In this document: positions 1 to 64,000 of the stretch, piece by piece
Layout of the letters: each line of letters opens with the position of its first letter
How positions within the stretch are numbered: the first letter of the stretch is position 1
Assembly (NCBI RefSeq): GCF_038396845.1
Contig: NZ_CP151587.1
Coordinates: 3,384,001-3,448,000 of the forward strand
Reading direction: 5' to 3'
Length of the DNA stretch: 64,000 nucleotides
From: Gymnodinialimonas sp. 57CJ19
Lineage (GTDB): Bacteria > Pseudomonadota > Alphaproteobacteria > Rhodobacterales > Rhodobacteraceae
Made by a program: the position numbers and the translations under genes
Notes under the pieces: generated by a model
The model's input: only the letters and a program-made list of their open reading frames with translations
What the model was told of the DNA's origin: nothing
The model's database searches: none

Positions 1-304
1 CTCCGGCGGCGCATAATACGGGCGCGACTACCCCGACGGTGGACACGAACGGCACAGGAGACAACACCCGGCCCAGCTCGCGCACCAATGGCGTCAGCGC
101 CGCCAAGCCCAGGTTCAACCCTCCGGCCGCTTCTGGTAAGGATATTCCGCACAGTTGCAGATCTTTCGCCAACGCGGTCCAGACCGCATCATCTGCGGCT
201 CCGTCGTGGGCATCTTGAGCGGGCCTCAGCCCTCCCGCCTCGGCGAGGTACCGCGAAAGGGCATCCTGCATCATCTGGATTTCGTCGTTCATTCCGTCTT
301 CCAT
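1..304 (-). CDS. acyl-CoA dehydrogenase, N-terminal part (runs off left edge)
   Basis: An open frame on the minus strand starts at ATG 304 and stays open to the window edge, giving about 101 residues. An alternative ATG lies at 292. The product begins with a helical segment (MMQDALSRYLAE), followed by LAKDLQLCGISLPEAAGG, which is typical of the all-alpha N-terminal domain of acyl-CoA dehydrogenases, where a Trp/Leu-rich helix precedes a 'GI-x-LPE-x-GG' turn. The flavin-binding and catalytic domains lie outside the window. It is transcribed away from the SnoaL/OYE operon starting at 436, with about 130 bp of shared promoter space. The family assignment is fairly firm and the substrate is unknown. 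It is probably the small or non-canonical subunit type, because this N-terminus resembles the PimD-like gene at 35927 more than classical FadE. Confidence 0.7.
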   Translation of the reverse strand, partial: MEDGMNDEIQMMQDALSRYLAEAGGLRPAQDAHDGAADDAVWTALAKDLQLCGISLPEAAGGLNLGLAALTPLVRELGRVLSPVPFVSTVGVVAPVLCAAG

Positions 305-435
305 CGTGCCATTCGGTCTTTTCTTTGATCTGCCATGGTTGCAGAGCTAACAGCCCGCTGTCACGGGGCATCGTCCGAACTGAGGATGCTAGATTGCCGC
401 CTGCCGTGCGACGTGTTCCTTGTCTCCCGCAATAG

Positions 436-942
436 ATGGACCTGCATGTGCCTGAGAGTTTGGAAAAACTGAATGAGCGCCTTACCGCGCTGGAAGATCG
501 CCAGACCATTGCCGATCTGATAGCGGGATATGGCCCCGCGATTGATGCGCTGGACGGCGACGGCGCCGCCGCGATCTGGGCCGCCGACGGCACCTATGAC
601 ATCGGCGCAGACGTGACGTTGAATGGCCGAGCCGAGATCGCCGGAATTGCGGAGATGGATCAGCATCGCGCCTATGTCACGAAGGGATGCGCGCATGTCT
701 TGTCGCCCCACAAGATTGTCGTGGACGGGGCGTTCGCAACGGCCCACGGCTATTCGGTCGTGCTCTTGCACGATGCTTCCACAGGGGGCTGGATGGCAGA
801 GCGGGTCAGCGCAAACCGATGGGCGTTTCGCAAGGAAAACGGGACGTGGCAGGCTGTGACCCGCAAAGCCTGCCTGTTGGACGGGGCCGACGTCCCCCGC
901 GCACTTTTGAACTGGACCGAACCGCAGGGAAACCCCACATGA
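436..942 (+). CDS. SnoaL-like (NTF2-fold) protein 1
   Basis: This 168-residue protein has a short N-terminal coiled helix (SLEKLNERLTALEDRQTIADLI) and then the alpha+beta NTF2-like barrel seen in SnoaL_4-type proteins: 'AIDALDGDGAAAIWAADGTYDIG' aligns with the usual 'D..D...l..lFaeDg.yd'. The family includes cyclases, dehydratases and isomerases such as scytalone dehydratase and BaiE, as well as non-catalytic proteins, so the reaction cannot be read from sequence. The stop overlaps the start of the next SnoaL-like gene (ATGA at 939-942), so the two are translationally coupled and may form a hetero-oligomer. The start at 436 has no strong Shine-Dalgarno sequence; GTG 448 is an alternative. Confidence 0.7.
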   Translation: MDLHVPESLEKLNERLTALEDRQTIADLIAGYGPAIDALDGDGAAAIWAADGTYDIGADVTLNGRAEIAGIAEMDQHRAYVTKGCAHVLSPHKIVVDGAFATAHGYSVVLLHDASTGGWMAERVSANRWAFRKENGTWQAVTRKACLLDGADVPRALLNWTEPQGNPT

Positions 943-1580
943 CCGACACTGATTTGAACGACATTCGCGCCCGCCTCGACCGAATCGAGGCCCGCGAGGA
1001 AATACGGCAACTGCCGTCCAAGTACGCGCTCGCCCTCGATATGCGCGACATGGATGCGTTGGTCGGCCTGTTCCCCGAAGACGTCCGCGCAGGGGGCGGC
1101 AAGGTCGGGCGCGGGGCGCTGAAAGCATGGTTCACGCAGACGCTCAGCCAGCAATTCACTGGCACATCACATCACGTTGGCAACCAGATCATCGAATTCC
1201 TCGATCCTGACACCGCCGTCGGCATCGTCTACTCCAAGAACGAGCATGAAACCGGTGATGAATGGGTCATCATGCAAATGATGTACCATGATCGCTATGA
1301 GCGGATCGGCGAGCGCTGGTATTTCCGCTCTCGTCAGCCGCTTTACTGGTATGCGACCGACCTCAACAAACCGCCTTTGGGCAATCAGAAAATGCGGTGG
1401 CCCGGGCGCGACCCCTACGAGGGCGGGTTCCACGACCTGTTCCCCAGTTGGGCGGCGTTCTGGTCCCGTGAAGGCTCGGGCCCAGACACCACGCCCGCCG
1501 TGGCCGACCCCGCACCGCTGGAGCGCTTCATCGAAACGATGCGCAAAGGCCAAGAAGTGAGTAACATCCGTGTCCGTTGA
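939..1580 (+). CDS. SnoaL-like (NTF2-fold) protein 2
   Basis: This 213-residue protein starts at ATG 939, inside the stop of the preceding gene (ATGA overlap). The frame is also open further upstream, but the coupled start matches the family N-terminus (TDLNDIRARLDRIEAREEIRQL). The NTF2-like core follows: 'KYALALDMRDMDALVGLFPEDV', then a central 'TGTSHHVGNQIIEFLDPDTA', where the paired His and nearby polar residues are typical of SnoaL_4 proteins. The C-terminus is longer than usual and rich in Trp/Pro (residues about 150-195). It overlaps the next gene by 11 bp, so 436-2670 is a compact three-gene operon. Possible roles are dehydratase, isomerase or cyclase; no substrate can be assigned. Confidence 0.7.
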   Translation: MTDTDLNDIRARLDRIEAREEIRQLPSKYALALDMRDMDALVGLFPEDVRAGGGKVGRGALKAWFTQTLSQQFTGTSHHVGNQIIEFLDPDTAVGIVYSKNEHETGDEWVIMQMMYHDRYERIGERWYFRSRQPLYWYATDLNKPPLGNQKMRWPGRDPYEGGFHDLFPSWAAFWSREGSGPDTTPAVADPAPLERFIETMRKGQEVSNIRVR

Positions 1581-2670
1581 TCTTTCCCCCCTCTTCTCTC
1601 CGATAGACATTGCGGGCCTGTCCCTGCCGAACCGCTTGGTCATGGCCCCGATGAGCCGTTATTTCTGCCCCGATGGTATCCCCCACGCGGACGTTGCGGC
1701 CTATTACCGACGCCGTGTCGAAGGCGGTGTTGGGTTGATCCTGTCGGAGGCCACCTACATCAATCACCCCTCGGCCGAGTGTTATCGGGGCGTGCCACGG
1801 TTTCACGGGGCGGCGCTGGAGGGGTGGAAAACGGTGATTGACGCGGTCCACGAGGCGGGCGGCAAAATGTTCCCCCAGCTTTGGCATGTGGGCAGTTTTC
1901 GGCAACCGGGCATGGCACCCGAACCCGCCGTTCCGGGCCTTGGCCCCTCCGAGAATACAAACCCCGCAGCCGAAGGCGATGCCGCGACCCGGGCGATGAC
2001 CGACGGCGATATTGCCGACGTCATCGCGGCCTATGCACAGGCGGCCGCCGACGCCAAACGGCTCGGATTTGACGGCGTCGAATTGCACGGGGCGCACGGG
2101 TATCTGTTGGATGAGTTCCTTTGGGACCGCACCAACCGTCGCACCGATCAGTGGGGCGGAGACCATAAGGGCCGTACCGCCTTCCCCGTCGCCGTAATTG
2201 CCGCTGTACGCGCTGCGGTCGGGCCGGACTTTCCCGTCTCGCTTCGGTGGTCGCAATGGAAACAGCAGGATTACAAAGTGCGGTTGGCAGACACGCCAGA
2301 CATGCTCGGACAGATCCTGCGTCCCCTTGCCGATGCGGGTCTTTCCATTTTGCACTGCTCTACCCGCCGGGTTTGGGAACCGGGGTTCCCTGATGCTGAC
2401 CCCGCCCGCACGATGTCGGGATGGGTGAAAGAGCTGACCGGATTGCCGACCATCTCGGTTGGGGGTGTCGGGTTGGCGCAGGCGGGGATCAAGTCATCAG
2501 GCGCGGCGTCCCTGGATGCCGTCGCCGCGCCTCTGGCAAGAGGCGAATTCGACCTGCTGGCGGTGGGGCGCGCGCTTTTGGCGGACCCGAACTGGCCCAA
2601 GCTGCTGCGCAACGGGCGTGCCGAAGATGGCAAAGGGTTCGACAAATCCCAGCTAGAGACGTTGATCTGA
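1570..2670 (+). CDS. Old Yellow Enzyme-family NADH:flavin oxidoreductase
   Basis: This is a 366-residue FMN-dependent ene-reductase-type TIM barrel. The start is GTG 1570, overlapping the previous gene by 11 bp. It shows the N-terminal family signature (IAGLSLPNRLVMAPMSRY), the paired active-site motif 'GVELHGAHGYLLDEFL' (two His-type substrate-anion contacts), 'WDRTNRRTDQWGG' and the C-terminal phosphate-binding segment 'FDLLAVGRALLADPNW'. It has no C-terminal Fe-S/FAD extension, so it is the short OYE class rather than the 2,4-dienoyl-CoA reductase class. Members reduce the activated C=C bond of enones or enoates with NAD(P)H. The two upstream SnoaL-like proteins and neighbouring dehydrogenases suggest a role in degrading a cyclic ketone-type compound, which is inference. 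A terminator follows at 2701. Confidence 0.88.
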   Translation: MSVDLSPLFSPIDIAGLSLPNRLVMAPMSRYFCPDGIPHADVAAYYRRRVEGGVGLILSEATYINHPSAECYRGVPRFHGAALEGWKTVIDAVHEAGGKMFPQLWHVGSFRQPGMAPEPAVPGLGPSENTNPAAEGDAATRAMTDGDIADVIAAYAQAAADAKRLGFDGVELHGAHGYLLDEFLWDRTNRRTDQWGGDHKGRTAFPVAVIAAVRAAVGPDFPVSLRWSQWKQQDYKVRLADTPDMLGQILRPLADAGLSILHCSTRRVWEPGFPDADPARTMSGWVKELTGLPTISVGGVGLAQAGIKSSGAASLDAVAAPLARGEFDLLAVGRALLADPNWPKLLRNGRAEDGKGFDKSQLETLI

Positions 2671-2700
2671 CGGCGTGATCCTATCGGATCGCTTGTAACG

Positions 2701-2733
2701 GGGGCTGCCAATTGATCTTGGCGGCCCTTTTTT
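2701..2733 (+). terminator. Rho-independent terminator after the OYE gene
   Basis: The stem GGGCTGCCAA / TTGGCGGCCC (one G-T wobble) has a 6-nt loop and is followed by TTTTTT. It lies 31 bp past the OYE stop, in the convergent gap before the solute-binding-protein gene. Confidence 0.85.
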
Positions 2734-2767
2734 CATGGCCAAGGGGGCGTACACTGAGATGCCCATG

Positions 2768-2800
2768 AAAAAAGGGACGACCATCGCTGGCCGCCCCTTT
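2768..2800 (-). terminator. Rho-independent terminator after the solute-binding-protein gene
   Basis: Read on the minus strand, AAAGGGGCGGCC pairs with GGTCGTCCCTTT across a 6-nt loop (two wobble pairs) and runs into TTTTTT. It ends the minus-strand operon that begins at 8613 and sits back to back with the terminator at 2701. Confidence 0.82.
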
Positions 2801-2823
2801 CCGGGAGAGACTGTCTTTTCAGA

Positions 2824-4035
2824 TCAGCCGTCGCATTGAATGCGTTCTACCAATCCGTCTTCGCGCTGTGCGTAGGGATTCTGAACCACGACCATGGCAT
2901 CTGACGAAGGCAGGAAGTGGTTCGTGCCACTCGCCCCGAAGGTGCCCAACATGTTGTCGATCTCGGCGGCATTCGCTTCGATCCACGCGGCCACTTCGGC
3001 GCCGTCAGTCGTGCCCGCGCCTTCGATGGCTTGGGCCAGGATGTGCGGCTCTACATAAAATGGCGCGATGCCCGAGGGGCCACCGACCTCGGCGATATCG
3101 GGATAGGCTTCCGTCGCGCGGGCCGCATATTGCGCGAAATCGCTTTCACCAATGGGATCGCCGGCACAATAGGTCATGCCGCTGAACTGAACGGAGACAA
3201 CGTCCTCGAACACTTCTTCGCCGAGATCATTCGCAATACCGGCCGCGTAGTTGGTCAGCGTCAAGCTACCCAGGACCGGCACGTACCAACCGATTTCTTC
3301 GCGGTTCTGAAGGAACCGGCGGGTGTCATCCACAAGCGAGTTGATCAGCAAGATCGCATCCGCACCGGATTGACGCATAGAGAAGATCTGAGGTGTCATA
3401 TCTTCGGCGCGGAACGCAAATTCCTGGATCTCCACCAGCGGCGAGCCCAACTCCTCCATGTAGGCGGCGATCTCTGCTGCGGCCGCTTGCGACATGCCGC
3501 CATTGTCCGAGATCAGGGCGATGTTTTCGGCTCCCAGAACCTCGACCGCGTAGATCACGTTTGCGATCATCTGGTTCAGACCCGTGGGCGAGTTGGAGAA
3601 GTGATAGGGCGCGACGTCGGGCGTCAGTGTCGGCGATGCCGCTGTCGTCACCTGCGCCACGCCTGCCTCGGTCAGAACAGCCGTTACCGGAATGGTTTCC
3701 TGCGACGTCACCGGGCCAACCATGCCGCCGATGCCAACGTTCTCGACCAATCGGCGCGCTTCGCTTACCGCGTGTGTCGGGTCCGTTTCGCTGTCGGCGA
3801 TGGTCAACTCGATCTGTTGCCCCAAAATGCCACCGGCGGCGTTGATTTCTGCCACCGCCAATTCCCAGCCCATGGATGCCGCCGTCCCGATGGCTGCGCC
3901 GCCACCTGTGATGGAGACAATCGCGCCCATCTGGAACGTGTCTTGATCCTGCGCGGTGGCGGCACCCGCCGATAGCGCCACAAGAGCTGCGCCAATGGCT
4001 GTGTAGCCATAGAGTTTGTGTCCGAAAGTCGTCAC
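2824..4035 (-). CDS. periplasmic solute-binding protein, branched-chain amino acid (HAAT) type
   Basis: This 403-residue type I periplasmic binding protein (Peripla_BP_6/LivJ-like) is predicted to deliver a solute to an ABC importer. I place the start at GTG 4035 because GGGAGGA lies 7 nt upstream and it leads directly into a Sec signal peptide ending ALSAGAATAQ-DQ; a longer frame upstream lacks a ribosome site. The mature protein begins FQMGAIVSITGGGAAIG and includes WELAVAEINAAGGILGQQIE and 'DSETDPTHAVSEARRLV', all typical of amino-acid/amide binders. Two Cys late in the protein may form a disulfide. No permease or ATPase gene lies nearby, so it is an orphan here. It is the last gene of a minus-strand catabolic operon, so it probably binds the compound those enzymes degrade. 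Confidence 0.85.
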   Translation of the reverse strand: MTTFGHKLYGYTAIGAALVALSAGAATAQDQDTFQMGAIVSITGGGAAIGTAASMGWELAVAEINAAGGILGQQIELTIADSETDPTHAVSEARRLVENVGIGGMVGPVTSQETIPVTAVLTEAGVAQVTTAASPTLTPDVAPYHFSNSPTGLNQMIANVIYAVEVLGAENIALISDNGGMSQAAAAEIAAYMEELGSPLVEIQEFAFRAEDMTPQIFSMRQSGADAILLINSLVDDTRRFLQNREEIGWYVPVLGSLTLTNYAAGIANDLGEEVFEDVVSVQFSGMTYCAGDPIGESDFAQYAARATEAYPDIAEVGGPSGIAPFYVEPHILAQAIEGAGTTDGAEVAAWIEANAAEIDNMLGTFGASGTNHFLPSSDAMVVVQNPYAQREDGLVERIQCDG

Positions 4036-4171
4036 GTTAGATCCTCCCATTTTTTCCAAGTCCACCTTGGGCCGCTCTGGATGTGCCGCGTCGTCCAATC
4101 AGACGATCTCGGCACCCGATTCAAGCATTTCAGGGCGATTCTTTGACTTTCCCCGGCTTTTGGCGCCGCCA

Positions 4172-5020
4172 TTATTCAATGTCCGTGTATCCGTCGGCGG
4201 CAATGATCGGAAGGTGCGTGAACGTGTCCTTGCCCTGCATGCGCATCCAGGCGCCAGCGGCCAACACGCCACCATCAACCACCATGCTGGTGCCCGTAAC
4301 CCACCCCGACAACCGTTCGGACGCCAAGTAAAGGGCCGCACCAGCGCTGTCTTCGCCGCGTCCAAAACGCCCCATGGGAAACCATGTGCCGATGTGGGGA
4401 CGGTTGGCCAGAGGCACCTTCGAATCCGCCGTGATCTGAGCGGTATCTGTGGTTTCCGGTGCGATTGCGTTGACGCGAATACCATCGGCGCCAAGTTCCA
4501 CCGCAAGGCTTTGGGTGAACCCGGTGATGGCCGATTTGAACGCCGCATAGACCGTGGCCCGTGGGATGCCGCGAAACGCCTCGACGGTCGAGAGATTGAT
4601 GATCGCCCCCCCGGGTCCGGTTTTTTTCATCAGGGGCAAGGCCGCCTTGGTGACGCGAAACATGTGCAGCAGATTGACGCCGTAGAGCGCCTCCCACTCT
4701 TCTTCGGTGCTGTCGGCGAAAAAACTGGTGATCTTCAGGTAATCGCCCACGTTGTTCACTAATATGTCGAGCCGCCCAAACCGGTCTTCCACCTCTTGTA
4801 TCAAGCGGGCGACGTCATCGCGGTCGCGCACATCGGCGTCCACGATCAAGGCGTCAGGCATGGCGGCGCGTAAATCTGCGAGGCGGGTGGGGTCATTCTC
4901 GGCGATGGCCAATCGTATCCCGGCCTCGGCGAACAGGTCTGCCGTGGCGCGGCCAATCCCTGCCCCACCGCCCGTGATCAACGCAACCTTGCCTGCAACC
5001 TGTAGAATATCGTCGGTCAT
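4172..5020 (-). CDS. SDR-family oxidoreductase
   Basis: This 282-residue classical short-chain dehydrogenase has cofactor motif TGGGAGIG (residues 16-23), NNVG (89-92) and catalytic Ser144, Tyr158 and Lys162. The acidic residue after beta-2 (AIAENDP) favours NAD(H). A C-terminal extension of about 25 residues after the usual GTSMVVDGG end (MQGKDTFTHLPIIAADGYTD) is longer than the family norm and may cover the active site or mediate oligomerisation. The start overlaps the stop of the upstream Rossmann-fold gene (ATGA, 5017-5020). It probably oxidises an alcohol intermediate of the cluster's substrate (inference). Confidence 0.85.
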   Translation of the reverse strand: MTDDILQVAGKVALITGGGAGIGRATADLFAEAGIRLAIAENDPTRLADLRAAMPDALIVDADVRDRDDVARLIQEVEDRFGRLDILVNNVGDYLKITSFFADSTEEEWEALYGVNLLHMFRVTKAALPLMKKTGPGGAIINLSTVEAFRGIPRATVYAAFKSAITGFTQSLAVELGADGIRVNAIAPETTDTAQITADSKVPLANRPHIGTWFPMGRFGRGEDSAGAALYLASERLSGWVTGTSMVVDGGVLAAGAWMRMQGKDTFTHLPIIAADGYTDIE

Positions 5021-5943
5021 GATGCTTCTCCCGTCTGCCCGCCCGCCATTTCCACGACTTCTGCCACCGCGCGCCGCACGTCGTTGCGGGTATAACCTAA
5101 CGCGGCCATATCCTCGGACGATGGTTCGTAGGACAGAGTATTGCCGCGCCCCTGAACGATATAGGGATCGGGCAGAAGCGGATGCTCTGCGTCCTCGATC
5201 GCAATCTGCGTATCGGTGCCGGCCACATCAAAGAACAGCTGGAAGAAGTCACGGTAGCTCAGGTTTTCATCTCCGATCAGGTAGGCGCGCCCGGCCTCAC
5301 CATGTTCCAACGCCCCAGCGATGGCCTGAGCAAGAGCCGCCACAGACATGTAGTTGGTGCCCCCCGGCGGCGCGGTGTTGGGGATTTCGGGGTGCAGTCC
5401 CCGCCCCCACTCGGCCAAGGTCCGGTAGCGCAAGGCTGGCATTCCCGGCACAGCCCCGACGATGGACGGCGGGTTAAGCGTGCAGGGTGCAAACCCGTCA
5501 CCCGCCAGGGCGCGGACCCCGTCATCCGCCAATTTGCGGGCACGAATGTAGACAGAGCCTTCCACCAGATCGGGACGGAGATGGTGGTAATAACTGCCTA
5601 CCTGCACAAAGCGCTTCACACCGGCCGCCTTGGCACGCTTGGCGAAAGCCGGCACGCCCTCGGATTGGGTGTCTCGGTAGAACGCCTCTACGTCCGCGCC
5701 TTGGGGCATGTGGCGGGGATCATTGCCCGCGGCGAAAACGACCGCCTCGAAGGCGGCCAGATCATCTTCCAGAAAATCACCCTTGGAGAAATCCCCCAGC
5801 ACGATCGGAAATTCGTGGGCCGGATGGTCGGGCGCGTCCGGCGTGCTGCGAGCGGCAAGGGAAACGGAATGGCCCAACCCGCGTAAATGCAGCGCCGTGT
5901 TGATACCAATCATGCCGGTGCCGCCGACTATCAGGATGTCCAT
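5017..5943 (-). CDS. NAD(P)-dependent epimerase/dehydratase-like (extended SDR) protein
   Basis: This 308-residue protein starts with MDILIVGGTGMIGINTALHL, a GGTGxIG dinucleotide-binding motif of extended or atypical SDRs. The start at 5943 has AAGGAA 8 nt upstream and is preferred to an upstream ATG at 5988. 'FVQVGSYYHHLRPDLV' places a Tyr-containing motif where the catalytic YxxxK usually lies, but a clear Lys is absent, which is more like NmrA/atypical SDRs. The C-terminal part has DENLSYRDFFQLFF, as in sugar-epimerase and anthocyanidin-reductase relatives. It overlaps the downstream SDR by 4 bp. The function in the pathway is unassigned. Confidence 0.75.
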   Translation of the reverse strand: MDILIVGGTGMIGINTALHLRGLGHSVSLAARSTPDAPDHPAHEFPIVLGDFSKGDFLEDDLAAFEAVVFAAGNDPRHMPQGADVEAFYRDTQSEGVPAFAKRAKAAGVKRFVQVGSYYHHLRPDLVEGSVYIRARKLADDGVRALAGDGFAPCTLNPPSIVGAVPGMPALRYRTLAEWGRGLHPEIPNTAPPGGTNYMSVAALAQAIAGALEHGEAGRAYLIGDENLSYRDFFQLFFDVAGTDTQIAIEDAEHPLLPDPYIVQGRGNTLSYEPSSEDMAALGYTRNDVRRAVAEVVEMAGGQTGEAS

Positions 5944-6027
5944 CCAAAATTCCTTTCGTGTGCCAATTCCCGGGAAGCTATCGGGCATCGGGGACGCCAG
6001 TATCGTCCAAACAGACGGCGCTGCCGG

Positions 6028-6981
6028 TCAGTCCACCATGCCCAGACAGCGATCAACTTCTACAAGATCATCTGCCGTCAACCGCCACTCGACCGCAGCG
6101 GCGTTCGCGCGGACTTGTTCGGCACGGGTCGCGCCCGCCATCACCGACGCCACCTGCGGCTGCGCCAGAAGCCATGCGAAAGCCAGCTCCAACAGGCTAC
6201 GCCCCCGCGTTTGCGCGAAGGCAATCAAGGCCTCAACCTGGGTCAGACGTGCCTCGGTCAGCCCGCCCTTGAAATACGCCAGATCCACCAACCGCCCTGC
6301 ATCAGGCTGCGCGCCCTTGCGGTATTTTCCGGTCAGCAGCCCGCTGGCCAATGGAAAGTAGGGCAGCAATGCCATTCCGGTCGACTGCAAAGCGGGGAGG
6401 AGGTCGGCTTCCACATCCCGGCTGAGGATATTGTATTCCGCCTGAGTCGAAAGGAACGCCGCCCCGCCGAAACTGCGGGCTGTCCAACTGGCATCAACCA
6501 ATTGCCAGGCGGGAAGGTTCGAGCATCCGATGTAGCGAACTTTCCCCTGCGAAATAGTGTCTTCCAACGCGCGCAACGTCTCTTCAATTGGCGTGTTCGG
6601 ATCGGGGAAATGATATTGATAGAGGTCGATGTAATCGGTCTTGAGCCGCGTCAGGCTGTCCTCTACCGCGCCCATGATATAACGGCGAGAGCCGTCGTAA
6701 TCACCTCGCGCCCGCCCGCCCATGGGCGAGGCAAACTTCGTGGCCAGCACGATGTCCTTGCGACGTGGGCCAAGGACTTCACCCAAGACCGTTTCTGACC
6801 CGCCGTCGGTGCCGTAGCTGTCGGCGGTGTCGAAAAACGTGATGTCCGCATCAAGGGCCGCCTCGATCACCGCACGGGCCCCGTCCAGGTCCAACCCATC
6901 GATCATGCCGCCAAAGTTGTTGCACCCCAATCCGATGGCAGACACCCGCAGGCCCGATTTTCCCAACAGTCGCGTTTCCAT
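6028..6981 (-). CDS. aldo/keto reductase
   Basis: This 317-residue (beta/alpha)8 NADP-dependent oxidoreductase has the full catalytic tetrad: Asp51 and Tyr56 (FFDTADSYG), Lys82 (ATKFAS) and His124 (YQYHFPD). 'GLGCNNFGG' and 'YIGCSNLPAWQL' are AKR signatures, and the C-terminal MAGATRAEQVRAN resembles the NADP-phosphate-binding end of YajO/AKR11-13-type enzymes. It is the second gene of the minus-strand operon, 18 bp after the GMC oxidoreductase and about 85 bp before the extended SDR. It likely interconverts a carbonyl and an alcohol in the same route. Confidence 0.88.
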   Translation of the reverse strand: METRLLGKSGLRVSAIGLGCNNFGGMIDGLDLDGARAVIEAALDADITFFDTADSYGTDGGSETVLGEVLGPRRKDIVLATKFASPMGGRARGDYDGSRRYIMGAVEDSLTRLKTDYIDLYQYHFPDPNTPIEETLRALEDTISQGKVRYIGCSNLPAWQLVDASWTARSFGGAAFLSTQAEYNILSRDVEADLLPALQSTGMALLPYFPLASGLLTGKYRKGAQPDAGRLVDLAYFKGGLTEARLTQVEALIAFAQTRGRSLLELAFAWLLAQPQVASVMAGATRAEQVRANAAAVEWRLTADDLVEVDRCLGMVD

Positions 6982-6999
6982 GTCATCCTTTCCAGCGCG

Positions 7000-8613
7000 T
7001 CAACGCGCATCCTCGGCAATGAAGGCGGCGCCGCGCTCCGCGATCATCACAGTCGTGGCGTAGGTGTTGGCACGCACCACCGTCGGCATGATCGAGGCAT
7101 CAATCACCCGTAGCCCATCAAGCCCGTGAACTCGAAGCCGCGTATCCACGACCGCGTCACGCCCCAGCCCCATGCGACAGGTGCCAGCGACGTGATAATT
7201 GGCCGATATATTGGCGCTAATATCGGATTTGATCGCCTCAAGGCTGTCAGCAATAGGTCCCGGCGCGATTTCCGCCCCGATCACGTCGCGGATGGGCGGC
7301 GCGTCCATGATCGCACGTATTCGCAGTGCCCCCTGTGCCAAAATCTCCAGGTCACGCGCATCCGAAAATACGCCCGCCTCGATCGCGGGCGCGGCCATCG
7401 GATCATCCGATTTCAGGCGCACACGGCCGCGGCTGAACGGCACTCCTTGATACAACAGGACCGAGAACCCGTGCTGTTTGGGCAATACCCCCAACACGCC
7501 CGGTTTCCGGCGGATAATCAGCGCCGGCGCCATGCAAATCTGTAACAATGTCTCGGGCTGGCCCGGCACCGCGTCAAAGTATCCAGCAACAGGAAACAAC
7601 CCACTGGCCAAGACGCCACGACGTCCGGTGATATAGGACAACCCGGCCCGGATCGCCCCCAAAGGGCGCGCATGGCTATAGGCCGTAAGCGGCGCATTGG
7701 TGGTGAACATCATCTTGTACATCGGGTGATTTTGGTAGTTCCGCCCAACGCCGGGCAGGTCGTGGACGACATCCACACCGGACAGCGCGCTCGGGTCGCC
7801 AATCCCCGAGCGCAGCAACAATGCCGGTGAATTGATCGCCCCGCCCGCCACGATCACCTCTGCGTTGCAGCGGAAAATTTCCTCATTGGCGCCACGGCGC
7901 AGGGCAACGCCTACGGCACGTTTTCCCTCTATCACGATACGCGTCACATGCGCCTTGGTGATAACCCTCAGGTTCGGACGGGACCGCGCACGCCCAAGGT
8001 ATGCCGTCGCGGTAGACACCCGCCGCCCCTGGTCAATGGACAGGTCAGCATAGCCCGCCGCCTCATGGCCCGCTTGCACGAAGTCTTCGACCCGCGCGAT
8101 GCCGCTGGCTTCGGCCGCCTCCAGAAACAGATCACAAATAGGCGCCGTCGCAGCCCCTCTGGAGATGCGCATGGGGCCGCCAGAACCGTGCTGGGGGTCT
8201 TGTCCATAGGGGTGATCTTCCAGCTTGCGAAACCACGGCGCGACATCGCTTGCCCCCCAACCGGGGCATCCATCGGCACGCCAGCCGTCAAAATCCACAG
8301 CCCTGCCGCGCAAAAACATCATGCCGTTGATCGAGGCCGACCCGCCCATCACGCGCCCTTGCGACATATATAGCCGCCGCCCATCCAACGCGGGCTCTGG
8401 CTCGGTCTCAAAGTTCCAGTTCAACGCAGGGTCGGTACCGGTGACGACATTTGCACCGGGTATGGCAATCAACGGATTGCGGTCGGACCCGCCTGCCTCA
8501 ATCAAGATCACCCGCTTGCGCGCATCCTCGCTTAACCGCGCCGCCACAACGCAACCCGCCGCGCCTGCGCCGACGACGATATAGTCGGCTTCACTTTCCG
8601 TTGCTTTGTTCAC
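7000..8613 (-). CDS. GMC-family FAD-dependent oxidoreductase (choline dehydrogenase-like)
   Basis: This 537-residue protein opens with the FAD-binding motif YIVVGAGAAGCVVAARL and has the GMC signature MSQGRVMGGSASINGMMFLRG, plus 'GAINSPALLLRSGIGD'. The C-terminal active-site pair is present: His in ANYHVAGTCRMG and Asn in VRANTYATTVMIAE. GMC enzymes oxidise primary or secondary alcohols to carbonyls. It is a paralogue of the BetA gene at 44117 but differs near the active site and is not in a choline context, so I assign only the family. It is the first gene of the 8613-to-2824 operon, divergent from the SDR gene at 8763. Confidence 0.9.
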   Translation of the reverse strand: MNKATESEADYIVVGAGAAGCVVAARLSEDARKRVILIEAGGSDRNPLIAIPGANVVTGTDPALNWNFETEPEPALDGRRLYMSQGRVMGGSASINGMMFLRGRAVDFDGWRADGCPGWGASDVAPWFRKLEDHPYGQDPQHGSGGPMRISRGAATAPICDLFLEAAEASGIARVEDFVQAGHEAAGYADLSIDQGRRVSTATAYLGRARSRPNLRVITKAHVTRIVIEGKRAVGVALRRGANEEIFRCNAEVIVAGGAINSPALLLRSGIGDPSALSGVDVVHDLPGVGRNYQNHPMYKMMFTTNAPLTAYSHARPLGAIRAGLSYITGRRGVLASGLFPVAGYFDAVPGQPETLLQICMAPALIIRRKPGVLGVLPKQHGFSVLLYQGVPFSRGRVRLKSDDPMAAPAIEAGVFSDARDLEILAQGALRIRAIMDAPPIRDVIGAEIAPGPIADSLEAIKSDISANISANYHVAGTCRMGLGRDAVVDTRLRVHGLDGLRVIDASIMPTVVRANTYATTVMIAERGAAFIAEDAR

Positions 8614-8684
8614 GCAGTGGCACCCGATTCTGTGGCCCCGTGCCGGGCATCTGCACCATAGCTATCAGTCAGTTCGCCGCGCTG

Positions 8685-8719
8685 GATCGTCCGTTTGGAT
8701 CACGACGTATTCGACGATC
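8685..8719. promoter_or_regulatory. inverted repeat in a divergent promoter region
   Basis: GATCGTC (8685-8691) and GACGATC (8713-8719) form a perfect 7-bp inverted repeat with centres 28 bp apart, in the 149-bp gap between the GMC operon and the divergent SDR. The spacing could suit a dimeric regulator on both promoters. No regulator gene is adjacent, so this is only a candidate site. Confidence 0.3.
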
Positions 8720-8762
8720 GCCCCCAAGCTGGTTTCGGTCGATGAAGTGGATTGAACTGCGA

Positions 8763-9548
8763 ATGACGAACATCAAGCCAATGGAAATGAGCGGAAAACG
8801 TGCAATCGTGACGGGGGGTGCCAGCGGCATCGGCTTCGCCACTGCCCGCCTGTTGACCAGCCTTGGCGCGCGCGTGGTGTTAGCGGATTTGGACGAGGAC
8901 GGCGCGGAAGCAGCGTGTGACCGGATCGGCGCTGTTGCGGCCGTCACCGGCGACGTCTCGATTGATGCCGACTGCGCGGCGATCGCAGAAAGGGCCGAAC
9001 AGCAATTGGGTGCTATTGATATCCTGATCCATGCGGCCGGGATCGGCGACGAGAAAGCCCCGGCGGAAACACTGGATATTCTAGCCTGGCAACGGGTGAT
9101 GGACGTCGACATGCGGGGCACTTTTTCAATCAACAGGGCCTGCGCCGCTCGCATGCTGCCCCACGGTTCCGGCGCGATCGTGAACGTCTCTTCCATCTGC
9201 GGATTGAACGCGTTTCCGGGCAGAAGCGCCTACGGAGCGGCCAAGGCTGCGGTTAACCATCTGACGAAAACGCTCGCCTGTGAATGGGGGCCTCGCGGGC
9301 TTCGCGTCACGGCGATTGCACCGGCGTATACGCGCACACCCATGGTCGCGGACTTGATTGAGCGGGATGTATTTGATCCCGCTGACATCATCGCAAGAAC
9401 GCCTGTGGGCCGATTGGCCGAACCTGACGAAATGGCAAAAGCGGCCGTTTTCCTTGCCTCGGATTGGGCAAGTTACATTACGGGAACTACGATAAATGTG
9501 GATGGCGGTTGGGCTGCCTTCGGCGCCGCGGGCGCGGTGGCTCAGTAA
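8763..9548 (+). CDS. SDR-family oxidoreductase
   Basis: This 261-residue classical SDR has TGGASGIG (residues 18-25), an acidic residue after beta-2 (VLADLDED; NAD preference), HAAG in place of NNAG, and catalytic Ser143/144, Tyr157 and Lys161. It ends with the typical TINVDGGWAAFG. The start is uncertain: ATGs at 8742, 8763, 8781 and 8787 are in frame and none has a strong Shine-Dalgarno. I chose 8763 as giving the usual length. It is divergent from the GMC operon and monocistronic. It probably belongs to the same catabolic theme, as a beta-ketoacyl-ACP/CoA reductase-like or alcohol dehydrogenase step. The roughly 250 bp after it (9549-9797) show no further gene or clear hairpin. Confidence 0.85.
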   Translation: MTNIKPMEMSGKRAIVTGGASGIGFATARLLTSLGARVVLADLDEDGAEAACDRIGAVAAVTGDVSIDADCAAIAERAEQQLGAIDILIHAAGIGDEKAPAETLDILAWQRVMDVDMRGTFSINRACAARMLPHGSGAIVNVSSICGLNAFPGRSAYGAAKAAVNHLTKTLACEWGPRGLRVTAIAPAYTRTPMVADLIERDVFDPADIIARTPVGRLAEPDEMAKAAVFLASDWASYITGTTINVDGGWAAFGAAGAVAQ

Positions 9549-9797
9549 CCCGGGACGTCTGTGTTGAGGCGGGTCACAGCCCGCATTGCAGACCTTCGGG
9601 GCGCGGGCCGCATCTTGTTGGCTTGATCGTCGGGCCGTGGGACAAAGCGCCGCTGCATTGGGCGTGAATACTACGGCCCAAATCCTTAACCGCAGATTGA
9701 CGAAGTGTTAAATTCAGAGCATATGTTCCTGTCGCTGTCTTCGTACGAAAATATCGCCAACACATGATGTCGGGCGATTTAATGAAAGCGTCAGTCG

Positions 9798-10970
9798 ATG
9801 CCCACGTATATCATCGTTTCAAAAGACAAAGATCCGCTTGGTCCGAACGAGATCAACGCTGGCGATAAGATCGAGGTCAATGATGGCGATGTGTTCATTG
9901 TCGATCCATCCGCAGACGACAAGATCGAGTTCAAGTCCGCCAGCGGGGCGTCCACCGACTTCGAAGTACGGTTCGAGCAAAGCAACGCCAACAAGCTGGA
10001 CGTCACATTCAAGGATGACCTCAACCCCACAATCAACATCAGTGATGATGTCGACCTAGGTGAAACGTTCATCGACGCGGACAAGGCGGATTCCATCACC
10101 TTGTATGCCGGTGATCGCGTTACCCTCGATCATTATCACGGGTCGGACGGCGTGGACATCTTCACCGCCGGTGACGATTTCACGATGCACAATCACCTCA
10201 AGACAAATAAGGGTGACGACGTCATAAGAATTGGCGCGAATGCGTCGCTGGACGAAATCGACGGCGGTAAGGGCAACGACACCCTATATAGTCAGACCGA
10301 CCCGAGTGAGTATGGCGCCAAGGACATTGAGAACGTTCAGGTCGTCTGCTTCGCGGCTGGAACGATGATCGGCACAGGCTCCGGGCAAGTCCCGGTCGAA
10401 TGTCTGAAAGTCGGGGATTACGTCAGCACGCTGGATCACGGCCAACAGCCGATCCGCTGGATCGGGTCGCGTTCGCTTGACCTTGAGGACCTGACCGCCA
10501 AGCCCAAGTTGAGACCTGTCCGGATCGCGGCGGGCGCGTTGGGAGCAGGCACCCCCACACGGGACCTCATCGTTTCTCCGCAGCATCGGATATTGGTCCG
10601 CTCGGCGATCGCAAAGCGCATGTTCGACACGGCCGATGTGCTTGTTCCGGCCATCAAGCTGGTTGGGATCGACGGGATCACCGTCATTGAGGATGCAACC
10701 GGGGTCACGTATTTTCACGTATTACTCGACCGGCACGAGCTTCTGTTATCAGAAGGGGCGGCGACAGAGAGTCTCTATCTTGGGCCGCAAGCTCTTGCAG
10801 GGCTGCCCCCAGAGGCCTCCGAGGAAATTCTCTATCTTTTCCCGCAGCTTGCCGATCGCAAATACAGACCAGAACCCGCCCGCCTGATCCCTGACAAAGG
10901 CCAGCAGATGAAGTCGCTTGCCCAAAGGCACGGCAAGAACCGCAAGGCGTTGGTCGCCGAATTGGCATGA
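9798..10970 (+). CDS. RTX-like / Hint-domain protein (intein-like autoprocessing fold)
   Basis: This 390-residue protein has no signal peptide. Residues 1-183 are acidic, Asp/Gly-rich beta structure including GGKGNDTLYS (156-165), a single RTX-type calcium-binding nonapeptide. Residues 184-340 are a Hint_2 domain, starting with CFAAGTMIGTG (candidate nucleophile Cys184), then PVECLKVGDYVSTLDHG and IRWIGSR, and the block-B-like SPQHRILVRS with the conserved His. A basic tail follows (KSLAQRHGKNRK). Such proteins are common in Rhodobacterales and are thought to be secreted by type I systems with Hint-mediated cleavage, though the function is not established. No terminal Asn is seen, so hydrolysis rather than splicing is more plausible. 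It is monocistronic, and a LysR gene follows. Confidence 0.8.
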   Translation: MPTYIIVSKDKDPLGPNEINAGDKIEVNDGDVFIVDPSADDKIEFKSASGASTDFEVRFEQSNANKLDVTFKDDLNPTINISDDVDLGETFIDADKADSITLYAGDRVTLDHYHGSDGVDIFTAGDDFTMHNHLKTNKGDDVIRIGANASLDEIDGGKGNDTLYSQTDPSEYGAKDIENVQVVCFAAGTMIGTGSGQVPVECLKVGDYVSTLDHGQQPIRWIGSRSLDLEDLTAKPKLRPVRIAAGALGAGTPTRDLIVSPQHRILVRSAIAKRMFDTADVLVPAIKLVGIDGITVIEDATGVTYFHVLLDRHELLLSEGAATESLYLGPQALAGLPPEASEEILYLFPQLADRKYRPEPARLIPDKGQQMKSLAQRHGKNRKALVAELA

Positions 10971-11085
10971 AGACTGAAGGGGTGTAAGCCAACCGTTGCT
11001 TGGGCCAGCAACGCGACCGTCGCGGCCGCACCGCCCCCGATCCCTGTGCCGACATAAGGCGCAGCTCCTGACGCACGAGGACAAC

Positions 11086-12045
11086 GTGAACATAAAGAAC
11101 TTCTCGGTCCCGAGCCTGCTGGATTTCCTGACTGTCGCCAATTGTGGCAGTATCAATCGGGCAGCGAGTGAGCTTAACATCTCCCAACCGGCCCTGACGC
11201 GGAACTTGAAACGTCTGGAAGACCGGCTTGGCGCACGTCTGTTTGAGCGCAGTCACAAGGGCGTCCGCCTGACGGATGCGGGCGAACTCCTGCTGGAGCA
11301 TGGACGCCGCGTAGAGCAGGAACTGCGCGACGCCGTCAGTTCCCTGAACCAATTGAAGGGGGAACGGCCTGAAAAGATCTCGATCGGCATGTCCCCCACG
11401 ATGGCCCACAGCTTTGGCCCTCAGGCGGTGATCGATATGCTGAAGAATTGGGGAGATACGCAGGTAAGGATTGTTGAGTCCCTGAAGCCGCACCTGTTGT
11501 CCGAGCTGACGTCGGGCAGGATCGACATGGTCGCAACCGTGGGCAACCCACAGGAATCCTTCGAAGAATTCGACACGGAGTACCTGTTCAGTGATGAAAT
11601 CGGGCTTTTCGCGCGTCACGGGCATCCCGCCGCCGATCTGGATACTTTCTCCATTCGGCCCTTCAAGCGGATGACGTGGGTGTTGCCCGACTCGCAGGCC
11701 TATATCCTGCAACGACTGGTCGAGTATATGGAGGGCATCGGGCTGGAGGTATCCCATACCGCGATTTACACCGCGTCGATCTCCTTCATGAAAAGCGCCG
11801 TAACACGCAGCGAGCGCATTGCCATCGCGCCGATTTCCACGTTCGAAGACGAGCTTTCGCGCGGCCAGGTCGTCAGGCTCAAAGGACAGTGGCCAGAGAT
11901 GGAACGCCACTTCTGTCTCTACACCCGCAGGCGGGAAGATCTCCCCACGCCGATGGTCGCCGCACGCACCCTGTTCATCGAAACCATGCGCGACATCGCA
12001 AAAGAGCGTCGGCTGAGGTACCAGTCCCCGCCCATCGGTCTCTGA
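11086..12045 (+). CDS. LysR-family transcriptional regulator
   Basis: This 319-residue protein starts at GTG 11086 with GAGG 6 nt upstream; the upstream in-frame extension reads as non-coding. The N-terminal winged helix-turn-helix is clear: LLDFLTVANCGSINRAASEL, then NISQPALTRNLKRLEDRLG and LFERSHKGVRLTDAGE. A LysR substrate-binding domain follows (residues 90-300). It lies 140 bp upstream of and collinear with the hydro-lyase/TTT operon, and a candidate LysR box sits in the gap. LysR regulators commonly respond to the pathway substrate, so this one probably senses the carboxylate imported by the TTT system (inference). Confidence 0.9.
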   Translation: MNIKNFSVPSLLDFLTVANCGSINRAASELNISQPALTRNLKRLEDRLGARLFERSHKGVRLTDAGELLLEHGRRVEQELRDAVSSLNQLKGERPEKISIGMSPTMAHSFGPQAVIDMLKNWGDTQVRIVESLKPHLLSELTSGRIDMVATVGNPQESFEEFDTEYLFSDEIGLFARHGHPAADLDTFSIRPFKRMTWVLPDSQAYILQRLVEYMEGIGLEVSHTAIYTASISFMKSAVTRSERIAIAPISTFEDELSRGQVVRLKGQWPEMERHFCLYTRRREDLPTPMVAARTLFIETMRDIAKERRLRYQSPPIGL

Positions 12046-12079
12046 GGCCAGATCCGCAACCTGCGTTGCGCTAAAGCCC

Positions 12080-12096
12080 TATACCCTAAAGGCATA
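12080..12096 (+). promoter_or_regulatory. candidate LysR-type (T-N11-A) binding site
   Basis: TATACC and GGCATA form an imperfect inverted repeat around CTAAA, fitting the T-N11-A pattern of LysR sites. It lies about 90 bp upstream of the hydro-lyase start and just after the LysR gene. Confidence 0.4.
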
Positions 12097-12185
12097 CCCC
12101 GAGCCGCAATCGGCATTATCCCGGCCCCTGCATCCTTGTTAGCGTTGATAAAACGGCAGGTCTGGCAACTTGGGGAGGCTGAAAC

Positions 12186-13469
12186 ATGGGCATGACGGCG
12201 GGCGAGAAAATCCTTGCGAAGGCAAGCGGCCTTGATCGTGTAAGCCCCGGAGATGTAGTCTATCCCGATCCCGAACTCGTCATTTGTCATGACGGCTATA
12301 TCGCGTCCAGCAAAGAGCAATTGGATGATCTGGGCATCGACAGGGTCTTCGACCCCGACCGCATTTTGCTGGTGACGGATCACACTGTTCTCTACACCAC
12401 ACAGGCCCATGCCGAGCGAGGCGCGGCGATCCGAAAGGCTGCGCGTGACTGGGGTATCCGCAACTTTCTGGACGTGGGCAACACAGCCCAGGGGCATGTC
12501 TACCCGATTGAAAAGGGTCTTGTTTTGCCCGGCACCTTCGCTTTCGCCAATGACATGCATTGCACGAATAACGGGGCGGTGGGCGCGCTGGTGATGCGCA
12601 CGGGTCCCGAGATCATCTCGGTGTTCGCCACAGGCACTATGTGGGTCGAGGTGCCGCAGACGGTCCGGATCAATTTGCACGGGACCCTGCCCGAAGGCGT
12701 CTTGTCGCGCGATTTGGGCTTCGTACTTGCGCGCGGCTTTACCGACGGCACTTTCGGGGCGGAGTGGGATTATCGCATCATCGAGTGCGGCGGCGCGGGT
12801 GTTGACGCCCTGTCCGCCGAACAACGGGTGCCCTTGTGCAATACGCTTACGGAGATTGGCGTTTGCAACGTCTTCTTCGAGCCGAATGCAGACATCATCG
12901 ACGCCGCCAGAACCGTTGCGCAACGCCCTTTCACACCGGTCTACAGTGACGCCGATGCCCATTATGAGGCGGTGATAGATTTCGACCTGTCACAGTTGAC
13001 GCCGCAATTGGCGCTGCCCGGCAGCCCCGACAGGGCGGTCTCGATCGAGGGGCACGAGGGCCGCGCCGTGGACCATGCCGTGGTCGGTTCTTGCGGGTCG
13101 TGCATGTATTCGGACATGGAAATCGTCGCCCGGACCTTGCAAGGAAACCGCGTGGCCCCCGGCACGCGTCTGTTCGTGGCACCGGGCACCCAAGCCATTA
13201 CCGCGCGGATGCGGCGCGAAGGGCTGATAGATATCTTGCAGGACGCCGGCGCCATTCTTCTGCCGCCGGGATGCGGGCCATGCGCGGGTGGGCAAATGGC
13301 GCCGATGGCACCGGGCGAGGTTTCGATCTCGACTGTGGCGACGAATACAGCGGGGCGGATGGGCGCGGCCGACTCCGATATCTATCTGGCCAGCCCCGCA
13401 ACAGTGGCGGCCTCAGCCATAAAGGGTCAGATTACCGACCCGCGCCGCGTGGCGGAGTGCGCAGCATGA
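12186..13469 (+). CDS. aconitase-superfamily hydro-lyase, large (Fe-S) subunit, LeuC/DmdA-like
   Basis: This 427-residue homologue of 3-isopropylmalate and 2,3-dimethylmalate dehydratase large subunits has a start with GGGGAGG 7 nt upstream. All three [4Fe-4S] ligands are visible: Cys303 (VGSCGSCMYSD), Cys363 and Cys366 (PPGCGPCAGG). The DSH-type catalytic pair is kept as ANDMHCTNNGAVGAL (Asp123/His125). The C-terminal 'TNTAGRMGAADSDIYLASP' replaces the LeuC 'RNFEGRQG' loop, so the substrate is unlikely to be isopropylmalate. It is coupled (ATGA at 13466) to a matching small subunit and co-oriented with a TTT transporter and an ICL/PEPM-family lyase. It probably hydrates or dehydrates an imported unsaturated or hydroxy di- or tricarboxylate. 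Confidence 0.85.
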   Translation: MGMTAGEKILAKASGLDRVSPGDVVYPDPELVICHDGYIASSKEQLDDLGIDRVFDPDRILLVTDHTVLYTTQAHAERGAAIRKAARDWGIRNFLDVGNTAQGHVYPIEKGLVLPGTFAFANDMHCTNNGAVGALVMRTGPEIISVFATGTMWVEVPQTVRINLHGTLPEGVLSRDLGFVLARGFTDGTFGAEWDYRIIECGGAGVDALSAEQRVPLCNTLTEIGVCNVFFEPNADIIDAARTVAQRPFTPVYSDADAHYEAVIDFDLSQLTPQLALPGSPDRAVSIEGHEGRAVDHAVVGSCGSCMYSDMEIVARTLQGNRVAPGTRLFVAPGTQAITARMRREGLIDILQDAGAILLPPGCGPCAGGQMAPMAPGEVSISTVATNTAGRMGAADSDIYLASPATVAASAIKGQITDPRRVAECAA

Positions 13470-14023
13470 GCGATGCCTCCCCCGTCATCCACGGCCGCTG
13501 CCACGTCTTCGGGCACGACATGGGAATGGATACCGAGGTTCTTCCCCACGCCTATGCGCAACTCTACCCATTCGACGCGGAGAAGTTGAAACACCACCTG
13601 TTCGAGCGTGTCCGCGAAGGGTTCGCCGCCCAATGCCGACCGGGTGATATCATCGTCGCGGGCCGCAACTTTGCCCATGGAAAACCGCATCCCCAAGCGC
13701 TCATCGCCATCGCGGAACTGGGCTTGCACGTGCTGTGTGAATCCATGCCCTTTTACGCCTATCGCGGCGCCATCAGCCGGGGGGTTCTGATCCATCGCGA
13801 CTGCGCAGGTGTCACCGACATGGTCGCAGATGGCGATATTGCGAGCCACGATTTCAGCACGGGCGCATTTCACAACGAAACCAACGGCAAGTCGGCAAAC
13901 TTCTCGCCGCTGCCGGAACGGCTGCTCGACATGATCCAGATCGGCGGCATGAAACCCATGCTCGCCCAATGGCGCAAAGCGCAGCTTCACCAGCACGACA
14001 CTGCAAATACAAAGGGAGACTAA
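13466..14023 (+). CDS. aconitase-superfamily hydro-lyase, small (swivel) subunit, divergent LeuD-like
   Basis: This 185-residue protein starts at ATG 13466, overlapping the large-subunit stop by 4 bp. The swivel-domain layout is recognisable: RCHVFGHDMGMDTEVLPH, then DIIVAGRNFAHGKPHPQA, then LHVLCESMPFYAYRGAISRG, matching the LeuD order 'D.DTD.IIP / G.NFGCGSSREHA / I..SFA.IF..N....G'. The hallmark GSSREHA, whose Ser/Arg bind substrate and act in catalysis in aconitases, is replaced by GKPHPQA (72-78). The length is normal for LeuD-type subunits. Either the active site uses other residues (Lys73, His75) or the pair acts on a different substrate class. The family call is fairly secure from context and motif order; the reaction is unknown. 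Confidence 0.75.
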   Translation: MSDASPVIHGRCHVFGHDMGMDTEVLPHAYAQLYPFDAEKLKHHLFERVREGFAAQCRPGDIIVAGRNFAHGKPHPQALIAIAELGLHVLCESMPFYAYRGAISRGVLIHRDCAGVTDMVADGDIASHDFSTGAFHNETNGKSANFSPLPERLLDMIQIGGMKPMLAQWRKAQLHQHDTANTKGD

Positions 14024-14024
14024 T

Positions 14025-15110
14025 ATGACTTTGAAACTTAAAACCCACCTTCTCACGATGGTTGCGGCAGGCGCGATCGCGGCCGCCAGTGCGGTATCCG
14101 CGCAGGAATTCGCGGGCGAGACCATCACGCTCTACACTCCCGGTTCCCCCGGTGGCGGTAACGACAGCTACGCGCGCACTCTGGTGCCGTGGCTGCAACA
14201 ACACTTGCCCGGCGAGCCGACGATTATCGTGCGCAACCTGCCCGGCGCCGGCACCATTGCAGGCATGAACGTGTTTCAAGCCGAGAGCGAACCGGACGGC
14301 CTTCACGCCGTGTCCATTTCGGCGTCAGGCGTGTCGAACTACGCGTTCCGCAATCCCAATGTGGAATATGATCTGGAAAACTTCATCCCGGTCCTCGCCT
14401 CCCCCCAAGGCTCCATCATCTATGCCAATCCGGACCTTGACGTGACGGGCCCCGAGAATATCGAGGTGCTGCAAGGCGCTGATCTGGTCTATGGCGGCAA
14501 CAACCCGACCGGCGCCGATTTGCCGATCATTCTGATGTTCGATTTGCTCGGATTCGAAGTGAACACGGTCTGGGGTCTGTCCCGTGGGCCATCGCGGCTG
14601 GCGTATGAACGTGGTGAGTTCAACATCAACTTCGACTCGTCCACAGGCTATTCCAACGCCGGGATCGAACTGGTTGAAGCCGGGCGCGCCGTGCCCCTGT
14701 TCACCGCAGGCGTGGTGAATGCCGAGGGCGAGATCGTCCGCGACCCCAACTTCCCCGACCTGCCCCATTTTCTGGAAGTCTACGAACAGGTCCATGGCGA
14801 GGCGCTGACTGGCGTCGCACTGGAAGCATGGCGCGCGCTCCATTCGATGAGTGCAGCCACCAACAAGGCCATCGCCCTGCCCGCCGACACCCCCGACGAA
14901 ATCGTTGAGGCCTATACCCAGGCGATCCGCGATTTGCTTGCCGACCCAGAGGCGCAAGAAGCAACCGGATCAATCTTCCTGGAATATGAGCAGATTGTCG
15001 GCCGAGAGGCGGCTTCCACGATTTTCGAGCAGGCCACCAACCTGTCGGACGAGGTCCGGGCCTACCTGAACGAATGGCTTGAAGAAAACGAGAACGTTAC
15101 GATCCAGTAG
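14025..15110 (+). CDS. tripartite tricarboxylate transporter substrate-binding protein (TctC/Bug family)
   Basis: This 361-residue periplasmic binding protein has GGGAG 8 nt upstream of the ATG. A Sec signal peptide ends AASAVSAQEFA. The family hallmark follows, ITLYTPGSPGGGNDSYAR (first phosphate/carboxylate-binding loop), then LPGEPTIIVRNLPGAGT (second conserved loop). TctC/Bug proteins bind carboxylates such as citrate, malate, aspartate or nicotinate through these loops. It lies 1 bp after the hydro-lyase small subunit, and a strong hairpin separates it from the permease. It probably supplies the hydro-lyase/lyase pathway substrate. Confidence 0.9.
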   Translation: MTLKLKTHLLTMVAAGAIAAASAVSAQEFAGETITLYTPGSPGGGNDSYARTLVPWLQQHLPGEPTIIVRNLPGAGTIAGMNVFQAESEPDGLHAVSISASGVSNYAFRNPNVEYDLENFIPVLASPQGSIIYANPDLDVTGPENIEVLQGADLVYGGNNPTGADLPIILMFDLLGFEVNTVWGLSRGPSRLAYERGEFNINFDSSTGYSNAGIELVEAGRAVPLFTAGVVNAEGEIVRDPNFPDLPHFLEVYEQVHGEALTGVALEAWRALHSMSAATNKAIALPADTPDEIVEAYTQAIRDLLADPEAQEATGSIFLEYEQIVGREAASTIFEQATNLSDEVRAYLNEWLEENENVTIQ

Positions 15111-15123
15111 CGCCTTCGACCTG

Positions 15124-15155
15124 GGCGGCGTACCCCATGCGCGGGGCACGCCGCC
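15124..15155 (+). promoter_or_regulatory. intercistronic hairpin between TTT binding protein and permease
   Basis: GGCGGCGT (15124-15131) pairs with ACGCCGCC (15148-15155), with an additional CCCC/GGGG pair inside. The following TTACTCTTTTCTT is only moderately T-rich. It lies 14 bp past the binding-protein stop. A stabilising or attenuating stem that raises binding protein over permease is likely. Confidence 0.6.
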
Positions 15156-15194
15156 TTACTCTTTTCTTCCCTCGGATTTACACGGATTGTTGTC

Positions 15195-17168
15195 TTGGAT
15201 CTTTTCACTGACGCCGCCCTCACCGCCCTTGGCACGCTTCTGCAACCGTTGCATCTGGCCTTCTTGTGCATGGGTGTGATGATCGGGCTGGTGGTCGGCT
15301 TCTTGCCGGGACTGGGTGGCCTTGCGGGGCTGTCTCTGATCCTGCCCTTCATCTTCGGCATGGATCCCACGTTGGCGCTCGCCGTCATGATTGGCCTGAT
15401 CGCGCCAACAACGACATCGGACACATTTCCCGCTATCCTGATGGGCATACCCGGCACCAGCGCATCCCAGGCGACGGTGCTGGACGGCTTCCCCCTCGCC
15501 AAACGCGGCGAGGGAGCGCGTGCGCTTGCGGCGGCATTTACCGCCTCCTTGTTCGGAGGGCTTATCGGCGCGCTGGCCTTGACCGTCGCGGTTTTTGCGG
15601 CCCGCCCTGTGATCTTGTCTTTCGGGTTCGGCGAGCAGCTGATGTTGGTGGTCTTCTCTCTCAGCATGGTCGGTGTTCTGACCGGGGATAGCGTGCTGAA
15701 AGGCCTGGCCGCCTGCGGCGCGGGCCTGGCATTGGGCGCCATTGGGGCGGCACCGGCCACCGGAGAATACCGCATGACCTTTGACACGGCCTACCTCACC
15801 GACGGGCTGTCCATCGTCATCGTCGGTCTGGGTCTGTTCGCTGTTCCGGAAATCGTGGACCTTCTGCGCCAGAAGGGCGCTATCTCCAGTTCCGAGATGT
15901 CGTCCAAAGGCCGCCTGCAAGGTGTCATGGACACGATCCGCAACAAATGGCTGGTCCTGCGCTGCGCCTTGATCGGCAGCCTTGTCGGTGCCCTGCCCGG
16001 CCTTGGCGGCGCGGTCGTGGATTGGATCACCTACGGTCACGTGGTGCAAAGCTCCAAGGATCGCAGTCAGTTCGGCAAGGGCGACATCCGTGGCGTGATC
16101 GCGCCGGAGGCGGCCAACAACGCCAAGGAAGGCGGCGCGCTGATGCCGACGCTGCTGTTTGGGATACCCGGCTCTGGCACCATGGCGGTGCTGTTGGGCG
16201 GCTTCCTTCTGGTGGGCATTCAGCCGGGGATGCGGATGGTTACGGACAATCTGGACCTGACCTTCACCATGATCTGGTCGTTGGCGCTTGCCAATATCCT
16301 GGGGGCTCTGGTCTGCTTCGCCCTCGCGGGGCCGGTCTCTCGGCTCACCACCATCCGCTATTCGCTGATCGGTCCGATCATGATCGTGATCATCTTCTTC
16401 GCGGCCTTCCAGGTCACGCGCAGTTGGAGCGACCTTGTGGCCCTTTTCCTCCTTGGCGTGATCGGCATCTACATGAAACGCTTCGGCTGGCCGCGTCCGG
16501 CCCTGTTGATCGGTTTCGTACTGGCCGCCGGGTTGGAAACCTCGGTCTATCAGGCCATTCAGATCTATGGCTTCCGCTTCTTCGAGCGGCCGCTGGTGCT
16601 GGTGATCACGGCCCTTACGGTTCTGTCGGTGGGCCTTGCGATCTTTTCGCGCCGTTCCCAAAAGCCACCGGAAGCGGCCGAGGCGGGCCCCCTTGCGGCA
16701 CGGTGGCCGCAGTTGGCCTTCACACTTGGGGTGGGCGTGTTTCTTGCCGTGGTGATAGCAGATGCGCTGACCCATCAGCCCCTGGGCCGGGTCTTTCCCC
16801 TGTCCATCGGCATCATCTCTGCCGTGCTTGTGGGGGCGCTACTGGTCACGCAGGTCTTTACCAAGCGCCCTACACCCGCCCTTGTTGATCATGGCTCCGG
16901 CGAGCCGGGCGGCACGCGGGATGTGCATATCATAGGGTGGATTCTGGGCCTGCTGGCTGGAATTGCGCTGGTCGGATTTCCAATCGCAGCGGCGCTTTTC
17001 GTTTTGATCTTTGCGACGGTACGCGTGGATTGGCACCCGATCCGAAATCTGTCCATGGCGGGGGGCGTCCTGCTCGGCCTCTTCATCCTGGCGCAGGCGT
17101 TGACACTTATCTATCCCGGCGGGTTGCTTCAGGAATATGTGACGATGCCCCGCTGGTTGGGCCAGTAG
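15195..17168 (+). CDS. TctA-TctB fusion, TTT-family permease
   Basis: This 657-residue membrane protein. Residues 1-490 are the large TctA permease (about ten or more membrane spans): GLVVGFLPGLGGLAGLSLI, MGIPGTSASQATVLDGFPLA and LFGIPGSGTMAVLLGGFL are the duplicated glycine/proline loops of TctA. After a charged linker (RRSQKPPEAAEAGPLAARW, residues about 493-511) comes a C-terminal TctB-like four-span domain (LAFTLGVGVFLAVVIADALT to LGLFILAQALTLIYPGG). TctA and TctB are normally separate genes. The start is TTG 15195, as no ATG or GTG precedes it in frame; the ribosome site is weak. The protein works with the binding protein upstream to import a carboxylate by secondary transport. Confidence 0.87.
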   Translation: MDLFTDAALTALGTLLQPLHLAFLCMGVMIGLVVGFLPGLGGLAGLSLILPFIFGMDPTLALAVMIGLIAPTTTSDTFPAILMGIPGTSASQATVLDGFPLAKRGEGARALAAAFTASLFGGLIGALALTVAVFAARPVILSFGFGEQLMLVVFSLSMVGVLTGDSVLKGLAACGAGLALGAIGAAPATGEYRMTFDTAYLTDGLSIVIVGLGLFAVPEIVDLLRQKGAISSSEMSSKGRLQGVMDTIRNKWLVLRCALIGSLVGALPGLGGAVVDWITYGHVVQSSKDRSQFGKGDIRGVIAPEAANNAKEGGALMPTLLFGIPGSGTMAVLLGGFLLVGIQPGMRMVTDNLDLTFTMIWSLALANILGALVCFALAGPVSRLTTIRYSLIGPIMIVIIFFAAFQVTRSWSDLVALFLLGVIGIYMKRFGWPRPALLIGFVLAAGLETSVYQAIQIYGFRFFERPLVLVITALTVLSVGLAIFSRRSQKPPEAAEAGPLAARWPQLAFTLGVGVFLAVVIADALTHQPLGRVFPLSIGIISAVLVGALLVTQVFTKRPTPALVDHGSGEPGGTRDVHIIGWILGLLAGIALVGFPIAAALFVLIFATVRVDWHPIRNLSMAGGVLLGLFILAQALTLIYPGGLLQEYVTMPRWLGQ

Positions 17169-17196
17169 AGACAATCAGGAACGGAGGGCATTCGAG

Positions 17197-18066
17197 ATGT
17201 CAAAAAGCCGGAAACTACGAGAGATCCTGGCGCGTCCTCGCGGCACGGTCTCGATGGGTGTGTTCGACTGCTTGTCGGCGCGTATCGCCGAGGAAAGCGG
17301 CTATGACCTTGTGTCGATCAGCGGTAACGGCATGGTAGCAAGCCTGCTTGGCATGCCCGATCTGGGGCTGGCGACGCAGACCGAAATCGTCACGCAAAGC
17401 CGCAACATCGCCCGCGCGGTCGATGTCCCGTTGATCGCGGATGCCGACAATGGTTACGGCGGCGTGTTGAACGTGGCGCGTACGGTGCAGGAGTTCGAGG
17501 CCGCCGGGATCGCAGGTATCTTGTTGGAGGATCAGCTGTTTCCCAAACGCTCCAGCACCGTAGGGCCGCCCGAACTTGTCAGCCCGGCCGAGTTCGAGGC
17601 CTGCGTTCGCGCGGCCGTCGCCGCCCGTCGGGACCCCGATTTTGTCATCATCGCCCGCACGGATGCGCGAATGGTCGAAGGATTGGACAGCGCCATTGCT
17701 CGCATGAACGGCTACGCGGCGGCGGGTGCGGATTGCGCCTTCTATTCCTCGCTTCAATCCCGTGACGAGCTGGTGCGGGTCGTGCAGGAAACACCGCTTC
17801 CGGTGAAGCTCAACGTGATCGAGGGGTATCCACCCTCAATGTTCCGATCCGACGAATTGCTGGATATGGGCTTTGCACTGGTTGGCTATTCCGGGTTCCT
17901 CCAACGTGCGGCCATGCGGACGATGTTCGAAACACTCGCGCTGTTTGCCGAGGAGCAGACAACACAAGGCGCCCTTATGGACAAGGTGCTTTCTACCACG
18001 AGGCGGAACGAGGTGCTGCGTTTGTCTGAATTCAAGGACTTCGAGACGGCTCAAACCAAGCGTTGA
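17197..18066 (+). CDS. isocitrate lyase/PEP mutase-superfamily lyase (oxaloacetate/dimethylmalate/methylisocitrate-like)
   Basis: This 289-residue (beta/alpha)8 enzyme has the family features VSMGVFDCLSARIAE, ISGNGMVAS, the Mg2+ site LIADADNGYGG (Asp82, Asp84), LLEDQ (Glu111, Asp112) and IIARTDAR. In lyases of the family the flexible loop carries K(K/R)CGH with a catalytic Cys; here the segment is FPKRSSTVGPP (115-125), with Ser119 in place of Cys. It could be a lyase with altered chemistry, a decarboxylase or a hydrolase. The context suggests it cleaves the hydroxy acid made by the upstream hydro-lyase, giving pyruvate, glyoxylate or oxaloacetate plus a second acid. In Eubacterium barkeri, 2,3-dimethylmalate dehydratase and lyase from these same families act in sequence. 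Confidence 0.83.
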   Translation: MSKSRKLREILARPRGTVSMGVFDCLSARIAEESGYDLVSISGNGMVASLLGMPDLGLATQTEIVTQSRNIARAVDVPLIADADNGYGGVLNVARTVQEFEAAGIAGILLEDQLFPKRSSTVGPPELVSPAEFEACVRAAVAARRDPDFVIIARTDARMVEGLDSAIARMNGYAAAGADCAFYSSLQSRDELVRVVQETPLPVKLNVIEGYPPSMFRSDELLDMGFALVGYSGFLQRAAMRTMFETLALFAEEQTTQGALMDKVLSTTRRNEVLRLSEFKDFETAQTKR

Positions 18067-18105
18067 ACCGGCATTCATTGCGCCGGCGGTCGTTCAGGCA
18101 CCGCG

Positions 18106-19080
18106 TCAAGTCTCGGATTTAGCATCCCGGTGAACGGGCCGCGGCACGCCCCGCACCCCGAGCTTGCACTCCAGAGAGGCACGGTCCCAGTTTCCGCAAT
18201 CGGCCGCCGCATCATAGGTCGATTGCAGAAATTCCATGAGAGTGGCGGCGGGATCCTCACTGCTTTGAACGGCCGCGTAGGGCAGAACGAATTCACCAAG
18301 CGCTTCATCAAAGCGCGCCTCTTTCGGCCCCACGACTTGGTCGGCAAACGCGTCGGGGGCGGGATAGGCGTAGGCGTAGAACATCGGCTCATCCGCACCA
18401 TTACCGCCCGGCCAGAAGCCTGCCGATGACACCTCGTGGCTGTAGGCTTCCTGGGCGACATCGTCAGGCAGGTTTGGAATACCGGCAGGATGCAGAGGCG
18501 CGCGCCTTCCCGAAAATCGGGTCGCGGCCAAATCAAACGATCCCCAGAACAGATGCACCGGTGACACTTTTCCCAGAAACCCGGTGCGGAAATGCTCAAA
18601 CACCGGCACCATGTGCAACAAAGCGCGATGATAGCGCGACACGGCAGCGGCATCATATGGGCGTTCAGCGCGATCCTCGGCAAAGGGGATCGGATCGGGC
18701 AACTCATTCGGGGCGCCGTGGATGTCGAAAGTGCCGCCGACGTCTTCAACCGCCTTTCGCGTCTTGTCGTGAAACGCGGCCACGCTCATCGCCGTTAACG
18801 CAAACCCTTCGCGGGCGCCGCCGTCCGCTTCGGCGATTAGTTGATGATCTATCAGATCAAGGGTCAGGGAAACGCAGCCGCCCCCCTCGTGCACTGGCCC
18901 GGTCGTCAGGCCACGGGGCGTCACGTACAGCGTCGCGTGCCAAGAGTGATTGACCCAGAACGTGTGCGCCAGCCGGTACTTTCCGAGGATCTGAGTCCAA
19001 AGGTGGAGCGCCGCGCAAGTCTCCGACCAATCGCTGTAGCCGAGCTTTGGCCAGCCGTTTTGCGCGACACCTTCGGTCAT
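18106..19080 (-). CDS. DUF5996-family protein
   Basis: This 324-residue soluble protein has the DUF5996 pattern: WPKLGYSDWSETCAALHLWT near the N-terminus, 'KYRLAHTFWVNHSWHATLYV' and 'HLFWGSFDLAATRFSGR'. No function is established for the family. There is no signal peptide or membrane span. Its start overlaps the stop of the GST gene (ATGA, 19077-19080), so the two are coupled. It converges with the lyase gene at 18066, with a 39-bp gap and no obvious terminator. Several conserved Trp/His residues suggest ligand or metal binding, but that is speculation. Confidence 0.8.
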   Translation of the reverse strand: MTEGVAQNGWPKLGYSDWSETCAALHLWTQILGKYRLAHTFWVNHSWHATLYVTPRGLTTGPVHEGGGCVSLTLDLIDHQLIAEADGGAREGFALTAMSVAAFHDKTRKAVEDVGGTFDIHGAPNELPDPIPFAEDRAERPYDAAAVSRYHRALLHMVPVFEHFRTGFLGKVSPVHLFWGSFDLAATRFSGRRAPLHPAGIPNLPDDVAQEAYSHEVSSAGFWPGGNGADEPMFYAYAYPAPDAFADQVVGPKEARFDEALGEFVLPYAAVQSSEDPAATLMEFLQSTYDAAADCGNWDRASLECKLGVRGVPRPVHRDAKSET

Positions 19081-19703
19081 CCGATCGGCTTCATTTTTTG
19101 CCGCTCGAGGGCGATCTTGACGCCAGGGTCCGCCTCCATTTGCGACATGTGCTTTTGCAGCGCGGGATAATCATCGTAGTTCAGCGGGGTCTGGTCGATC
19201 CAGCGTGTCAGGACATACAGGAACGTATCGGCAAAACTGCGTTTGCCCAGATACCAGTCGCCGTCGCTTTCGCTCAGGGTGTCGTTCAGGCGCTGGTAGT
19301 GACCATCAAGTTTCTCGTAGGTCTTGCGTTTGACCTCTTCGATGGCGGCATCGCTTTCGGCAAAATTTTGCGGGCCGAAATGGCCACCGTACGCCGCGTG
19401 TACCTCGGAGGTCATGTAGGACAGCGCCTCGGCCTCCTTGCGGCCCAGAACCGTGTCACGTCCGTAACTTTCGCTACCGTGCTCGGCGCCCAACCACGCA
19501 AGGATCGCCGCCGCCTCGGTCAGCACGTCGCCATCGTCGAACCGCAGCGCGGGCACCTTGCCCTTGTCGTTGATCGCCAGATAGTCGTCCTTCTTGTGAT
19601 CGCCGTAGGCCATTGCGTGTACGTCGACCGGCGCATCGAGCCAGGCAACGGCAATATTGGGCGACAGCGAGCAGGTTCCGGGCATCGTATAAAGCGTAGG
19701 CAA
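19077..19703 (-). CDS. glutathione S-transferase, beta-class-like
   Basis: This 208-residue protein has an N-terminal thioredoxin-like domain, MPTLYTMPGTCSLSPNIAVA, with Cys11 in the beta-class position, cis-Pro in GKVPAL and the glutathione-contact segment VLTEAAAILAWLG. An all-helical C-terminal domain follows (SFADTFLYVLTRWIDQ). Beta-class enzymes conjugate or thiol-transfer glutathione to electrophiles. It is coupled to the DUF5996 gene and lies 55 bp after the flavin reductase gene, so 20319-to-18106 is probably a three-gene electrophile/redox-stress operon. Confidence 0.88.
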   Translation of the reverse strand: MPTLYTMPGTCSLSPNIAVAWLDAPVDVHAMAYGDHKKDDYLAINDKGKVPALRFDDGDVLTEAAAILAWLGAEHGSESYGRDTVLGRKEAEALSYMTSEVHAAYGGHFGPQNFAESDAAIEEVKRKTYEKLDGHYQRLNDTLSESDGDWYLGKRSFADTFLYVLTRWIDQTPLNYDDYPALQKHMSQMEADPGVKIALERQKMKPIG

Positions 19704-19758
19704 TTTGGGTTCCTTTCAGAATTGGTAGAGCTGTTTCACGAGGGCGACGAGAATTTCG

Positions 19759-20319
19759 TCAATTCGTCGGGCCTGCCGCGAATTCCACAAAGCCAGTGAG
19801 AAATTTCTCTAGCCGTTCGCGCATTTTTTCGTCGGTCATTCGTCCCTCTTCATCGAAGACATCACCCGCACGGGCCACCATCAGCCGTCCAGACCACCAA
19901 GGGCGTGTCCCAAGCGTCCGCAGCACGGAGAGCCAACTGTCTTGAGCAAGAATAGTTCCAAACCCGCCGGGCGACGCCCCCAGAACCGCCACCGGTTTGC
20001 CGCCGTAGACCTTCGAAATGTCGCTGGCCGGGCGACTGGTCCAGTCGATCGCATTCTTGAAAACACCGGGCATCGCGTTGTTGTATTCGGGCGAAAACAG
20101 CAGAAGCCCGTCCGCCTCCTCGATCTGCGCCTTCAGGGTCTTGACCGCGGAAGGCAGGCCATTGGCCTGTTCCTCGTCGGCATCGTAGAGCGGGATGCCC
20201 GCAATGGTGCCTTCGATCAAGGTGCTGCCCTCGGGCATCAAGCCCTGCGCCGTACGCAGCAGCGCCGTGTTGAAGGAGGCGCGTCGCAGGCTGCCGGATA
20301 TTCCCAGGATACGGGTCAT
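19759..20319 (-). CDS. NADPH-dependent FMN reductase / quinone reductase family
   Basis: This 186-residue flavodoxin-fold enzyme has the FMN phosphate-binding loop ISGSLRRASFNTALL, the isoalloxazine-contact motif LFSPEYNNAMPGVFKNAIDW (family pattern SPEYNxSxPGxLKNAxDW) and GASPGGFGT. Family members (ChrR, AzoR-like) reduce quinones, chromate or azo dyes with NAD(P)H. It is the first gene of the operon with GST and DUF5996. The 268 bp between it and the tRNA show no gene; a weak AATGCC/GGCATT repeat (20408-20426) lacks a T-run. Confidence 0.9.
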   Translation of the reverse strand: MTRILGISGSLRRASFNTALLRTAQGLMPEGSTLIEGTIAGIPLYDADEEQANGLPSAVKTLKAQIEEADGLLLFSPEYNNAMPGVFKNAIDWTSRPASDISKVYGGKPVAVLGASPGGFGTILAQDSWLSVLRTLGTRPWWSGRLMVARAGDVFDEEGRMTDEKMRERLEKFLTGFVEFAAGPTN

Positions 20320-20587
20320 TGATTTTCCACTTCGTTCTTCAGACGGCCATCGTCCGGATTGCGTTTACGATGTGTCCTGCCCCGCGCATGACACGTCGTT
20401 GACGAAGAATGCCTCATTCCGGCATTTCTTTCGAGTGAAGTAGGTCAATCGGTTCAGTCTTCAACAGGTCTGGGATGCAGGTGTCAAAGACAGGACAGCG
20501 ACGCCTTCAAAGGCGGATCTACGGATGCGTGCGCGCCACACCGTAAGCCGTTCAAGAACTGATAATGGACTGATAAATCGAGATGAA

Positions 20588-20672
20588 TGGTGCGGGTGAA
20601 GGGACTCGAACCCCCACGCCTCGCGGCGCCAGAACCTAAATCTGGTGCGTCTACCAATTCCGCCACACCCGC
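20588..20672 (-). tRNA. tRNA-Leu (anticodon UAG), CCA encoded
   Basis: The 85-nt minus-strand cloverleaf has acceptor GCGGGTG/CACCCGC, a D-arm with GGAATTGGTAGAC, anticodon stem CCAGA/TCTGG with loop TTTAGGT (anticodon TAG, reading CUA), a class II variable arm (CGCCGCGAGGCG) and a T-arm with GGTTCGAGTCC. The 3' CCA is encoded at 20588-20590. The long variable arm and the anticodon agree on leucine. Confidence 0.97.
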
Positions 20673-20831
20673 ACTGTGGCTGCACTTAACAGGACATTCG
20701 CCGCAAATCGAGACCAAAATTTACCTCAGCATTAACCCACCCGTAACGCTGTTTTGCCCATATTGCGCCTCAATTCACCGCGAGAACATCTCCATCACGG
20801 GCTGCCACCCGAAAACCTGAGGGGAAGACAC

Positions 20832-21440
20832 ATGACCGACACCACTTTGACCGTTGAAGAAAACACTCGCCCGATGGGTGTTGATGGCGTAGACTCGCTT
20901 GCACAAACACGAGGCAACAAATGCCCGAACGAGCGAGCAGTAAATCCAATGACCAAATCTTCCCCGCGGCCCTCGGCCCGCGCGGGCGGCAAGACCAATG
21001 CCTGTGAGGCTGGCCTTGCGCCCGGAACCACCGTTCTCACCATGGACGGCGCGATCCCTGTCGAATTCCTGAACCCCGGCGACCGCATCATTACGCGCCG
21101 CGGCGTGCGCAAGTTGAAGGCCGTCATGCGCCACAACCTGCCCGAAGGCACGCCCCGCGTTGTTGTGTCGGCCGACGCCCTTGGCGGCAAACCTTCCACA
21201 GACATCACCCTGATGCCCGGCCAGCGTGTGCTGGTCCGTGACTGGCGCGCCCAAGCATTGTGGGGCAAGGACATTGCCGCCCCCCAGGCCGCGCGTCTGG
21301 TAGATGGCGAATTCATTCGCACTGAAACCAAAGGCCGCCAGATCATGCTGTCGCTTTACTTTGGGGCGCCGGAAATCCTCTATGCCGATGGCCTTGAACT
21401 GGCCTCTGCCGACAAGCCAAAGGTGGCAGCCAAGGCTTAA
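20832..21440 (+). CDS. degenerate Hint-domain protein
   Basis: This 202-residue protein starts at ATG 20832 with GGGGAAG 5 nt upstream. A low-complexity, charged N-terminus (residues 1-55) leads into a Hint_2-like domain: GLAPGTTVLTMDGAIPVEFL, NPGDRIITRRGVRKLKAV, ADALGGKPSTDITLMPGQRV and LYFGAPEILYADGLELAS. Compared with its paralogue at 9798, the nucleophile Cys of 'CFAAGT' is Gly here (GLAPGT), although a Cys lies three residues earlier. The block-B His of 'SPQHRIL' is Gln (MPGQRVL). It therefore looks like an intact, expressed but catalytically inactive Hint fold, perhaps a binding module. A terminator follows at 21489. Confidence 0.75.
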   Translation: MTDTTLTVEENTRPMGVDGVDSLAQTRGNKCPNERAVNPMTKSSPRPSARAGGKTNACEAGLAPGTTVLTMDGAIPVEFLNPGDRIITRRGVRKLKAVMRHNLPEGTPRVVVSADALGGKPSTDITLMPGQRVLVRDWRAQALWGKDIAAPQAARLVDGEFIRTETKGRQIMLSLYFGAPEILYADGLELASADKPKVAAKA

Positions 21441-21488
21441 GTTGCACGCGGGCGTTTTTGCCGCCTGATCCGACACTTCCCTTATAAG

Positions 21489-21513
21489 ACGGCGTCCTTT
21501 CGGGCGCCGTTTT
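21489..21513 (+). terminator. terminator after the degenerate Hint gene
   Basis: The hairpin ACGGCG-TCC-TTTC-GGG-CGCCGT is followed by a short T-run ending at 21513. It lies in the convergent gap between the Hint gene and the minus-strand NAD(P)HX gene and could serve the plus strand; the T-run is short. Confidence 0.65.
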
Positions 21514-21526
21514 GCGTTTGCGCCTT

Positions 21527-23107
21527 CTACAGGCCGTGCGCGCGCAACACCTTGGGCAACAACTCGGGCAGATCCTCTGCGATGAGCCCCGGTCCACCGG
21601 CCCGCGCGGCCTCTACATGCAGATAGGCCCCCGCCTCGGCCGCCCAAAGGGGATCAAAGCCACGGGCCAGCAGCCCCGTGATGATCCCCGCCAGCACATC
21701 CCCCGCGCCCGCCGTGGCCAACCAGGGGGCTGCGCGATGGTAAGCGGCGGAATGGACGCGAACCCGACCACCTGGCGCCGCAATGACCGTATCGGCCCCC
21801 TTGAACAGCACGATACAGCCCGCGACTGCCGCGGCTTCCCGTGTTGCGTCGACCTTGGAATAGGCGGGGCCTTGAGTGGCCGGAGCGTTCATTCGCGCGG
21901 CGATCTGCGGGAACAGACGAGCGAACTCGCCGCCGTGGGGTGTTAAAATGGCTTGCGGATGGAGCATGTCGAACAGGGCTGCGGGATCATCGGCGAAAGC
22001 AGTCAGGGCGTCAGCGTCCAGCACCACAGGGCGTTCCGCGGCCAACGCGCTTGCGACCATCGCGCGCGAGTTGGGCCCAATTCCCATCGCTGGTCCAAGG
22101 CACAACGCGTTAAAACGAGCGTCGCCGAGCAGGGCGTCAAACGCATCGGCCCCGTCGCATTTCCGGGTCATGATGGCGGTCAAATGCGCCGCACATTCCA
22201 TCATGGCCGAGCCCGGAACCGCCAGTGTCACCAACCCCGCCCCGATGCGAAGTGCCGCCCGAGCTGCCATGCGTGCGGCGCCGCTGCGGCCCATGGGCCC
22301 CGACACCAACAGCGCGTGACCGTGGTTGTATTTATGGCCTAAACCCTTCGCCAGACTGGGTTCTGCCAACAGCGGATCGGGGAGCCGCGCAAAACGAAAG
22401 TCGTCGTGTTCCTCAGCCTCTGCGCCCCGCAAACCGATGTCTGCGACCACCAGTTCACCGCATAACTGCGGGCCATCGGCCAGCACATGCCCGTGTTTTG
22501 GGGCGTGGAACGTGACGGTCAGATGCGCCCCGATGTCACCGACCCAATCCCCCTCTGCCCCCAAAACGACGCCGCTGTCAGCGTCAAGGCCCGATGGCAC
22601 ATCAACGGCGACCACAAACGGCGACTGAGGCTGTCCGTGGCCCCAAACCCCATCGGCGAACATGCTGTGGAATGCCGCGCCGACCGACGGTGGAGGCGCG
22701 AATCCGCGGCTGAGGCCGATCCCGAAAATCGCATCCACGATCAGAGCCGCGCCGTCGAAATGGGCCTCGGCGAGATCCGCAACCGAGCCGATTTCAAGCC
22801 ACCGTGCGTGATTTGATTGGGCGTCGGGCGTGGCCTTATCCGGGGTTCCCAAGGCAAAGACCGAAACGTGCCAGCCCCAACCCTGCAAGAGCCGCGCGAT
22901 GACGTAGCCGTCGCCGCCATTATTGCCGGGGCCGCATAAAACCACCGCTTTCTGGGGCGTAGCGGCCAAGGCGGGCCAGCGCGAAAACACTGCGTCGATT
23001 ACCGCCTGCCCTGCCCGTTCCATCAGGTCCAACCCGGTGGCACGACCAGAATCCATCGCTTCCTTCTCGAGCCGCCGCATCTGCGTTGATGTCAGCAGTT
23101 GCGTCAT
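21527..23107 (-). CDS. nnr: bifunctional NAD(P)HX epimerase / ADP-dependent dehydratase
   Basis: This 526-residue protein has two domains. The N-terminal YjeF_N epimerase (residues 1-210) has TSTQMRRLEKEAMDSG, VLCGPGNNGGDGYVIARLL and IVDAIFGIGLSRG. The C-terminal ribokinase-fold dehydratase (residues about 230-520) has GHALLVSGPMGRSGAARMAA, LGPAMGIGPNSR, TPHGGEFARLF and the ATP-site motif TAGAGDVLAGIITGLLARG. Together they repair hydrated NADH/NADPH. I chose ATG 23107 because it matches the usual 'MTxLLTxxQM' start; an ATG 33 bp upstream is also in frame. Its start is 190 bp from the divergent glnB start. Confidence 0.92.
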   Translation of the reverse strand: MTQLLTSTQMRRLEKEAMDSGRATGLDLMERAGQAVIDAVFSRWPALAATPQKAVVLCGPGNNGGDGYVIARLLQGWGWHVSVFALGTPDKATPDAQSNHARWLEIGSVADLAEAHFDGAALIVDAIFGIGLSRGFAPPPSVGAAFHSMFADGVWGHGQPQSPFVVAVDVPSGLDADSGVVLGAEGDWVGDIGAHLTVTFHAPKHGHVLADGPQLCGELVVADIGLRGAEAEEHDDFRFARLPDPLLAEPSLAKGLGHKYNHGHALLVSGPMGRSGAARMAARAALRIGAGLVTLAVPGSAMMECAAHLTAIMTRKCDGADAFDALLGDARFNALCLGPAMGIGPNSRAMVASALAAERPVVLDADALTAFADDPAALFDMLHPQAILTPHGGEFARLFPQIAARMNAPATQGPAYSKVDATREAAAVAGCIVLFKGADTVIAAPGGRVRVHSAAYHRAAPWLATAGAGDVLAGIITGLLARGFDPLWAAEAGAYLHVEAARAGGPGLIAEDLPELLPKVLRAHGL

Positions 23108-23167
23108 AGCGGGCGCAGACCGGGTTTTACTTTTGCACATTTTTTAATCGTCAAGCCTAATTTTTGA

Positions 23168-23632
<465 letters not shown>

Positions 23633-23635
<3 letters not shown>

Positions 23636-23707
23636 GACACTGAAGACCCCGCCCCCGCGCGGCGGGTCCCCTGTAGGACACTCACGGCCCCGCCCCCGCG
23701 CGGGCCA
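23633..23707 (+). repeat. tandem duplicated hairpin unit between glnB and glnA
   Basis: Two direct copies with a 41-bp period begin at the glnB stop: TAGGACACT...CCCCGCCCCCGCGCGG at 23633 and again at 23674. Each folds: GACCCCGCC with GGCGGGTC in copy 1, and GGCCC with GGGCC in copy 2. No T-run follows, so they are likely RNA processing, stability or attenuation elements. Confidence 0.8.
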
Positions 23708-23742
23708 TTTCGAACACCTTACGAACTCAAGGAACACTTACG

Positions 23743-25149
23743 ATGAGCACAGAGAGCTTTTTGAAACTGATGAAGGACGAAGACGTGGCTTACGTCGACG
23801 TCCGCTTCACCGATCCGCGCGGCAAGTTGCAGCACGTGACGCTGATCTGCGACGAGGTCGACGAGGACTTCATCGAGGAAGGGTTCATGTTTGATGGATC
23901 TTCCATCGCGGGTTGGAAGGGCATTGAAGCTTCCGACATGAAGCTGATGCTGGACACCGACAGCGCCTACATTGACCCCTTCTACGCCGAAAAGACGCTT
24001 TGCGTGCATTGCTCGGTCGTTGAGCCCGACACCGGCGAAGCCTATGACCGCGACCCACGCGGCACCGCCGAGAAGGCCGAAGCCTACCTGAAATCCAGCG
24101 GCATCGGCGACGTGTTCTACTGTGGTCCTGAAGCCGAATTCTTCATCTTCGACGACGTGCGCATTTCTGTCGAAATGAACAAGGTCGCCTACGAAGTTGA
24201 CGCTCAGGATGCGTCCTGGAACAGCGACACCGAGTACGAGATGGGCAACATGGGCCACCGCCCGGGCATCAAAGGCGGCTACTTCCCGGTTAACCCGATC
24301 GACGCCGCCCACGACCTGCGCTCGGAAATGCTTTCGACGATGAAAAACATCGGCATGAAAGTGGACAAGCACCACCACGAGGTTGCGTCCTGTCAGCACG
24401 AGCTGGGTCTGATCTTCGGCAGCCTTACCAAACAGGCCGACGAGCTTCAGAAATACAAATACATCATCCACAACGTGGCCCACGCCTACGGCAAATCCGC
24501 CACGTTCATGCCCAAGCCGATCGCCGGCGATAACGGCACTGGCATGCACGTGAACATGTCGATCTGGAAAGACGGCAAACCTTTGTTTGCAGGCGACAAA
24601 TACGCTGACCTTTCGGACGAGGCCCTGTGGTTCATCGGCGGCATCCTGAAGCACGCGAAATCGCTGAACGCCTTCACCAACCCGTCCACCAACTCTTACA
24701 AGCGTCTGATCCCGGGCTTTGAGGCCCCCGTTCTGCGCGCCTATTCCGCCCGCAACCGCTCAGGCTGTGTGCGTATTCCATGGACCGAGAGCCCCAAAGC
24801 CAAACGCGTAGAGGCACGTTTCCCCGATCCGGCGGCCAACCCCTACCTGTGCTTCGCGGCCCTGATGATGGCTGGCCTCGACGGCATCCAGAACAAGATC
24901 AACCCCGGCGATCCTTCCGACAAAGATCTCTACGATCTGCCACCGGAAGAACTGGCGGGCATCCCGACGGTTTGTGCCTCGCTTCGCGAAGCGCTGGACG
25001 AGCTCGAAGCCGATCACGAGTATCTGCTGAAAGGTGACGTGTTCACCCGCAGCCAGATCGAAGGCTACGCGGCGCTGAAGTGGGAAGAGGTTTACGCCTA
25101 CGAGCACACGCCGCACCCAATTGAATACAAGATGTATTACAGCTGCTAA
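23743..25149 (+). CDS. glnA: glutamine synthetase, type I
   Basis: This 468-residue, dodecamer-type GSI has the N-terminal Asp50-loop region FMFDGSSIAGWKGI, ATP/metal motifs FCGPEAEFFIF-like (VFYCGPEAEFFIFDDV) and KPIAGDNGTGMHVNMSIWKD, the glutamate-binding NPSTNSYKRLIPGFEAPV, and the adenylylation site DLYDLPPEE, where the Tyr is residue 397 as in enteric enzymes. It catalyses ATP-dependent glutamine formation from glutamate and ammonium and is controlled by GlnE/P-II. It is downstream of glnB in the standard order, and a strong terminator follows at 25172. Confidence 0.98.
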   Translation: MSTESFLKLMKDEDVAYVDVRFTDPRGKLQHVTLICDEVDEDFIEEGFMFDGSSIAGWKGIEASDMKLMLDTDSAYIDPFYAEKTLCVHCSVVEPDTGEAYDRDPRGTAEKAEAYLKSSGIGDVFYCGPEAEFFIFDDVRISVEMNKVAYEVDAQDASWNSDTEYEMGNMGHRPGIKGGYFPVNPIDAAHDLRSEMLSTMKNIGMKVDKHHHEVASCQHELGLIFGSLTKQADELQKYKYIIHNVAHAYGKSATFMPKPIAGDNGTGMHVNMSIWKDGKPLFAGDKYADLSDEALWFIGGILKHAKSLNAFTNPSTNSYKRLIPGFEAPVLRAYSARNRSGCVRIPWTESPKAKRVEARFPDPAANPYLCFAALMMAGLDGIQNKINPGDPSDKDLYDLPPEELAGIPTVCASLREALDELEADHEYLLKGDVFTRSQIEGYAALKWEEVYAYEHTPHPIEYKMYYSC

Positions 25150-25171
25150 CCAGCAGTTCTGTTACAAGAAA

Positions 25172-25196
25172 AGGGGCGCCTCAGGCGCCCCTTTTT
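25172..25196 (+). terminator. Rho-independent terminator after glnA
   Basis: AGGGGCGC(CT) pairs with (AG)GCGCCCCT and is followed by TTTTTA. It lies 22 bp after the glnA stop. Confidence 0.92.
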
Positions 25197-25242
25197 ATTG
25201 CTAACCATAGCAGTGACAAAGCCTGCAACAGCACGCCCCCCC

Positions 25243-25270
25243 AAAAAAAGACGCCCCACAGGGCGTCTTT
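25243..25270 (-). terminator. Rho-independent terminator after the small gene at 25294
   Basis: On the minus strand AAAGACGCCC pairs with GGGCGTCTTT across a TGTG loop and continues into a run of seven T. It supports 25294-25488 as a transcribed gene. Confidence 0.88.
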
Positions 25271-25293
25271 CGGGTTTCGGTAGCTTATGACAG

Positions 25294-25488
25294 CTATTTT
25301 GCCGCGCGTTTGCTGGCGAAGGTCGCGCCGTCCTGGCGGCTGGCCACCTTGGCTTGATCTGCCTTGAACGCGCTTAGTGCGCGGTCGTGGCTGCCGCCCA
25401 TTGCGATCCGATTTACGTGGATATCCACAGCTCTTTCGCCATCGCGTCCCGCGACAAAGCGTAGGAAGTTTGTAACCAAGCGCTCCAT
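25294..25488 (-). CDS. small conserved-type hypothetical protein (64 aa)
   Basis: This 64-residue basic protein begins MERLVTNFLRFVAGRDGERA and ends KRAAK. No signal peptide or membrane span is obvious; the first 15 residues are amphipathic. An AGAGG ribosome site lies 8 nt before the ATG and a textbook terminator follows the stop, so it is very likely expressed. It is convergent with glnA. I do not recognise the family. The 125 bp between its start and the next gene's stop hold an AT-rich stretch and one TTATCCACA 9-mer, probably by chance. Confidence 0.7.
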   Translation of the reverse strand: MERLVTNFLRFVAGRDGERAVDIHVNRIAMGGSHDRALSAFKADQAKVASRQDGATFASKRAAK

Positions 25489-25613
25489 AACACTGCCTCT
25501 TTTGTTTTTTGTTTTGTCTTATCCACAGGGGTGCCGGGAAATTAAGGCAAAATCTAGGCAGGGGTGCACAGGCACGGTTTTGGGGGCGCGAGTGTGGCCT
25601 CAAAACCATGAGT

Positions 25614-26534
25614 TTAGTCGGCTGAGTAATCCAAAAGCACGCTTTCAGCCCAACGACCGTCCTCACCCGATACTGTCAGAGCGGCGAGCCCCTGCCCCTC
25701 GGCGGGATTGGTAAGATAGAAGTTGGCCTCACCTTGAATGCCGGCGGTAAAATCATGAAACCAGCCGGTTCCCTGATAGTCCCCATCGCCGCGCTGCGAG
25801 AGCACCACGCTGTGCAAGTGGATGTCGCGACGCTGGGAGGAAAGCGTAGGCCCAAACAGCGGCACGCAGGCGTTCATTTGCAGAGTATTCGGGCCACCTG
25901 TAAACGCCAGAGATCCCAAGGGCGCGGCAGGCGGCTGCGCATAAATTGTCCAAGGCGCTGTCGCAGCATTGGAGATACCAGAAGCTGTCACATAGGGGTT
26001 ATTGCTCGCAGAAAGGCCTGCATTCATTGCCACATTGGGGCAGTTTGCAGGGGCCGGAGTGGCGTTTGTGTTCCCGCTGGTGGTGAACCATCCGCTCCGC
26101 TCCAGGCCGGGCAGGTCAAATTCCTGCGGCCAGTCAATCACCGCATCCAATCCTTCGGGGAAATAGCCGGGCGTGGCACTGGCGCGTGTGCCGTCCCAGT
26201 TGGTACCTTGCTGAAAATCGAAAGCTGTCTGGTCCTCAACCCATGACCCGTCGAAGACGCCAGGCGCGGTCATACGAAACTCTAATGCGCCCCAACGACC
26301 GCTATTTTCATGGACCCATGCGCCCCGTAGCACAGTACCGGTCACATCGGTGTAGCCGATGATCCAGCCCCGATCGACATACTCGCCAAATACAAGGGTG
26401 CCGTCCTGAAGCAGATTGAGATCACTGTATGAGGTATCCCAATTGCCTTGCCACGGCCCGTCGGCCAGTGCCGCCAAGGGTGCTAGTGTAAGGGTTAACG
26501 CAGTGGTGAGCGCTGTCAGCTTGGGAAGGGGCAT
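25614..26534 (-). CDS. secreted protein of unknown function
   Basis: This 306-residue protein has a Sec signal peptide (PKLTALTTALTLTLAPLAALA, cleavage before DGPWQGNW). The mature N-terminal part (residues 25-115) reads as beta strands around GNWDTSYSDLNLLQDGTLVF, GYTDVTGTVLRGAWVHENSG and RMTAPGVFDGSW, a Trp/Gly-rich lipocalin-like pattern seen in many secreted Rhodobacterales proteins. The C-terminal half has two Cys and a second 'GDGDYQGTGWFHDF' motif, so an internal duplication is possible. I cannot assign a function. The ribosome site is weak (TGGA). Confidence 0.65.
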   Translation of the reverse strand: MPLPKLTALTTALTLTLAPLAALADGPWQGNWDTSYSDLNLLQDGTLVFGEYVDRGWIIGYTDVTGTVLRGAWVHENSGRWGALEFRMTAPGVFDGSWVEDQTAFDFQQGTNWDGTRASATPGYFPEGLDAVIDWPQEFDLPGLERSGWFTTSGNTNATPAPANCPNVAMNAGLSASNNPYVTASGISNAATAPWTIYAQPPAAPLGSLAFTGGPNTLQMNACVPLFGPTLSSQRRDIHLHSVVLSQRGDGDYQGTGWFHDFTAGIQGEANFYLTNPAEGQGLAALTVSGEDGRWAESVLLDYSAD

Positions 26535-26648
26535 AAGAAAATCCAGTTAATGTTCAGAATACACCAGATCCTATGCCCACCCTGCCTGTCGAACCACGGG
26601 GGTTTTCCTTAGTGGGAAAAGGCCCGCGAGCGTCCCCGTGCGACGGGA

Positions 26649-26846
26649 TCACATCCGGCCAATGCGCCGAAACATCCGCATCGCACCGCGTGCCTGGCGC
26701 ACAGCGCCGCGCGCTTGGCCTCGTTGTTCGGTGTTCGGCGCGGCGCCATTGCGCCCGCGGGTGGCGTGGTCAATGCCTGCATCGATGCCTTTATTGACAA
26801 CGCGGCCAATGACTTGGCGCAAGATCCTGTTCAAAATCCGGTCCAT
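26649..26846 (-). CDS. small basic protein (65 aa), amphipathic N-terminus
   Basis: This 65-residue protein (MDRILNRILRQVIGRVVNKG, then an Arg/Gly/Ala-rich tail) has a near-perfect AAGGAGGT ribosome site 5 nt upstream of the ATG. Many Rhodobacterales have short proteins of the type 'MD.I.N...RQV.RR.VNKGI..G', which supports a real gene; the function is unknown. The amphipathic helix could bind membrane. It sits 56 bp after scpB and is probably the last gene of the argS-SPOR-nagZ-scpA-scpB transcription unit. A small inverted repeat (TTTTCC/GGAAAA, 26603-26620) lies beyond its stop. Confidence 0.7.
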   Translation of the reverse strand: MDRILNRILRQVIGRVVNKGIDAGIDHATRGRNGAAPNTEQRGQARGAVRQARGAMRMFRRIGRM

Positions 26847-26902
26847 AAGTGACCTCCTTCTTTGCCTGTTCCCCTCACCTTAACGGGCGAGTGCGGCGAA
26901 AG

Positions 26903-27601
26903 TCAGGCGTCATCCTCGAAGATCACCGCGCCGTCATCGGGGGCAGCTTCGGCATCATCGTCGAACATATCACCCGTGTTCTCATCGCGGGTGTCAGCGG
27001 GCTCTTCGGCCTCGGGCGGACGGCTTTCCAGCAGGCCCGCGTCGCGCAGTTCCTTGAGGCCCGGCAGGTCGCGGGCGGATTCCAACCCGAAATGATCAAG
27101 GAAGACTTGTGTCACCACATAGGTGACGGGGCGTCCAGGGGTCATGCGACGGCGGCCAAACTTGATCCAATCAAGCTCGATCAACAGATCGACGGTGCCG
27201 CGGCTGACACTAACGCCGCGAATTTCCTCGATTTCCGCCCGTGTCACAGGCTGGTGATAGGCGATGATCGCCAGTGTCTCGATCCCGGCACGGCTCAGCT
27301 TGCGCTGCTCCACCTGTTCGCGGGCCATCAAGAAACCGAGGTCCGCCGCCGTTCGAAACGCCCAAGCATCGCCGATTTTCGTAACCTGCACCCCCCGCCC
27401 CTCGTATCGGCGACGCAGCAGGTGCAGCGCTTCGGCCGGGTCCGCGCCATGGGGCATGCGCGCCGCCATTTCCGACAGGCTCACGGGCTCGGCCGAGGCA
27501 AACAGAAGCGCTTCGACCATACGTTCCTGCTCGGCCAGGGGAGGCGCGCGAAACAGGCTTTCCTCGGCCTGTGGCTCGGGGCGATCGGGGGAGTCAGTCA
27601 T
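26903..27601 (-). CDS. scpB: segregation and condensation protein B
   Basis: This 232-residue kleisin-binding protein has two winged-helix domains: MVEALLFASAEPVSLSEMAA, then FRTAADLGFLMA, then the hallmark 'SRAGIETLAIIAYHQPVTRAEIEEIRGV' segment and VTQVFLDHFGLESARDLPGL. The acidic tail (residues 200-232, many Asp/Glu) is extended. ScpB dimers bind ScpA and regulate the SMC condensin complex. It is translationally coupled to scpA (overlap 27598-27601). Confidence 0.95.
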   Translation of the reverse strand: MTDSPDRPEPQAEESLFRAPPLAEQERMVEALLFASAEPVSLSEMAARMPHGADPAEALHLLRRRYEGRGVQVTKIGDAWAFRTAADLGFLMAREQVEQRKLSRAGIETLAIIAYHQPVTRAEIEEIRGVSVSRGTVDLLIELDWIKFGRRRMTPGRPVTYVVTQVFLDHFGLESARDLPGLKELRDAGLLESRPPEAEEPADTRDENTGDMFDDDAEAAPDDGAVIFEDDA

Positions 27602-28398
27602 GGGTCTTTCCGGCGCAATTGGATGGGCGAGAAGGTTTCAGATTGGCGGATTTCCACGCGGCCCGCCTTGGCCAGCTCCAGCGCCGCCGCGAAATTTGCC
27701 GCCGCTGCCGAGCGGCGCTTGGCCGGGTCCATGGTCCAACCGTCAGGCAAATAGGACATCAGATCGGACCAATCGCCCATGAAGCCCACCAAACCACGCA
27801 GGCGATCCAGGGCCTCTTCCATGGTTAACACCGCCTCGCGGTCCATGACGAAGGGGCGGAATTCATCCTTGGTGCGGATGCGCGCGTAGGCTTGCATCAG
27901 ATCGAGCAGGCCCGCCGTGTAGGTCACGCGGCGGTGCGTGGTCATCACTTGCGGCGCACCGCGCACGAAGCGATCGCGGCCAAGGCGGTCACGTGCCATC
28001 AGCCGCGCGGCGCAGTCACGCATGGCGGCCAAACGCTCTAGCTGGAACGCCAGATGCGCGGCAAGATCTTCGCCCGAGGGCCCCTCTTCCCCCGGTTCAG
28101 GGGGCAGCAGCAACTTGGACTTCAGAAAAGCGAGCCAAGCCGCCATGACCAGATAATCGGCGGCCAACTCGATCCGAAGCTGACGAGCCTTCTCAATGAA
28201 AACAAGGTATTGCTCGGTCAGCGCCAAAATCGAAATCTTGCGCAAATCCACCTTCTGGGTGCGCGAGAGGGTCAGCAAGAGGTCCAGCGGGCCTTCATAG
28301 CCGTCCACGTCAACGATCAGCGCCTCGGCCTCACGGCGGGCGGCGACGGAATCCCATTCATCGGTGTTGGCCGGTTGCCCCGCGCCGGTGTCAGACAT
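27598..28398 (-). CDS. scpA: segregation and condensation protein A (kleisin)
   Basis: This 266-residue kleisin has an N-terminal SMC-neck-binding region YEGPLDLLLTLSRTQKVDL, then ISILALTEQYLVFIEKARQL and AADYLVMAAWLAFLKSKLLLP, which are canonical for ScpA. The C-terminal winged helix (AANFAAALELAKAGRVEIRQSE) binds the SMC head. It is coupled to scpB downstream, and it overlaps nagZ upstream by 8 bp, a common Rhodobacterales arrangement. Confidence 0.95.
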   Translation of the reverse strand: MSDTGAGQPANTDEWDSVAARREAEALIVDVDGYEGPLDLLLTLSRTQKVDLRKISILALTEQYLVFIEKARQLRIELAADYLVMAAWLAFLKSKLLLPPEPGEEGPSGEDLAAHLAFQLERLAAMRDCAARLMARDRLGRDRFVRGAPQVMTTHRRVTYTAGLLDLMQAYARIRTKDEFRPFVMDREAVLTMEEALDRLRGLVGFMGDWSDLMSYLPDGWTMDPAKRRSAAAANFAAALELAKAGRVEIRQSETFSPIQLRRKDP

Positions 28399-29389
28399 AA
28401 ACCTCTCCGCCCAGAAGGTCGGAAAGTTCCGCCTCTACGGCCTCGATGTCAAGCGGATCGGGCGTTCTGCGGAGGGCTAACGCCGCGTCTGTGCGGGTCT
28501 TCGCCCCGCCGTCGAGCGTGCCCGAAGCCGCGACAACATCGTGCATTTCCGGAAGCTCTCCGTTGCAATGCAGTATCAGATCACAGCCCGCCGCCCGCGC
28601 CCTTGCGGCGCGTTCCCCGATGGGGCCGGGCAAGGCACCCATCGACAGATCGTCGGTCATCAATGCGCCTTGGAACCCGATATCCTCTCGGATCATCGCG
28701 ATGATCTCTGGGTCCATCGTGGCGGGAAGCTGGCTGCCCAAGGCTTCAAATACGATATGGGCGGTCATCCCCAAAGGCAGGGACTTGAGCGCTTGGAACG
28801 CCGCGAAATCAACAGCTTGAAGGGTAGCGCGGTCTTGCGTGACGCGAGGCAGGTCTTTGTGGCTGTCGGTCACCGCCGCACCGTGGCCGGGGATGTGTTT
28901 GACCACCGGCAAGACGCCGCCGGCCAAAAGCCCCTGTGCAACGGCCCGCGCGGCTTGCGCCACCGTATTCACATCGATCCCATAGAGCCTGTTGCGCAGA
29001 AATGGGTGGGTCTCTTCCCGCGCCACATCGGCGGTGGGGGCGCAATTCACGTCGATCCCCACTTCGCGCAGCTCATGGGCGATCAGGCGATAGCGCAGTG
29101 CCATGGCCCGCACGCCGGCCTGTGTCATCTGCTCTAGTGGCGGCTTCCATTCGCGCCAAATCGGGCCTCGCATCCTCTGGACGCGGCCCCCTTCCTGATC
29201 AATCAAAATGGGCGCGTCATAGCCCACCGCATCGCGCAGTTCCGCTGTTAAAGCAGAGACTTGCGCGGCGTCGTTGATGTTGCGCGCGAACAGGATAAAG
29301 CCCCAGGGCCGCGCCTGCGAAAAGAAGGCGCGTTCATCATTGGTCAGGGCCAACCCCTCACACCCGAGGATGGTGGCGGAGTGGGTCAT
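28391..29389 (-). CDS. nagZ: beta-N-acetylhexosaminidase (GH3), peptidoglycan recycling
   Basis: This 332-residue single-domain GH3 enzyme starts at ATG 29389 with the family N-terminus ATILGCEGLALTNDERAFF; a longer upstream frame is non-coding because it overlaps the SPOR gene. Features are LIDQEGGRVQRMRGP, the NagZ motif VVKHIPGHGAAVTDSHKDLP (catalytic His/Asp loop) and the nucleophile region MTDDLSMGAL. NagZ removes GlcNAc from anhydromuropeptides in the cytoplasm. It lies 1 bp after the SPOR gene stop and overlaps scpA. Confidence 0.95.
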   Translation of the reverse strand: MTHSATILGCEGLALTNDERAFFSQARPWGFILFARNINDAAQVSALTAELRDAVGYDAPILIDQEGGRVQRMRGPIWREWKPPLEQMTQAGVRAMALRYRLIAHELREVGIDVNCAPTADVAREETHPFLRNRLYGIDVNTVAQAARAVAQGLLAGGVLPVVKHIPGHGAAVTDSHKDLPRVTQDRATLQAVDFAAFQALKSLPLGMTAHIVFEALGSQLPATMDPEIIAMIREDIGFQGALMTDDLSMGALPGPIGERAARARAAGCDLILHCNGELPEMHDVVAASGTLDGGAKTRTDAALALRRTPDPLDIEAVEAELSDLLGGEVYV

Positions 29390-29390
29390 C

Positions 29391-30413
29391 CTAGCGAACG
29401 GTAACCGGGATACAGGCCGCCCCTTGGGCCACCAGCGCGGCGCAGAAACGGCGCGAAGCGGACAGATCGCCAAAGCCATGGGCGCGGAGCCGGTAGAACG
29501 TTTGGCCACCCGATGTTGCCTCTTCAATCACGCGGGCGCGGCCCAGAAAGAAGTCTGGGAAGTTGCCCGACAGGCGTTGCCACTCGGACCGCGCAAGGGC
29601 GGGCGTGTCGAAGGCGCCAAGCTGCACAAGACGGGTGCCGGCCTCCAGCTCGGCGGTGGCGATCTCGAAGCCTGCGTCGTCTTCTGTCACCCCTTCGGCC
29701 ACGGTATTGGTTGCAGTGACGGCTGCTGCTGCGGGGGCACGGGCCGACAGGCCCGCAGGCCGCGCGACCGGACGCGGAGAGCGGCGCACGCCAGGCACAG
29801 AAACCGGGACGATGTCGGCCACAACTTCGGCAGTGGGTTCATCGAGGGCGGGCGCGTCCATGTCGCTGAGCGGTGTGGCCTCTTGCAGCAGACGCGCGAT
29901 CAGCGTTTCGGTGTCTTCCTCCGGGATCACCTCGGGCAGAACTTCCGCGTCAATATCAGGCAGCGCGGACGAGGCGTTGGCAAATTCTTGCTCCTCAGGA
30001 GTTTCCTCAGGGGTGGTATCAGCCTCGGCCAAATCCTGCGGCGGAGGGGCAAGCAAAAGCTGGTCTGGCACCGGCGCCGCTTCGGCCCCTTCCGCCAAGC
30101 GGTTGACCGCAAGCCCTTGATTTTCGGCAATAGATCCGCCGGGGTTTTCGGGGGCGACCCGCATTGGCCCGTCCAGTGCCCGGATCACCGGCACGTCGGC
30201 CACGTCGCGCACCAACAGCTGGAACGCCCAAACGCCCATGCCGATCACGAGGCCCATGGACACCAACGCCCCGGCCCAGTTCACCAGTTGAATAACCCGC
30301 GATGCGTCCGCCGAAGCGGCAACAGGTGCCGCCAGTTCGTGGCCATATTCATAGCCGCCATCATAGGTATACGCGCCAGAGGAATGTTCCCCGGAATATT
30401 GGATATCTGCCAT
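29391..30413 (-). CDS. SPOR-domain inner-membrane protein
   Basis: This 340-residue protein has a cytoplasmic N-terminus, one membrane span (VNWAGALVSMGLVIGMGVWAF, residues about 44-64), a long acidic Pro/Glu/Ala-rich periplasmic linker (80-250) and a C-terminal SPOR domain (VQLGAFDTPALARSEWQRLS to ...LRAHGFGDLSASRRFCAAL). SPOR domains bind denuded glycan strands at the septum, so a cell-division or cell-wall role is expected. It lies 81 bp after argS and directly before nagZ. Confidence 0.93.
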   Translation of the reverse strand: MADIQYSGEHSSGAYTYDGGYEYGHELAAPVAASADASRVIQLVNWAGALVSMGLVIGMGVWAFQLLVRDVADVPVIRALDGPMRVAPENPGGSIAENQGLAVNRLAEGAEAAPVPDQLLLAPPPQDLAEADTTPEETPEEQEFANASSALPDIDAEVLPEVIPEEDTETLIARLLQEATPLSDMDAPALDEPTAEVVADIVPVSVPGVRRSPRPVARPAGLSARAPAAAAVTATNTVAEGVTEDDAGFEIATAELEAGTRLVQLGAFDTPALARSEWQRLSGNFPDFFLGRARVIEEATSGGQTFYRLRAHGFGDLSASRRFCAALVAQGAACIPVTVR

Positions 30414-30494
30414 GCCCGCCTCATCGCCCGGTCACAGCACGCTGCCCGGGTCATTTTTTGCCTGTGACGTCCGGGTCGGGAGAGGTCTTGCGCC

Positions 30495-32222
30495 TCACAT
30501 CTGATCGACCGGAGTGACCCCCAAGATACCAAGACCGTTGGAAATGACAATCGCCACGGCGGAAATCAGACACAATTTCCCAGATGTTGCCGATGGATCA
30601 GCCTCTTGGAAGAAGCGCAGGTTCTCGTCCGTGTTGCCCTTGTTCCAGAGCCCGTGGAATTCCGATGCCAAATCATACAGATAGAAGGCCACCCGGTGCG
30701 GCTCGTGGCCCTTGGCGGCAATCTCGATCAGGCGCGGGTATTCCGCGATCTTTGCGGCAAGGGCCAATTCGGCAGGATCGTTAATGGCGTTAAGGTTTGC
30801 CACATCCGCCGTCATGCCTGCGTCTTCCGCCTTGCGCAGCACGGATTTGATCCGCGCGTGGGCGTATTGCACGTACCAAACCGGGTTGTCCTTGGATTGT
30901 TCGCGCACCTTGTCCACGTCGAAATCCAGCGGCGCGTCGTTCTTGCGCGTCAGCATGTGGAAGCGCGTCACGTCAGGGCCGACCATCTCGACCACATCGG
31001 CCAAGGTCACGAACGTCCCTGCCCGCTTGGACATTTTCAGTTCTTCATCGCCCCGGCGTAGTTTCACCAATTGCGTCAGCTTCACATCCAACGGAACCGC
31101 GCCGCCGGACAGCGCCGAAACAGCTGCCTTCATCCGCTTCACGTAGCCGCCATGATCGGCACCGAAAACGTCGATCAACTCATCGAAGCCTCTGGAAACC
31201 TTATCAAAATGATAGGCGATGTCGGGGGCGAAGTAGGTCCAGGACCCGTCGGATTTCATTACCGGACGATCCACATCGTCGCCGTGCTCGGTAGATTTGA
31301 ACAGGGTCTGTTCGCGGGGTTCCCAATCGTCGGGCTTCTTGCCTTTTGGCGGCTCCAAGTAGCCTTCATAGATCAGGCCCTTGCCGCGCAGATCGTCGAT
31401 CGCCGCCTCAATCCGGCCCGTCCCGTAAAGCGATTTTTCCGAATAGAACACGTCCATCTCAACGCCGAGCATCGCCAGATCCTTACGGATCAGGTCCATC
31501 ATCTTCTCGGTCGCGAACTCACGGATCTCAGCCAGCCAATAGTGTTCGCCCTTATCGACAAACGCGTCGCCAACCTTCTCCTTCAGCGCTTGGCCGACCT
31601 CGATCAGGTAATCGCCGGGATAGGTGCCATCCTCAAATGCGACCTCTTGGCCGTGGGCCTCCAGGTACCGCAGGTAAACGGACCGCGCGAGCACATCGAC
31701 CTGCGCGCCGCCGTCGTTGATGTAATATTCTCGCGTCACATCATAGCCCGCGACGTCCAGAAGCGAGGCCAAAGCATCGCCAAATACCGCGCCCCGCGTG
31801 TGGCCGACATGCAACGGGCCAGTGGGATTTGCGCTGACATATTCGACGTTAACGCGCCGCCCCTGCCCCATTGATGATCGTCCAAAAGCCGCGCCGGTTT
31901 CCAGCACTTGCCCAATGACACCGCGCCAAACGTCGCCCGACAGCCGCAGGTTCAAAAAGCCCGGTCCCGCAACTTCAACGCTATCCAGACGCGCATCGGC
32001 GGTAAGCCGCGTGGCCAGCGCCTCGGCCACATCGCGAGGTTTCATGCCCGCGGGCTTGGCCAACACCATCGCGGCGTTGGTTGCCATATCCCCGTGGGAC
32101 GCATCGCGCGGCGGCTCCACCGTGACGGCGCGAGTCTCCAACCCTTCGGGAAGGATGCCATCGGCAACAAGCCCGCCAACGGCGGCCAAAACGGTTTCGC
32201 GGATCTCGGCGAAGAGGGTCAT
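30495..32222 (-). CDS. argS: arginyl-tRNA synthetase
   Basis: This 575-residue class I synthetase has an N-terminal Add1 domain (residues 1-90), [20 protein letters not shown] with the HIGH-type [17 protein letters not shown] as the KMSKS-type loop, and a C-terminal DALR anticodon-binding domain ([20 protein letters not shown] to the end). It charges tRNA-Arg. It heads the argS-SPOR-nagZ-scpA-scpB block and lies 74 bp downstream of the small secreted gene at 32297. Confidence 0.97.
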
Positions 32223-32296
32223 GAGCGGTGTCCTTTTAAGATCACCGGGGGTGTATCATGGCCTTCGCCAAGGTCAATGCAGACAGGGGTGCGGCG

Positions 32297-32644
32297 TTAC
32301 GGCGTGCAACGGTTGTAGTCGGTCACGATGCCGTCGTTAATCATCCGCATCACGGTGTCGTTCTGCAAGGGGATCAGCAGCATGTTCGCCGTCCATTCCA
32401 ACCCCTCGCCCGCGCAATTTCCGATGTAGGAAAAACCCTCGGTGCCTTGGATCGGCACCGGATTGGACAGGGTGCAGGTGCTTTCCCAGAAGGAAAGGAC
32501 ATTGTTTTCAAGGCGCACGATGGTGTCGACCGGGTGCGTCGTACAAGCGCCGATCTGGAAGCGTCCGTTGGTGACCTGCGCCGTGGCGGCCTGTGCCGCC
32601 AACGCCGTGACCAGAACGGCCGTGCCGAGTTTTGAAAGTTTCAT
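32297..32644 (-). CDS. small secreted cysteine-containing protein A
   Basis: This 115-residue protein has a signal peptide (LGTAVLVTALAAQAATA, cleaved before QVTNG). The mature part has four Cys, with CTLSNPVPIQGTEGFSYIGN-C and a terminal ...YNRCTP. Its C-terminal two thirds align with the neighbouring gene at 32688 (xLSNPxxxxxxExFxYxGxC, ending in RC-x-P), so the two are tandem paralogues. The function is unknown; paired Cys suggest disulfides in the periplasm or medium. Confidence 0.7.
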   Translation of the reverse strand: MKLSKLGTAVLVTALAAQAATAQVTNGRFQIGACTTHPVDTIVRLENNVLSFWESTCTLSNPVPIQGTEGFSYIGNCAGEGLEWTANMLLIPLQNDTVMRMINDGIVTDYNRCTP

Positions 32645-32687
32645 GATAAAATCCGAGCGTTATGAAAGGGACGCGCGGCGCGGGAAA

Positions 32688-33053
32688 TCAAGGCTCACAC
32701 CGCACATAGGTATGGGCGGTATTGTTCAACACCACGATCAGCCCATCAATGGAGGCATCCCCTACTAGCAATCGCGCGTCAAAATTGACGCCTTCTGCCG
32801 TGCAGGCGCCGTCATACAGAAAGGTTTCATCCATGTCGCGCACGTTGATCGGGTTCGACAGATCGCAACATTGCTCAGTCAGGCATAGGGTCGGAAATGA
32901 CAGCGACGCGGTGCGTTCCCCGCCGGGATCAAACCCCTCCGCAGGGCAGGTGAAACCTTGATAAAAAAGACCATCTTGCGGAAATGAATGGGCGGCGATT
33001 GTGGACGACAACAGGGCCGCCGCAGGCAGGGTAAGGCGCAGAAATGAAAGCAT
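32688..33053 (-). CDS. small secreted cysteine-containing protein B
   Basis: This 121-residue paralogue of the protein at 32297 has a signal peptide (FLRLTLPAAALLSSTIAAHS) and six Cys in the mature part (FTCPAEG, LCLTEQCCDLSNP, GACTAEG, YVRCEP). The extra adjacent Cys pair (CC) is absent from its neighbour. It sits 2 bp after the dGTPase gene stop, so both small genes are probably read from the dgt promoter. No known domain is recognised. Confidence 0.7.
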   Translation of the reverse strand: MLSFLRLTLPAAALLSSTIAAHSFPQDGLFYQGFTCPAEGFDPGGERTASLSFPTLCLTEQCCDLSNPINVRDMDETFLYDGACTAEGVNFDARLLVGDASIDGLIVVLNNTAHTYVRCEP

Positions 33054-33055
33054 GA

Positions 33056-34246
33056 TCAGGCTCCGAAATTGAGCGAGTGGGGCCCTTTCACTGTGCCGCC
33101 TTCCACGCCACCGATCAACCTCTGGTGGCTTTGCAGGGCAAATCTATCGGTCATCCCCGAGATGTAATCGGACACGATCCGCGCCAAAGCGGTGGCATCG
33201 CCCGAGACATCTTCCACGTCCTTGCGCCACTGCTTGGGCAATTCGCCGGGGTTTTGCAGGAAGAAGGGGAACAATTCCTCCACCACCTGGGTCACGTCCC
33301 GACGCATCACCACGACCGAGGGCGCACGATACATGCGGGTGAACAGGAACTTGCGAATGACTTGCAGGTCTTCAAACAGGCTTTGGGAAAACCGGATGAT
33401 TGGCCGTCCCGCCATGCGGATATCCATCGGGCTCTGGGGGGCAACCTCGGCCAAAACGGCGCGGGCGTGGTCCAAGACATCCTCCACCAAAACGCCAAAA
33501 AACCGCCGCAGCGCCTCATGCCGTCGGCGGTAATAGTTCAGGCCGGGGTAGCGCCTGTCCACCTCTGCAAAACACGCGTCCAGGATCGGCAACTCGGCCA
33601 ATTCATCGGTCGAAAACAGCTCCGCCCGCAGACCGTCGTGCAGATCGTGATGGTTGTATGCAATGTCATCGGCCAGCGCCGCAACCTGCGCCTCGGCCGA
33701 GGCATGGGTAGAGAGTTCCAGATCAATCCCGGTGCAACTGGCCGCCAAAGCCCAAGGCAGCGGGGCGGGCACTGGACCGTTGTGTTTGGCAATTCCTTCC
33801 AGCGTTTCCCACGTCAGGTTGAGCCCATCAAACTCGGCGTAGTGACGCTCCAGATGAGTGACGATCCGCAGCGCCTGCGCGTTGTGGTCGTAGCCGCCGA
33901 AGGGTGCCATCAGCGCTTGCAGCGCATCCTCGCCCGTATGACCAAACGGCGGATGGCCCAGATCATGGGCCAAGGCAACGGTTTCTGTCAGGTCTTCGTC
34001 CAGCCCCAACGACCGCGCCATGGTGCGGGCAACCTGCGCCACCTCCAACGAGTGGGTCAGGCGGGTGCGGAAATAATCGCCCTCATGCTCCACAAACACT
34101 TGCGTTTTATGCTTCAGGCGGCGGAAGGCGCTGGAATGAATGATCCTGTCCCGGTCGCGCTGGAACGGCGACCGGTGGGCGCTTTCTTCTTCCGCCACGA
34201 TGCGTCCGCGCGTGGCTGTGGGGTCGCATGAATAGACTGCACGCAT
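33056..34246 (-). CDS. dgt: deoxyguanosinetriphosphate triphosphohydrolase-like protein (HD domain)
   Basis: This 396-residue HD-superfamily enzyme starts at ATG 34246 with GGAGG 10 nt upstream; a TTG 15 bp earlier gives a longer frame but would place the ribosome site inside the gene. Metal/catalytic residues are His65 (TRLTHSLEVAQVAR), the His94-Asp95 pair (LAHDLGHPPFGHTGEDAL) and Asp in ADDIAYNHHDLHDGL. Family members split dNTPs into nucleoside and triphosphate. It is divergent from the A-type Fe-S carrier gene (88-bp shared promoter region) and cotranscribed with two small secreted genes. Confidence 0.93.
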   Translation of the reverse strand: MRAVYSCDPTATRGRIVAEEESAHRSPFQRDRDRIIHSSAFRRLKHKTQVFVEHEGDYFRTRLTHSLEVAQVARTMARSLGLDEDLTETVALAHDLGHPPFGHTGEDALQALMAPFGGYDHNAQALRIVTHLERHYAEFDGLNLTWETLEGIAKHNGPVPAPLPWALAASCTGIDLELSTHASAEAQVAALADDIAYNHHDLHDGLRAELFSTDELAELPILDACFAEVDRRYPGLNYYRRRHEALRRFFGVLVEDVLDHARAVLAEVAPQSPMDIRMAGRPIIRFSQSLFEDLQVIRKFLFTRMYRAPSVVVMRRDVTQVVEELFPFFLQNPGELPKQWRKDVEDVSGDATALARIVSDYISGMTDRFALQSHQRLIGGVEGGTVKGPHSLNFGA

Positions 34247-34334
34247 AAATTCTGCCTCCAAAGAGGCGATCTTGTCCCGCGCCCCTGCTGCCCATATATT
34301 GTACCCACACGCGATTTACGACAGGTGAACGCCC

Positions 34335-34664
34335 ATGCTTTCCATTCCGCCCAAAGTCACGGACCGCGCCTTCGCGCGCTTGGCCGAGATCAACGAGTCC
34401 GCCGACACGCCACAAGCTCTCCGCGTGGCCGTCGAGGGCGGCGGCTGTTCAGGGTTTCAGTATGAAATCAAGCTCGATGCGCCGGGATCAGATGATTTGG
34501 TGCTGGAAGGCCAAGGCCAGAAAGTGGTTGTAGATACCGTGTCCCTGCCCTTCTTGGCCGATGCGATTATCGACTTCTCGGAAGAGCTGATTGGCGCGCG
34601 GTTCACGATTGAGAACCCCAATGCGTCTTCGTCTTGCGGCTGCGGCACTTCGTTCTCGATGTAA
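34335..34664 (+). CDS. erpA: A-type iron-sulfur cluster carrier (IscA/ErpA-like)
   Basis: This 109-residue protein has the complete Cys triad: Cys38 (GGGCSGFQYEI), Cys101 and Cys103 (SSSCGCGTSF). The central segment LPFLADAIIDFSEELIGARF is typical. A-type carriers pass Fe-S clusters to apo-enzymes. The N-terminus 'PPKVTDRAFARLAEI' is the ErpA/HesB form used in Rhodobacterales beside dgt-argS, so I use erpA tentatively. It is the only gene of its short unit; the acyl-CoA dehydrogenase begins 81 bp downstream. Confidence 0.92.
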   Translation: MLSIPPKVTDRAFARLAEINESADTPQALRVAVEGGGCSGFQYEIKLDAPGSDDLVLEGQGQKVVVDTVSLPFLADAIIDFSEELIGARFTIENPNASSSCGCGTSFSM

Positions 34665-34745
34665 CGTGACTTGGCATAACCTAGCATTCCCGCTGGATAT
34701 TTCACGTCTGCCTGTTACCCTCCCCTCAGCCACGGGAGGGGTACG

Positions 34746-35930
34746 ATGGATCTATCATTTTCGGCGCAAGAGCTTGCCTTTCAAGCCGAGGTTCGCGCCT
34801 TTATAGCCGAAGCCTTGCCCAAGGATATCGCGGCCCGCGTGGCCGATGGCAGCGGTCCCACCCGCGATGACATGCACACTTGGCACGCGATCCTGAATGA
34901 CAAGGGATGGCTTGGCGGCACATGGCCCGCGGCTCACGGCGGCTGTGATTGGGGTCCGATCGAGCTTCATATCTTCGAGGAAGAAAGCGCACTGGCAAAC
35001 GCGCCACGGATCGTGCCGTTCGGCGTTAAGATGCTGGCGCCTGTGCTGATGAAATTCGGCTCCGTGGCGCAACAGGCAGAGCTTCTGCCACGCATTCTGG
35101 ACGGGCGTGACTGGTGGTGTCAGGGCTATTCCGAGCCCGGCGCTGGCAGTGATCTTGCGTCCCTCAAGACCCGCGCCGAACGCGACGGCGACCATTATAT
35201 CGTGAATGGCCAGAAGACTTGGACGACCTACGGCCAATATGCCAACCGCATCTTCTGCCTTGTGCGCACCCGCTCTGACGGCAAACCTCAAGCCGGGATC
35301 AGTTTTCTGCTTATCGACCTGGATACGCCGGGGATCGAGATGCGTCCCATCCGCCTGATCGAAGGCGGTTTCGAGGTAAACGAAGTGTTCTTCACCGATG
35401 TGCGCGTGCCCGTCGAGAACCTTGTCGGAGCCGAGAATGACGGCTGGACGATCGCCAAATATCTACTGGGACACGAGCGGACAAACATCGCTGGCACCGG
35501 GTTTTCCGTACAGGCCCTGTCGCAGGTCAAAGCCCTGGCGAGAACCGTGAAGCGGAACGGCAAGCCATTGATCGAGAACCCCTTATTCGCCGCCCGTTTG
35601 GCAGAAACGGAGGCCGATTTGGAGGCGATGAAAATCACCAACTTGCGGATGCTGTCCAAGGCCGCCGCAGGCGGGCAACTGGGAGCCGAGCCGTCTATGT
35701 TGAAAATCAAGGGTACGGTGATCCGGCAATCCCTCAACGATCTGGCGCGGCGCGCGTTGGGTCCAGCGGCCGCCCCCTTCCCTTCGGAGGACTTGGACAA
35801 TCTGGCCATCACGCCCCCCAACCACAGCCACAACGCGGCCGATTACTTCAATAACCGTAAGATCTCGATCTACGGCGGCTCGAACGAAATCCAACGCAAC
35901 ATCTTGGCCAAGGGGATGATGACCCGATGA
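34746..35930 (+). CDS. acyl-CoA dehydrogenase, large subunit type (PimC-like)
   Basis: This 394-residue FAD enzyme begins MDLSFSAQELAFQAEVRAFI. It shows the flavin-contact motif QGYSEPGAGSDLASLKTRAE, GQKTWTTYGQYANRIFCLVR and the C-terminal ISIYGGSNEIQRNILAKGM. GTWPAAHGG and the overall pattern are those of the large subunit of heteromeric acyl-CoA dehydrogenases (pimeloyl-CoA and related). The classical FadE catalytic Glu region is not clear. It is translationally coupled to a small-subunit-like gene (ATGA, 35927-35930), supporting a two-subunit enzyme. The chain length or ring specificity cannot be read. Confidence 0.88.
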   Translation: MDLSFSAQELAFQAEVRAFIAEALPKDIAARVADGSGPTRDDMHTWHAILNDKGWLGGTWPAAHGGCDWGPIELHIFEEESALANAPRIVPFGVKMLAPVLMKFGSVAQQAELLPRILDGRDWWCQGYSEPGAGSDLASLKTRAERDGDHYIVNGQKTWTTYGQYANRIFCLVRTRSDGKPQAGISFLLIDLDTPGIEMRPIRLIEGGFEVNEVFFTDVRVPVENLVGAENDGWTIAKYLLGHERTNIAGTGFSVQALSQVKALARTVKRNGKPLIENPLFAARLAETEADLEAMKITNLRMLSKAAAGGQLGAEPSMLKIKGTVIRQSLNDLARRALGPAAAPFPSEDLDNLAITPPNHSHNAADYFNNRKISIYGGSNEIQRNILAKGMMTR

Positions 35931-36976
35931 ACTTCGAGCAATCCGATGACCGCCGCATGTTGTCAGAGACGCTGCGCCGCTATTTGGCGGACGGCTATGA
36001 CCTCGCCCACCGCAATACGGTCGCTTACGACGCGCCTTTCCACGATCCTACGAAATGGGCGGAATTAACCGAACTTGGCCTGTTTTATGCCCTCGTCCCC
36101 GAAAGCCACGGCGGAATGGGCGGGCACGGGTTTGATATCGCGACCGTCTTTGAGGAATTGGGCCGGGCGCTTTGCCCGGAACCGGTTTTGGGTCAAGTCA
36201 TGGCGGCCTCCTTGTTAACCGACGCAGACGCGTTGATGGCCGGCACGCGCTATGCCGTCGCCATCGGAGAGATCGACGCGCCCTATGATCTGCAAGATAT
36301 CACCACAAGTGGCCTTAACGGACGGTTAACAGGGCGGAAATCCGTGGTCTACGGCGCACCCTCTGCGGAAATACTGTTGGTCGCGGCACGGCAAAACGGC
36401 AGGATCGCGCTGTTTGAAATGCCCGCAGAGAATACCGAAATCACCGGCTATGGGATGATCGACGGCGGTCCGGCCGGCGAGGTTATCCTGGACGACACGC
36501 CTGCCACGCTACTGCTGGAAGATGCTGAAAACGCACTGCAAAACGCAATGGACCGGGGCGCGTTGGCCCTATGCGCCGAGGCGCTTGGCGCGATGGAGGT
36601 GGTACAGGACACGCTGGTTGACTACCTGACAACGCGCAAGCAATTCGGCCAGCCTCTAGTGGCGTTTCAGGCCTTGCAGCACCGCGCCATCGACCTGGCG
36701 ATCGAGATCGAGCAAGCTCGCTCCATCGTGATCCTTGCGGCCTCAGCCGATGGCAGCGACGCGTTTCCCAAACGCGCTGCTCAAGCGAAACATCTGGTCG
36801 GAAAGGTCGCGCGGCTCGTGGCCGAAGAGGCGATCCAGATGCATGGCGGCATCGGGATCACTTGGGAATATCCGCTGTCCCACTACGCCAAACGGCTCGT
36901 CATGATCGACCACCAACTAGGCGACACGGATTGGCATTTAGAGCGCCTTATTAAAGGCTTAGCCGGGCGTTCCTAA
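35927..36976 (+). CDS. acyl-CoA dehydrogenase, small subunit type (PimD-like)
   Basis: This 349-residue protein starts MNFEQSDDRRMLSETLRRYL and includes LGLFYALVPESHGGMGGHGF, REQFGQPL-type TTRKQFGQPLVAFQALQHRA and MHGGIGITWEYPLSHYAKRL. It lacks the typical SEPxAGSD flavin loop, as small subunits often do. It is coupled to the upstream large subunit. Its last 18 bp overlap the 3' end of the convergent choV gene (36959-36976), so the two operons share terminal codons and no terminator separates them. Confidence 0.87.
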   Translation: MNFEQSDDRRMLSETLRRYLADGYDLAHRNTVAYDAPFHDPTKWAELTELGLFYALVPESHGGMGGHGFDIATVFEELGRALCPEPVLGQVMAASLLTDADALMAGTRYAVAIGEIDAPYDLQDITTSGLNGRLTGRKSVVYGAPSAEILLVAARQNGRIALFEMPAENTEITGYGMIDGGPAGEVILDDTPATLLLEDAENALQNAMDRGALALCAEALGAMEVVQDTLVDYLTTRKQFGQPLVAFQALQHRAIDLAIEIEQARSIVILAASADGSDAFPKRAAQAKHLVGKVARLVAEEAIQMHGGIGITWEYPLSHYAKRLVMIDHQLGDTDWHLERLIKGLAGRS

Positions 36977-37978
36977 CCGCGCGGCCACGGATTCCGTGGT
37001 CACTGTTCCCACTATCTCTCCGCCCTCTTCGACGGCCAAGGGGGCGGGGTTTTCGGCGAAGCGGGCCAGAATATCTTGCACCGGCAATTCGGCCGGGATG
37101 CTAGGCGCGTCAGAGCGCACATCTTGCATCACGTCACGCGCCGTCAGAACCCCTAACGGGTTCATATTAGACACAAATTCCGCCACATACTCTGTCGCCG
37201 GTTCCGAGAAGATCTGCCGTGGCGTGCCAATCTGAACGATGCGCCCCCCTTCCAGAATGGCGATGCGGTTGCCGATCTTGAAGGCCTCATCCAGATCATG
37301 GCTCACGAAAATGATCGTCCGCTTGAGATCCCGTTGCAGATCCAACAATTCATCCTGCAATTTGCTACGGATCAATGGGTCCAGCGCCGAGAACGGCTCA
37401 TCCATCAGCAAGATCGGGGCGTTGGTCACGAAGGCTCGGGCAAGGCCCACACGCTGCTGCATCCCGCCTGACAATTCACCCACCTTGCGATCTGCCCATT
37501 CCGCCAGCCCAACCAAGGCCAACTGCTGTTCAACGGCTGCATTCCGATCAGCGGCGGATTGCCCCGCGAGCTCTAATCCAAGGCCCACATTCTCCCGCAC
37601 GGACCGCCACGGCAGCAGGCCAAACTGTTGAAAAACCATGGAAACGCAATTCTGGCGCAGATAGCGCAGATCGGTTGCGCTGGCCCCCGGAAGGGTGCAG
37701 GACCAATTGCCGTCCGTTACTTCGACCTGCCCACGGGCAACAGGGTTAAGCCCATTAACCGCCCGCAGAAGCGTAGATTTACCCGAGCCGGATAACCCCA
37801 TGAGAACGAGGATTTCCCCTTCCTCCACATCGAGGGAGCAGTCGTGGACGCCCAGAACATGCTCGGTCGCGGCTTGAATGTCGGACCGTGTGCCGCCCTG
37901 ATCGGCAAGGGTTAACGCCTGCGCCGGACGGGGGCCAAACATGATGCAAACATCGCGAAATGAAACGGCTGTGCTCAT
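36959..37978 (-). CDS. choV: choline ABC transporter, ATP-binding protein
   Basis: This 339-residue OpuA/ProV-type ATPase has Walker A LMGLSGSGKSTLLRAVNGLN, a Q-loop VFQQFGLLPWRSV, signature ELSGGMQQRVGLARA, Walker B ILLMDEPFSALDPL and the H-loop VSHDLDEAFK. An insertion at residues 25-40 (QGGTRSDIQAATEHVLG) is characteristic of ChoV/ProV proteins. A C-terminal regulatory CBS-like remnant follows (residues 275-339). It is coupled to the GFA-family gene (ATGA 37975-37978) and is the last gene of the choX-choW-GFA-choV operon. Confidence 0.93.
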   Translation of the reverse strand: MSTAVSFRDVCIMFGPRPAQALTLADQGGTRSDIQAATEHVLGVHDCSLDVEEGEILVLMGLSGSGKSTLLRAVNGLNPVARGQVEVTDGNWSCTLPGASATDLRYLRQNCVSMVFQQFGLLPWRSVRENVGLGLELAGQSAADRNAAVEQQLALVGLAEWADRKVGELSGGMQQRVGLARAFVTNAPILLMDEPFSALDPLIRSKLQDELLDLQRDLKRTIIFVSHDLDEAFKIGNRIAILEGGRIVQIGTPRQIFSEPATEYVAEFVSNMNPLGVLTARDVMQDVRSDAPSIPAELPVQDILARFAENPAPLAVEEGGEIVGTVTTESVAARLGTPG

Positions 37979-38385
37979 CGGTTTTCCTCGTAACGCAAGA
38001 TACCGGCAACCCCGTCACAGGGGCCTCCGTCGGTGGGGTGTTGCTGGCCGTCATGGACGATGATCTCGGCCAGTTGGAACGGTGATTGCCCTTCAAGACA
38101 GGCCAGATTTACCCCGTATTCATTGGGGTTGGAGCGGCGTTTGTGGTGGGTGTAGATGCCGCACTGGCTGCAAAAATAGTGCTCGGCCACACGGGTATTG
38201 AACTGATAGAGCGTCAGGTTTTCCGCCCCCTTCGTGATCGTAAACCCGTCCAGATCGGTCGAGACAGCAACCGCCCCGCGCATGGTGCACAGCGAACAAT
38301 CACACCGACGAGCAAAGGCCAAGCCGCCCTTCAAGACAGCGGTAAATTGCACCGCCCCACAATGGCATTTTCCGTTCAGTTTCAT
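37975..38385 (-). CDS. GFA-family (CENP-V-type) zinc protein inside the choline-uptake operon
   Basis: This 136-residue protein has the GFA Cys pattern: GKCHCGAVQF, RRCDCSLCTMRGA and YFCSQCGIYTHH, seven Cys positioned as in two zinc sites. The family was named for glutathione-dependent formaldehyde activation, but the catalytic role is disputed for many members. It overlaps choW upstream and choV downstream by 4 bp each, so it is an integral part of the transporter operon. Betaine demethylation releases formaldehyde, which offers a rationale (inference). Confidence 0.88.
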   Translation of the reverse strand: MKLNGKCHCGAVQFTAVLKGGLAFARRCDCSLCTMRGAVAVSTDLDGFTITKGAENLTLYQFNTRVAEHYFCSQCGIYTHHKRRSNPNEYGVNLACLEGQSPFQLAEIIVHDGQQHPTDGGPCDGVAGILRYEENR

Positions 38386-39368
38386 GCCTTCACCCTCAAC
38401 GTCCGGTCCAGCACGATGGCGACCACAACGATGATGAATCCGCTTTCAAAGCCGAGCCCCGTGTTCACCTGGTTCAACGCCCGCACCACCGGAACACCCA
38501 AGCCATCGGCGCCCACAAGCGCCGCGATGACGACCATCGACAACGACAACATGATGGTTTGGTTCAGGCCCGTCATGATCTGTGGCAGGGCGTAGGGAAG
38601 CTCGACCTTCCACAGTTTTTGCGAAGGCGTGGCCCCGAATGCGTCGGCGGCCTCTCGCAAGGAATTGGGCGTGGAGGAGATGCCCAGATGGGTCAAGCGG
38701 ATCGGCGCGGGCAGCACGAAAATGACTGTTGCGATAAGGCCGGGCACCATGCCGATGCCAAAAAACACAATGGCTGGAATAAGATAGACGAAGGTCGGTA
38801 GGGTTTGCATCAGGTCCAGAATGGGCCGCATCCAAGCGTATAGGCGGGGCCTGTGAGCCACCGCGATACCAATCGGCACGCCCACCCCCATGCACACGAC
38901 ACAGGCCGACAGCACCAGCGTCAAGCTTTCGGTCGTTTCTTCCCAGTAGCCCTGGTTCACGATGAACAAGAAGCCCACAGCGACCAAGGCAGGCACCTTC
39001 CAGCCGCGATGCAACCACCACGCAAGCCCGGTGAAAATCGCAATGATTAGAAAGGGATGCCACTCCTGCGGGTAAAGGAAACTGGCGTCGCGCAGGCGGA
39101 TATCCTGCCACCAGGACGTGTTGGGCGGCTCTTGCAGGATGGCGAGAAAGACCTCGATCATTGCCTCCAGCGCCACGGCCATGGCATCGAAAATGAACGC
39201 GCCATTGGATTGCAGCCAATCGAACACCGCTTCAGCCCCGTCACCGATGCGCAGCTTGCATTCGGTCAAAAAGGTGATCGGCCCCGTGACATCGGGATCA
39301 TTGGGAAATGAGCACTCCGAGATGCCGTCGTCTTGCCACCATGCGCGTAGATCGCTGAACCAAGTCAT
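38382..39368 (-). CDS. choW: choline ABC transporter, permease protein
   Basis: This 328-residue OpuAB/ProW-type permease has a periplasmic/cytoplasmic N-terminal extension (residues 1-100, including a span at about 55-75), a core of membrane spans from HPFLIIAIFTGLAWWLHRGW to the C-terminus, and the EAA-like loop LREAADAFGATPSQKLWKVE. 'LPTFVYLIPAIVFFGIGMVP' is a ProW/ChoW hallmark. It lies downstream of choX, with two hairpins in the 153-bp gap. Confidence 0.93.
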   Translation of the reverse strand: MTWFSDLRAWWQDDGISECSFPNDPDVTGPITFLTECKLRIGDGAEAVFDWLQSNGAFIFDAMAVALEAMIEVFLAILQEPPNTSWWQDIRLRDASFLYPQEWHPFLIIAIFTGLAWWLHRGWKVPALVAVGFLFIVNQGYWEETTESLTLVLSACVVCMGVGVPIGIAVAHRPRLYAWMRPILDLMQTLPTFVYLIPAIVFFGIGMVPGLIATVIFVLPAPIRLTHLGISSTPNSLREAADAFGATPSQKLWKVELPYALPQIMTGLNQTIMLSLSMVVIAALVGADGLGVPVVRALNQVNTGLGFESGFIIVVVAIVLDRTLRVKA

Positions 39369-39445
39369 GTCAGGGGTCGTCCTGTAGGTTTGGGGAAGTC
39401 ATGCATTGGCGGACTTCTTGAGGTCGTTAAGGAATTGCGGGTCGC

Positions 39446-39500
39446 CCGACGCCTAGCGCGTCGGCATCTGCCAAAAGGGCCCGCCAATAGGCAGGCCCTT
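39446..39500 (-). promoter_or_regulatory. two intercistronic hairpins between choX and choW
   Basis: The one nearest choX is AAGGGCCTGCC / GGCGGGCCCTT (39473-39500), followed on the minus strand by TTTT. The second is CCGACGC / GCGTCGG (39446-39464). They probably cause partial termination or protect the choX mRNA, raising binding protein over permease. Confidence 0.65.
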
Positions 39501-39521
39501 CCGTTTGTCTTTAGACTTGGC

Positions 39522-40466
39522 TCAAAGACCCAGCGCTTCCGACACTGCGGCGGCGGCGTCGCCACCGTCGAATGTGGTCACGCCGTCCAGCCACGCCATA
39601 ACGGCGTCGGGGTTGGCGGACATCCACGCGGTCGCGGCGTCGGCGGGATCTTCACCATCATCAAGGATCGCGCCCATGATCTCGTTTTCCATGGCAAGGC
39701 TGAACGACAGGTTGTTCAGCAAGGCGCCGACGTTCGGGCAGGCATCCACATAACCGGCCGAGGTGTTGGTGTAGACCGTTGCGCCGCCCAGGTCGGGGCC
39801 GAACCAATCGTCGCCGCCCTCCAGATAGGTCAGGTCAAAGTTGGCGTTCATCGGGTGAGGTTCCCAACCAAGGAAAACGACAGGCTCGTCGCGATCTGAT
39901 GCGCGGGCGACTTGGGCCAGCATCCCCTGCTCCGAGGATTCGACGACCTCAAACTCGGACAGGCCAAAGGCGTCGGCCTCGATCATATCCATGATCAGAC
40001 GGTTGCCGTCGTTGCCGGGCTCGATGCCGTAGATCTCTCCGTCCAGCTCATCCATCGCCGCAGCGATCGAGGCGAAATCGGTGATGCCAAGCGCCGCGCC
40101 AGCCGCGTTGGTGGCCAGCGTGTATTTGGCGCCTTCAAGGTTCGCGCGCACGGTGTCGACGGTGCCTGCCTCACGATAGGGGGCGATATCGGCCTCCATC
40201 GTGGGCATCCAGTTGCCCAGGAAAATGTCCACATCGCCTTCGGCCAGCGACGTGTAGGTCACCGGTACGGACAGCACGAGGATGTCGGTTTCATAGCCAA
40301 GCGCCTCGAGCACCACGGTGGTCGCCGCCGTCGTCGCGGTGATGTCGGTCCAACCGACATCCGAGAAGGTGACGGTGCCACATTCGGCGTGGGCGTCAGC
40401 CATCGCAGCACCGGCGGTCAAAGCAAGCGCCATGGCGCTGGTCGCTGTTGCGCGGAAAAGGGTCAT
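39522..40466 (-). CDS. choX: choline-binding periplasmic protein
   Basis: This 314-residue OpuAC-type binding protein starts at ATG 40466 with AGGAG 6 nt upstream and has a signal peptide ending ALTAGAAMADAHA. Motifs include CGTVTFSDVGWTDITATTAA, VDIFLGNWMPTMEADI, EPGNDGNRLIMDMI and VFLGWEPHPMNANFDL, typical of ChoX, where Trp/Tyr residues form the aromatic box for the quaternary amine. The two Cys (residues 31 and about 237) match a ChoX disulfide. It is the first gene of the uptake operon, divergent from betI. Confidence 0.94.
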   Translation of the reverse strand: MTLFRATATSAMALALTAGAAMADAHAECGTVTFSDVGWTDITATTAATTVVLEALGYETDILVLSVPVTYTSLAEGDVDIFLGNWMPTMEADIAPYREAGTVDTVRANLEGAKYTLATNAAGAALGITDFASIAAAMDELDGEIYGIEPGNDGNRLIMDMIEADAFGLSEFEVVESSEQGMLAQVARASDRDEPVVFLGWEPHPMNANFDLTYLEGGDDWFGPDLGGATVYTNTSAGYVDACPNVGALLNNLSFSLAMENEIMGAILDDGEDPADAATAWMSANPDAVMAWLDGVTTFDGGDAAAAVSEALGL

Positions 40467-40498
40467 TTTAGTCTCCTGTTGGGGTCTGGTCGTTTTTG

Positions 40499-40518
40499 TT
40501 GATTGACCAGTCAATTAA
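40499..40518. promoter_or_regulatory. BetI-type operator palindrome
   Basis: TTGATTGAC-CA-GTCAATTAA is a near-perfect 20-bp palindrome (one mismatch) in the 92-bp gap between divergent choX and betI. TTGATTGxxC-like arms agree with known BetI sites upstream of bet genes. It is placed to repress both choX and betI-betC-betB-betA until choline is present. Confidence 0.75.
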
Positions 40519-40558
40519 AAACATATTTCTGGTACATGGCAACAAGGAAGGTGTCTCG

Positions 40559-41131
40559 GTGCCCCGCATAGGTATGATGGCTATACGCAAAGACGCGCTT
40601 GTCAACGCTACGATCAGCGAGATCGGGCGGCGAGGGTCGTTGGACGTGACTGTTGGACAGATCGCGAAAGCCGCGGGTGTGTCCTCTGCCTTGGCGCACC
40701 ATTACTTTGGCTCCAAAGACGCGCTTTTGTTGGCTGCCATGCGTGCGATCCTTCGGGAGTTTGGCACCGCCGCTCGGGCTGAACTGGCCAAGGCAGATAC
40801 GCCGCGAGGCCGCCTGACGGCCATCGCGCGCGCCTCTTTCGGGGGGCAGAACTTCCACCCAGAAGTCGTCTCGGCGTGGTTAACCTTCTACGTCATGGCG
40901 CAGCGCGACCCCAAAGCCGCGCGGCTTTTGCGTGTGTACCAGCATCGTTTGGTGTCCAATCTGACCTATTCGTTAAGACCGTTAACGAATAACGCCGCCA
41001 ACATCGCCACCACCACCGCTGCGCTGATCGACGGCCTCTATATTCGTCACGCTTTGATAGGCACCACCGTGCCCGACGCCGAAGCCGCCATCGCCCGCGT
41101 CACCGATTATCTGGAGGTGGCCCTGCGATGA
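40559..41131 (+). CDS. betI: TetR-family transcriptional repressor BetI
   Basis: This 190-residue protein starts at GTG 40559 with AAGGAAGG 7 nt upstream, giving the BetI-specific N-terminus VPRIGMMAIRKDALVNAT. The helix-turn-helix is VGQIAKAAGVSSALAHHYFG. The C-terminal ligand domain includes FHPEVVSAWLTFYVMAQRDP, a typical BetI stretch. BetI senses choline. Its stop overlaps the betC start (ATGA 41128-41131). Confidence 0.95.
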   Translation: MPRIGMMAIRKDALVNATISEIGRRGSLDVTVGQIAKAAGVSSALAHHYFGSKDALLLAAMRAILREFGTAARAELAKADTPRGRLTAIARASFGGQNFHPEVVSAWLTFYVMAQRDPKAARLLRVYQHRLVSNLTYSLRPLTNNAANIATTTAALIDGLYIRHALIGTTVPDAEAAIARVTDYLEVALR

Positions 41132-42648
41132 CTGCACCTAATTCTCGGCCTAACATATTGATCCTCATGGTAGATCAACTGAACGGCACGCTTTTCCCCG
41201 ACGGCCCCGCCCAGTGGTTGCACACGCCCAACCTGGACCGTTTGGCCGCGAAATCCACGCGTTTTGCCAATGCCTACACCGCCTCTCCGCTGTGCGCTCC
41301 GGCGCGGGCATCGTTCATGTCGGGGCAGTTGCCCTCGCGGACCGGGGTTTATGACAATGCGGCCGAGTTCGCCTCCTCCATCCCCACCTACGCCCATCAT
41401 TTGCGACGGGCGGGCTACTACACAGCGCTTTCGGGCAAGATGCATTTTGTCGGCCCCGATCAACTTCACGGGTTTGAACAGCGCCTGACGACCGACATCT
41501 ACCCCGCCGATTTTGGCTGGACGCCCGATTATCGCAAACCCGGCGAGCGGATTGATTGGTGGTACCACAACATGGGGTCCGTGACCGGATCGGGCGTGGC
41601 CGAGATCACCAATCAGATGGAATACGACGACGCCGTGGCTTTCGAGGCGGAGCAAAAGCTATACGATCTGTCGCGCGGGCAAGACCCACGTCCGTGGTGC
41701 CTGACAGTCAGTTTCACCCACCCCCACGATCCCTACGTCGCGCGTCGCGAGTTCTGGGATTTATATAACGATTGCGAGCACTTGATGCCCGAAGTCGGCC
41801 CGATCCCCTACAACGATCAAGACCCCCACTCAAAGCGCATTCTGGATGCGAATGACCTGGAGAACTTTGAGATCACCGATGCCGATGTCGCCCGATCACG
41901 GCAGGCGTATTTCGCCAATATCTCTTACCTCGATCAAAAGATCGGCGGCATTCTGGATGTGTTGGAACGCACCGGGCAAGAGGCGCATATCGTCTTCGTC
42001 TCGGACCACGGCGATATGCTGGGGGAGCGGGGCCTTTGGTTCAAGATGTCCTTCTTTGAAGGCTCCGCCCGTGTGCCGCTCATGATCTCGGCGCCGGAGA
42101 TGGCGCCGGGATTGGTGACCGATCCTGTGTCCACCATCGACCTCTGCCCGACCCTTTGCGACCTTGCGGGCGTGTCGATGGAAGACGTGATGCCTTGGAC
42201 CGACGGCGAATCGTTAATGCCGTTAGGAAATGGCGGCACGCGCACCAGCCCCGTTGCAATGGAATACGCAGCCGAAGGCTCTTACGCGCCGGTGGTGGCC
42301 CTACGATACGGACCATGGAAATTCACCAGATGCGCCTTGGACCCAGACCAATTGTTCGACCTGTCCACGGACCCACAAGAGTTAACAAACTTGGCCGAGG
42401 TCGCCGAACACCAAGGCACGCGCCTGACACTTCGCGCCAAATCCGAGGCTCGATGGGATCTAGCGGCCTTCGACGCAGACGTGCGCGAAAGCCAAGCCCG
42501 CCGGTGGGTCGTCTACGAGGCTTTGCGAAATGGCTCTTACTATCCGTGGGATTTCCAACCTCTCCGCGACGCCTCTGAACGCTACATGCGCAATCACATG
42601 GACCTCAATGTTCTTGAGGAAAATCAACGCTTTCCACGGGGCGAATAG
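41128..42648 (+). CDS. betC: choline-sulfatase
   Basis: This 506-residue sulfatase has the formylglycine signature SPLCAPARASFMSG (Cys56, Pro58, Arg60), a metal site at ILMVDQLNG and VSDHGDMLGERGLWFKM, and a choline-sulfatase-type C-terminal tail (MDLNVLEENQRFPR) that contributes to subunit contacts. It hydrolyses choline-O-sulfate to choline and sulfate. No signal peptide, so it is cytoplasmic. It is coupled to betI and 22 bp upstream of betB. Confidence 0.96.
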   Translation: MTAPNSRPNILILMVDQLNGTLFPDGPAQWLHTPNLDRLAAKSTRFANAYTASPLCAPARASFMSGQLPSRTGVYDNAAEFASSIPTYAHHLRRAGYYTALSGKMHFVGPDQLHGFEQRLTTDIYPADFGWTPDYRKPGERIDWWYHNMGSVTGSGVAEITNQMEYDDAVAFEAEQKLYDLSRGQDPRPWCLTVSFTHPHDPYVARREFWDLYNDCEHLMPEVGPIPYNDQDPHSKRILDANDLENFEITDADVARSRQAYFANISYLDQKIGGILDVLERTGQEAHIVFVSDHGDMLGERGLWFKMSFFEGSARVPLMISAPEMAPGLVTDPVSTIDLCPTLCDLAGVSMEDVMPWTDGESLMPLGNGGTRTSPVAMEYAAEGSYAPVVALRYGPWKFTRCALDPDQLFDLSTDPQELTNLAEVAEHQGTRLTLRAKSEARWDLAAFDADVRESQARRWVVYEALRNGSYYPWDFQPLRDASERYMRNHMDLNVLEENQRFPRGE

Positions 42649-42670
42649 CTCCACGATCTTTAGGTGAACG

Positions 42671-44116
42671 ATGCAACCGACTGCCTCTCATTTTGTGAAC
42701 GGCGCGTATCTGGAAGATACCGCTGGCACCCCGATCCCCGTCATTTTCCCCGCCACGGGCGAAGAAATCGCGCGGGTTCATGCCGCAACCCCCGCCGTGG
42801 TAGAGGCCGCTTTGGCATCGGCCAAGGCCGCGCAGGCCGAATGGGCAGCTCTGATGGGCGTGGAACGCGGCCGCATTCTGCGCCGCGCCGCCGACATTAT
42901 TCGGGAGAGGAACCAAGAACTAAGCGAGCTGGAAACCCTCGACACCGGCAAACCGATCCAGGAAACGCTGGTGGCTGACGCCACATCCGCCGCGGAATCG
43001 TTGGAGTATTTCGGCGGCATCGCGGCCAGCTTGGGCGGCGAGCACATGCAACTGGGCGGCGATTGGGCCTACACGATGCGCGTGCCCTTGGGCGTTTGCG
43101 TGGGCATTGGCGCGTGGAACTACCCTACCCAGATCGCGGCATGGAAAGGCGCGCCTGCATTGGCTTGCGGCAACACGATGGTCTTCAAGCCGTCCGAACA
43201 GACGCCGCTATGTGCTTTGAAAGTCGCGGAAATATTGGTGGAGGCCGGTGCTCCGGCTGGCGTCTACAACGTGATCCAGGGGGCCGGCGAGGTCGGCCGC
43301 GCCCTGGTCGAGGACCCGCGCACCGCCAAGGTTTCGCTGACAGGCTCGGCTGCTACAGGCAAGAAAGTGTACGCCGCCGCCGCCGCGCAGATGAAGCACG
43401 CGACGATGGAATTGGGCGGCAAGTCCCCCCTCGTGATCTTCGATGATGCCGATTTGGAAAGCGCCGTTTCCGGGGCGATTAATGCGAATTTCTACGCCTC
43501 GGGTCAGGTCTGCTCCAACGGGACGCGCGTGCTTGTTCAGAAGGGAATGAAAGAAGCCTTCCTTGCCCGCCTGCAAGAACGCACCGCCAAAGCCGTCATC
43601 GGTGACCCGCGCGACGAGGCCACAAATTTCGGCCCAATGGTGAGTGAAGAACAACTCGCAATCACCTGTTCTTACGTTGAAAAAGGCATCGCGGAAGGAG
43701 CACGACTGATCCACGGCGGCAAGCGGTTGGACCGCCCCGGTTGCTATATTGAGCCGACGATTTTTGCCGATGTGACCGACGATATGGCCATCGCCCAGGA
43801 AGAGATTTTTGGCCCGGTCATGTCTGTTCTCGATTTCGAGACAGAGGAAGAGGTCATCGAACGCGCCAATGCCACCGATCTCGGCCTTTCGGGCGCGGTT
43901 TTCACCGCTGACCTGACCCGCGCGCACCGCGTGGTACATAGTATCGACGCGGGGAGCCTCTGGATTAACCAATATAACCTGACCCCGGTCGAGGTCCCCT
44001 TCGGCGGCATGAAAGGCTCGGGCGTAGGACGCGAAAACTCCCGTGCGGCGGTTGAGCATTACTCGCAACTCAAGACTGTCTACGTCGGCATGTCTCCGGT
44101 AGAGGCGGCGTTCTAA
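42671..44116 (+). CDS. betB: betaine aldehyde dehydrogenase
   Basis: This 481-residue NAD(P)-dependent aldehyde dehydrogenase has Asn150 ([17 protein letters not shown]), general base Glu247 ([12 protein letters not shown]) and the nucleophile Cys281 ([14 protein letters not shown]), which is the BetB-specific '[12 protein letters not shown]' form. It oxidises betaine aldehyde to glycine betaine. AGGTG lies 4 nt before the ATG. It is directly joined to betA with no intergenic base. Confidence 0.97.
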
Positions 44117-45787
44117 ATGGAAGCGGATTACGTCGTTATTGGTGCAGGATCAGCGGGTTGCGCGGTTGCGTACCGTTTGTCCGAGGCCGGGAAATCCGTG
44201 CTGGTGATCGAGCATGGCGGCTCGGACTGGGGGCCGTTCATCAACATGCCCGCCGCGCTTAGCTACCCCATGGGCATGAAGCGATACGACTGGGGTTACG
44301 TGACCGAGCCCGAGCCGCATATGAACAACCGTGTCATGGCCTGCCCGCGCGGCAAGGTTATTGGCGGCTCCTCCTCGATCAACGGCATGATTTACGTGCG
44401 CGGCCACGCAAAGGACTTCGATACCTGGGCCGAAATGGGCGCGGATGGTTGGTCCTATGCCGACGTTCTGCCCTACTTCAAACGCGCTGAAAACTGGCAT
44501 GGCGACGCCGGAGACCCCGCGTATCGTGGCAAGGATGGTCCGCTTCATATTACCCGGGGGGAGCGAAAGAACCCTCTGTTTCAGGCGTTTATCGACGCAG
44601 GAGCCGAGGCAGGCTACGGCAGGACCGACGATTACAACGGCCACCGCCAAGAGGGCTTCGGCGCGTTTGAGATGACCGTTTGGAAAGGCAAACGCTGGTC
44701 AGCCGCCAGCGCCTATCTGAAGCCCGCGCTGGCAATGCCGAACTGCGATATGGTTAACGGCTTGGTCGAGAAAATCGAGATCGAAGACGGGCGCGCCACG
44801 GGCGTGCGCCTGACCGATGGGCGTCTTATCAAGGCCCGCACAGAGGTGGTTCTTTCCGCCGGTGCGATCAATTCGCCGAAAATTTTGATGCTGAGTGGCG
44901 TTGGACCCGCCAAGCATCTGGCGGAACACGATATTCCACTGGTCGCAGACCGCCCTGGCGTGGGGCAAAACCTGCAAGATCACCTGGAAATGTATATCCA
45001 GTTCTCGGCCTCCAAGCCGGTGTCGATCGCGCCCTATTGGTCGCTTTGGGGCAAGGCTTTGGTCGGAGCGCAGTGGTTGTTTACCAAGACGGGTTTGGGC
45101 GCGACGAACAACTTTGAAGCTTGCGGATTCATCCGGTCGGACAAGGGCGTGCAATACCCTGATATCCAATATCATTTCCTTCCCATTGCGGTCCGCTATG
45201 ACGGTAAAACGCCGCCCGGCGGCCACGGGTTTCAGGCCCACACAGGTCCCATGCGGTCCCCCTCGCGCGGTGAAATCACCCTGCGCAGCAACGACCCGGC
45301 GCAGGCCCCGAAGATTCAGTTCAACTACATGTCGCATGACAAGGATTGGGAGGATTTCCGCCGCGCCATCCGTCTGACGCGAGAGATTTTTGCAACCGGA
45401 CCGATGGCGGAGTTCGTCGCCCATGAGATCCAACCCGGAGAAGACGCGCAATCCGATGAAGCGTTGGATGCGGTAATCCGCGAACACGCGGAATCGGCCT
45501 ACCATCCCTGCGGCACCGCGCGCATGGGGCGCCGAGACGATCCGATGTCCGTTGTTGACCCGGAGAACCGCGTCATCGGCGTGGAGGGGCTACGCCTTGC
45601 GGATAGCTCGGTGTTCCCGCTGATTCCCAACGGCAATCTCAATGCGCCGTCGATCATGGTCGGCGAAAAAGCAGCCGACGCGATCTTGGGTCAACGGCTG
45701 CCTCCTGAAAATCTGGAGCCATGGATTGCCCCTCAATGGCAGTCTGCACAGCGCGAGAAGCACGCGGAAACGATGGCGGCCGAGTGA
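44117..45787 (+). CDS. betA: choline dehydrogenase
   Basis: This 556-residue GMC enzyme has FAD motif [23 protein letters not shown] signatures [20 protein letters not shown] and [16 protein letters not shown], and catalytic His/Asn in [12 protein letters not shown] and [34 protein letters not shown] and the [20 protein letters not shown] segment are BetA-specific. It oxidises choline to betaine aldehyde. The ATG follows the betB TAA immediately; the ribosome site must lie within betB. Confidence 0.97.
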
Positions 45788-46140
45788 CGAAGGCCAGCGG
45801 CAAGCTTGTGGATAAATATCTCAAATGATGAATATTTGACCGGATCTCCTCGAGTGAAGGTGGAGAGAAGTTGAAAAAATGAATTACATCATCTCTCATC
45901 GGGGCCATCATGCCGCCAACTATCCACAAGTTTATCAACAGCACTTCCTGCAGAGCTGCCCCTGCCTCGGTCCTTTCGCAGCTCCAGCATCGCAACATCG
46001 TTACTCTGCTGTAGCCTGCCTCACCGCATACAGCCTTACGCGTCAATGCGCCGGTTAAGATTACGATCCTCCATTCGCCCCTTCCTGCCCAAGGAAAATA
46101 GGCTTAAACCAAGTCGAAATCGCCCTTGAGGAGCGCCCAG
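45788..46140. other. 353-bp non-coding, AT-richer gap after betA
   Basis: No convincing gene. It contains a palindrome TCAAAT-N7-ATTTGA (45821-45839), nested with AAATAT/ATATTT, that may be the betA 3' hairpin or a protein site. One perfect DnaA-type 9-mer (TGTGGATAA, 45807) and one near match (45920) are present. A 59-codon frame (45879-46058) lacks family resemblance. The promoter of the glycosyltransferase operon at 46141 must lie here. Confidence 0.5.
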
Positions 46141-46893
46141 ATGACCACGCCCCGGTTCGCGATTGCGATCCCCATGTTGAATGAGGCCGATGCAGTTCCG
46201 CAATTGCTCGGCGGATGCATGGCAGCGGCTGAGCCCTTCGGCGCGTTTGAAATCTGCGTCACCGACGACGGCTCTACCGATGGCACCGGCGCCGCGCTGC
46301 GGGCGTTTGGCGCGGCCCATCCGCGGGCGAATTTAACCATACTCACCCACCCGCGCCCTGCCGGGCAATCGGCCGCTGTCCACGCCGCTGTTTCAGCCGC
46401 CCGTGCGCCGATCATTGCGACACTCGATGGAGATGGACAGAACCCTCCAGAGGAGCTGCCAAAGCTGCTGAACGTGCTTCTGAATGGCCCTGAAACTTTG
46501 GGTTTGGTGGCCGGGCAGCGCGTGAAACGCGATGATCCCTTGCCCAAGCGCGTCGCCTCCAAGGCGGCAAACACGATCCGAGGTGTCTTGCTGAAGGACG
46601 GCACCCGCGACACCGGATGCGGGTTGAAAGCCTACCGCCGCGATGCCTATCTTGCCCTGCCCTATTTCGACCATATGCACCGCTATTTACCCGCGCTTTT
46701 TCAACGGGATGGATGGGAAATCGCCCATGTCGACGTGGCCCATAAACCGCGGGTGTCGGGCGCGTCGAAATACACCAATCTTGGCCGCGCCATCGTGGGC
46801 CTGTCAGATCTTTTTGGGGTCGCTTGGCTGATCCGTCGGCGGCGTAAAGTGCTTTCGAAAGAGATTGAAATCTCCCGCCCGGAGGAGCGTTAA
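46141..46893 (+). CDS. GT2 glycosyltransferase, polyprenyl-phosphate sugar transferase type
   Basis: This 250-residue GT-A enzyme starts at ATG 46141 with GAGGAG 7 nt upstream. FAIAIPMLNEADAVPQLLGG, ICVTDDGSTDGTGAALRAFG, IIATLDGDGQNPPEELPKLL (DxD-type) and the acceptor-loop TRDTGCGLKAYRRDAYLALP are typical of DPM1/ArnC-like enzymes that move a sugar from a nucleotide donor to polyprenyl phosphate. There are no C-terminal membrane spans, unlike ArnC. It is followed after 2 bp by a LAB_N protein and then an ArnT-like transferase. Confidence 0.88.
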   Translation: MTTPRFAIAIPMLNEADAVPQLLGGCMAAAEPFGAFEICVTDDGSTDGTGAALRAFGAAHPRANLTILTHPRPAGQSAAVHAAVSAARAPIIATLDGDGQNPPEELPKLLNVLLNGPETLGLVAGQRVKRDDPLPKRVASKAANTIRGVLLKDGTRDTGCGLKAYRRDAYLALPYFDHMHRYLPALFQRDGWEIAHVDVAHKPRVSGASKYTNLGRAIVGLSDLFGVAWLIRRRRKVLSKEIEISRPEER

Positions 46894-46895
46894 CC

Positions 46896-47213
46896 ATGCA
46901 AGAATGGCTGTTCAGCTTCCTCGGCATCGACAATTGGTTCGAGTTCTGGTGGGTCGGCCTTGGTTTCCTTGCCCAAGGCATTTTCGCCTCGCGTTTCATC
47001 GTGCAATGGATCGCCTCTGAAAAGGCCGGAACCTCATATGTGCCGGTCGCTTTTTGGTACTTGTCGATCAGCGGGGGGCTGTTGATGCTCGCCTATGCGA
47101 TCTACCGCCAAGACCCGGTCTTTATCTTTGGCCAAGCCACGGGCGTGATCGTTTACGCCCGAAATCTGATGCTTATCCACCGCTCCAAGGACGCGGCCCA
47201 CGACCAGACATGA
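46896..47213 (+). CDS. LAB_N-domain small membrane protein
   Basis: This 105-residue protein of about three membrane spans matches the lipid-A-biosynthesis N-terminal domain pattern: WVGLGFLAQGIFASRFIVQW, then IASEKAGTSYVPVAFWYLSI, then GGLLMLAYAIYRQDPVFI and FGQATGVIVYARNLMLI. The function is not established. Its size, topology and place between a GT2 enzyme and an ArnT-like transferase parallel the ArnE/ArnF flippase subunits, so a role in moving the lipid-linked sugar is possible (inference). It overlaps the next gene by 4 bp. Confidence 0.87.
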   Translation: MQEWLFSFLGIDNWFEFWWVGLGFLAQGIFASRFIVQWIASEKAGTSYVPVAFWYLSISGGLLMLAYAIYRQDPVFIFGQATGVIVYARNLMLIHRSKDAAHDQT

Positions 47214-48841
47214 GTGTTCTGACCGCCCGTTTCACGCCGCTCTGCGTGCTTGTTTTCGCATTGCTGAGTTTCGCAGTCGGACTGGCGGACCTGCCGGTTC
47301 AAGACCGCGATGAAGCGCGGTTTGCGCAGGCCTCGCGCCAAATGGCCGCGACCGGAGATCTGATAGATATTCGCCTGCAAGACGCCCCACGCCACAACAA
47401 GCCGGCGTTGATTTATTGGGCGCAGACAGCTGCAATCTGGGTCACCGGCATGACCGGTGAAACGCCGATTTGGGTCCATCGCCTGCCCTCATACCTCGCG
47501 GCGACCATGGCGGCTTTGGCGATGATTTGGGCCGGCACGCCCTTGGTGGGGCGGCGCGCAGCGGTGGTTGCGGGGATCATATGCATCAGCCTCTATATGT
47601 TTCACGCCGAGGCCCGAACCGCGAAGACAGATGCCGCGTTGGTCCTGTCGGTGATCCTCGCCATGGGCGCGTTGGGCCGGATGTGGGTGGGCGACGGGCG
47701 CAAGTGGTTAACGCCATTAACCTTTTGGACCGCGCTGGCGGCAGGGTTTCTGCTGAAAGGCCCCATGGTTATTCTGCCTGTTATTGGCGCGATCCTTTGG
47801 CTTTCGGTGCAGTTCAGAGGCGTCGCTTGGCTTGCCCGTCTCCGCCCTGTGTTCGGCGTCTTGTGGTTTGTCCTTCTCGCAGCGCCATGGTTCATCGCGA
47901 TCACGATCACCACGGAGTGCGCGTTTTGGGGCGCTTCCCTTGGGACAGACCTCGGCGACAAAATCACCGCCGGGGGCGAGCATGGCGCATCGCCCCCCGG
48001 TTTCTACGTGCTGACTGCATGGCTCACCTTCTTCCCGTGGAGCCTGCTGATCCCTCTCGGCCTTACCTTTGCATGGTCGGCGCGCAAGGACCCTAAAATC
48101 GCTTTCATCCTTGGCTGGCTCATCCCCGGATGGATCGTGCTCGAGGCGGTCCCAGTCAAGCTGGTTCACTACACCTTGCCGCTCTATCCCGCGTTGGCGC
48201 TGTTGGTCGCTGCGGCCCTAATTCAAGTGCATGACGGCCGCTTTGCCTTGCGTCGTTGGATCATGGGGCTTGGGTCGCTCGGGTGGTTAATCGCGTTAAC
48301 CTTTTTCGCCCTCGTCGCCATCCTTGCCCCGGTCCGGTTTGGGGACGGCGTTAACCTTGTGGCCATCGCGGGGGCCACGGCCTTCACCCTCGCTGCGCTG
48401 GTGGGATTGTGGCACTTTTGGCGCGGCGTTATCCCGAAAGCCGCGATCGCGCTGACCATCAGCGGCGTGTTGCTTGGCTGGACGCTGACCGCCGTGTCGC
48501 TACCCGGCGCGCGGGACTTCTGGATCGCGGACCGTTTGGCCGAAGTCATGGCGCAAAATTCATGCTTTGGCGGCCCCGTCGCTGTGGCGGGATACGCGGA
48601 ACCCTCGACCGTGTTCCGGTTGGGCACAGACACGATCTTGACCGACGTCGACGGGGCGCTGACCTACCTTAACGAAGCCGAGGGGCGGGCCGCGTGGATC
48701 GACCCGGCGCTGGTGCCTGAACTCTCCACCGCGACGGGCGTGGTGGTTGAGGGGGTTTCCATCGGAAATTTCCGCCCCGTGAGCTTGCAACTCTTCGTGT
48801 CACCCGGCCAAGCGGCCGATGTTGACCCCTGTGGGCAATAG
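47210..48841 (+). CDS. ArnT/PMT-like lipid-linked sugar glycosyltransferase
   Basis: This 543-residue polytopic GT-C enzyme starts at ATG 47210, overlapping the LAB_N stop (ATGA). The first periplasmic loop DLPVQDRDEARFAQASRQMA has the acidic Asp/Glu pair used as catalytic base in the ArnT/PMT family, followed by HNKPALIYWAQ. About 11-12 spans are visible to residue 430, then a soluble C-terminal domain (430-543). It probably transfers the polyprenyl-phosphate sugar made upstream to lipid A or another periplasmic acceptor. It converges on the dehydrogenase operon, with a 71-bp gap. Confidence 0.87.
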   Translation: MSVLTARFTPLCVLVFALLSFAVGLADLPVQDRDEARFAQASRQMAATGDLIDIRLQDAPRHNKPALIYWAQTAAIWVTGMTGETPIWVHRLPSYLAATMAALAMIWAGTPLVGRRAAVVAGIICISLYMFHAEARTAKTDAALVLSVILAMGALGRMWVGDGRKWLTPLTFWTALAAGFLLKGPMVILPVIGAILWLSVQFRGVAWLARLRPVFGVLWFVLLAAPWFIAITITTECAFWGASLGTDLGDKITAGGEHGASPPGFYVLTAWLTFFPWSLLIPLGLTFAWSARKDPKIAFILGWLIPGWIVLEAVPVKLVHYTLPLYPALALLVAAALIQVHDGRFALRRWIMGLGSLGWLIALTFFALVAILAPVRFGDGVNLVAIAGATAFTLAALVGLWHFWRGVIPKAAIALTISGVLLGWTLTAVSLPGARDFWIADRLAEVMAQNSCFGGPVAVAGYAEPSTVFRLGTDTILTDVDGALTYLNEAEGRAAWIDPALVPELSTATGVVVEGVSIGNFRPVSLQLFVSPGQAADVDPCGQ

Positions 48842-48912
48842 CGCTTCAGCGTGACGGAAACCCTGCGCGGATGGCAGGTAAAACACCCTTGAAACAACGG
48901 GTTAACGCCCTT

Positions 48913-49926
48913 TTAAAGCGAGACTCGCTGACCCGTTCGGATGCTTTGATCAGCCGCCAAACAAATGGCCAAGGACGCGACGGCGTCGGCCATGTGACGG
49001 CTCAGGTCGATATCCTCCGCAATCGCGCGACGCATAAATGCCTGCTCGGCATCGCAGAGCTCCTGGTGGCCCGGCTCCGCGTCAAACGAGATCAGCTCAT
49101 CGCCGCCGGGACGGTGCACCAGCACCCCGCCAACCTTGGTGTGCCCGTCAATATCGGCGCTGTCTGCCTTGTCGGCCTCGGTGATTGATACCGCGCCATT
49201 AGGGCTTATCACGTCTTTCACGAAGAACGCCGTTTCGGACATCATCGGCCCCCAGCCCGCCTCGTACCACCCGACAGAACCGTCGTCGAAGAACACCTGA
49301 AACTGTCCGTAATTGTACATCTCCGGCGCGATTTCATCGCTTAGGCGCAGGCCCATACCGTGAACGGCGACGGGTTTGGCATCGGTGATCTGGCACCAGA
49401 CATCAACGTAGTGAACGCCGCAATCCACAATGGGCGACGTCGTTTCCATTAACGCTTTGTGGGTCTGCCACGCGACGCCGTCGGACTGTTGGTTAAGATT
49501 CATGCGAAACACATAGGGGCCGCCCAACGCTCTAGCCTCTTCAATCAGCCGCATCCAACTGGGGTGATGACGCAGGACATAGCCCACAACCAATTTCCGC
49601 CCCATCTCGCGAGCGACGTTAACCACCCTTTCGGCATCCGCCACATTGGTGGCGAGCGGCTTTTCCACGAACACATCCGCGCCTGCCTTCATGGCGCGTT
49701 CGGCAAGCTCTGCGTGGGTGTCAGAATAGGTGGCAATCACGACCAGATCCGGGCGCTGCGCCATGCCTTCGTCGAAGGTGGAGAACAAGGGATAGCCCTG
49801 CAACGCTTCCGGTAGGTCACGGGCCGAGCGGTTAACAAGGCCGACCACCTCCACCCCATCCGCCGCGTGATGGGCCAAGGCGTGGCTTTGGCCCATGTTT
49901 CCAAGGCCGACGATCAAAACTCGCAT
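48913..49926 (-). CDS. Gfo/Idh/MocA-family oxidoreductase 1
   Basis: This 337-residue NAD(P)-dependent sugar/polyol dehydrogenase has RVLIVGLGNMGQSHALAHH (Rossmann motif) and the catalytic-Lys motif DVFVEKPLATNVADAERVV, with the His/Asp region SPIVDCGVHYVDVWCQ. It is the last gene of the ten-gene sugar operon running from 59533 down to 48913, 14 bp after the second family member. Its substrate and position in the route are unknown. Confidence 0.88.
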   Translation of the reverse strand: MRVLIVGLGNMGQSHALAHHAADGVEVVGLVNRSARDLPEALQGYPLFSTFDEGMAQRPDLVVIATYSDTHAELAERAMKAGADVFVEKPLATNVADAERVVNVAREMGRKLVVGYVLRHHPSWMRLIEEARALGGPYVFRMNLNQQSDGVAWQTHKALMETTSPIVDCGVHYVDVWCQITDAKPVAVHGMGLRLSDEIAPEMYNYGQFQVFFDDGSVGWYEAGWGPMMSETAFFVKDVISPNGAVSITEADKADSADIDGHTKVGGVLVHRPGGDELISFDAEPGHQELCDAEQAFMRRAIAEDIDLSRHMADAVASLAICLAADQSIRTGQRVSL

Positions 49927-49940
49927 CTCTTTGCTTTCCT

Positions 49941-51065
49941 CTAACTTTCCAAGCGCCGCGCGGCGCCGATCTCGACCTCGCGGCCAGTCATCCGGGACCG
50001 CACTGCGGCAAAGGCCATCGCAAGGCTACGCAGATTTTCCGCCGCGCCGTTGGAAGGCTCTCGGTCTTCCTCGATGGCGCAAAGAAGCTCGCCCATCGTG
50101 CCTTTGAAGCCATCGTTGAACCACTGCCCCTCCAGCTGCGGCCGCGCGATGCCTTCAGGGGTGGTCAGAGTCATGCCTTGTTGGCTCAGGTCCGGCCCGT
50201 CGGATACCAGCGAGCCGCCCGTGCCGCCCACAAAGGTCGTATCACGGGGACCGTGGGGCACGCCGCCGTCAAACACGACCGAGGCCTGACCACCGTCGAC
50301 CCGCACCATCGCCTGCGCCAACAGCGGCACCTTGTTGGCCTGCCCTGCCCCGCGTGTGGCATTGGCAAAAACCGCCTCGGCCCGTTCACCGACGATAGAG
50401 TTAATAAAATCGAACCAATGCACGCCAAAATCGTAAAGGATCAGATCCTCGATTTCGTCAAATGGGGTGCCTGCGGTCCAACCGTGGTTCCAGTGAACGG
50501 CCATGTGCACAGAAAGTACATCTCCTATATGGCCGGCCCTCACCGCTTCGCGCATGAACGCAAAGTGCGGCGCCCAACGGCCATTCTGGTTAACGGCCAA
50601 CTTGACGCCCTTGTCTTGGGCCAGCTTCACCAGATCCATCCCAACATCCAGATCGGTCACGAACGGCTTTTGACTGATTACGTGCTTACCCGCCTTCAAT
50701 GCGGCCCGCGTGATGTCGGTGCGATGCTCGGGGTGAAGCGTGATATCCACCACGTCGATGTCCGGATTGGCCAGGATCGCGTGCCAATCGTCTTCGATCC
50801 TCGCCTTGGGACAAAACTCGGCCGCCTTGGCGCGGGCCTTTTCCGGCGTCCGGTTCCACAGCGCCGCCACATCCCATCCGGCATCACGGTAAGCATCAAG
50901 GTGCGCGCCGGAAATGCCGCCGGTTCCAACGACCCCGATCTGGGGCCGATAAGCCTTGGGCATCGGCGGGCGGTAGGCCACATCGGGGGCAGCGATGTCG
51001 GGCAAGTCCGCGGCCTTCAAGGCATAGGTATCGCTATCGCCCGCGTCCTGAGTGGCTTCGGTCAT
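49941..51065 (-). CDS. Gfo/Idh/MocA-family oxidoreductase 2
   Basis: This 374-residue protein starts at ATG 51065, overlapping the stop of the third family member (ATGA 51062-51065). An unusual N-terminal extension of about 40 residues precedes PQIGVVGTGGISGAHLDAYR. The catalytic-Lys motif reads HVISQKPFVTDLDVGMDLV, with Gln instead of the usual Glu before Lys-Pro. ILYDFGVHWFDFINSIVG supplies the conserved Asp/His. It is likely a second redox step on the same carbohydrate. Confidence 0.87.
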   Translation of the reverse strand: MTEATQDAGDSDTYALKAADLPDIAAPDVAYRPPMPKAYRPQIGVVGTGGISGAHLDAYRDAGWDVAALWNRTPEKARAKAAEFCPKARIEDDWHAILANPDIDVVDITLHPEHRTDITRAALKAGKHVISQKPFVTDLDVGMDLVKLAQDKGVKLAVNQNGRWAPHFAFMREAVRAGHIGDVLSVHMAVHWNHGWTAGTPFDEIEDLILYDFGVHWFDFINSIVGERAEAVFANATRGAGQANKVPLLAQAMVRVDGGQASVVFDGGVPHGPRDTTFVGGTGGSLVSDGPDLSQQGMTLTTPEGIARPQLEGQWFNDGFKGTMGELLCAIEEDREPSNGAAENLRSLAMAFAAVRSRMTGREVEIGAARRLES

Positions 51066-52135
51066 GGCAAAAGCTCCAACGTGCGTTTCTGGGCGGCCGA
51101 CGCGGCGGCGGTGTCGACAATCCTTTGCGCCGTCAGGCAAAGGGCCGGATCAAAAGGCCCCGCTGGCGCTGCGCCCTTGTCAATCAGATCAAGGATATAG
51201 GCGATAGCATCGCCCCGTTCTTCAGGCAGCGGATCGACCGGAATTTCGTGCTTCTCGGGCCGGGCGCGGGTTTGGACCGTGACGGCCTGCGCATAATCGG
51301 GGCTGCTGATCGTCCCGTCACTGCCCACGAAAACGAAACCACAGGTGGGCTGAGGATTCTCGGTCCAAGGGTCCGTGAAGGTGCCCCAACGGGTCTCCAT
51401 CTTGCTGAGGCCACGGGCGTAGCGGACCACGGCGATGGCGTGTTGATCGACCTCGATCCCCGGCGTGTCATCGACGCTGCATGTGACCTCCAGCGGCGCT
51501 TCGCCATCCATGTACCAGGTGCCGAGCGTGGCCCCGTAGCCCATGTAATCCAGCAAGCTCCCGCCGCCCGAGGCCGCCTTGTACCACCAACTGTCGGGCT
51601 TTTGCGCCTCGACCTCTTCCGGCGAGACCTCCACCTTATCGGCGAGGTGAAACAACGGCCCACGATTGCCATCGTAAAAGTGAACCTCGCGCAACTCCCC
51701 GATTGCGCCCTCTTCAATTAACCGCTTGGCGGTCAGGTGCGATTGCACCCAAGCCAGCGGCCAATTGATCGACATGATCTTGCCCGTACCGGCCATGGCC
51801 GCAATCATCCGACGCGCGTTGTCGGCGCTGTCAGCGAAAGGTTTTTCGACGTGGATATGAACGCCGTGGGGGGCCAAACGCTCGGTCATGGATGCGTGGT
51901 CTGCTGTGGCACAGCACAGGATCGCCAGATCAAAGGGGCCCGCCGCCATGCAGGCGTCAAAATCGGTGAAAAGCGCGTCTTTGGGCACATTGAACGTGTC
52001 CGCCGCGCCCTGCATCTTGGCGCGATCCGGATCGTAGAGCGCCGTGATTTCTGCGTTCGGGTGGGCGTCCACCATTCGAAGCAAATCGCCCATGTGCATG
52101 TGGTCGAAACTGATGCCAACAACCTTGTAAACCAT
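51062..52135 (-). CDS. Gfo/Idh/MocA-family oxidoreductase 3, altered cofactor motif
   Basis: This 357-residue protein begins MVYKVVGISFDHMHMGDLLR, so the usual GxGxxG is replaced by a Ser-Phe-Asp-His-Met-His segment. The remaining fold is intact: ITALYDPDRAKMQG, HIHVEKPFADSADNARRMI, GGGSLLDYMGYGATLGTWYM. It may bind the nucleotide differently or act as an isomerase/lyase in the family. It lies 2 bp after the permease gene and couples into the second family member. Confidence 0.85.
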   Translation of the reverse strand: MVYKVVGISFDHMHMGDLLRMVDAHPNAEITALYDPDRAKMQGAADTFNVPKDALFTDFDACMAAGPFDLAILCCATADHASMTERLAPHGVHIHVEKPFADSADNARRMIAAMAGTGKIMSINWPLAWVQSHLTAKRLIEEGAIGELREVHFYDGNRGPLFHLADKVEVSPEEVEAQKPDSWWYKAASGGGSLLDYMGYGATLGTWYMDGEAPLEVTCSVDDTPGIEVDQHAIAVVRYARGLSKMETRWGTFTDPWTENPQPTCGFVFVGSDGTISSPDYAQAVTVQTRARPEKHEIPVDPLPEERGDAIAYILDLIDKGAAPAGPFDPALCLTAQRIVDTAAASAAQKRTLELLP

Positions 52136-52137
52136 GG

Positions 52138-53154
52138 TTAACGTGCTCCCGTGATGCGCACATAAAGTGCTGTGACGAGTAGGATGATAAGGCCGAAAAA
52201 CGCGATCCGTGCGCCTTCGGGCATTTGCAGAAGGGTCAGCATCGTGTCGATTACGCGCAGGATCAGCGCACCCACGATGGCCCCCGCGAAGCTGCCCCGC
52301 CCCCCGAATATTGAGGTGCCGCCGATGACCGCCGCCGCGACGCTTGGCAACAGCAAGGGGTTCGCCAGCGACAAAGACGGCGTGCGGATCATGCCGAGGT
52401 ATAGCAGCCCTGCCAAGGCCGCGATCAGCCCCGACAGCGCGTATAGGGCCAAGTAAACCTGCCAAGATCGGACTCCGCTCAGCTTGGCGGCATCCTCATT
52501 GGAGCCGAGCGCGAACAGGAGCCGCCCGAAACCGGTGAACCGCATCAGGAAAAGCACCGCCACCGCGAAGGGGACGAAGATGAACAGCCCGTTCGGCATC
52601 CCAGCTGTGCGGCCCGTGCCAAGCCAGACCAGCGTTTCCGGGATCAACGTGCCGGTGGAGATCACGAAGCGTTGGTAGACCTGCAAACATCCCGTCGCGA
52701 TCAACCCGGTGCCGAGCGTCATGATCAGCGGATGGACGCGGACAACGCCGACGCCAAAGCCATTCACCAGCCCTGCCGTCACCCCGGCGGCAAGCGCGAC
52801 CAGAACCGCGGGCGTCACCCCGATCAGCGGCCCAAGAGTGGCACAGACGAAGGCCGCGACGGTTGCAATGATACCCGCGCTCATGTCGATGCCGGCGGTT
52901 AACATCGTTAACACTTGGCACGCCGCGAGCATCGCCAGCGGGATTGCGAACTTGATCAGGTTGTTCACCCAGAAGGCCGAAATGACCCCGGTGCGCCCCG
53001 TCCTTAGGGGCATGACCACGTAGAAATGCGCCAGAATAAGCAGGACGAGAAAGACGATCAGCGGCACGACCGGATTGTCCGCCAGAAAACGCCCGAACCG
53101 TTTGAGCCCCGTGGCGACCTCGGCGTCGGCGTGAATGCGTGGTTGCTCGCTCAT
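52138..53154 (-). CDS. sugar ABC transporter permease (RbsC/CUT2 type), second
   Basis: This 338-residue permease with about 8-10 membrane spans has TAGIDMSAGIIATVAAFVCA, the family segment around 'GIDLSVG', SNEDAAKLSGVRSWQVYLAL (cytoplasmic coupling loop 'G.n..AA..sGi') and VAAAVIGGTSIFGGRGSFAG. Its first 30 residues are hydrophilic. It overlaps the other permease by 4 bp; the two probably form a heterodimer with the ATPase at 54086. Confidence 0.9.
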   Translation of the reverse strand: MSEQPRIHADAEVATGLKRFGRFLADNPVVPLIVFLVLLILAHFYVVMPLRTGRTGVISAFWVNNLIKFAIPLAMLAACQVLTMLTAGIDMSAGIIATVAAFVCATLGPLIGVTPAVLVALAAGVTAGLVNGFGVGVVRVHPLIMTLGTGLIATGCLQVYQRFVISTGTLIPETLVWLGTGRTAGMPNGLFIFVPFAVAVLFLMRFTGFGRLLFALGSNEDAAKLSGVRSWQVYLALYALSGLIAALAGLLYLGMIRTPSLSLANPLLLPSVAAAVIGGTSIFGGRGSFAGAIVGALILRVIDTMLTLLQMPEGARIAFFGLIILLVTALYVRITGAR

Positions 53155-54089
53155 CCGCGTGCCCCCCTGTAAGTTAGAACCGCGCCAAGCATCACCACGG
53201 CCACCATGATGACCCCCTCGACGATGGTGGTCACATTGGGATCAACGGCGGCCAGGGTCAGGATTGTGCGGATGATCCGCAGGATGAACACGGCGATGAT
53301 TGGGCCCAACAGGCCGCCGCGCCCGCCGCCAAGCACGACGCCGCCCAAGACGACTGCTGCCACGGAGGCGAGCAGATAGGGGCCGGGAACGGGCTCTCCA
53401 ATGCCGGTTAACATGATTAACGAAAGCCCCCCCATAGCCGAGAGAACACCCGCCAAGCCGTAGGCAGTGATCTTGGTCCACGTCACATTGATGCCAGACC
53501 GAAACGCCGCCAGCTCGTCCGAGCCTACCGCATAGATCGACAAACCCAGTTTGGCGCGGCGGATCGGCACCCAGACCAATGCCACCGCAATCGCCATAAA
53601 GATCAAAGCATTAGGAATGCCCGGGATCATCGTGCCGGCAATCAGCTCGCGCAATCCCGGCGCTACCGTCCCCCCCGGAGAGGTCAGGATAAGCAGCGCC
53701 ACCCCTTCCCACACGAACAACATCGCCAAGGTCACGACAATGTCAGGGACCTTCGTTAACACGATTAACCCGCCGTTCAACGCGCCCATCGCAAGGCCCA
53801 CGGCCAAGGTGATAGCCACCGCCGGCACCGCGCCCATGCTTTCCATCAGCACCGCCGCAGTCACCCCGCAAACGGCCATCATCGAGGCAATCGACAGGTC
53901 GATCCCGCCCACGATCACCACAATCGCCATGGCCGCCGTGGCAAAGGCGAATGGCAGCGCGGCGCGGGCAAGGCTTTCCAGCCCCGTCACCCCGAACGAC
54001 GGCTGGATCACCTTCGTGACGATCATCAACACGACCAGCAGCACGACCAGCCCGAGTGTCCAGGCGTTCTTTTGCAATAGACGGCTCAT
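53151..54089 (-). CDS. sugar ABC transporter permease (RbsC/CUT2 type), first
   Basis: This 312-residue permease has VIVGGIDLSIASMMAVCGVT, SDELAAFRSGINVTWTKITA (coupling loop) and VAAVVLGGVVLGGGRGGLLG, typical of BPD_transp_2 ribose/xylose/inositol permeases. It overlaps the ATPase gene upstream (54086-54089) and the second permease downstream. Confidence 0.9.
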   Translation of the reverse strand: MSRLLQKNAWTLGLVVLLVVLMIVTKVIQPSFGVTGLESLARAALPFAFATAAMAIVVIVGGIDLSIASMMAVCGVTAAVLMESMGAVPAVAITLAVGLAMGALNGGLIVLTKVPDIVVTLAMLFVWEGVALLILTSPGGTVAPGLRELIAGTMIPGIPNALIFMAIAVALVWVPIRRAKLGLSIYAVGSDELAAFRSGINVTWTKITAYGLAGVLSAMGGLSLIMLTGIGEPVPGPYLLASVAAVVLGGVVLGGGRGGLLGPIIAVFILRIIRTILTLAAVDPNVTTIVEGVIMVAVVMLGAVLTYRGARG

Positions 54090-55576
54090 GACGCGACACT
54101 CCCTTCGGTCAGCCCGTAGGCCGCTCTCATCAAGGTTTCTTCCGTGGCGTCGGCCGCGTCGATCATGTCCACGACCCGACCGTTAAAGATCACGATGGCG
54201 CGGTCGCAGGCCAACGGGATTTCTTCAAGCTCCGACGTGTAGAACAACACTGCCGCACCTTGGTCGGCCAGCTCCCGCACAAGGGGATAAATCTGCCGCT
54301 TCGTGCGCACATCAATGCCGCGCGTAGGGTCGAACAGCAGCAGCGTTTGCACCCCGTGCGCCAGCCACCGCGCGATGGTCACCTTCTGCTGGTTACCGCC
54401 GGAAAGGCGCTGCACCTCCCCTTGGGCGCGGGTGTCGATCTGTAGCTTTTCAATCGCATAATCAACACGTTGCCTTTCCTTGCGGGTCTTCAATGGCCCC
54501 CAATCACGCAACCTTGCGGAGAACGGCAAAGCGATGTTTTCGCGCACCGAGCGTTCGCGCAGAAGCGCATGAGCCCGGTCACCGGGCACAAAGCTTAGGC
54601 CCGCCGCGATGGCGTCTGCGGGGTGGCCAAAGCTCATCACTTCCCCGTCCACTTCCAGCGTGCCGCCGGTGGCCTTCACATGGCCCGAAAGGACGTCAAA
54701 CACCTCGTCTTGGCCCTGCCCTTCCAAGGCGACAACGCCCAGAACCTCGCCGGGATACAGGTCAAACGACACATCCGAGACCTTGGGGGCGATGGCAATA
54801 TTCGTGGCCCGTAGCCGCGGCACGCCGCTGTTCAAACGCGCCGCACCCGTGTCGCGTTTATCGAGGCTCAACTTCGCGCCCAACATCAGCTCCACACAGC
54901 GATCCTCAACCCCCGGTTCGATCTTCAGATCGCCCACCGTCATGCCATCGCGCAGCACCGTGGCGCTGTCGCACAGCTCGGCAATCTCGGTGAAACGGTG
55001 CGAGATATAGATCACGCCGCGCCCCTCGTCAGCCTGCGCGCGCACCACGCGCAGCACGTTTTCCACAAGATCCGTGGGCAGCGCGGCCGTCAGCTCGTCC
55101 AGCAGCAGCACATCGGGTTGGCTTGCCAAAGCGCGGGCCAAATCAAGGATGCGCAGGGTCGCCAGCGGCAGGTCGACGATCATGTCGTCAAGGCGCACGC
55201 CCTTGATACCAAGCTCATGAACCCAATGGAGGAAGGCATCCTTGGGCGTATCGCCGAGGCGCAGATTGTCCGCCACATCGAGGTCCGGGATCAACGAGGG
55301 CTCCTGATACACAGGCACAAGGCCCGAGCGGCGGGCCTGCGCGGGTGAGCCCACGCGCGCGCTTTCGCCGCGGATCAGCACCCGTCCCGTGTCCGGGCGC
55401 AACGCGCCGGTGAGGATCTTCACAAATGTCGATTTACCCGCGCCGTTTGCGCCCATCAGGGCCACAACTTCGCCGGGTGCCACATGAAGGCTCGCGTCCG
55501 TCAGCGCCCGCACCGCGCCGAAACTCTTCGCAACGCCGGTCGCATCCAGCAGCGCTGTTTGTTCTGTACCGCCCAT
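54086..55576 (-). CDS. sugar ABC transporter ATP-binding protein (two ATPase domains, CUT2)
   Basis: This 496-residue tandem ATPase starts at ATG 55576 with AGAGG 5 nt upstream. Domain 1 has Walker A LMGANGAGKSTFVKILTGAL, and a Walker B-like DVLLLDELTAALPTDLV with Leu-Thr-Ala-Ala-Leu in place of the usual PTAAL; its signature is degenerate (LPLATLRILDLARALA). Domain 2 has a degenerate Walker A (ALEGQGQDEVFDVLSG, no GKS/T), as is usual in this family, but an intact RLSGGNQQKVTIARWLAHG signature and LLLFDPTRGIDVRTK. Both composite sites are as expected for RbsA-like proteins. Confidence 0.9.
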   Translation of the reverse strand: MGGTEQTALLDATGVAKSFGAVRALTDASLHVAPGEVVALMGANGAGKSTFVKILTGALRPDTGRVLIRGESARVGSPAQARRSGLVPVYQEPSLIPDLDVADNLRLGDTPKDAFLHWVHELGIKGVRLDDMIVDLPLATLRILDLARALASQPDVLLLDELTAALPTDLVENVLRVVRAQADEGRGVIYISHRFTEIAELCDSATVLRDGMTVGDLKIEPGVEDRCVELMLGAKLSLDKRDTGAARLNSGVPRLRATNIAIAPKVSDVSFDLYPGEVLGVVALEGQGQDEVFDVLSGHVKATGGTLEVDGEVMSFGHPADAIAAGLSFVPGDRAHALLRERSVRENIALPFSARLRDWGPLKTRKERQRVDYAIEKLQIDTRAQGEVQRLSGGNQQKVTIARWLAHGVQTLLLFDPTRGIDVRTKRQIYPLVRELADQGAAVLFYTSELEEIPLACDRAIVIFNGRVVDMIDAADATEETLMRAAYGLTEGSVAS

Positions 55577-55603
55577 GAAGCCTCTGATCTTGTTCGTTTC
55601 TTT

Positions 55604-55636
55604 GCCACCCACCAAGCACATGGCCCGGTGGGTGGC
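55604..55636 (-). promoter_or_regulatory. intercistronic hairpin after the sugar-binding-protein gene
   Basis: GCCACCCACC (55604-55613) and GGTGGGTGGC (55627-55636) form a perfect 10-bp stem with a 13-nt loop. The following minus-strand sequence (AAAGAAACG) is not T-rich, so mRNA stabilisation or partial attenuation is more likely than full termination. It lies between the binding-protein stop (55673) and the ATPase start. Confidence 0.75.
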
Positions 55637-55672
55637 GTGATTCATGCGGCTGGGATGCCGCTTAACCGTTGC

Positions 55673-56689
55673 TTAACCTTCGCAGGCGATGATCTCGGCC
55701 ATAGTGTAGTCAGTCCAGCCGGGGATCGACACGGAAACGGGCCATTCCGGGTCCAGATCGGGGTTCAACGCGCCCGCAATCGTCTCGCGGCCTTCGTCGG
55801 AGGAGTTTTCCCACAGGACCGGATCAACCAATACCGTCGTTTCCTCTGGCGCGTTGCCGTTCAGGATGTCGACCGCAAGCGCAACGCCCGCCCCACCGAC
55901 AGAACCGGGGTTGGTGACGGCAGCGCCCGTAAAGCCCTCGATATCGTTGAGGTACTGGACGAAGCCCGCGTTATCCGCGCCCACAATCGGCACCATCGGC
56001 GCGCCGGATTCCACGAACGCGTCAACGATCACGTTGTCGATGCCCGAGGTCCAGACGCCGTCAAACGGGATGCCTGTGGCGAGGAAGTCAAACATCTGCT
56101 GCTTGCCCTGATCCTGCTGCCAACCGGTGAACACTTCGTGCACGACGCTGACGTTCGGGAATTCAGCCAAGGCACGCTGGAAGCCGTTGTCCCGGTCGGT
56201 ATCGGCAGAAACGCCCGCGATGCCGCGCATGTAAACGACCTCGCCTTCGCCACCGATCTGCTCAAACAACCAACGCGCGCCGAGGTAGGCGTATTCTTCC
56301 TGATTGTTGGACAGGATGTAGGCCCCTTCCGCAGAAACGCCCGCATCAACGGCGACCACAACGATGCCCGCCGCGATGGCCGCATCCAACGCCGAGTTCA
56401 GCGCGTCGGGGTTGGCAGGGTTCAAAACGATGGCGTCAACGCCCGCTTCGATCAGGTTGTTGAGGTCTTCGAGCTGCCCCGCCGCGTCGGTGTTGCGGTG
56501 CGCCACGATCAGCCCTTCAACGTCGCCCTCGGCGGCGGCCTGGGCGCGCATCGCGCAGATCATCTGCTCGCGCCAACCGTTGCCCTGCACGGTGTTCGAG
56601 ACGCCGATGGTGTAGCCGCCATGGCCGTCTGCATAGGCCGCAGGGGCCATCATGGCGAGCGCTGCGGCAGTTGTCAGAAGTCTTTTCAT
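55673..56689 (-). CDS. sugar-binding periplasmic protein (type I, RbsB/CUT2 type)
   Basis: This 338-residue Peripla_BP_4 protein has a signal peptide TTAAALAMMAPAAYADG. The mature part has IGVSNTVQGNGWREQMICAM, DLNNLIEAGVDAIVLNPANP (canonical 'li..gvdaiil.p.d'), GIVVVAVDAGV and VDAFVESGAPMVPIVGADNA. It binds the sugar or polyol imported by the permeases. The GNGWREQ segment lines the ligand site in relatives, but I cannot name the ligand. Confidence 0.9.
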   Translation of the reverse strand: MKRLLTTAAALAMMAPAAYADGHGGYTIGVSNTVQGNGWREQMICAMRAQAAAEGDVEGLIVAHRNTDAAGQLEDLNNLIEAGVDAIVLNPANPDALNSALDAAIAAGIVVVAVDAGVSAEGAYILSNNQEEYAYLGARWLFEQIGGEGEVVYMRGIAGVSADTDRDNGFQRALAEFPNVSVVHEVFTGWQQDQGKQQMFDFLATGIPFDGVWTSGIDNVIVDAFVESGAPMVPIVGADNAGFVQYLNDIEGFTGAAVTNPGSVGGAGVALAVDILNGNAPEETTVLVDPVLWENSSDEGRETIAGALNPDLDPEWPVSVSIPGWTDYTMAEIIACEG

Positions 56690-56738
56690 TGGTCTCTTCT
56701 CCCTATTAATAACGATACTTCTCAGTTAGTTATGGCCC

Positions 56739-57653
56739 CTACTTAATGTAGGGCGTCAGCACATCGCGGGCCAGAAGGAAGCCACGCTTAACGCGATCTT
56801 CCGTGCCCTCGAAATCTCGATCTTCGTGTTCGATAATCACCGGCCCGTCGTATCCGGCGCGGTACAGGCCTGAGAAAAAGCCGCTCCAATCCACGTCTCC
56901 CAGACCGCAGAGGCGCGGGATTTGCCACCCCATGCCCGTGGACATCGTCCCGTTCTCGTAGAGCCCGTCTTGGTCAATCATCACATCTTTCGCGTGAACA
57001 TGAGCCATTTGCGGCCCGAATTCCTTAATGAACCGGGTTTGGTCAATGAACTGCCAGATCAGATGAGAGGGGTCAAAATTCATCCCGACGGCGTCCCCCC
57101 ATTGGTCAAAAATCCTCCGCCAGATCTTCGGGCTGTAGGCAATATTATGGCCGCCGGGCCATTCATCGTAGCTGAAGATCATCGGGCAGTTTTCAAAACA
57201 CAGCCGCACGCCGGATGCTTGGGCGTGGGCCACAATCGGATTGAAAATCTCGATCGCTCGGGCCCAGTTTTCATCGACGTTCAGGCTGCGATCTCCGCCG
57301 AGGAAAGTGTTAACAACGGGCACCTCCATGGTGCTTGCTGCGGTAATCACCTTCACCAGATGACCGATCACCTCATCGCGGTGTTCCGCCTCTTTGTGGA
57401 GGGGATTGGGATAATACCCAAGACCCGAGATGCTTACCCCGTGCTCTGCCAAACCCGCCTTGATATCAGCACCTTGGCTCTTGCCAAGACCGTCCACATT
57501 GATATGCGACGTGCCTGCGTAGCGACGTCTTTCTCCGCCGGACGCGGGCCAGCAGGCCACCTCCATCGCCGAAAAACCATTGGACCCAGCCCAAGCGCCG
57601 ACGTCCATCAGGTCCATATCTTCCAGCGGCGCGGTTAATATTCCCAGTTCCAT
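56739..57653 (-). CDS. sugar phosphate isomerase/epimerase (xylose-isomerase-like TIM barrel)
   Basis: This 304-residue AP-endonuclease-2-family barrel begins MELGILTAPLEDMDLMDVGA. Probable metal ligands lie in LCFENCPMIFSYDEWPGGHN, VGMNFDPSHLIWQFID, MAHVHAKDVMID and GPVIIEHEDRDFEG (Glu, Asp-x-x-His, His and Glu typical of the family). It could be a 3-keto-sugar or inosose-type isomerase or dehydratase acting after a Gfo/Idh dehydrogenase. It lies 2 bp after the fourth Gfo/Idh gene and 49 bp before the binding-protein gene. Confidence 0.87.
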   Translation of the reverse strand: MELGILTAPLEDMDLMDVGAWAGSNGFSAMEVACWPASGGERRRYAGTSHINVDGLGKSQGADIKAGLAEHGVSISGLGYYPNPLHKEAEHRDEVIGHLVKVITAASTMEVPVVNTFLGGDRSLNVDENWARAIEIFNPIVAHAQASGVRLCFENCPMIFSYDEWPGGHNIAYSPKIWRRIFDQWGDAVGMNFDPSHLIWQFIDQTRFIKEFGPQMAHVHAKDVMIDQDGLYENGTMSTGMGWQIPRLCGLGDVDWSGFFSGLYRAGYDGPVIIEHEDRDFEGTEDRVKRGFLLARDVLTPYIK

Positions 57654-57655
57654 GA

Positions 57656-58816
57656 TTATCCCTCAACCTCATCCAAACGCACCCAGCGTTCTTCGCGGGC
57701 CGACAGCACGACCGCATCGCAGAACCGCATCTCATAGTGGCCATCCTCAAAGGTGGCCCAGGTGCTGTTTTCTTGCCGTCCCCCCGCTTCCACGTCCGCG
57801 TACACGGCCCGAAAGAAGTTGAAGAAACTATCGGCAAACCCTTCCACATGGCCGGGGGGCAAAGCCGCCGCCGCCACGCCCGCGTCATTCATTAACGTAA
57901 AGTCTCGCATTAACGTCTCATTGGCGCGATCTCGGTGGCCGATGAACAGGTGGTCCGGCGTCTCACTGTCCCACGCGGCAGAGGCTTTGGCCCCCGCCAC
58001 ATCCCATTGCAGCGAGTTTTTACGGCCCATGTTAACCTGTGACGTGGACATCACGCCCCGCGCACCGCCGGGATAGCGGATGACGATCATCGCCGCGTCG
58101 TCGGTGGCAATCGGGACGGATTCCGTCGCGCCGGCGGCGCTGGAGAATGTCGCGACGGGGCCGGTTGGCTTTTGGCGTTCCGGGATAAACGTGGCCAGTT
58201 CGGCCATCACGGCCTCGGCCTTCAGGCCCGTCACGAAGCTGGTCAGGTCGATCCAATGGGTGCCGATATCCCCGACCGAGCGTAATTTGCCGCCCTCATC
58301 TGCGACAAGCCGCCAGTTCCAGTCCGTATCCTTGGCCAGCCAATCCTGATGGTAATGGCCTGAAACAAAACGAATATCGCCGAGATCCCCGGCAGCGACC
58401 ATCCCGTGGGCCTGTTGGTTCAGCGGATAGAAGCGAATGTTGTAGCAGACCGCCGCCACCTTGCCTGAGGCGCGGGCGACCTTAACCATTTCGGCGCTCT
58501 CCGCCGAAGTCATCGCCAAGGGCTTTTCACAGATCACGTGCTTTCCGGCCCGCAAAATTGCCAAGACTTGAGCGTAATGCGCGTGGTTCGGAGAGGTCAC
58601 GTGGACGACATCAACGCCGTCGTCGGCCAGCAATTCATCCAGGTCGCCGTAGGCCTTCGCCACGCCCATTTCGGCTGCCCGATCAGCCCCGCGAGATGCC
58701 GAAGAACCTAAGACACCGCGCACCTGCACCCCCAACCGACGCAGGGCTTGCGTATGGACGGTTCCGATAAAACCCGTGCCGACAACAGCCGCGCCGATGC
58801 CTGAAAAATCTGTCAT
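57656..58816 (-). CDS. Gfo/Idh/MocA-family oxidoreductase 4
   Basis: This 386-residue dehydrogenase has AAVVGTGFIGTVHTQALRRL, HVTSPNHAHYAQVLAILRAG, HVICEKPLAMTSAESAEMV and a conserved GDIGTHWIDLTSFVTG (catalytic Asp/His). A Trp/Tyr-rich central sheet (SGHYHQDWLAKDTDWNWRLV) resembles oligosaccharide or inositol dehydrogenases. It is the second gene of the operon, 9 bp after the SDR. Confidence 0.9.
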   Translation of the reverse strand: MTDFSGIGAAVVGTGFIGTVHTQALRRLGVQVRGVLGSSASRGADRAAEMGVAKAYGDLDELLADDGVDVVHVTSPNHAHYAQVLAILRAGKHVICEKPLAMTSAESAEMVKVARASGKVAAVCYNIRFYPLNQQAHGMVAAGDLGDIRFVSGHYHQDWLAKDTDWNWRLVADEGGKLRSVGDIGTHWIDLTSFVTGLKAEAVMAELATFIPERQKPTGPVATFSSAAGATESVPIATDDAAMIVIRYPGGARGVMSTSQVNMGRKNSLQWDVAGAKASAAWDSETPDHLFIGHRDRANETLMRDFTLMNDAGVAAAALPPGHVEGFADSFFNFFRAVYADVEAGGRQENSTWATFEDGHYEMRFCDAVVLSAREERWVRLDEVEG

Positions 58817-58825
58817 AAGCCCCTC

Positions 58826-59533
58826 TTATGCAACGGAGTATCCTCCATCTACCGGGATCGTTGTCCCGGTCATGAACCGCGCCGCGTCGGACGCCAGAAA
58901 TAGCGCCACGCCCGCAATATCTTCGGGCTGACCCCAGCGTTTCATCGGCGTGCGCGCCTCGATCCGGGCGGTGAATTCCGGGTCTGTGCGCGCCCGCGCT
59001 GATTGCTCGGTCACGATGAAACCGGGGGCGATGGCGTTGACGCGGATGTCGTCCTCGGCCCATGCGATGGCGAGCGATTTTGTCATCTGCTCCACCCCCG
59101 CCTTGGACGCGCCATAGGCCGGGTTCATGGGCGAACCGAAGCGGGCATACATGGACGCAATGTTAATGACGCTTCCGCCCTTTAACGCCCCGTACAACGC
59201 CTCGGCGCAGCGTAGCGATCCGACCAGGTTCACGTCCAGGACATGAGCGAAGAACGCCGGGTCCATTTCCTCTCCGCGCTTGGTGATCGCGGCGCAGTTA
59301 ACCAAGGCGTCCAGCTTTTTGATGCCAGCCGCGAAGGCGCGAACCGCCTCGGTATCGGTCACGTCCAGCTGAGTGTAGGCGAAACCCTCGTCGGGCACGG
59401 GCGCGGTCTCGACCCCGGTCACTTGCACCGATGCGCCGGCCTCCTGAAACGCCCGCGCGATGGCCGTGCCGATGCCGCCTCGGCTCGCGCCGACGACAAG
59501 AACTTGGGCATTTTCAAACGCTGGTACGCTCAT
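58826..59533 (-). CDS. SDR-family oxidoreductase, first gene of the sugar operon
   Basis: This 235-residue classical SDR has VVGASRGGIGTA as the glycine motif, NCAA (79-82) in place of NNAG, and catalytic Ser127, Tyr140 and Lys144. It ends TTIPVDGGYSVA. It is transcribed from the promoter region that holds a LacI operator (59613), divergent from the lacI-type gene, so it is the most directly regulated enzyme. It probably oxidises a sugar lactone precursor or polyol hydroxyl. Confidence 0.9.
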   Translation of the reverse strand: MSVPAFENAQVLVVGASRGGIGTAIARAFQEAGASVQVTGVETAPVPDEGFAYTQLDVTDTEAVRAFAAGIKKLDALVNCAAITKRGEEMDPAFFAHVLDVNLVGSLRCAEALYGALKGGSVINIASMYARFGSPMNPAYGASKAGVEQMTKSLAIAWAEDDIRVNAIAPGFIVTEQSARARTDPEFTARIEARTPMKRWGQPEDIAGVALFLASDAARFMTGTTIPVDGGYSVA

Positions 59534-59612
59534 CTGTGTCCACGGCAGAGCACTGCCAACCTCCCTGTCACTCCCGATCTCAGCCTTTCCAAAGATTCTT
59601 CTTTGTCGAAAA

Positions 59613-59626
59613 TGAAATCGATTACA
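59613..59626. promoter_or_regulatory. LacI-family operator
   Basis: TGAAATCGATTACA matches the LacI-family consensus TGNAANCGNTTNCA at every fixed position. It lies 80 bp from the SDR start and 58 bp from the regulator's own start, able to control both the sugar operon and lacI-type autoregulation. Confidence 0.85.
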
Positions 59627-59683
59627 TACTCGAACTACTCACGGATTCGAGTCAAGACACAAATCCAGTTTTGGTAGAGATCA

Positions 59684-60706
59684 ATGGCCCCAAAAAACGC
59701 AACGATCCAAGATGTGGCCACAGCGGCCAAGGTTTCCACCGCCACGGTCAGCCGCGCTCTATCGAACCCCGGCGTTGTGTCCGACGCGACGAGAGAGGCC
59801 GTGTTGGAGGCCGTCAGAACGACGGGCTATCACGTAAACCACGCCGCACGTAACTTGCGGATGCGCAGGGCCGGCGCCGTTCTGATCCTGGTCCCGAACT
59901 TGGGAAAACCGTTTTATTCCGAGATCTTGCAAGGCATCTCAAAGGGGTTCTCTGGCAGTGACTATGCTGTGTTGATTGCCGACACCGAAAGCAGACCGCT
60001 TCATGATGCGGAACTTGCCGGGAACTTCACCAGCGGGCGAATTGACGGTGTCGTCTGCCTGGATGGCGGGTTAAGTCACGCAACCTTGGATGCGTGCGCT
60101 GCCCTGGGGGTCGACCAAAATATCGTTTTCGCGTGTGAGTGGGTGGACGGCTACGTTTTCCCCTCCATCCAGTCCGACAACGCCGAAGGGGCGCGCCTTG
60201 CGATCAGGCATTTGCACGATCTGGGCCACCGCAAGATTGCCCATGTCACCGGGCCAAGCGGCAACGTTCTGACCCGCGCGCGCCGCCAAGGCATGTTGGA
60301 AGAACGCACCCGTCTTGGCCTACCCGCGCGAGAGGATTGGATCATCCGAGGCGACTTTTCATTGGAGTCTGGCCACGAAGCGGCCCGTCAGATCTTGGCC
60401 ATGGAGGACCGCCCGACAGCGGTCTTTTGTGCGGCCGATATGGTGGCTTTTGGCCTGATCGCCTGCCTCCGCGCAGGCGGGCTTCGGGTGCCAGAGGACA
60501 TCTCGGTCGTGGGGTTCGACGACATTGATATGTCCGCCTACTACGTGCCCGCATTAACCACGATCCGCCAAGATCGGGTCCGCCTGGGGCGGACCGCCGC
60601 GACGCGCCTGTTGGAGAGATTGGACAACGCCACCCCTGCCCCGCCGGTCGAAGACCTATTGCCGGTTGAATTGGTCATCCGAGCTTCCACGGCAAGCCCG
60701 TCCTAG
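59684..60706 (+). CDS. LacI-family transcriptional regulator
   Basis: This 340-residue protein has the N-terminal HTH TIQDVATAAKVSTATVSRAL plus the hinge segment GYHVNHAARNLRMRRAGAVL, then a periplasmic-binding-like sensor domain (LILVPNLGKPFYSEILQGIS to ISVVGFDDIDMSAYYVPALT). The ligand is probably the cluster's sugar or an intermediate. Its stop overlaps the stop of the convergent SDR in a CTAG palindrome (60703-60706). Confidence 0.94.
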   Translation: MAPKNATIQDVATAAKVSTATVSRALSNPGVVSDATREAVLEAVRTTGYHVNHAARNLRMRRAGAVLILVPNLGKPFYSEILQGISKGFSGSDYAVLIADTESRPLHDAELAGNFTSGRIDGVVCLDGGLSHATLDACAALGVDQNIVFACEWVDGYVFPSIQSDNAEGARLAIRHLHDLGHRKIAHVTGPSGNVLTRARRQGMLEERTRLGLPAREDWIIRGDFSLESGHEAARQILAMEDRPTAVFCAADMVAFGLIACLRAGGLRVPEDISVVGFDDIDMSAYYVPALTTIRQDRVRLGRTAATRLLERLDNATPAPPVEDLLPVELVIRASTASPS

Positions 60707-61425
60707 GGCGCGGCTCCGGCGATCCATTGCTCCAGATCCATGTTCACGCCGGTCATCGGGATCGACGCGTCCGATAGCATCCACACCGCTTGCGCTGCGC
60801 ATTCCTTTGCCGTGACAAGGCGTCCCAAGGGTTGCTGCGCGGCCTGCTGTTCTAGCCAACCCGCCCCCTTATCCGCATGCACCGCCTGCTCAGACTCCGT
60901 GGCGACCCAGCCAAGGTTAATGCCATTAACCCTTATGCGATCAGCCATGTGGGCCTGGGCTGCGTTCTTGGTCAGCGTCTGCAATCCCCCCTTGCTGGCC
61001 GCATAAACTGCCAGCTCAGGCGTGCCGCAATGGGCATTCATCGACTGGATATTCACGACCGAGCCGCCCGCGCCCCTGCCGCGCAGATGGGCCACCAATT
61101 CGGCCATCAGGAAAAACGGCGCCCGCAGGTTCACGGCGATCAAGGCGTCAAACCGCGCGACATCGGCATCGGTGAATGAGGCGCGTGTCGTCAGGCCCGC
61201 AGCATTCACCAACCCGTCAACCCGCCCCGCCTTCTCAACGGCCCGAGCAAATATCTGGCCGGGCGCATCGGGCGTGGCGAGGTCAGCCACAATTCCGCCG
61301 GGGGTCGCGTCACGATCCACCCCGATGACCTCGGCCCCGGCCTGACCACAAGCCTCAAAGATCGCGGCCCCGATGCCGCGCGCGGCCCCGGTGACAAGCA
61401 CCACTTTCCCCGCCAGTTCCGCCAT
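60703..61425 (-). CDS. SDR-family oxidoreductase
   Basis: This 240-residue classical SDR starts at ATG 61425 with GAGGG upstream. VTGAARGIGAAI, NAAG (74-77) and catalytic Ser128, Tyr141, Lys145 are present; the Asp after beta-2 (IGVDRD) suggests NAD. It lies on the far side of lacI and may belong to the same sugar regulon or be cotranscribed with the desaturase gene 29 bp upstream on the minus strand. The substrate is unknown. Confidence 0.87.
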   Translation of the reverse strand: MAELAGKVVLVTGAARGIGAAIFEACGQAGAEVIGVDRDATPGGIVADLATPDAPGQIFARAVEKAGRVDGLVNAAGLTTRASFTDADVARFDALIAVNLRAPFFLMAELVAHLRGRGAGGSVVNIQSMNAHCGTPELAVYAASKGGLQTLTKNAAQAHMADRIRVNGINLGWVATESEQAVHADKGAGWLEQQAAQQPLGRLVTAKECAAQAVWMLSDASIPMTGVNMDLEQWIAGAAP

Positions 61426-61454
61426 CAACCCGCCCTCAATCCGTTAACATCCAT

Positions 61455-62543
61455 CTAGCTGACCTCCGGCAGAGCATCTTCGCCGTGCAACTCCTCTCGG
61501 TAGGGTCGCGCGCCGGCTGGAAGCGCGCGACGGGCATAATGGCCCGGCTCCGTCCTTTGGCGCCACAAAGCGCCGAGCATCTCTGCATAGGCATGGGGAA
61601 TGGACGGGTTCGCGGGCGGCAGATCGTCTTTGATCAGCGCATGGAGATCGGGCAGTGCATGGTAGGGAACCATCGGGAACATGTGATGTTCGACATGGTA
61701 ATTCATGTTCCAATACAACCAACGGCTGACCGGATTCATATAGACGGTGCGTGAATTCAGGCGATGATCCAGCACATCCTCGGCCAGCCCGCCGTGCTGC
61801 AACAGCCCGACCAACACCATGTGCCACGTGCCGTAAATGCGCGGCCCGCCGATTAGAACTAAGGGCAACCAAGACCAGCTAATCAGGGCCCAAAGCAAGG
61901 CAACCGCGTGAATTGCCACGAAAATACGAGCCCAAAAGGCGACCTTGGGCAGTTCACTTTCGGGAATGTAAATCGCTTCCGCCTCGGTCAATTGTCCGGT
62001 CGCTTGCCGCACAAGAACACCGAAGTGCTGGAACACATCGGGCAAGCCGATGAACGCCAAGGCCTTCCGGGCGATGTCGGGCGGGCGCATCAGGGCAATC
62101 TCGGGGTCACGCCCGACGATAATCGTGTCGGTGTGGTGGCGTGCGTGGCTCCACCGCCAAGCGACCGGGTTCCGCATCACCATAAAGCTCGCGATGACGT
62201 AGACCCAATCGTTTTTCCACTGGGTCTTGAACGCCGTACCATGCCCACATTCGTGCCATCGGCTATCGCAGGCCGACCCGTAAAGCACGCCGTAGACGGC
62301 AAAAAATGGGACACACCACCATGTTCCCCATGTCAAAATACCACCCAGGGCTGTCAACGCCATCAGGCCAAGCCAAAGGGCCGTATCGCGCGTCGCCGGC
62401 GCGTCGCTGCGCTTCATCAAGCCTTTCATGACTTTTCGAGGCACGTCGGAATGGTACCACTGCGCAGACGCCAACCCTAGTTCCTCGGCCCGGGTACCTT
62501 CGGTGCCAGTTAGCGAATAATCCCGTGCTTGAATGTGTGTCAT
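61455..62543 (-). CDS. membrane fatty acid desaturase
   Basis: This 362-residue protein starts at ATG 62543 with GGGAGGA 6 nt upstream. It has all three His boxes of the di-iron desaturase family: HECGHG (HxxxH), HARHHTDT (HxxHH) and NYHVEHHMFP (HxxHH), and four membrane spans around ALWLGLMALTALGGILTWGTW and FVAIHAVALLWALISWSW. It could be an acyl-lipid desaturase or a related alkane/carotenoid-type hydroxylase; context does not decide. The 248 bp upstream (to 62791) hold no convincing gene. Confidence 0.87.
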   Translation of the reverse strand: MTHIQARDYSLTGTEGTRAEELGLASAQWYHSDVPRKVMKGLMKRSDAPATRDTALWLGLMALTALGGILTWGTWWCVPFFAVYGVLYGSACDSRWHECGHGTAFKTQWKNDWVYVIASFMVMRNPVAWRWSHARHHTDTIIVGRDPEIALMRPPDIARKALAFIGLPDVFQHFGVLVRQATGQLTEAEAIYIPESELPKVAFWARIFVAIHAVALLWALISWSWLPLVLIGGPRIYGTWHMVLVGLLQHGGLAEDVLDHRLNSRTVYMNPVSRWLYWNMNYHVEHHMFPMVPYHALPDLHALIKDDLPPANPSIPHAYAEMLGALWRQRTEPGHYARRALPAGARPYREELHGEDALPEVS

Positions 62544-62791
62544 CGCTGATCCTCCCAGACGGGCGCACGTTGTTTGGCGCACGGCGGCAAGTCAATTAAC
62601 AACGACTACTTTTCGTCCAGCTTCCTATTCCCAACTGGCCGGCACACCTGTATACTTAAGAAATGGGCCGGTCTTTCGACGGTAATGTTTCTGTGCTGTG
62701 AAACGCACTGGGGCATCGCTAGAAAGTTAATAAGGTTCAATATAATGCATCGAGCGCTAGCTACTTTTCGACCCTAAGGCACCACCAGATC

Positions 62792-63148
62792 ATGACCAAA
62801 AGCCCCTCAACTGCGACAGGCAGCGGCGAAATTCAGACGGAAACCGTCTCCCCGAAAAGAGACCGCATCCATTCGGTAGCGACAAAACATTCCTCCCGGT
62901 TCGAGGAACGAACCGCACGTAGTGTCGCAATCGCCAAAACCATGGCGCGTTTGCTGGATGTGGATCTATTTGATGAACACCGCCTTGGGCGCTTTAACGA
63001 GATCGTTCAGAACTGCGACGTCTGTTTTCTCCACGAGGATTGCTATCAGCAGACGCAGGCCAGCAACTCGATACGAGCCACCCCCTTGCACTGCCGTAAC
63101 AGACATAACTTTGCGCCGGCCAAGGCGGTCAAGTCTACCTCTCGCTGA
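62792..63148 (+). CDS. small cysteine protein, DUF6455-like
   Basis: This 118-residue protein has a low-complexity N-terminus (residues 1-40), then TMARLLDVDLFDEHRLGRFN and a Cys cluster NCDVCFLHEDCYQQ, ending LHCRNRHNFAPAKA. The spacing and the terminal 'C-x-N-x-x-x-F' resemble DUF6455 proteins of Rhodobacterales, which may bind a metal. The ribosome site is weak, so the start is uncertain (ATG 62792). The gene ends 14 bp inside an antisense remnant at 63135. Confidence 0.5.
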   Translation: MTKSPSTATGSGEIQTETVSPKRDRIHSVATKHSSRFEERTARSVAIAKTMARLLDVDLFDEHRLGRFNEIVQNCDVCFLHEDCYQQTQASNSIRATPLHCRNRHNFAPAKAVKSTSR

Positions 63149-63260
63149 AAGCGCGCGCTGCGCGTATCGCGGCCTTATTCACCTCGGTCAGTTCCAACAC
63201 TGGGGCGCGGACGCGACCGCTTCCTGGGCCCAACACCCCCTCCCCGCTGGCGAATGGTCG
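63135..63260 (-). pseudogene. possible dapA/DHDPS-family C-terminal remnant
   Basis: Minus-strand residues GPGSGRVRAPVLELTEVNKA and AIRAARAFSER resemble the C-terminal end of dihydrodipicolinate-synthase-family aldolases, where a G-x-V-R-x-P-x-x-x-L-T segment is followed by an Ala-rich helix. No barrel precedes it: upstream the frame is short and unrelated. It is most likely a decayed gene fragment next to the aspartate dehydrogenase gene. The evidence is limited to about 30 residues. Confidence 0.35.
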
Positions 63261-63438
63261 CGCGGCGATCCACGGGCGAGGCCCCAATACCGTGAGTAAT
63301 ATTGGCTCACATGTTGCGGGAAGTAACCACGAAGCGCTTGAATTCCGAAATCGCATCAAGGCAAAGTGGGTATAACGTATCCGAGTAGCTCATCTTTTTG
63401 ATGATACGGTTTTGATATACCTAATAAGGAAATAAGAG

Positions 63439-64000
63439 ATGCGAGTGGCTGTAATCGGAAAAGGCGCGATTGCCGGATATATCACCACGCACATAGCGGC
63501 CACACCCGGGGTGACGCTGGTCTCGCGCGTACTGCGCAAACCGCAGCAGGGCGCAGTCACGGACGTGTCGGACTTGCCGCCCGTAGACCTTCTAATCGAC
63601 TGTGCAGGCCACGAGGGGTTGGCCGCCCATGGGCCGAAAGCGCTTTCCCGCGGCATCGACGTGCTGACCCTGTCCCTTGGCGCCTTGGCCGATGACGCGC
63701 TGGCCACGGCGCTTACCCAAGCCGCCGAGGCAGGCCAAGCCACGCTGCACCTGGCCAGCGGAGCCATCGGCGCATTGGATGCCCTGCGTGCCGCTCGTGT
63801 CGGCGGGTTAACCAAGGTCACCTACACCGGACGCAAGCCGCCCGCCGGATGGCGAGGGTCGAAGGCAGAGGAGGTCCTGGACCTCGACACTGTCACCGAT
63901 GCCGCTATCCACTTTGAAGGCTCCGCCCGCGACGCCGCCCTGCAGTATCCTAAAAACGCCAACGTCGCCGCCGCCGTCGCCCTTGCGGGCATGGGGTTTG
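63439..64000 (+). CDS. L-aspartate dehydrogenase, N-terminal part (runs off right edge)
   Basis: The ATG at 63439 has AAGGA 10 nt upstream. The 187 visible residues start MRVAVIGKGAIAGYITTHIA (Rossmann motif GKGAIAG) and include LPPVDLLIDCAGHEGLAAHG, ASGAIGALDALRAARVGGLT and NVAAAVALAGMGF, all matching aspartate dehydrogenase (NadX-like), including the SGAIGG-type loop. The enzyme converts L-aspartate to iminoaspartate/oxaloacetate with NAD(P). The C-terminal end lies outside the window. The 290 bp before it hold the dapA-like remnant and an AT-rich probable promoter. Confidence 0.88.
   Translation, partial: MRVAVIGKGAIAGYITTHIAATPGVTLVSRVLRKPQQGAVTDVSDLPPVDLLIDCAGHEGLAAHGPKALSRGIDVLTLSLGALADDALATALTQAAEAGQATLHLASGAIGALDALRAARVGGLTKVTYTGRKPPAGWRGSKAEEVLDLDTVTDAAIHFEGSARDAALQYPKNANVAAAVALAGMGF

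Follow-up and report, generated by a model that had tools for sequence, protein, structure and literature searches.

What is taken up and broken down by the products of six consecutive genes of Gymnodinialimonas sp. 57CJ19, when both of the enzymes that they encode carry other residues at the catalytic positions of their characterised relatives? The genes lie in a 64,000-nucleotide stretch of the genome, analysed as a whole and referred to as the window, and include an aconitase-type hydro-lyase pair, a carboxylate transporter and a lyase of the isocitrate lyase/PEP mutase (ICL/PEPM) superfamily. Comparison with relatives leads us to read them, with a probability of about 0.5, as a two-step catabolic operon in which a carboxylate is imported, a hydroxy acid is dehydrated to a keto acid by the hydro-lyase pair, and a C-C bond is then cleaved.

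Results

The operon in the window

All six genes are open frames on the + strand between 11086 and 18066. Pfam and NCBIfam searches bore out the collinear operon of a preliminary description, which had named a hydro-lyase pair, a TctC-type binder, a TctA-TctB fusion and an ICL-superfamily enzyme. The first gene (11086..12045, GTG start) encodes a LysR-type regulator (Pfam HTH_1 78.7 bits, LysR_substrate 93.6 bits), for which the nearest NCBIfam family, PcaQ, scores 163.1 bits, below its cut-off of 303.8. It is followed by the aconitase/LeuC-type large subunit P0002 (12186..13469; PF00330, 203.8 bits) and the LeuD-type small (swivel) subunit P0003 (13466..14023; TIGR02087, 82.0 bits), here called LeuC' and LeuD'. 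The remaining genes encode a divergent TctC-like periplasmic binding protein (14025..15110), a TctA-TctB fusion, TctAB, as the inner-membrane transporter (P0005; 15195..17168, TTG start), and an ICL/PEPM-superfamily lyase with a KRSST loop (17197..18066; PEP_mutase PF13714, 166.7 bits). An ATGA overlap (13466-13469) joins the LeuC' and LeuD' genes, and the gap from LeuD' to the binder gene is one base; at least these three are therefore likely to share one transcript. The genes are not chance reading frames, because homologues are grouped elsewhere, those of the large subunit, small subunit, TctC-like protein and TctAB in locus L057 and those of the lyase and both subunits in L005 and L006. 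The complete six-gene set was found in no relative examined. Elsewhere the host genome, a single contig of 3.86 Mb, codes for another LeuC, whose motifs are canonical (L001), and for one more, longer member of the aconitase family (L002); the LeuC'D' pair of the window is thus an extra one.

The TctA domain of the fusion spans residues 21-438 (407.2 bits in Pfam), and further TM-like stretches lie at 462-645. The TctB half is not recognised by Pfam alone; in the L057 homologue, 56% identical over 616 residues, TctB is found at 513-644. The binder scores 21.4 bits with PF03401 (TctC), below the 27-bit cut-off, and its L057 homologue 28.6 bits; in the PDB it weakly matches 2dvz and terephthalate-binding proteins. 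Binder homologues adjoin LeuC'D' in L039 and L057. Homologues of TctAB turned up in L057 and L074-L076 only, the latter three with another class of small subunit (G-xK, below). Neither LysR nor TctAB is general among the relatives, where TetR, ABC or separate TctC genes occur instead.

Replacements in both enzymes

In LeuD', a G-K-P-H motif (13679..13690) occupies the G-S-S-R site of aconitases and LeuD proteins, and motif and profile alignments place Lys at the position of the general-base Ser. A profile, A1, was made from an alignment of 34 LeuD' relatives, with the numbering of P0003 (one residue ahead of the ATG Met). In it the Lys aligns with the first Ser of G-S-S-R in 3vba, 1v7l and 2pkp; against solved structures, the profile matched 3vba at 2.7e-34. 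G73 and K74 are invariant in the 34 rows, and H76 is conserved in at least 90%. Motifs were also counted in the 106 LeuD' relatives that come after the query itself in the match list: GK-x-[HR] occurs in 72 of the 77 relatives P0008-P0084 and G-xK in the other 5, while all 29 of the most distant ones (P0085-P0113) have SSR or SNR. The GKxH change is thus a family-wide trait that defines a family. Pfam gives no match for LeuD', and NCBIfam TIGR02087 (LeuD/DmdB) remains below its cut-off of 108.95 bits. Nevertheless, the LeuD swivel fold is present in the AlphaFold model (mean pLDDT 95.1), for which the best Foldseek match is 3vba (TMq 0.84, rmsd 1.2); the small subunit of aconitase X (AcnX), 7cnr_F, appears only at E 1.1e-02. 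In one GKxH locus (L007:10001-10435, Devosia), the small subunit matches residues 9-134 only and has a different end; it may be truncated.

In the large subunit P0002, the three Fe-S cluster Cys are kept (SC and GCGPC motifs), as they are in all 61 aligned large-subunit rows. LeuC' also retains the D-H pair, N-x-x-x-E and both outer residues of D-x-H. Its best solved relative is 4nqy, the large subunit of an isopropylmalate (IPM)/citramalate isomerase (1.1e-65). Two motifs are changed, D-S-H to D-M-H (12552..12560, alignment to 4nqy and 1b0k) and N-R-N-F-x-G-R to A-T-N-T-A-G-R. Met also stands between the D and H of D-x-H in the other GKxH loci, except in both large subunits of L006, where Ser is kept, and the D-M-H change is therefore not essential to the GKxH family. 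Two large-subunit genes accompany one small-subunit gene in L020, L031 and L006.

Ser642 is the general base of mitochondrial aconitase, and a Ser base is among the conserved active-site residues of aconitases outside AcnX, as set out in PMC8184944. By its alignment position only, the Lys of GKxH may be suggested to serve as the base in place of Ser.

The lyase has the ICL/PEPM superfamily fold and keeps the metal-site motifs. At the catalytic-Cys site it has Ser119 (codon 17551..17553), with KRSST in place of the K-[KR]-C-G-H of isocitrate lyases. Among 123 aligned lyase sequences, CGH is found in 116 and SST or SSS in 7, and in all seven of this Cys-less clade the Glu of F-x-E is replaced by Ser or Asn. 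The altered motifs of two enzymes mentioned in the preliminary description are thus real and were understated, Ser to Lys in LeuD' and Cys to Ser in the lyase. With both catalytic residues replaced, a substrate different from the known ones, as also proposed there, is probable.

Lyases beside the GKxH pair

Scanning genome contigs with A1 yielded 38 loci, for most of which the label is Burkholderiales or betaproteobacteria. With plasmid matches, whole-genome matches and the window added, a small-subunit class could be assigned to 58 loci: GKxH in 28, G-xK in 16, SSR in 5, GNPH in 3 and others in 6. Locus counts rest on translated and profile searches, since the predicted gene set misses genes (for instance the large subunits of L010, L026 and L028). 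In most loci 7-10 kb was searched on each side, in a few less, and for the window its first 32 kb. The lyase queries were taken from the loci themselves, whose outer flanks serve, with the G-xK class, as the only controls.

On this basis, profile searches place a C-C lyase within 3.3 kb in 25 of the 28 GKxH loci and farther out in none. The lyase is of the ICL type in 3 (window, L005, L006), HpcH/HpaI in 4 (L008-L011), RraA in 11 and BKACE in 7. ICL/PEPM and HpcH/HpaI enzymes belong to one barrel superfamily; RraA and BKACE are distinct families. Of the RraA and HpaI partners, 13/15 lie at most 160 bases from the LeuC'D' pair. BKACE lies within the operon in L056 and L057, and on the opposite strand past a TctC gene in L013, L014, L017, L019 and L022. 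After clustering at 80% identity a lyase accompanies 13 of 16 GKxH groups, and at 70%, 10 of 13. The lyase slot is exchangeable: LeuC'D' is fixed, and its partner belongs to one or another of these four families. A lyase of these four families was not detected in three GKxH loci, L007, L015 and L024. Upstream in L007, beside LeuC', is an enolase-superfamily gene; enoyl-CoA hydratase and thiolase genes lie upstream in L015, and in L024 a TPP enzyme follows LeuD'.

In the G-xK class a lyase is near in 1/16 loci and far in 4/16, and in the GNPH class near in 1/3; an ICL is near in all 5 SSR loci and all 6 'other' loci, one of which (L080) also has an HpaI far away. The G-xK class (for example G-PKMNG), mostly without a nearby C-C lyase, comprises L012, L016, L020, L023, L025-L027, L030, L031, L033-L035, L042 and L074-L076. 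In the last three, TctC-like, TctAB and gluconolactonase-type (SGL) genes are present, and a lyase of the four families was not found. Mapped on the LeuC tree (59 rows, all classes), the lyase label, with 5 states and thus a minimum of 4 changes, changes 8 times, against a mean of 31.3 for shuffled labels; near-copies help this agreement, and L042 was carried as 'none' though an RraA, missed by tblastn, was detected in it by Pfam and profile search.

The most telling relative is L057, from another genus of the same bacterial family, with the order LeuC-LeuD'-BKACE-TctC-TctAB-SGL. The window has this order too, except that its lyase is of another family and occupies a different place in the operon; identities to the window are 55% for LeuC, 40% for LeuD', 38% for the TctC-like protein and 56% for TctAB. 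An SGL gene is found in L006 as well. L056 has LeuD' and BKACE, and no large subunit was found in that stretch. The amidohydrolase neighbour in L006 gave no match in a PDB sequence search.

Ordinary cousins and covariation

In the bacterial family of the window, A1 matches at E 1e-3 occur in 27 of 394 genomes, the window's own included. Regions were compared for 25 of the other 26 (G116 was left out). In fifteen the small subunit has SSR and the ICL KRCGH or KKCGH, and in five the small subunit has GHPH and the ICL KRCP or KRCA; the rest are L057, L103, with its ICL cut by the contig end, and L102, L104 and L105, which lack an ICL. Over all loci, 30 linked LeuD-ICL pairs could be counted, 18 canonical in both members, 12 altered in both and none mixed (Fisher p 1.2e-8, with no tree correction). 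L027 (G-xK, with a KKCGH ICL 6.3 kb off on the other strand), L103 and the ICL-less L102, L104 and L105 were dropped from this count. On the LeuC tree, the shift between canonical and altered is a single change that provides only one independent pair, so the covariation may simply reflect linked genes being inherited together, and it was rejected as proof. The co-occurrence of the altered motifs, a check put forward in the preliminary description, accordingly holds as a count and shrinks to a single contrast when corrected for the tree. The other check put forward there, whether hydro-lyase and lyase occur together beyond the window, turned out positively in many operons.

The canonical LeuC-LeuD-ICL operons (L059, L060, L083-L085, L087, L090-L101) are from the window's bacterial family and class, and in L059, L060 and L084 hydantoinase A/B genes lie beside them. 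At E 1e-28, 13 of 385 genomes of a class sample pass with A1, and in a phylum sample only the window's own of 398.

Discussion

Known systems compared

The nearest solved systems are the two-subunit IPM/citramalate isomerases and homoaconitase (4nqy, 3vba, 2pkp), which share with LeuC'D' the two subunits, the fold, the three Fe-S Cys, D-x-H and N-x-x-x-E. The window pair differs from these LeuC/LeuD isomerases by K-P-H for S-S-R, D-M-H for D-S-H and A-T-N-T for N-R-N-F, and by scores below curated cut-offs. AcnX is an aconitase-superfamily dehydratase and not an isomerase; it has other Fe-S sites and keeps a Ser base, Ser70, which plays the same part as Ser642, whereas the window pair has the canonical Cys sites and has lost the Ser (AcnX features from PMC8184944). 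Membership in Aconitase X was rejected for these two reasons.

In nicotinate fermentation, 2,3-dimethylmalate dehydratase and dimethylmalate lyase are of the same two superfamilies and are paired in the same way. The preliminary description drew on this analogy, which fails as membership because the defining residues are absent: other residues take the place of the Ser base, of its Arg and of the lyase Cys, catalytic residues of both enzymes thus being affected, and TIGR02087 stays below its cut-off. The lyase differs from methylisocitrate lyase, isocitrate lyase and oxaloacetate acetylhydrolase in having Ser for Cys and a replaced F-x-E Glu. It was not accepted as an isocitrate or methylisocitrate lyase, with KRSST in place of K-[KR]-C-G-H and a PrpB score (NCBIfam, 222.2 bits) below the curated cut-off. 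PEP mutase, phosphonopyruvate hydrolase and the PA4872-type oxaloacetate decarboxylase have the same fold and are branches of the superfamily that work without the Cys. The first two were rejected as identities, since the scores are far below the curated cut-offs (122.3 against 319.55 and 127.5 against 374.4); PA4872 matches less well in structure. Both the fold families and the LeuCD-ICL/PEPM pairing are known kinds; what looks new is the branch with GKxH, the clade of Cys-less SST lyases and the swapping of one lyase for another. Among the matches listed from open-licence PMC, no title or abstract dealt with a GKxH small subunit, an SST lyase or this operon.

A two-step route and its alternatives

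We infer the activity of LeuC'D', its direction and its products as follows. The TctC-like protein and TctAB would import an organic acid, which the LysR regulator presumably senses. LeuC'D' would be an Fe-S hydro-lyase with Lys and a nearby His at the positions of the aconitase base Ser and its Arg, and would most likely turn the hydroxy acid taken up into a keto acid by dehydration. The Cys-less ICL/PEPM enzyme would then cut a C-C bond near the keto group to give a pyruvate-type acid and a second small product. That hydro-lyase and lyase act in series on one imported acid, as the preliminary description had it, is quite probable in view of their recurrent adjacency, homologues of both sharing many operons. 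We give somewhat less than an even chance to a further reading, in which the LeuC'D' enzymes are a new catalytic branch of the aconitase superfamily with Lys and His for Ser and Arg; the isomerase framework would there have become a catabolic one-way dehydratase or hydratase that serves as the fixed first step with at least four lyase families for different acids. The SGL genes of L057 and L006 and the enolase-superfamily gene of L007 suggest hydroxy or sugar-type acids.

The RraA, HpaI and BKACE lyase families act on keto acids, as do ICL-superfamily members without the catalytic Cys, and for this reason, together with the SGL genes of these two loci, L057 and L006, we tentatively favour a first step that dehydrates the imported hydroxy acid and yields a keto acid over hydration first; the TPP enzyme of L024 also counts towards a keto acid. 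Alternatively, LeuC'D' could hydrate an imported unsaturated di- or tricarboxylate to a beta-hydroxy acid, which the lyase would split by retro-aldol cleavage into a keto acid and a second acid. The 18 canonical LeuC-LeuD-ICL loci (SSR, CGH) fit this logic, by which dimethylmaleate is hydrated and dimethylmalate then cleaved. Two points count against the keto-acid direction: in the meta-cleavage of aromatic compounds, aldolases of the RraA and HpaI families act after hydratases, and an ICL-type partner could equally well work on a hydroxy acid as a retro-aldolase. However, BKACE partners need a beta-keto acid, and the Cys that protonates the released acid in ICL-type cleavage is Ser here, an exchange that abolished the activity of M. 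tuberculosis ICL according to PMC7609661. Hydration first is thus rather doubtful, and the wording 'hydrated and then split' of the preliminary description does not stand as it was put, since the swaps to RraA, HpaI and BKACE speak at least as strongly for a keto acid formed by dehydration.

An ordinary nicotinate-type pathway, with 2,3-dimethylmalate dehydratase and dimethylmalate lyase on their usual substrates, has the pairing in common with the window and is nevertheless very unlikely, because the three replacements named above affect both enzymes, both score below the listed equivalog or subfamily cut-offs, and operons with ordinary motifs exist separately in the same bacterial family. 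The loss of residues that are essential in characterised relatives (PMC8184944, PMC7609661) might instead mean that both enzymes are catalytically dead or regulatory remnants. This is highly unlikely when the replacements are themselves conserved (G73, K74 and H76 in the small subunit, SST or SSS in 7/7 Cys-less lyases), the frames are intact, and the Fe-S and metal-site motifs are kept. Most improbable is that the lyases are coincidental neighbours in regions rich in catabolic genes, in Burkholderiales and in the alphaproteobacterial relatives of the window. TctC-type genes do recur throughout the loci, and the G-xK class has more lyases far than near. Against coincidence stand the near-to-far contrast of 25 to 0 in the GKxH class, the close spacing of most RraA and HpaI partners, and a lyase label that tracks the LeuC tree, with near-copies helping. 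The two-step route with a dehydrating LeuC'D' is the reading that we retain.

If true, a natural Ser-less family that goes with C-C lyases, and in many cases with carboxylate-binding proteins as well, would mean that the aconitase Fe-S scaffold can run with another base and on other substrates. The operon offers a compact and testable gene set for a new route of carboxylate breakdown. Automatic names would also have to be corrected, namely '3-isopropylmalate/(R)-2-methylmalate dehydratase small subunit' for members of the family and '2,3-dimethylmalate lyase' for a close relative of the lyase.

Surroundings of the operon

No clear composition signal of a genomic island was seen (GC 0.57-0.65). 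The congeners G378 and G953 have no A1 match at E 1e-28, and G378 none at E 1e-3 either; the DUF5996 gene that follows the operon has no match in the two, and their homologues of the upstream GMC gene are only about 40% identical. The operon therefore lies in a variable region. Upstream, genes at 687-9548 encode a SnoaL-like protein, an NADH:flavin oxidoreductase, a periplasmic binding protein, short-chain dehydrogenases, an epimerase, an aldo/keto reductase and a GMC oxidoreductase, which looks like another catabolic set. A Hint_2-domain protein (9798-10970) precedes the LysR gene, and the ORF at 20754-21440 is similar to it by eye only. Farther downstream, a GMC-oxidoreductase homologue at 44111-45682 (+) contains one in-frame TAA and is possibly a decayed gene.
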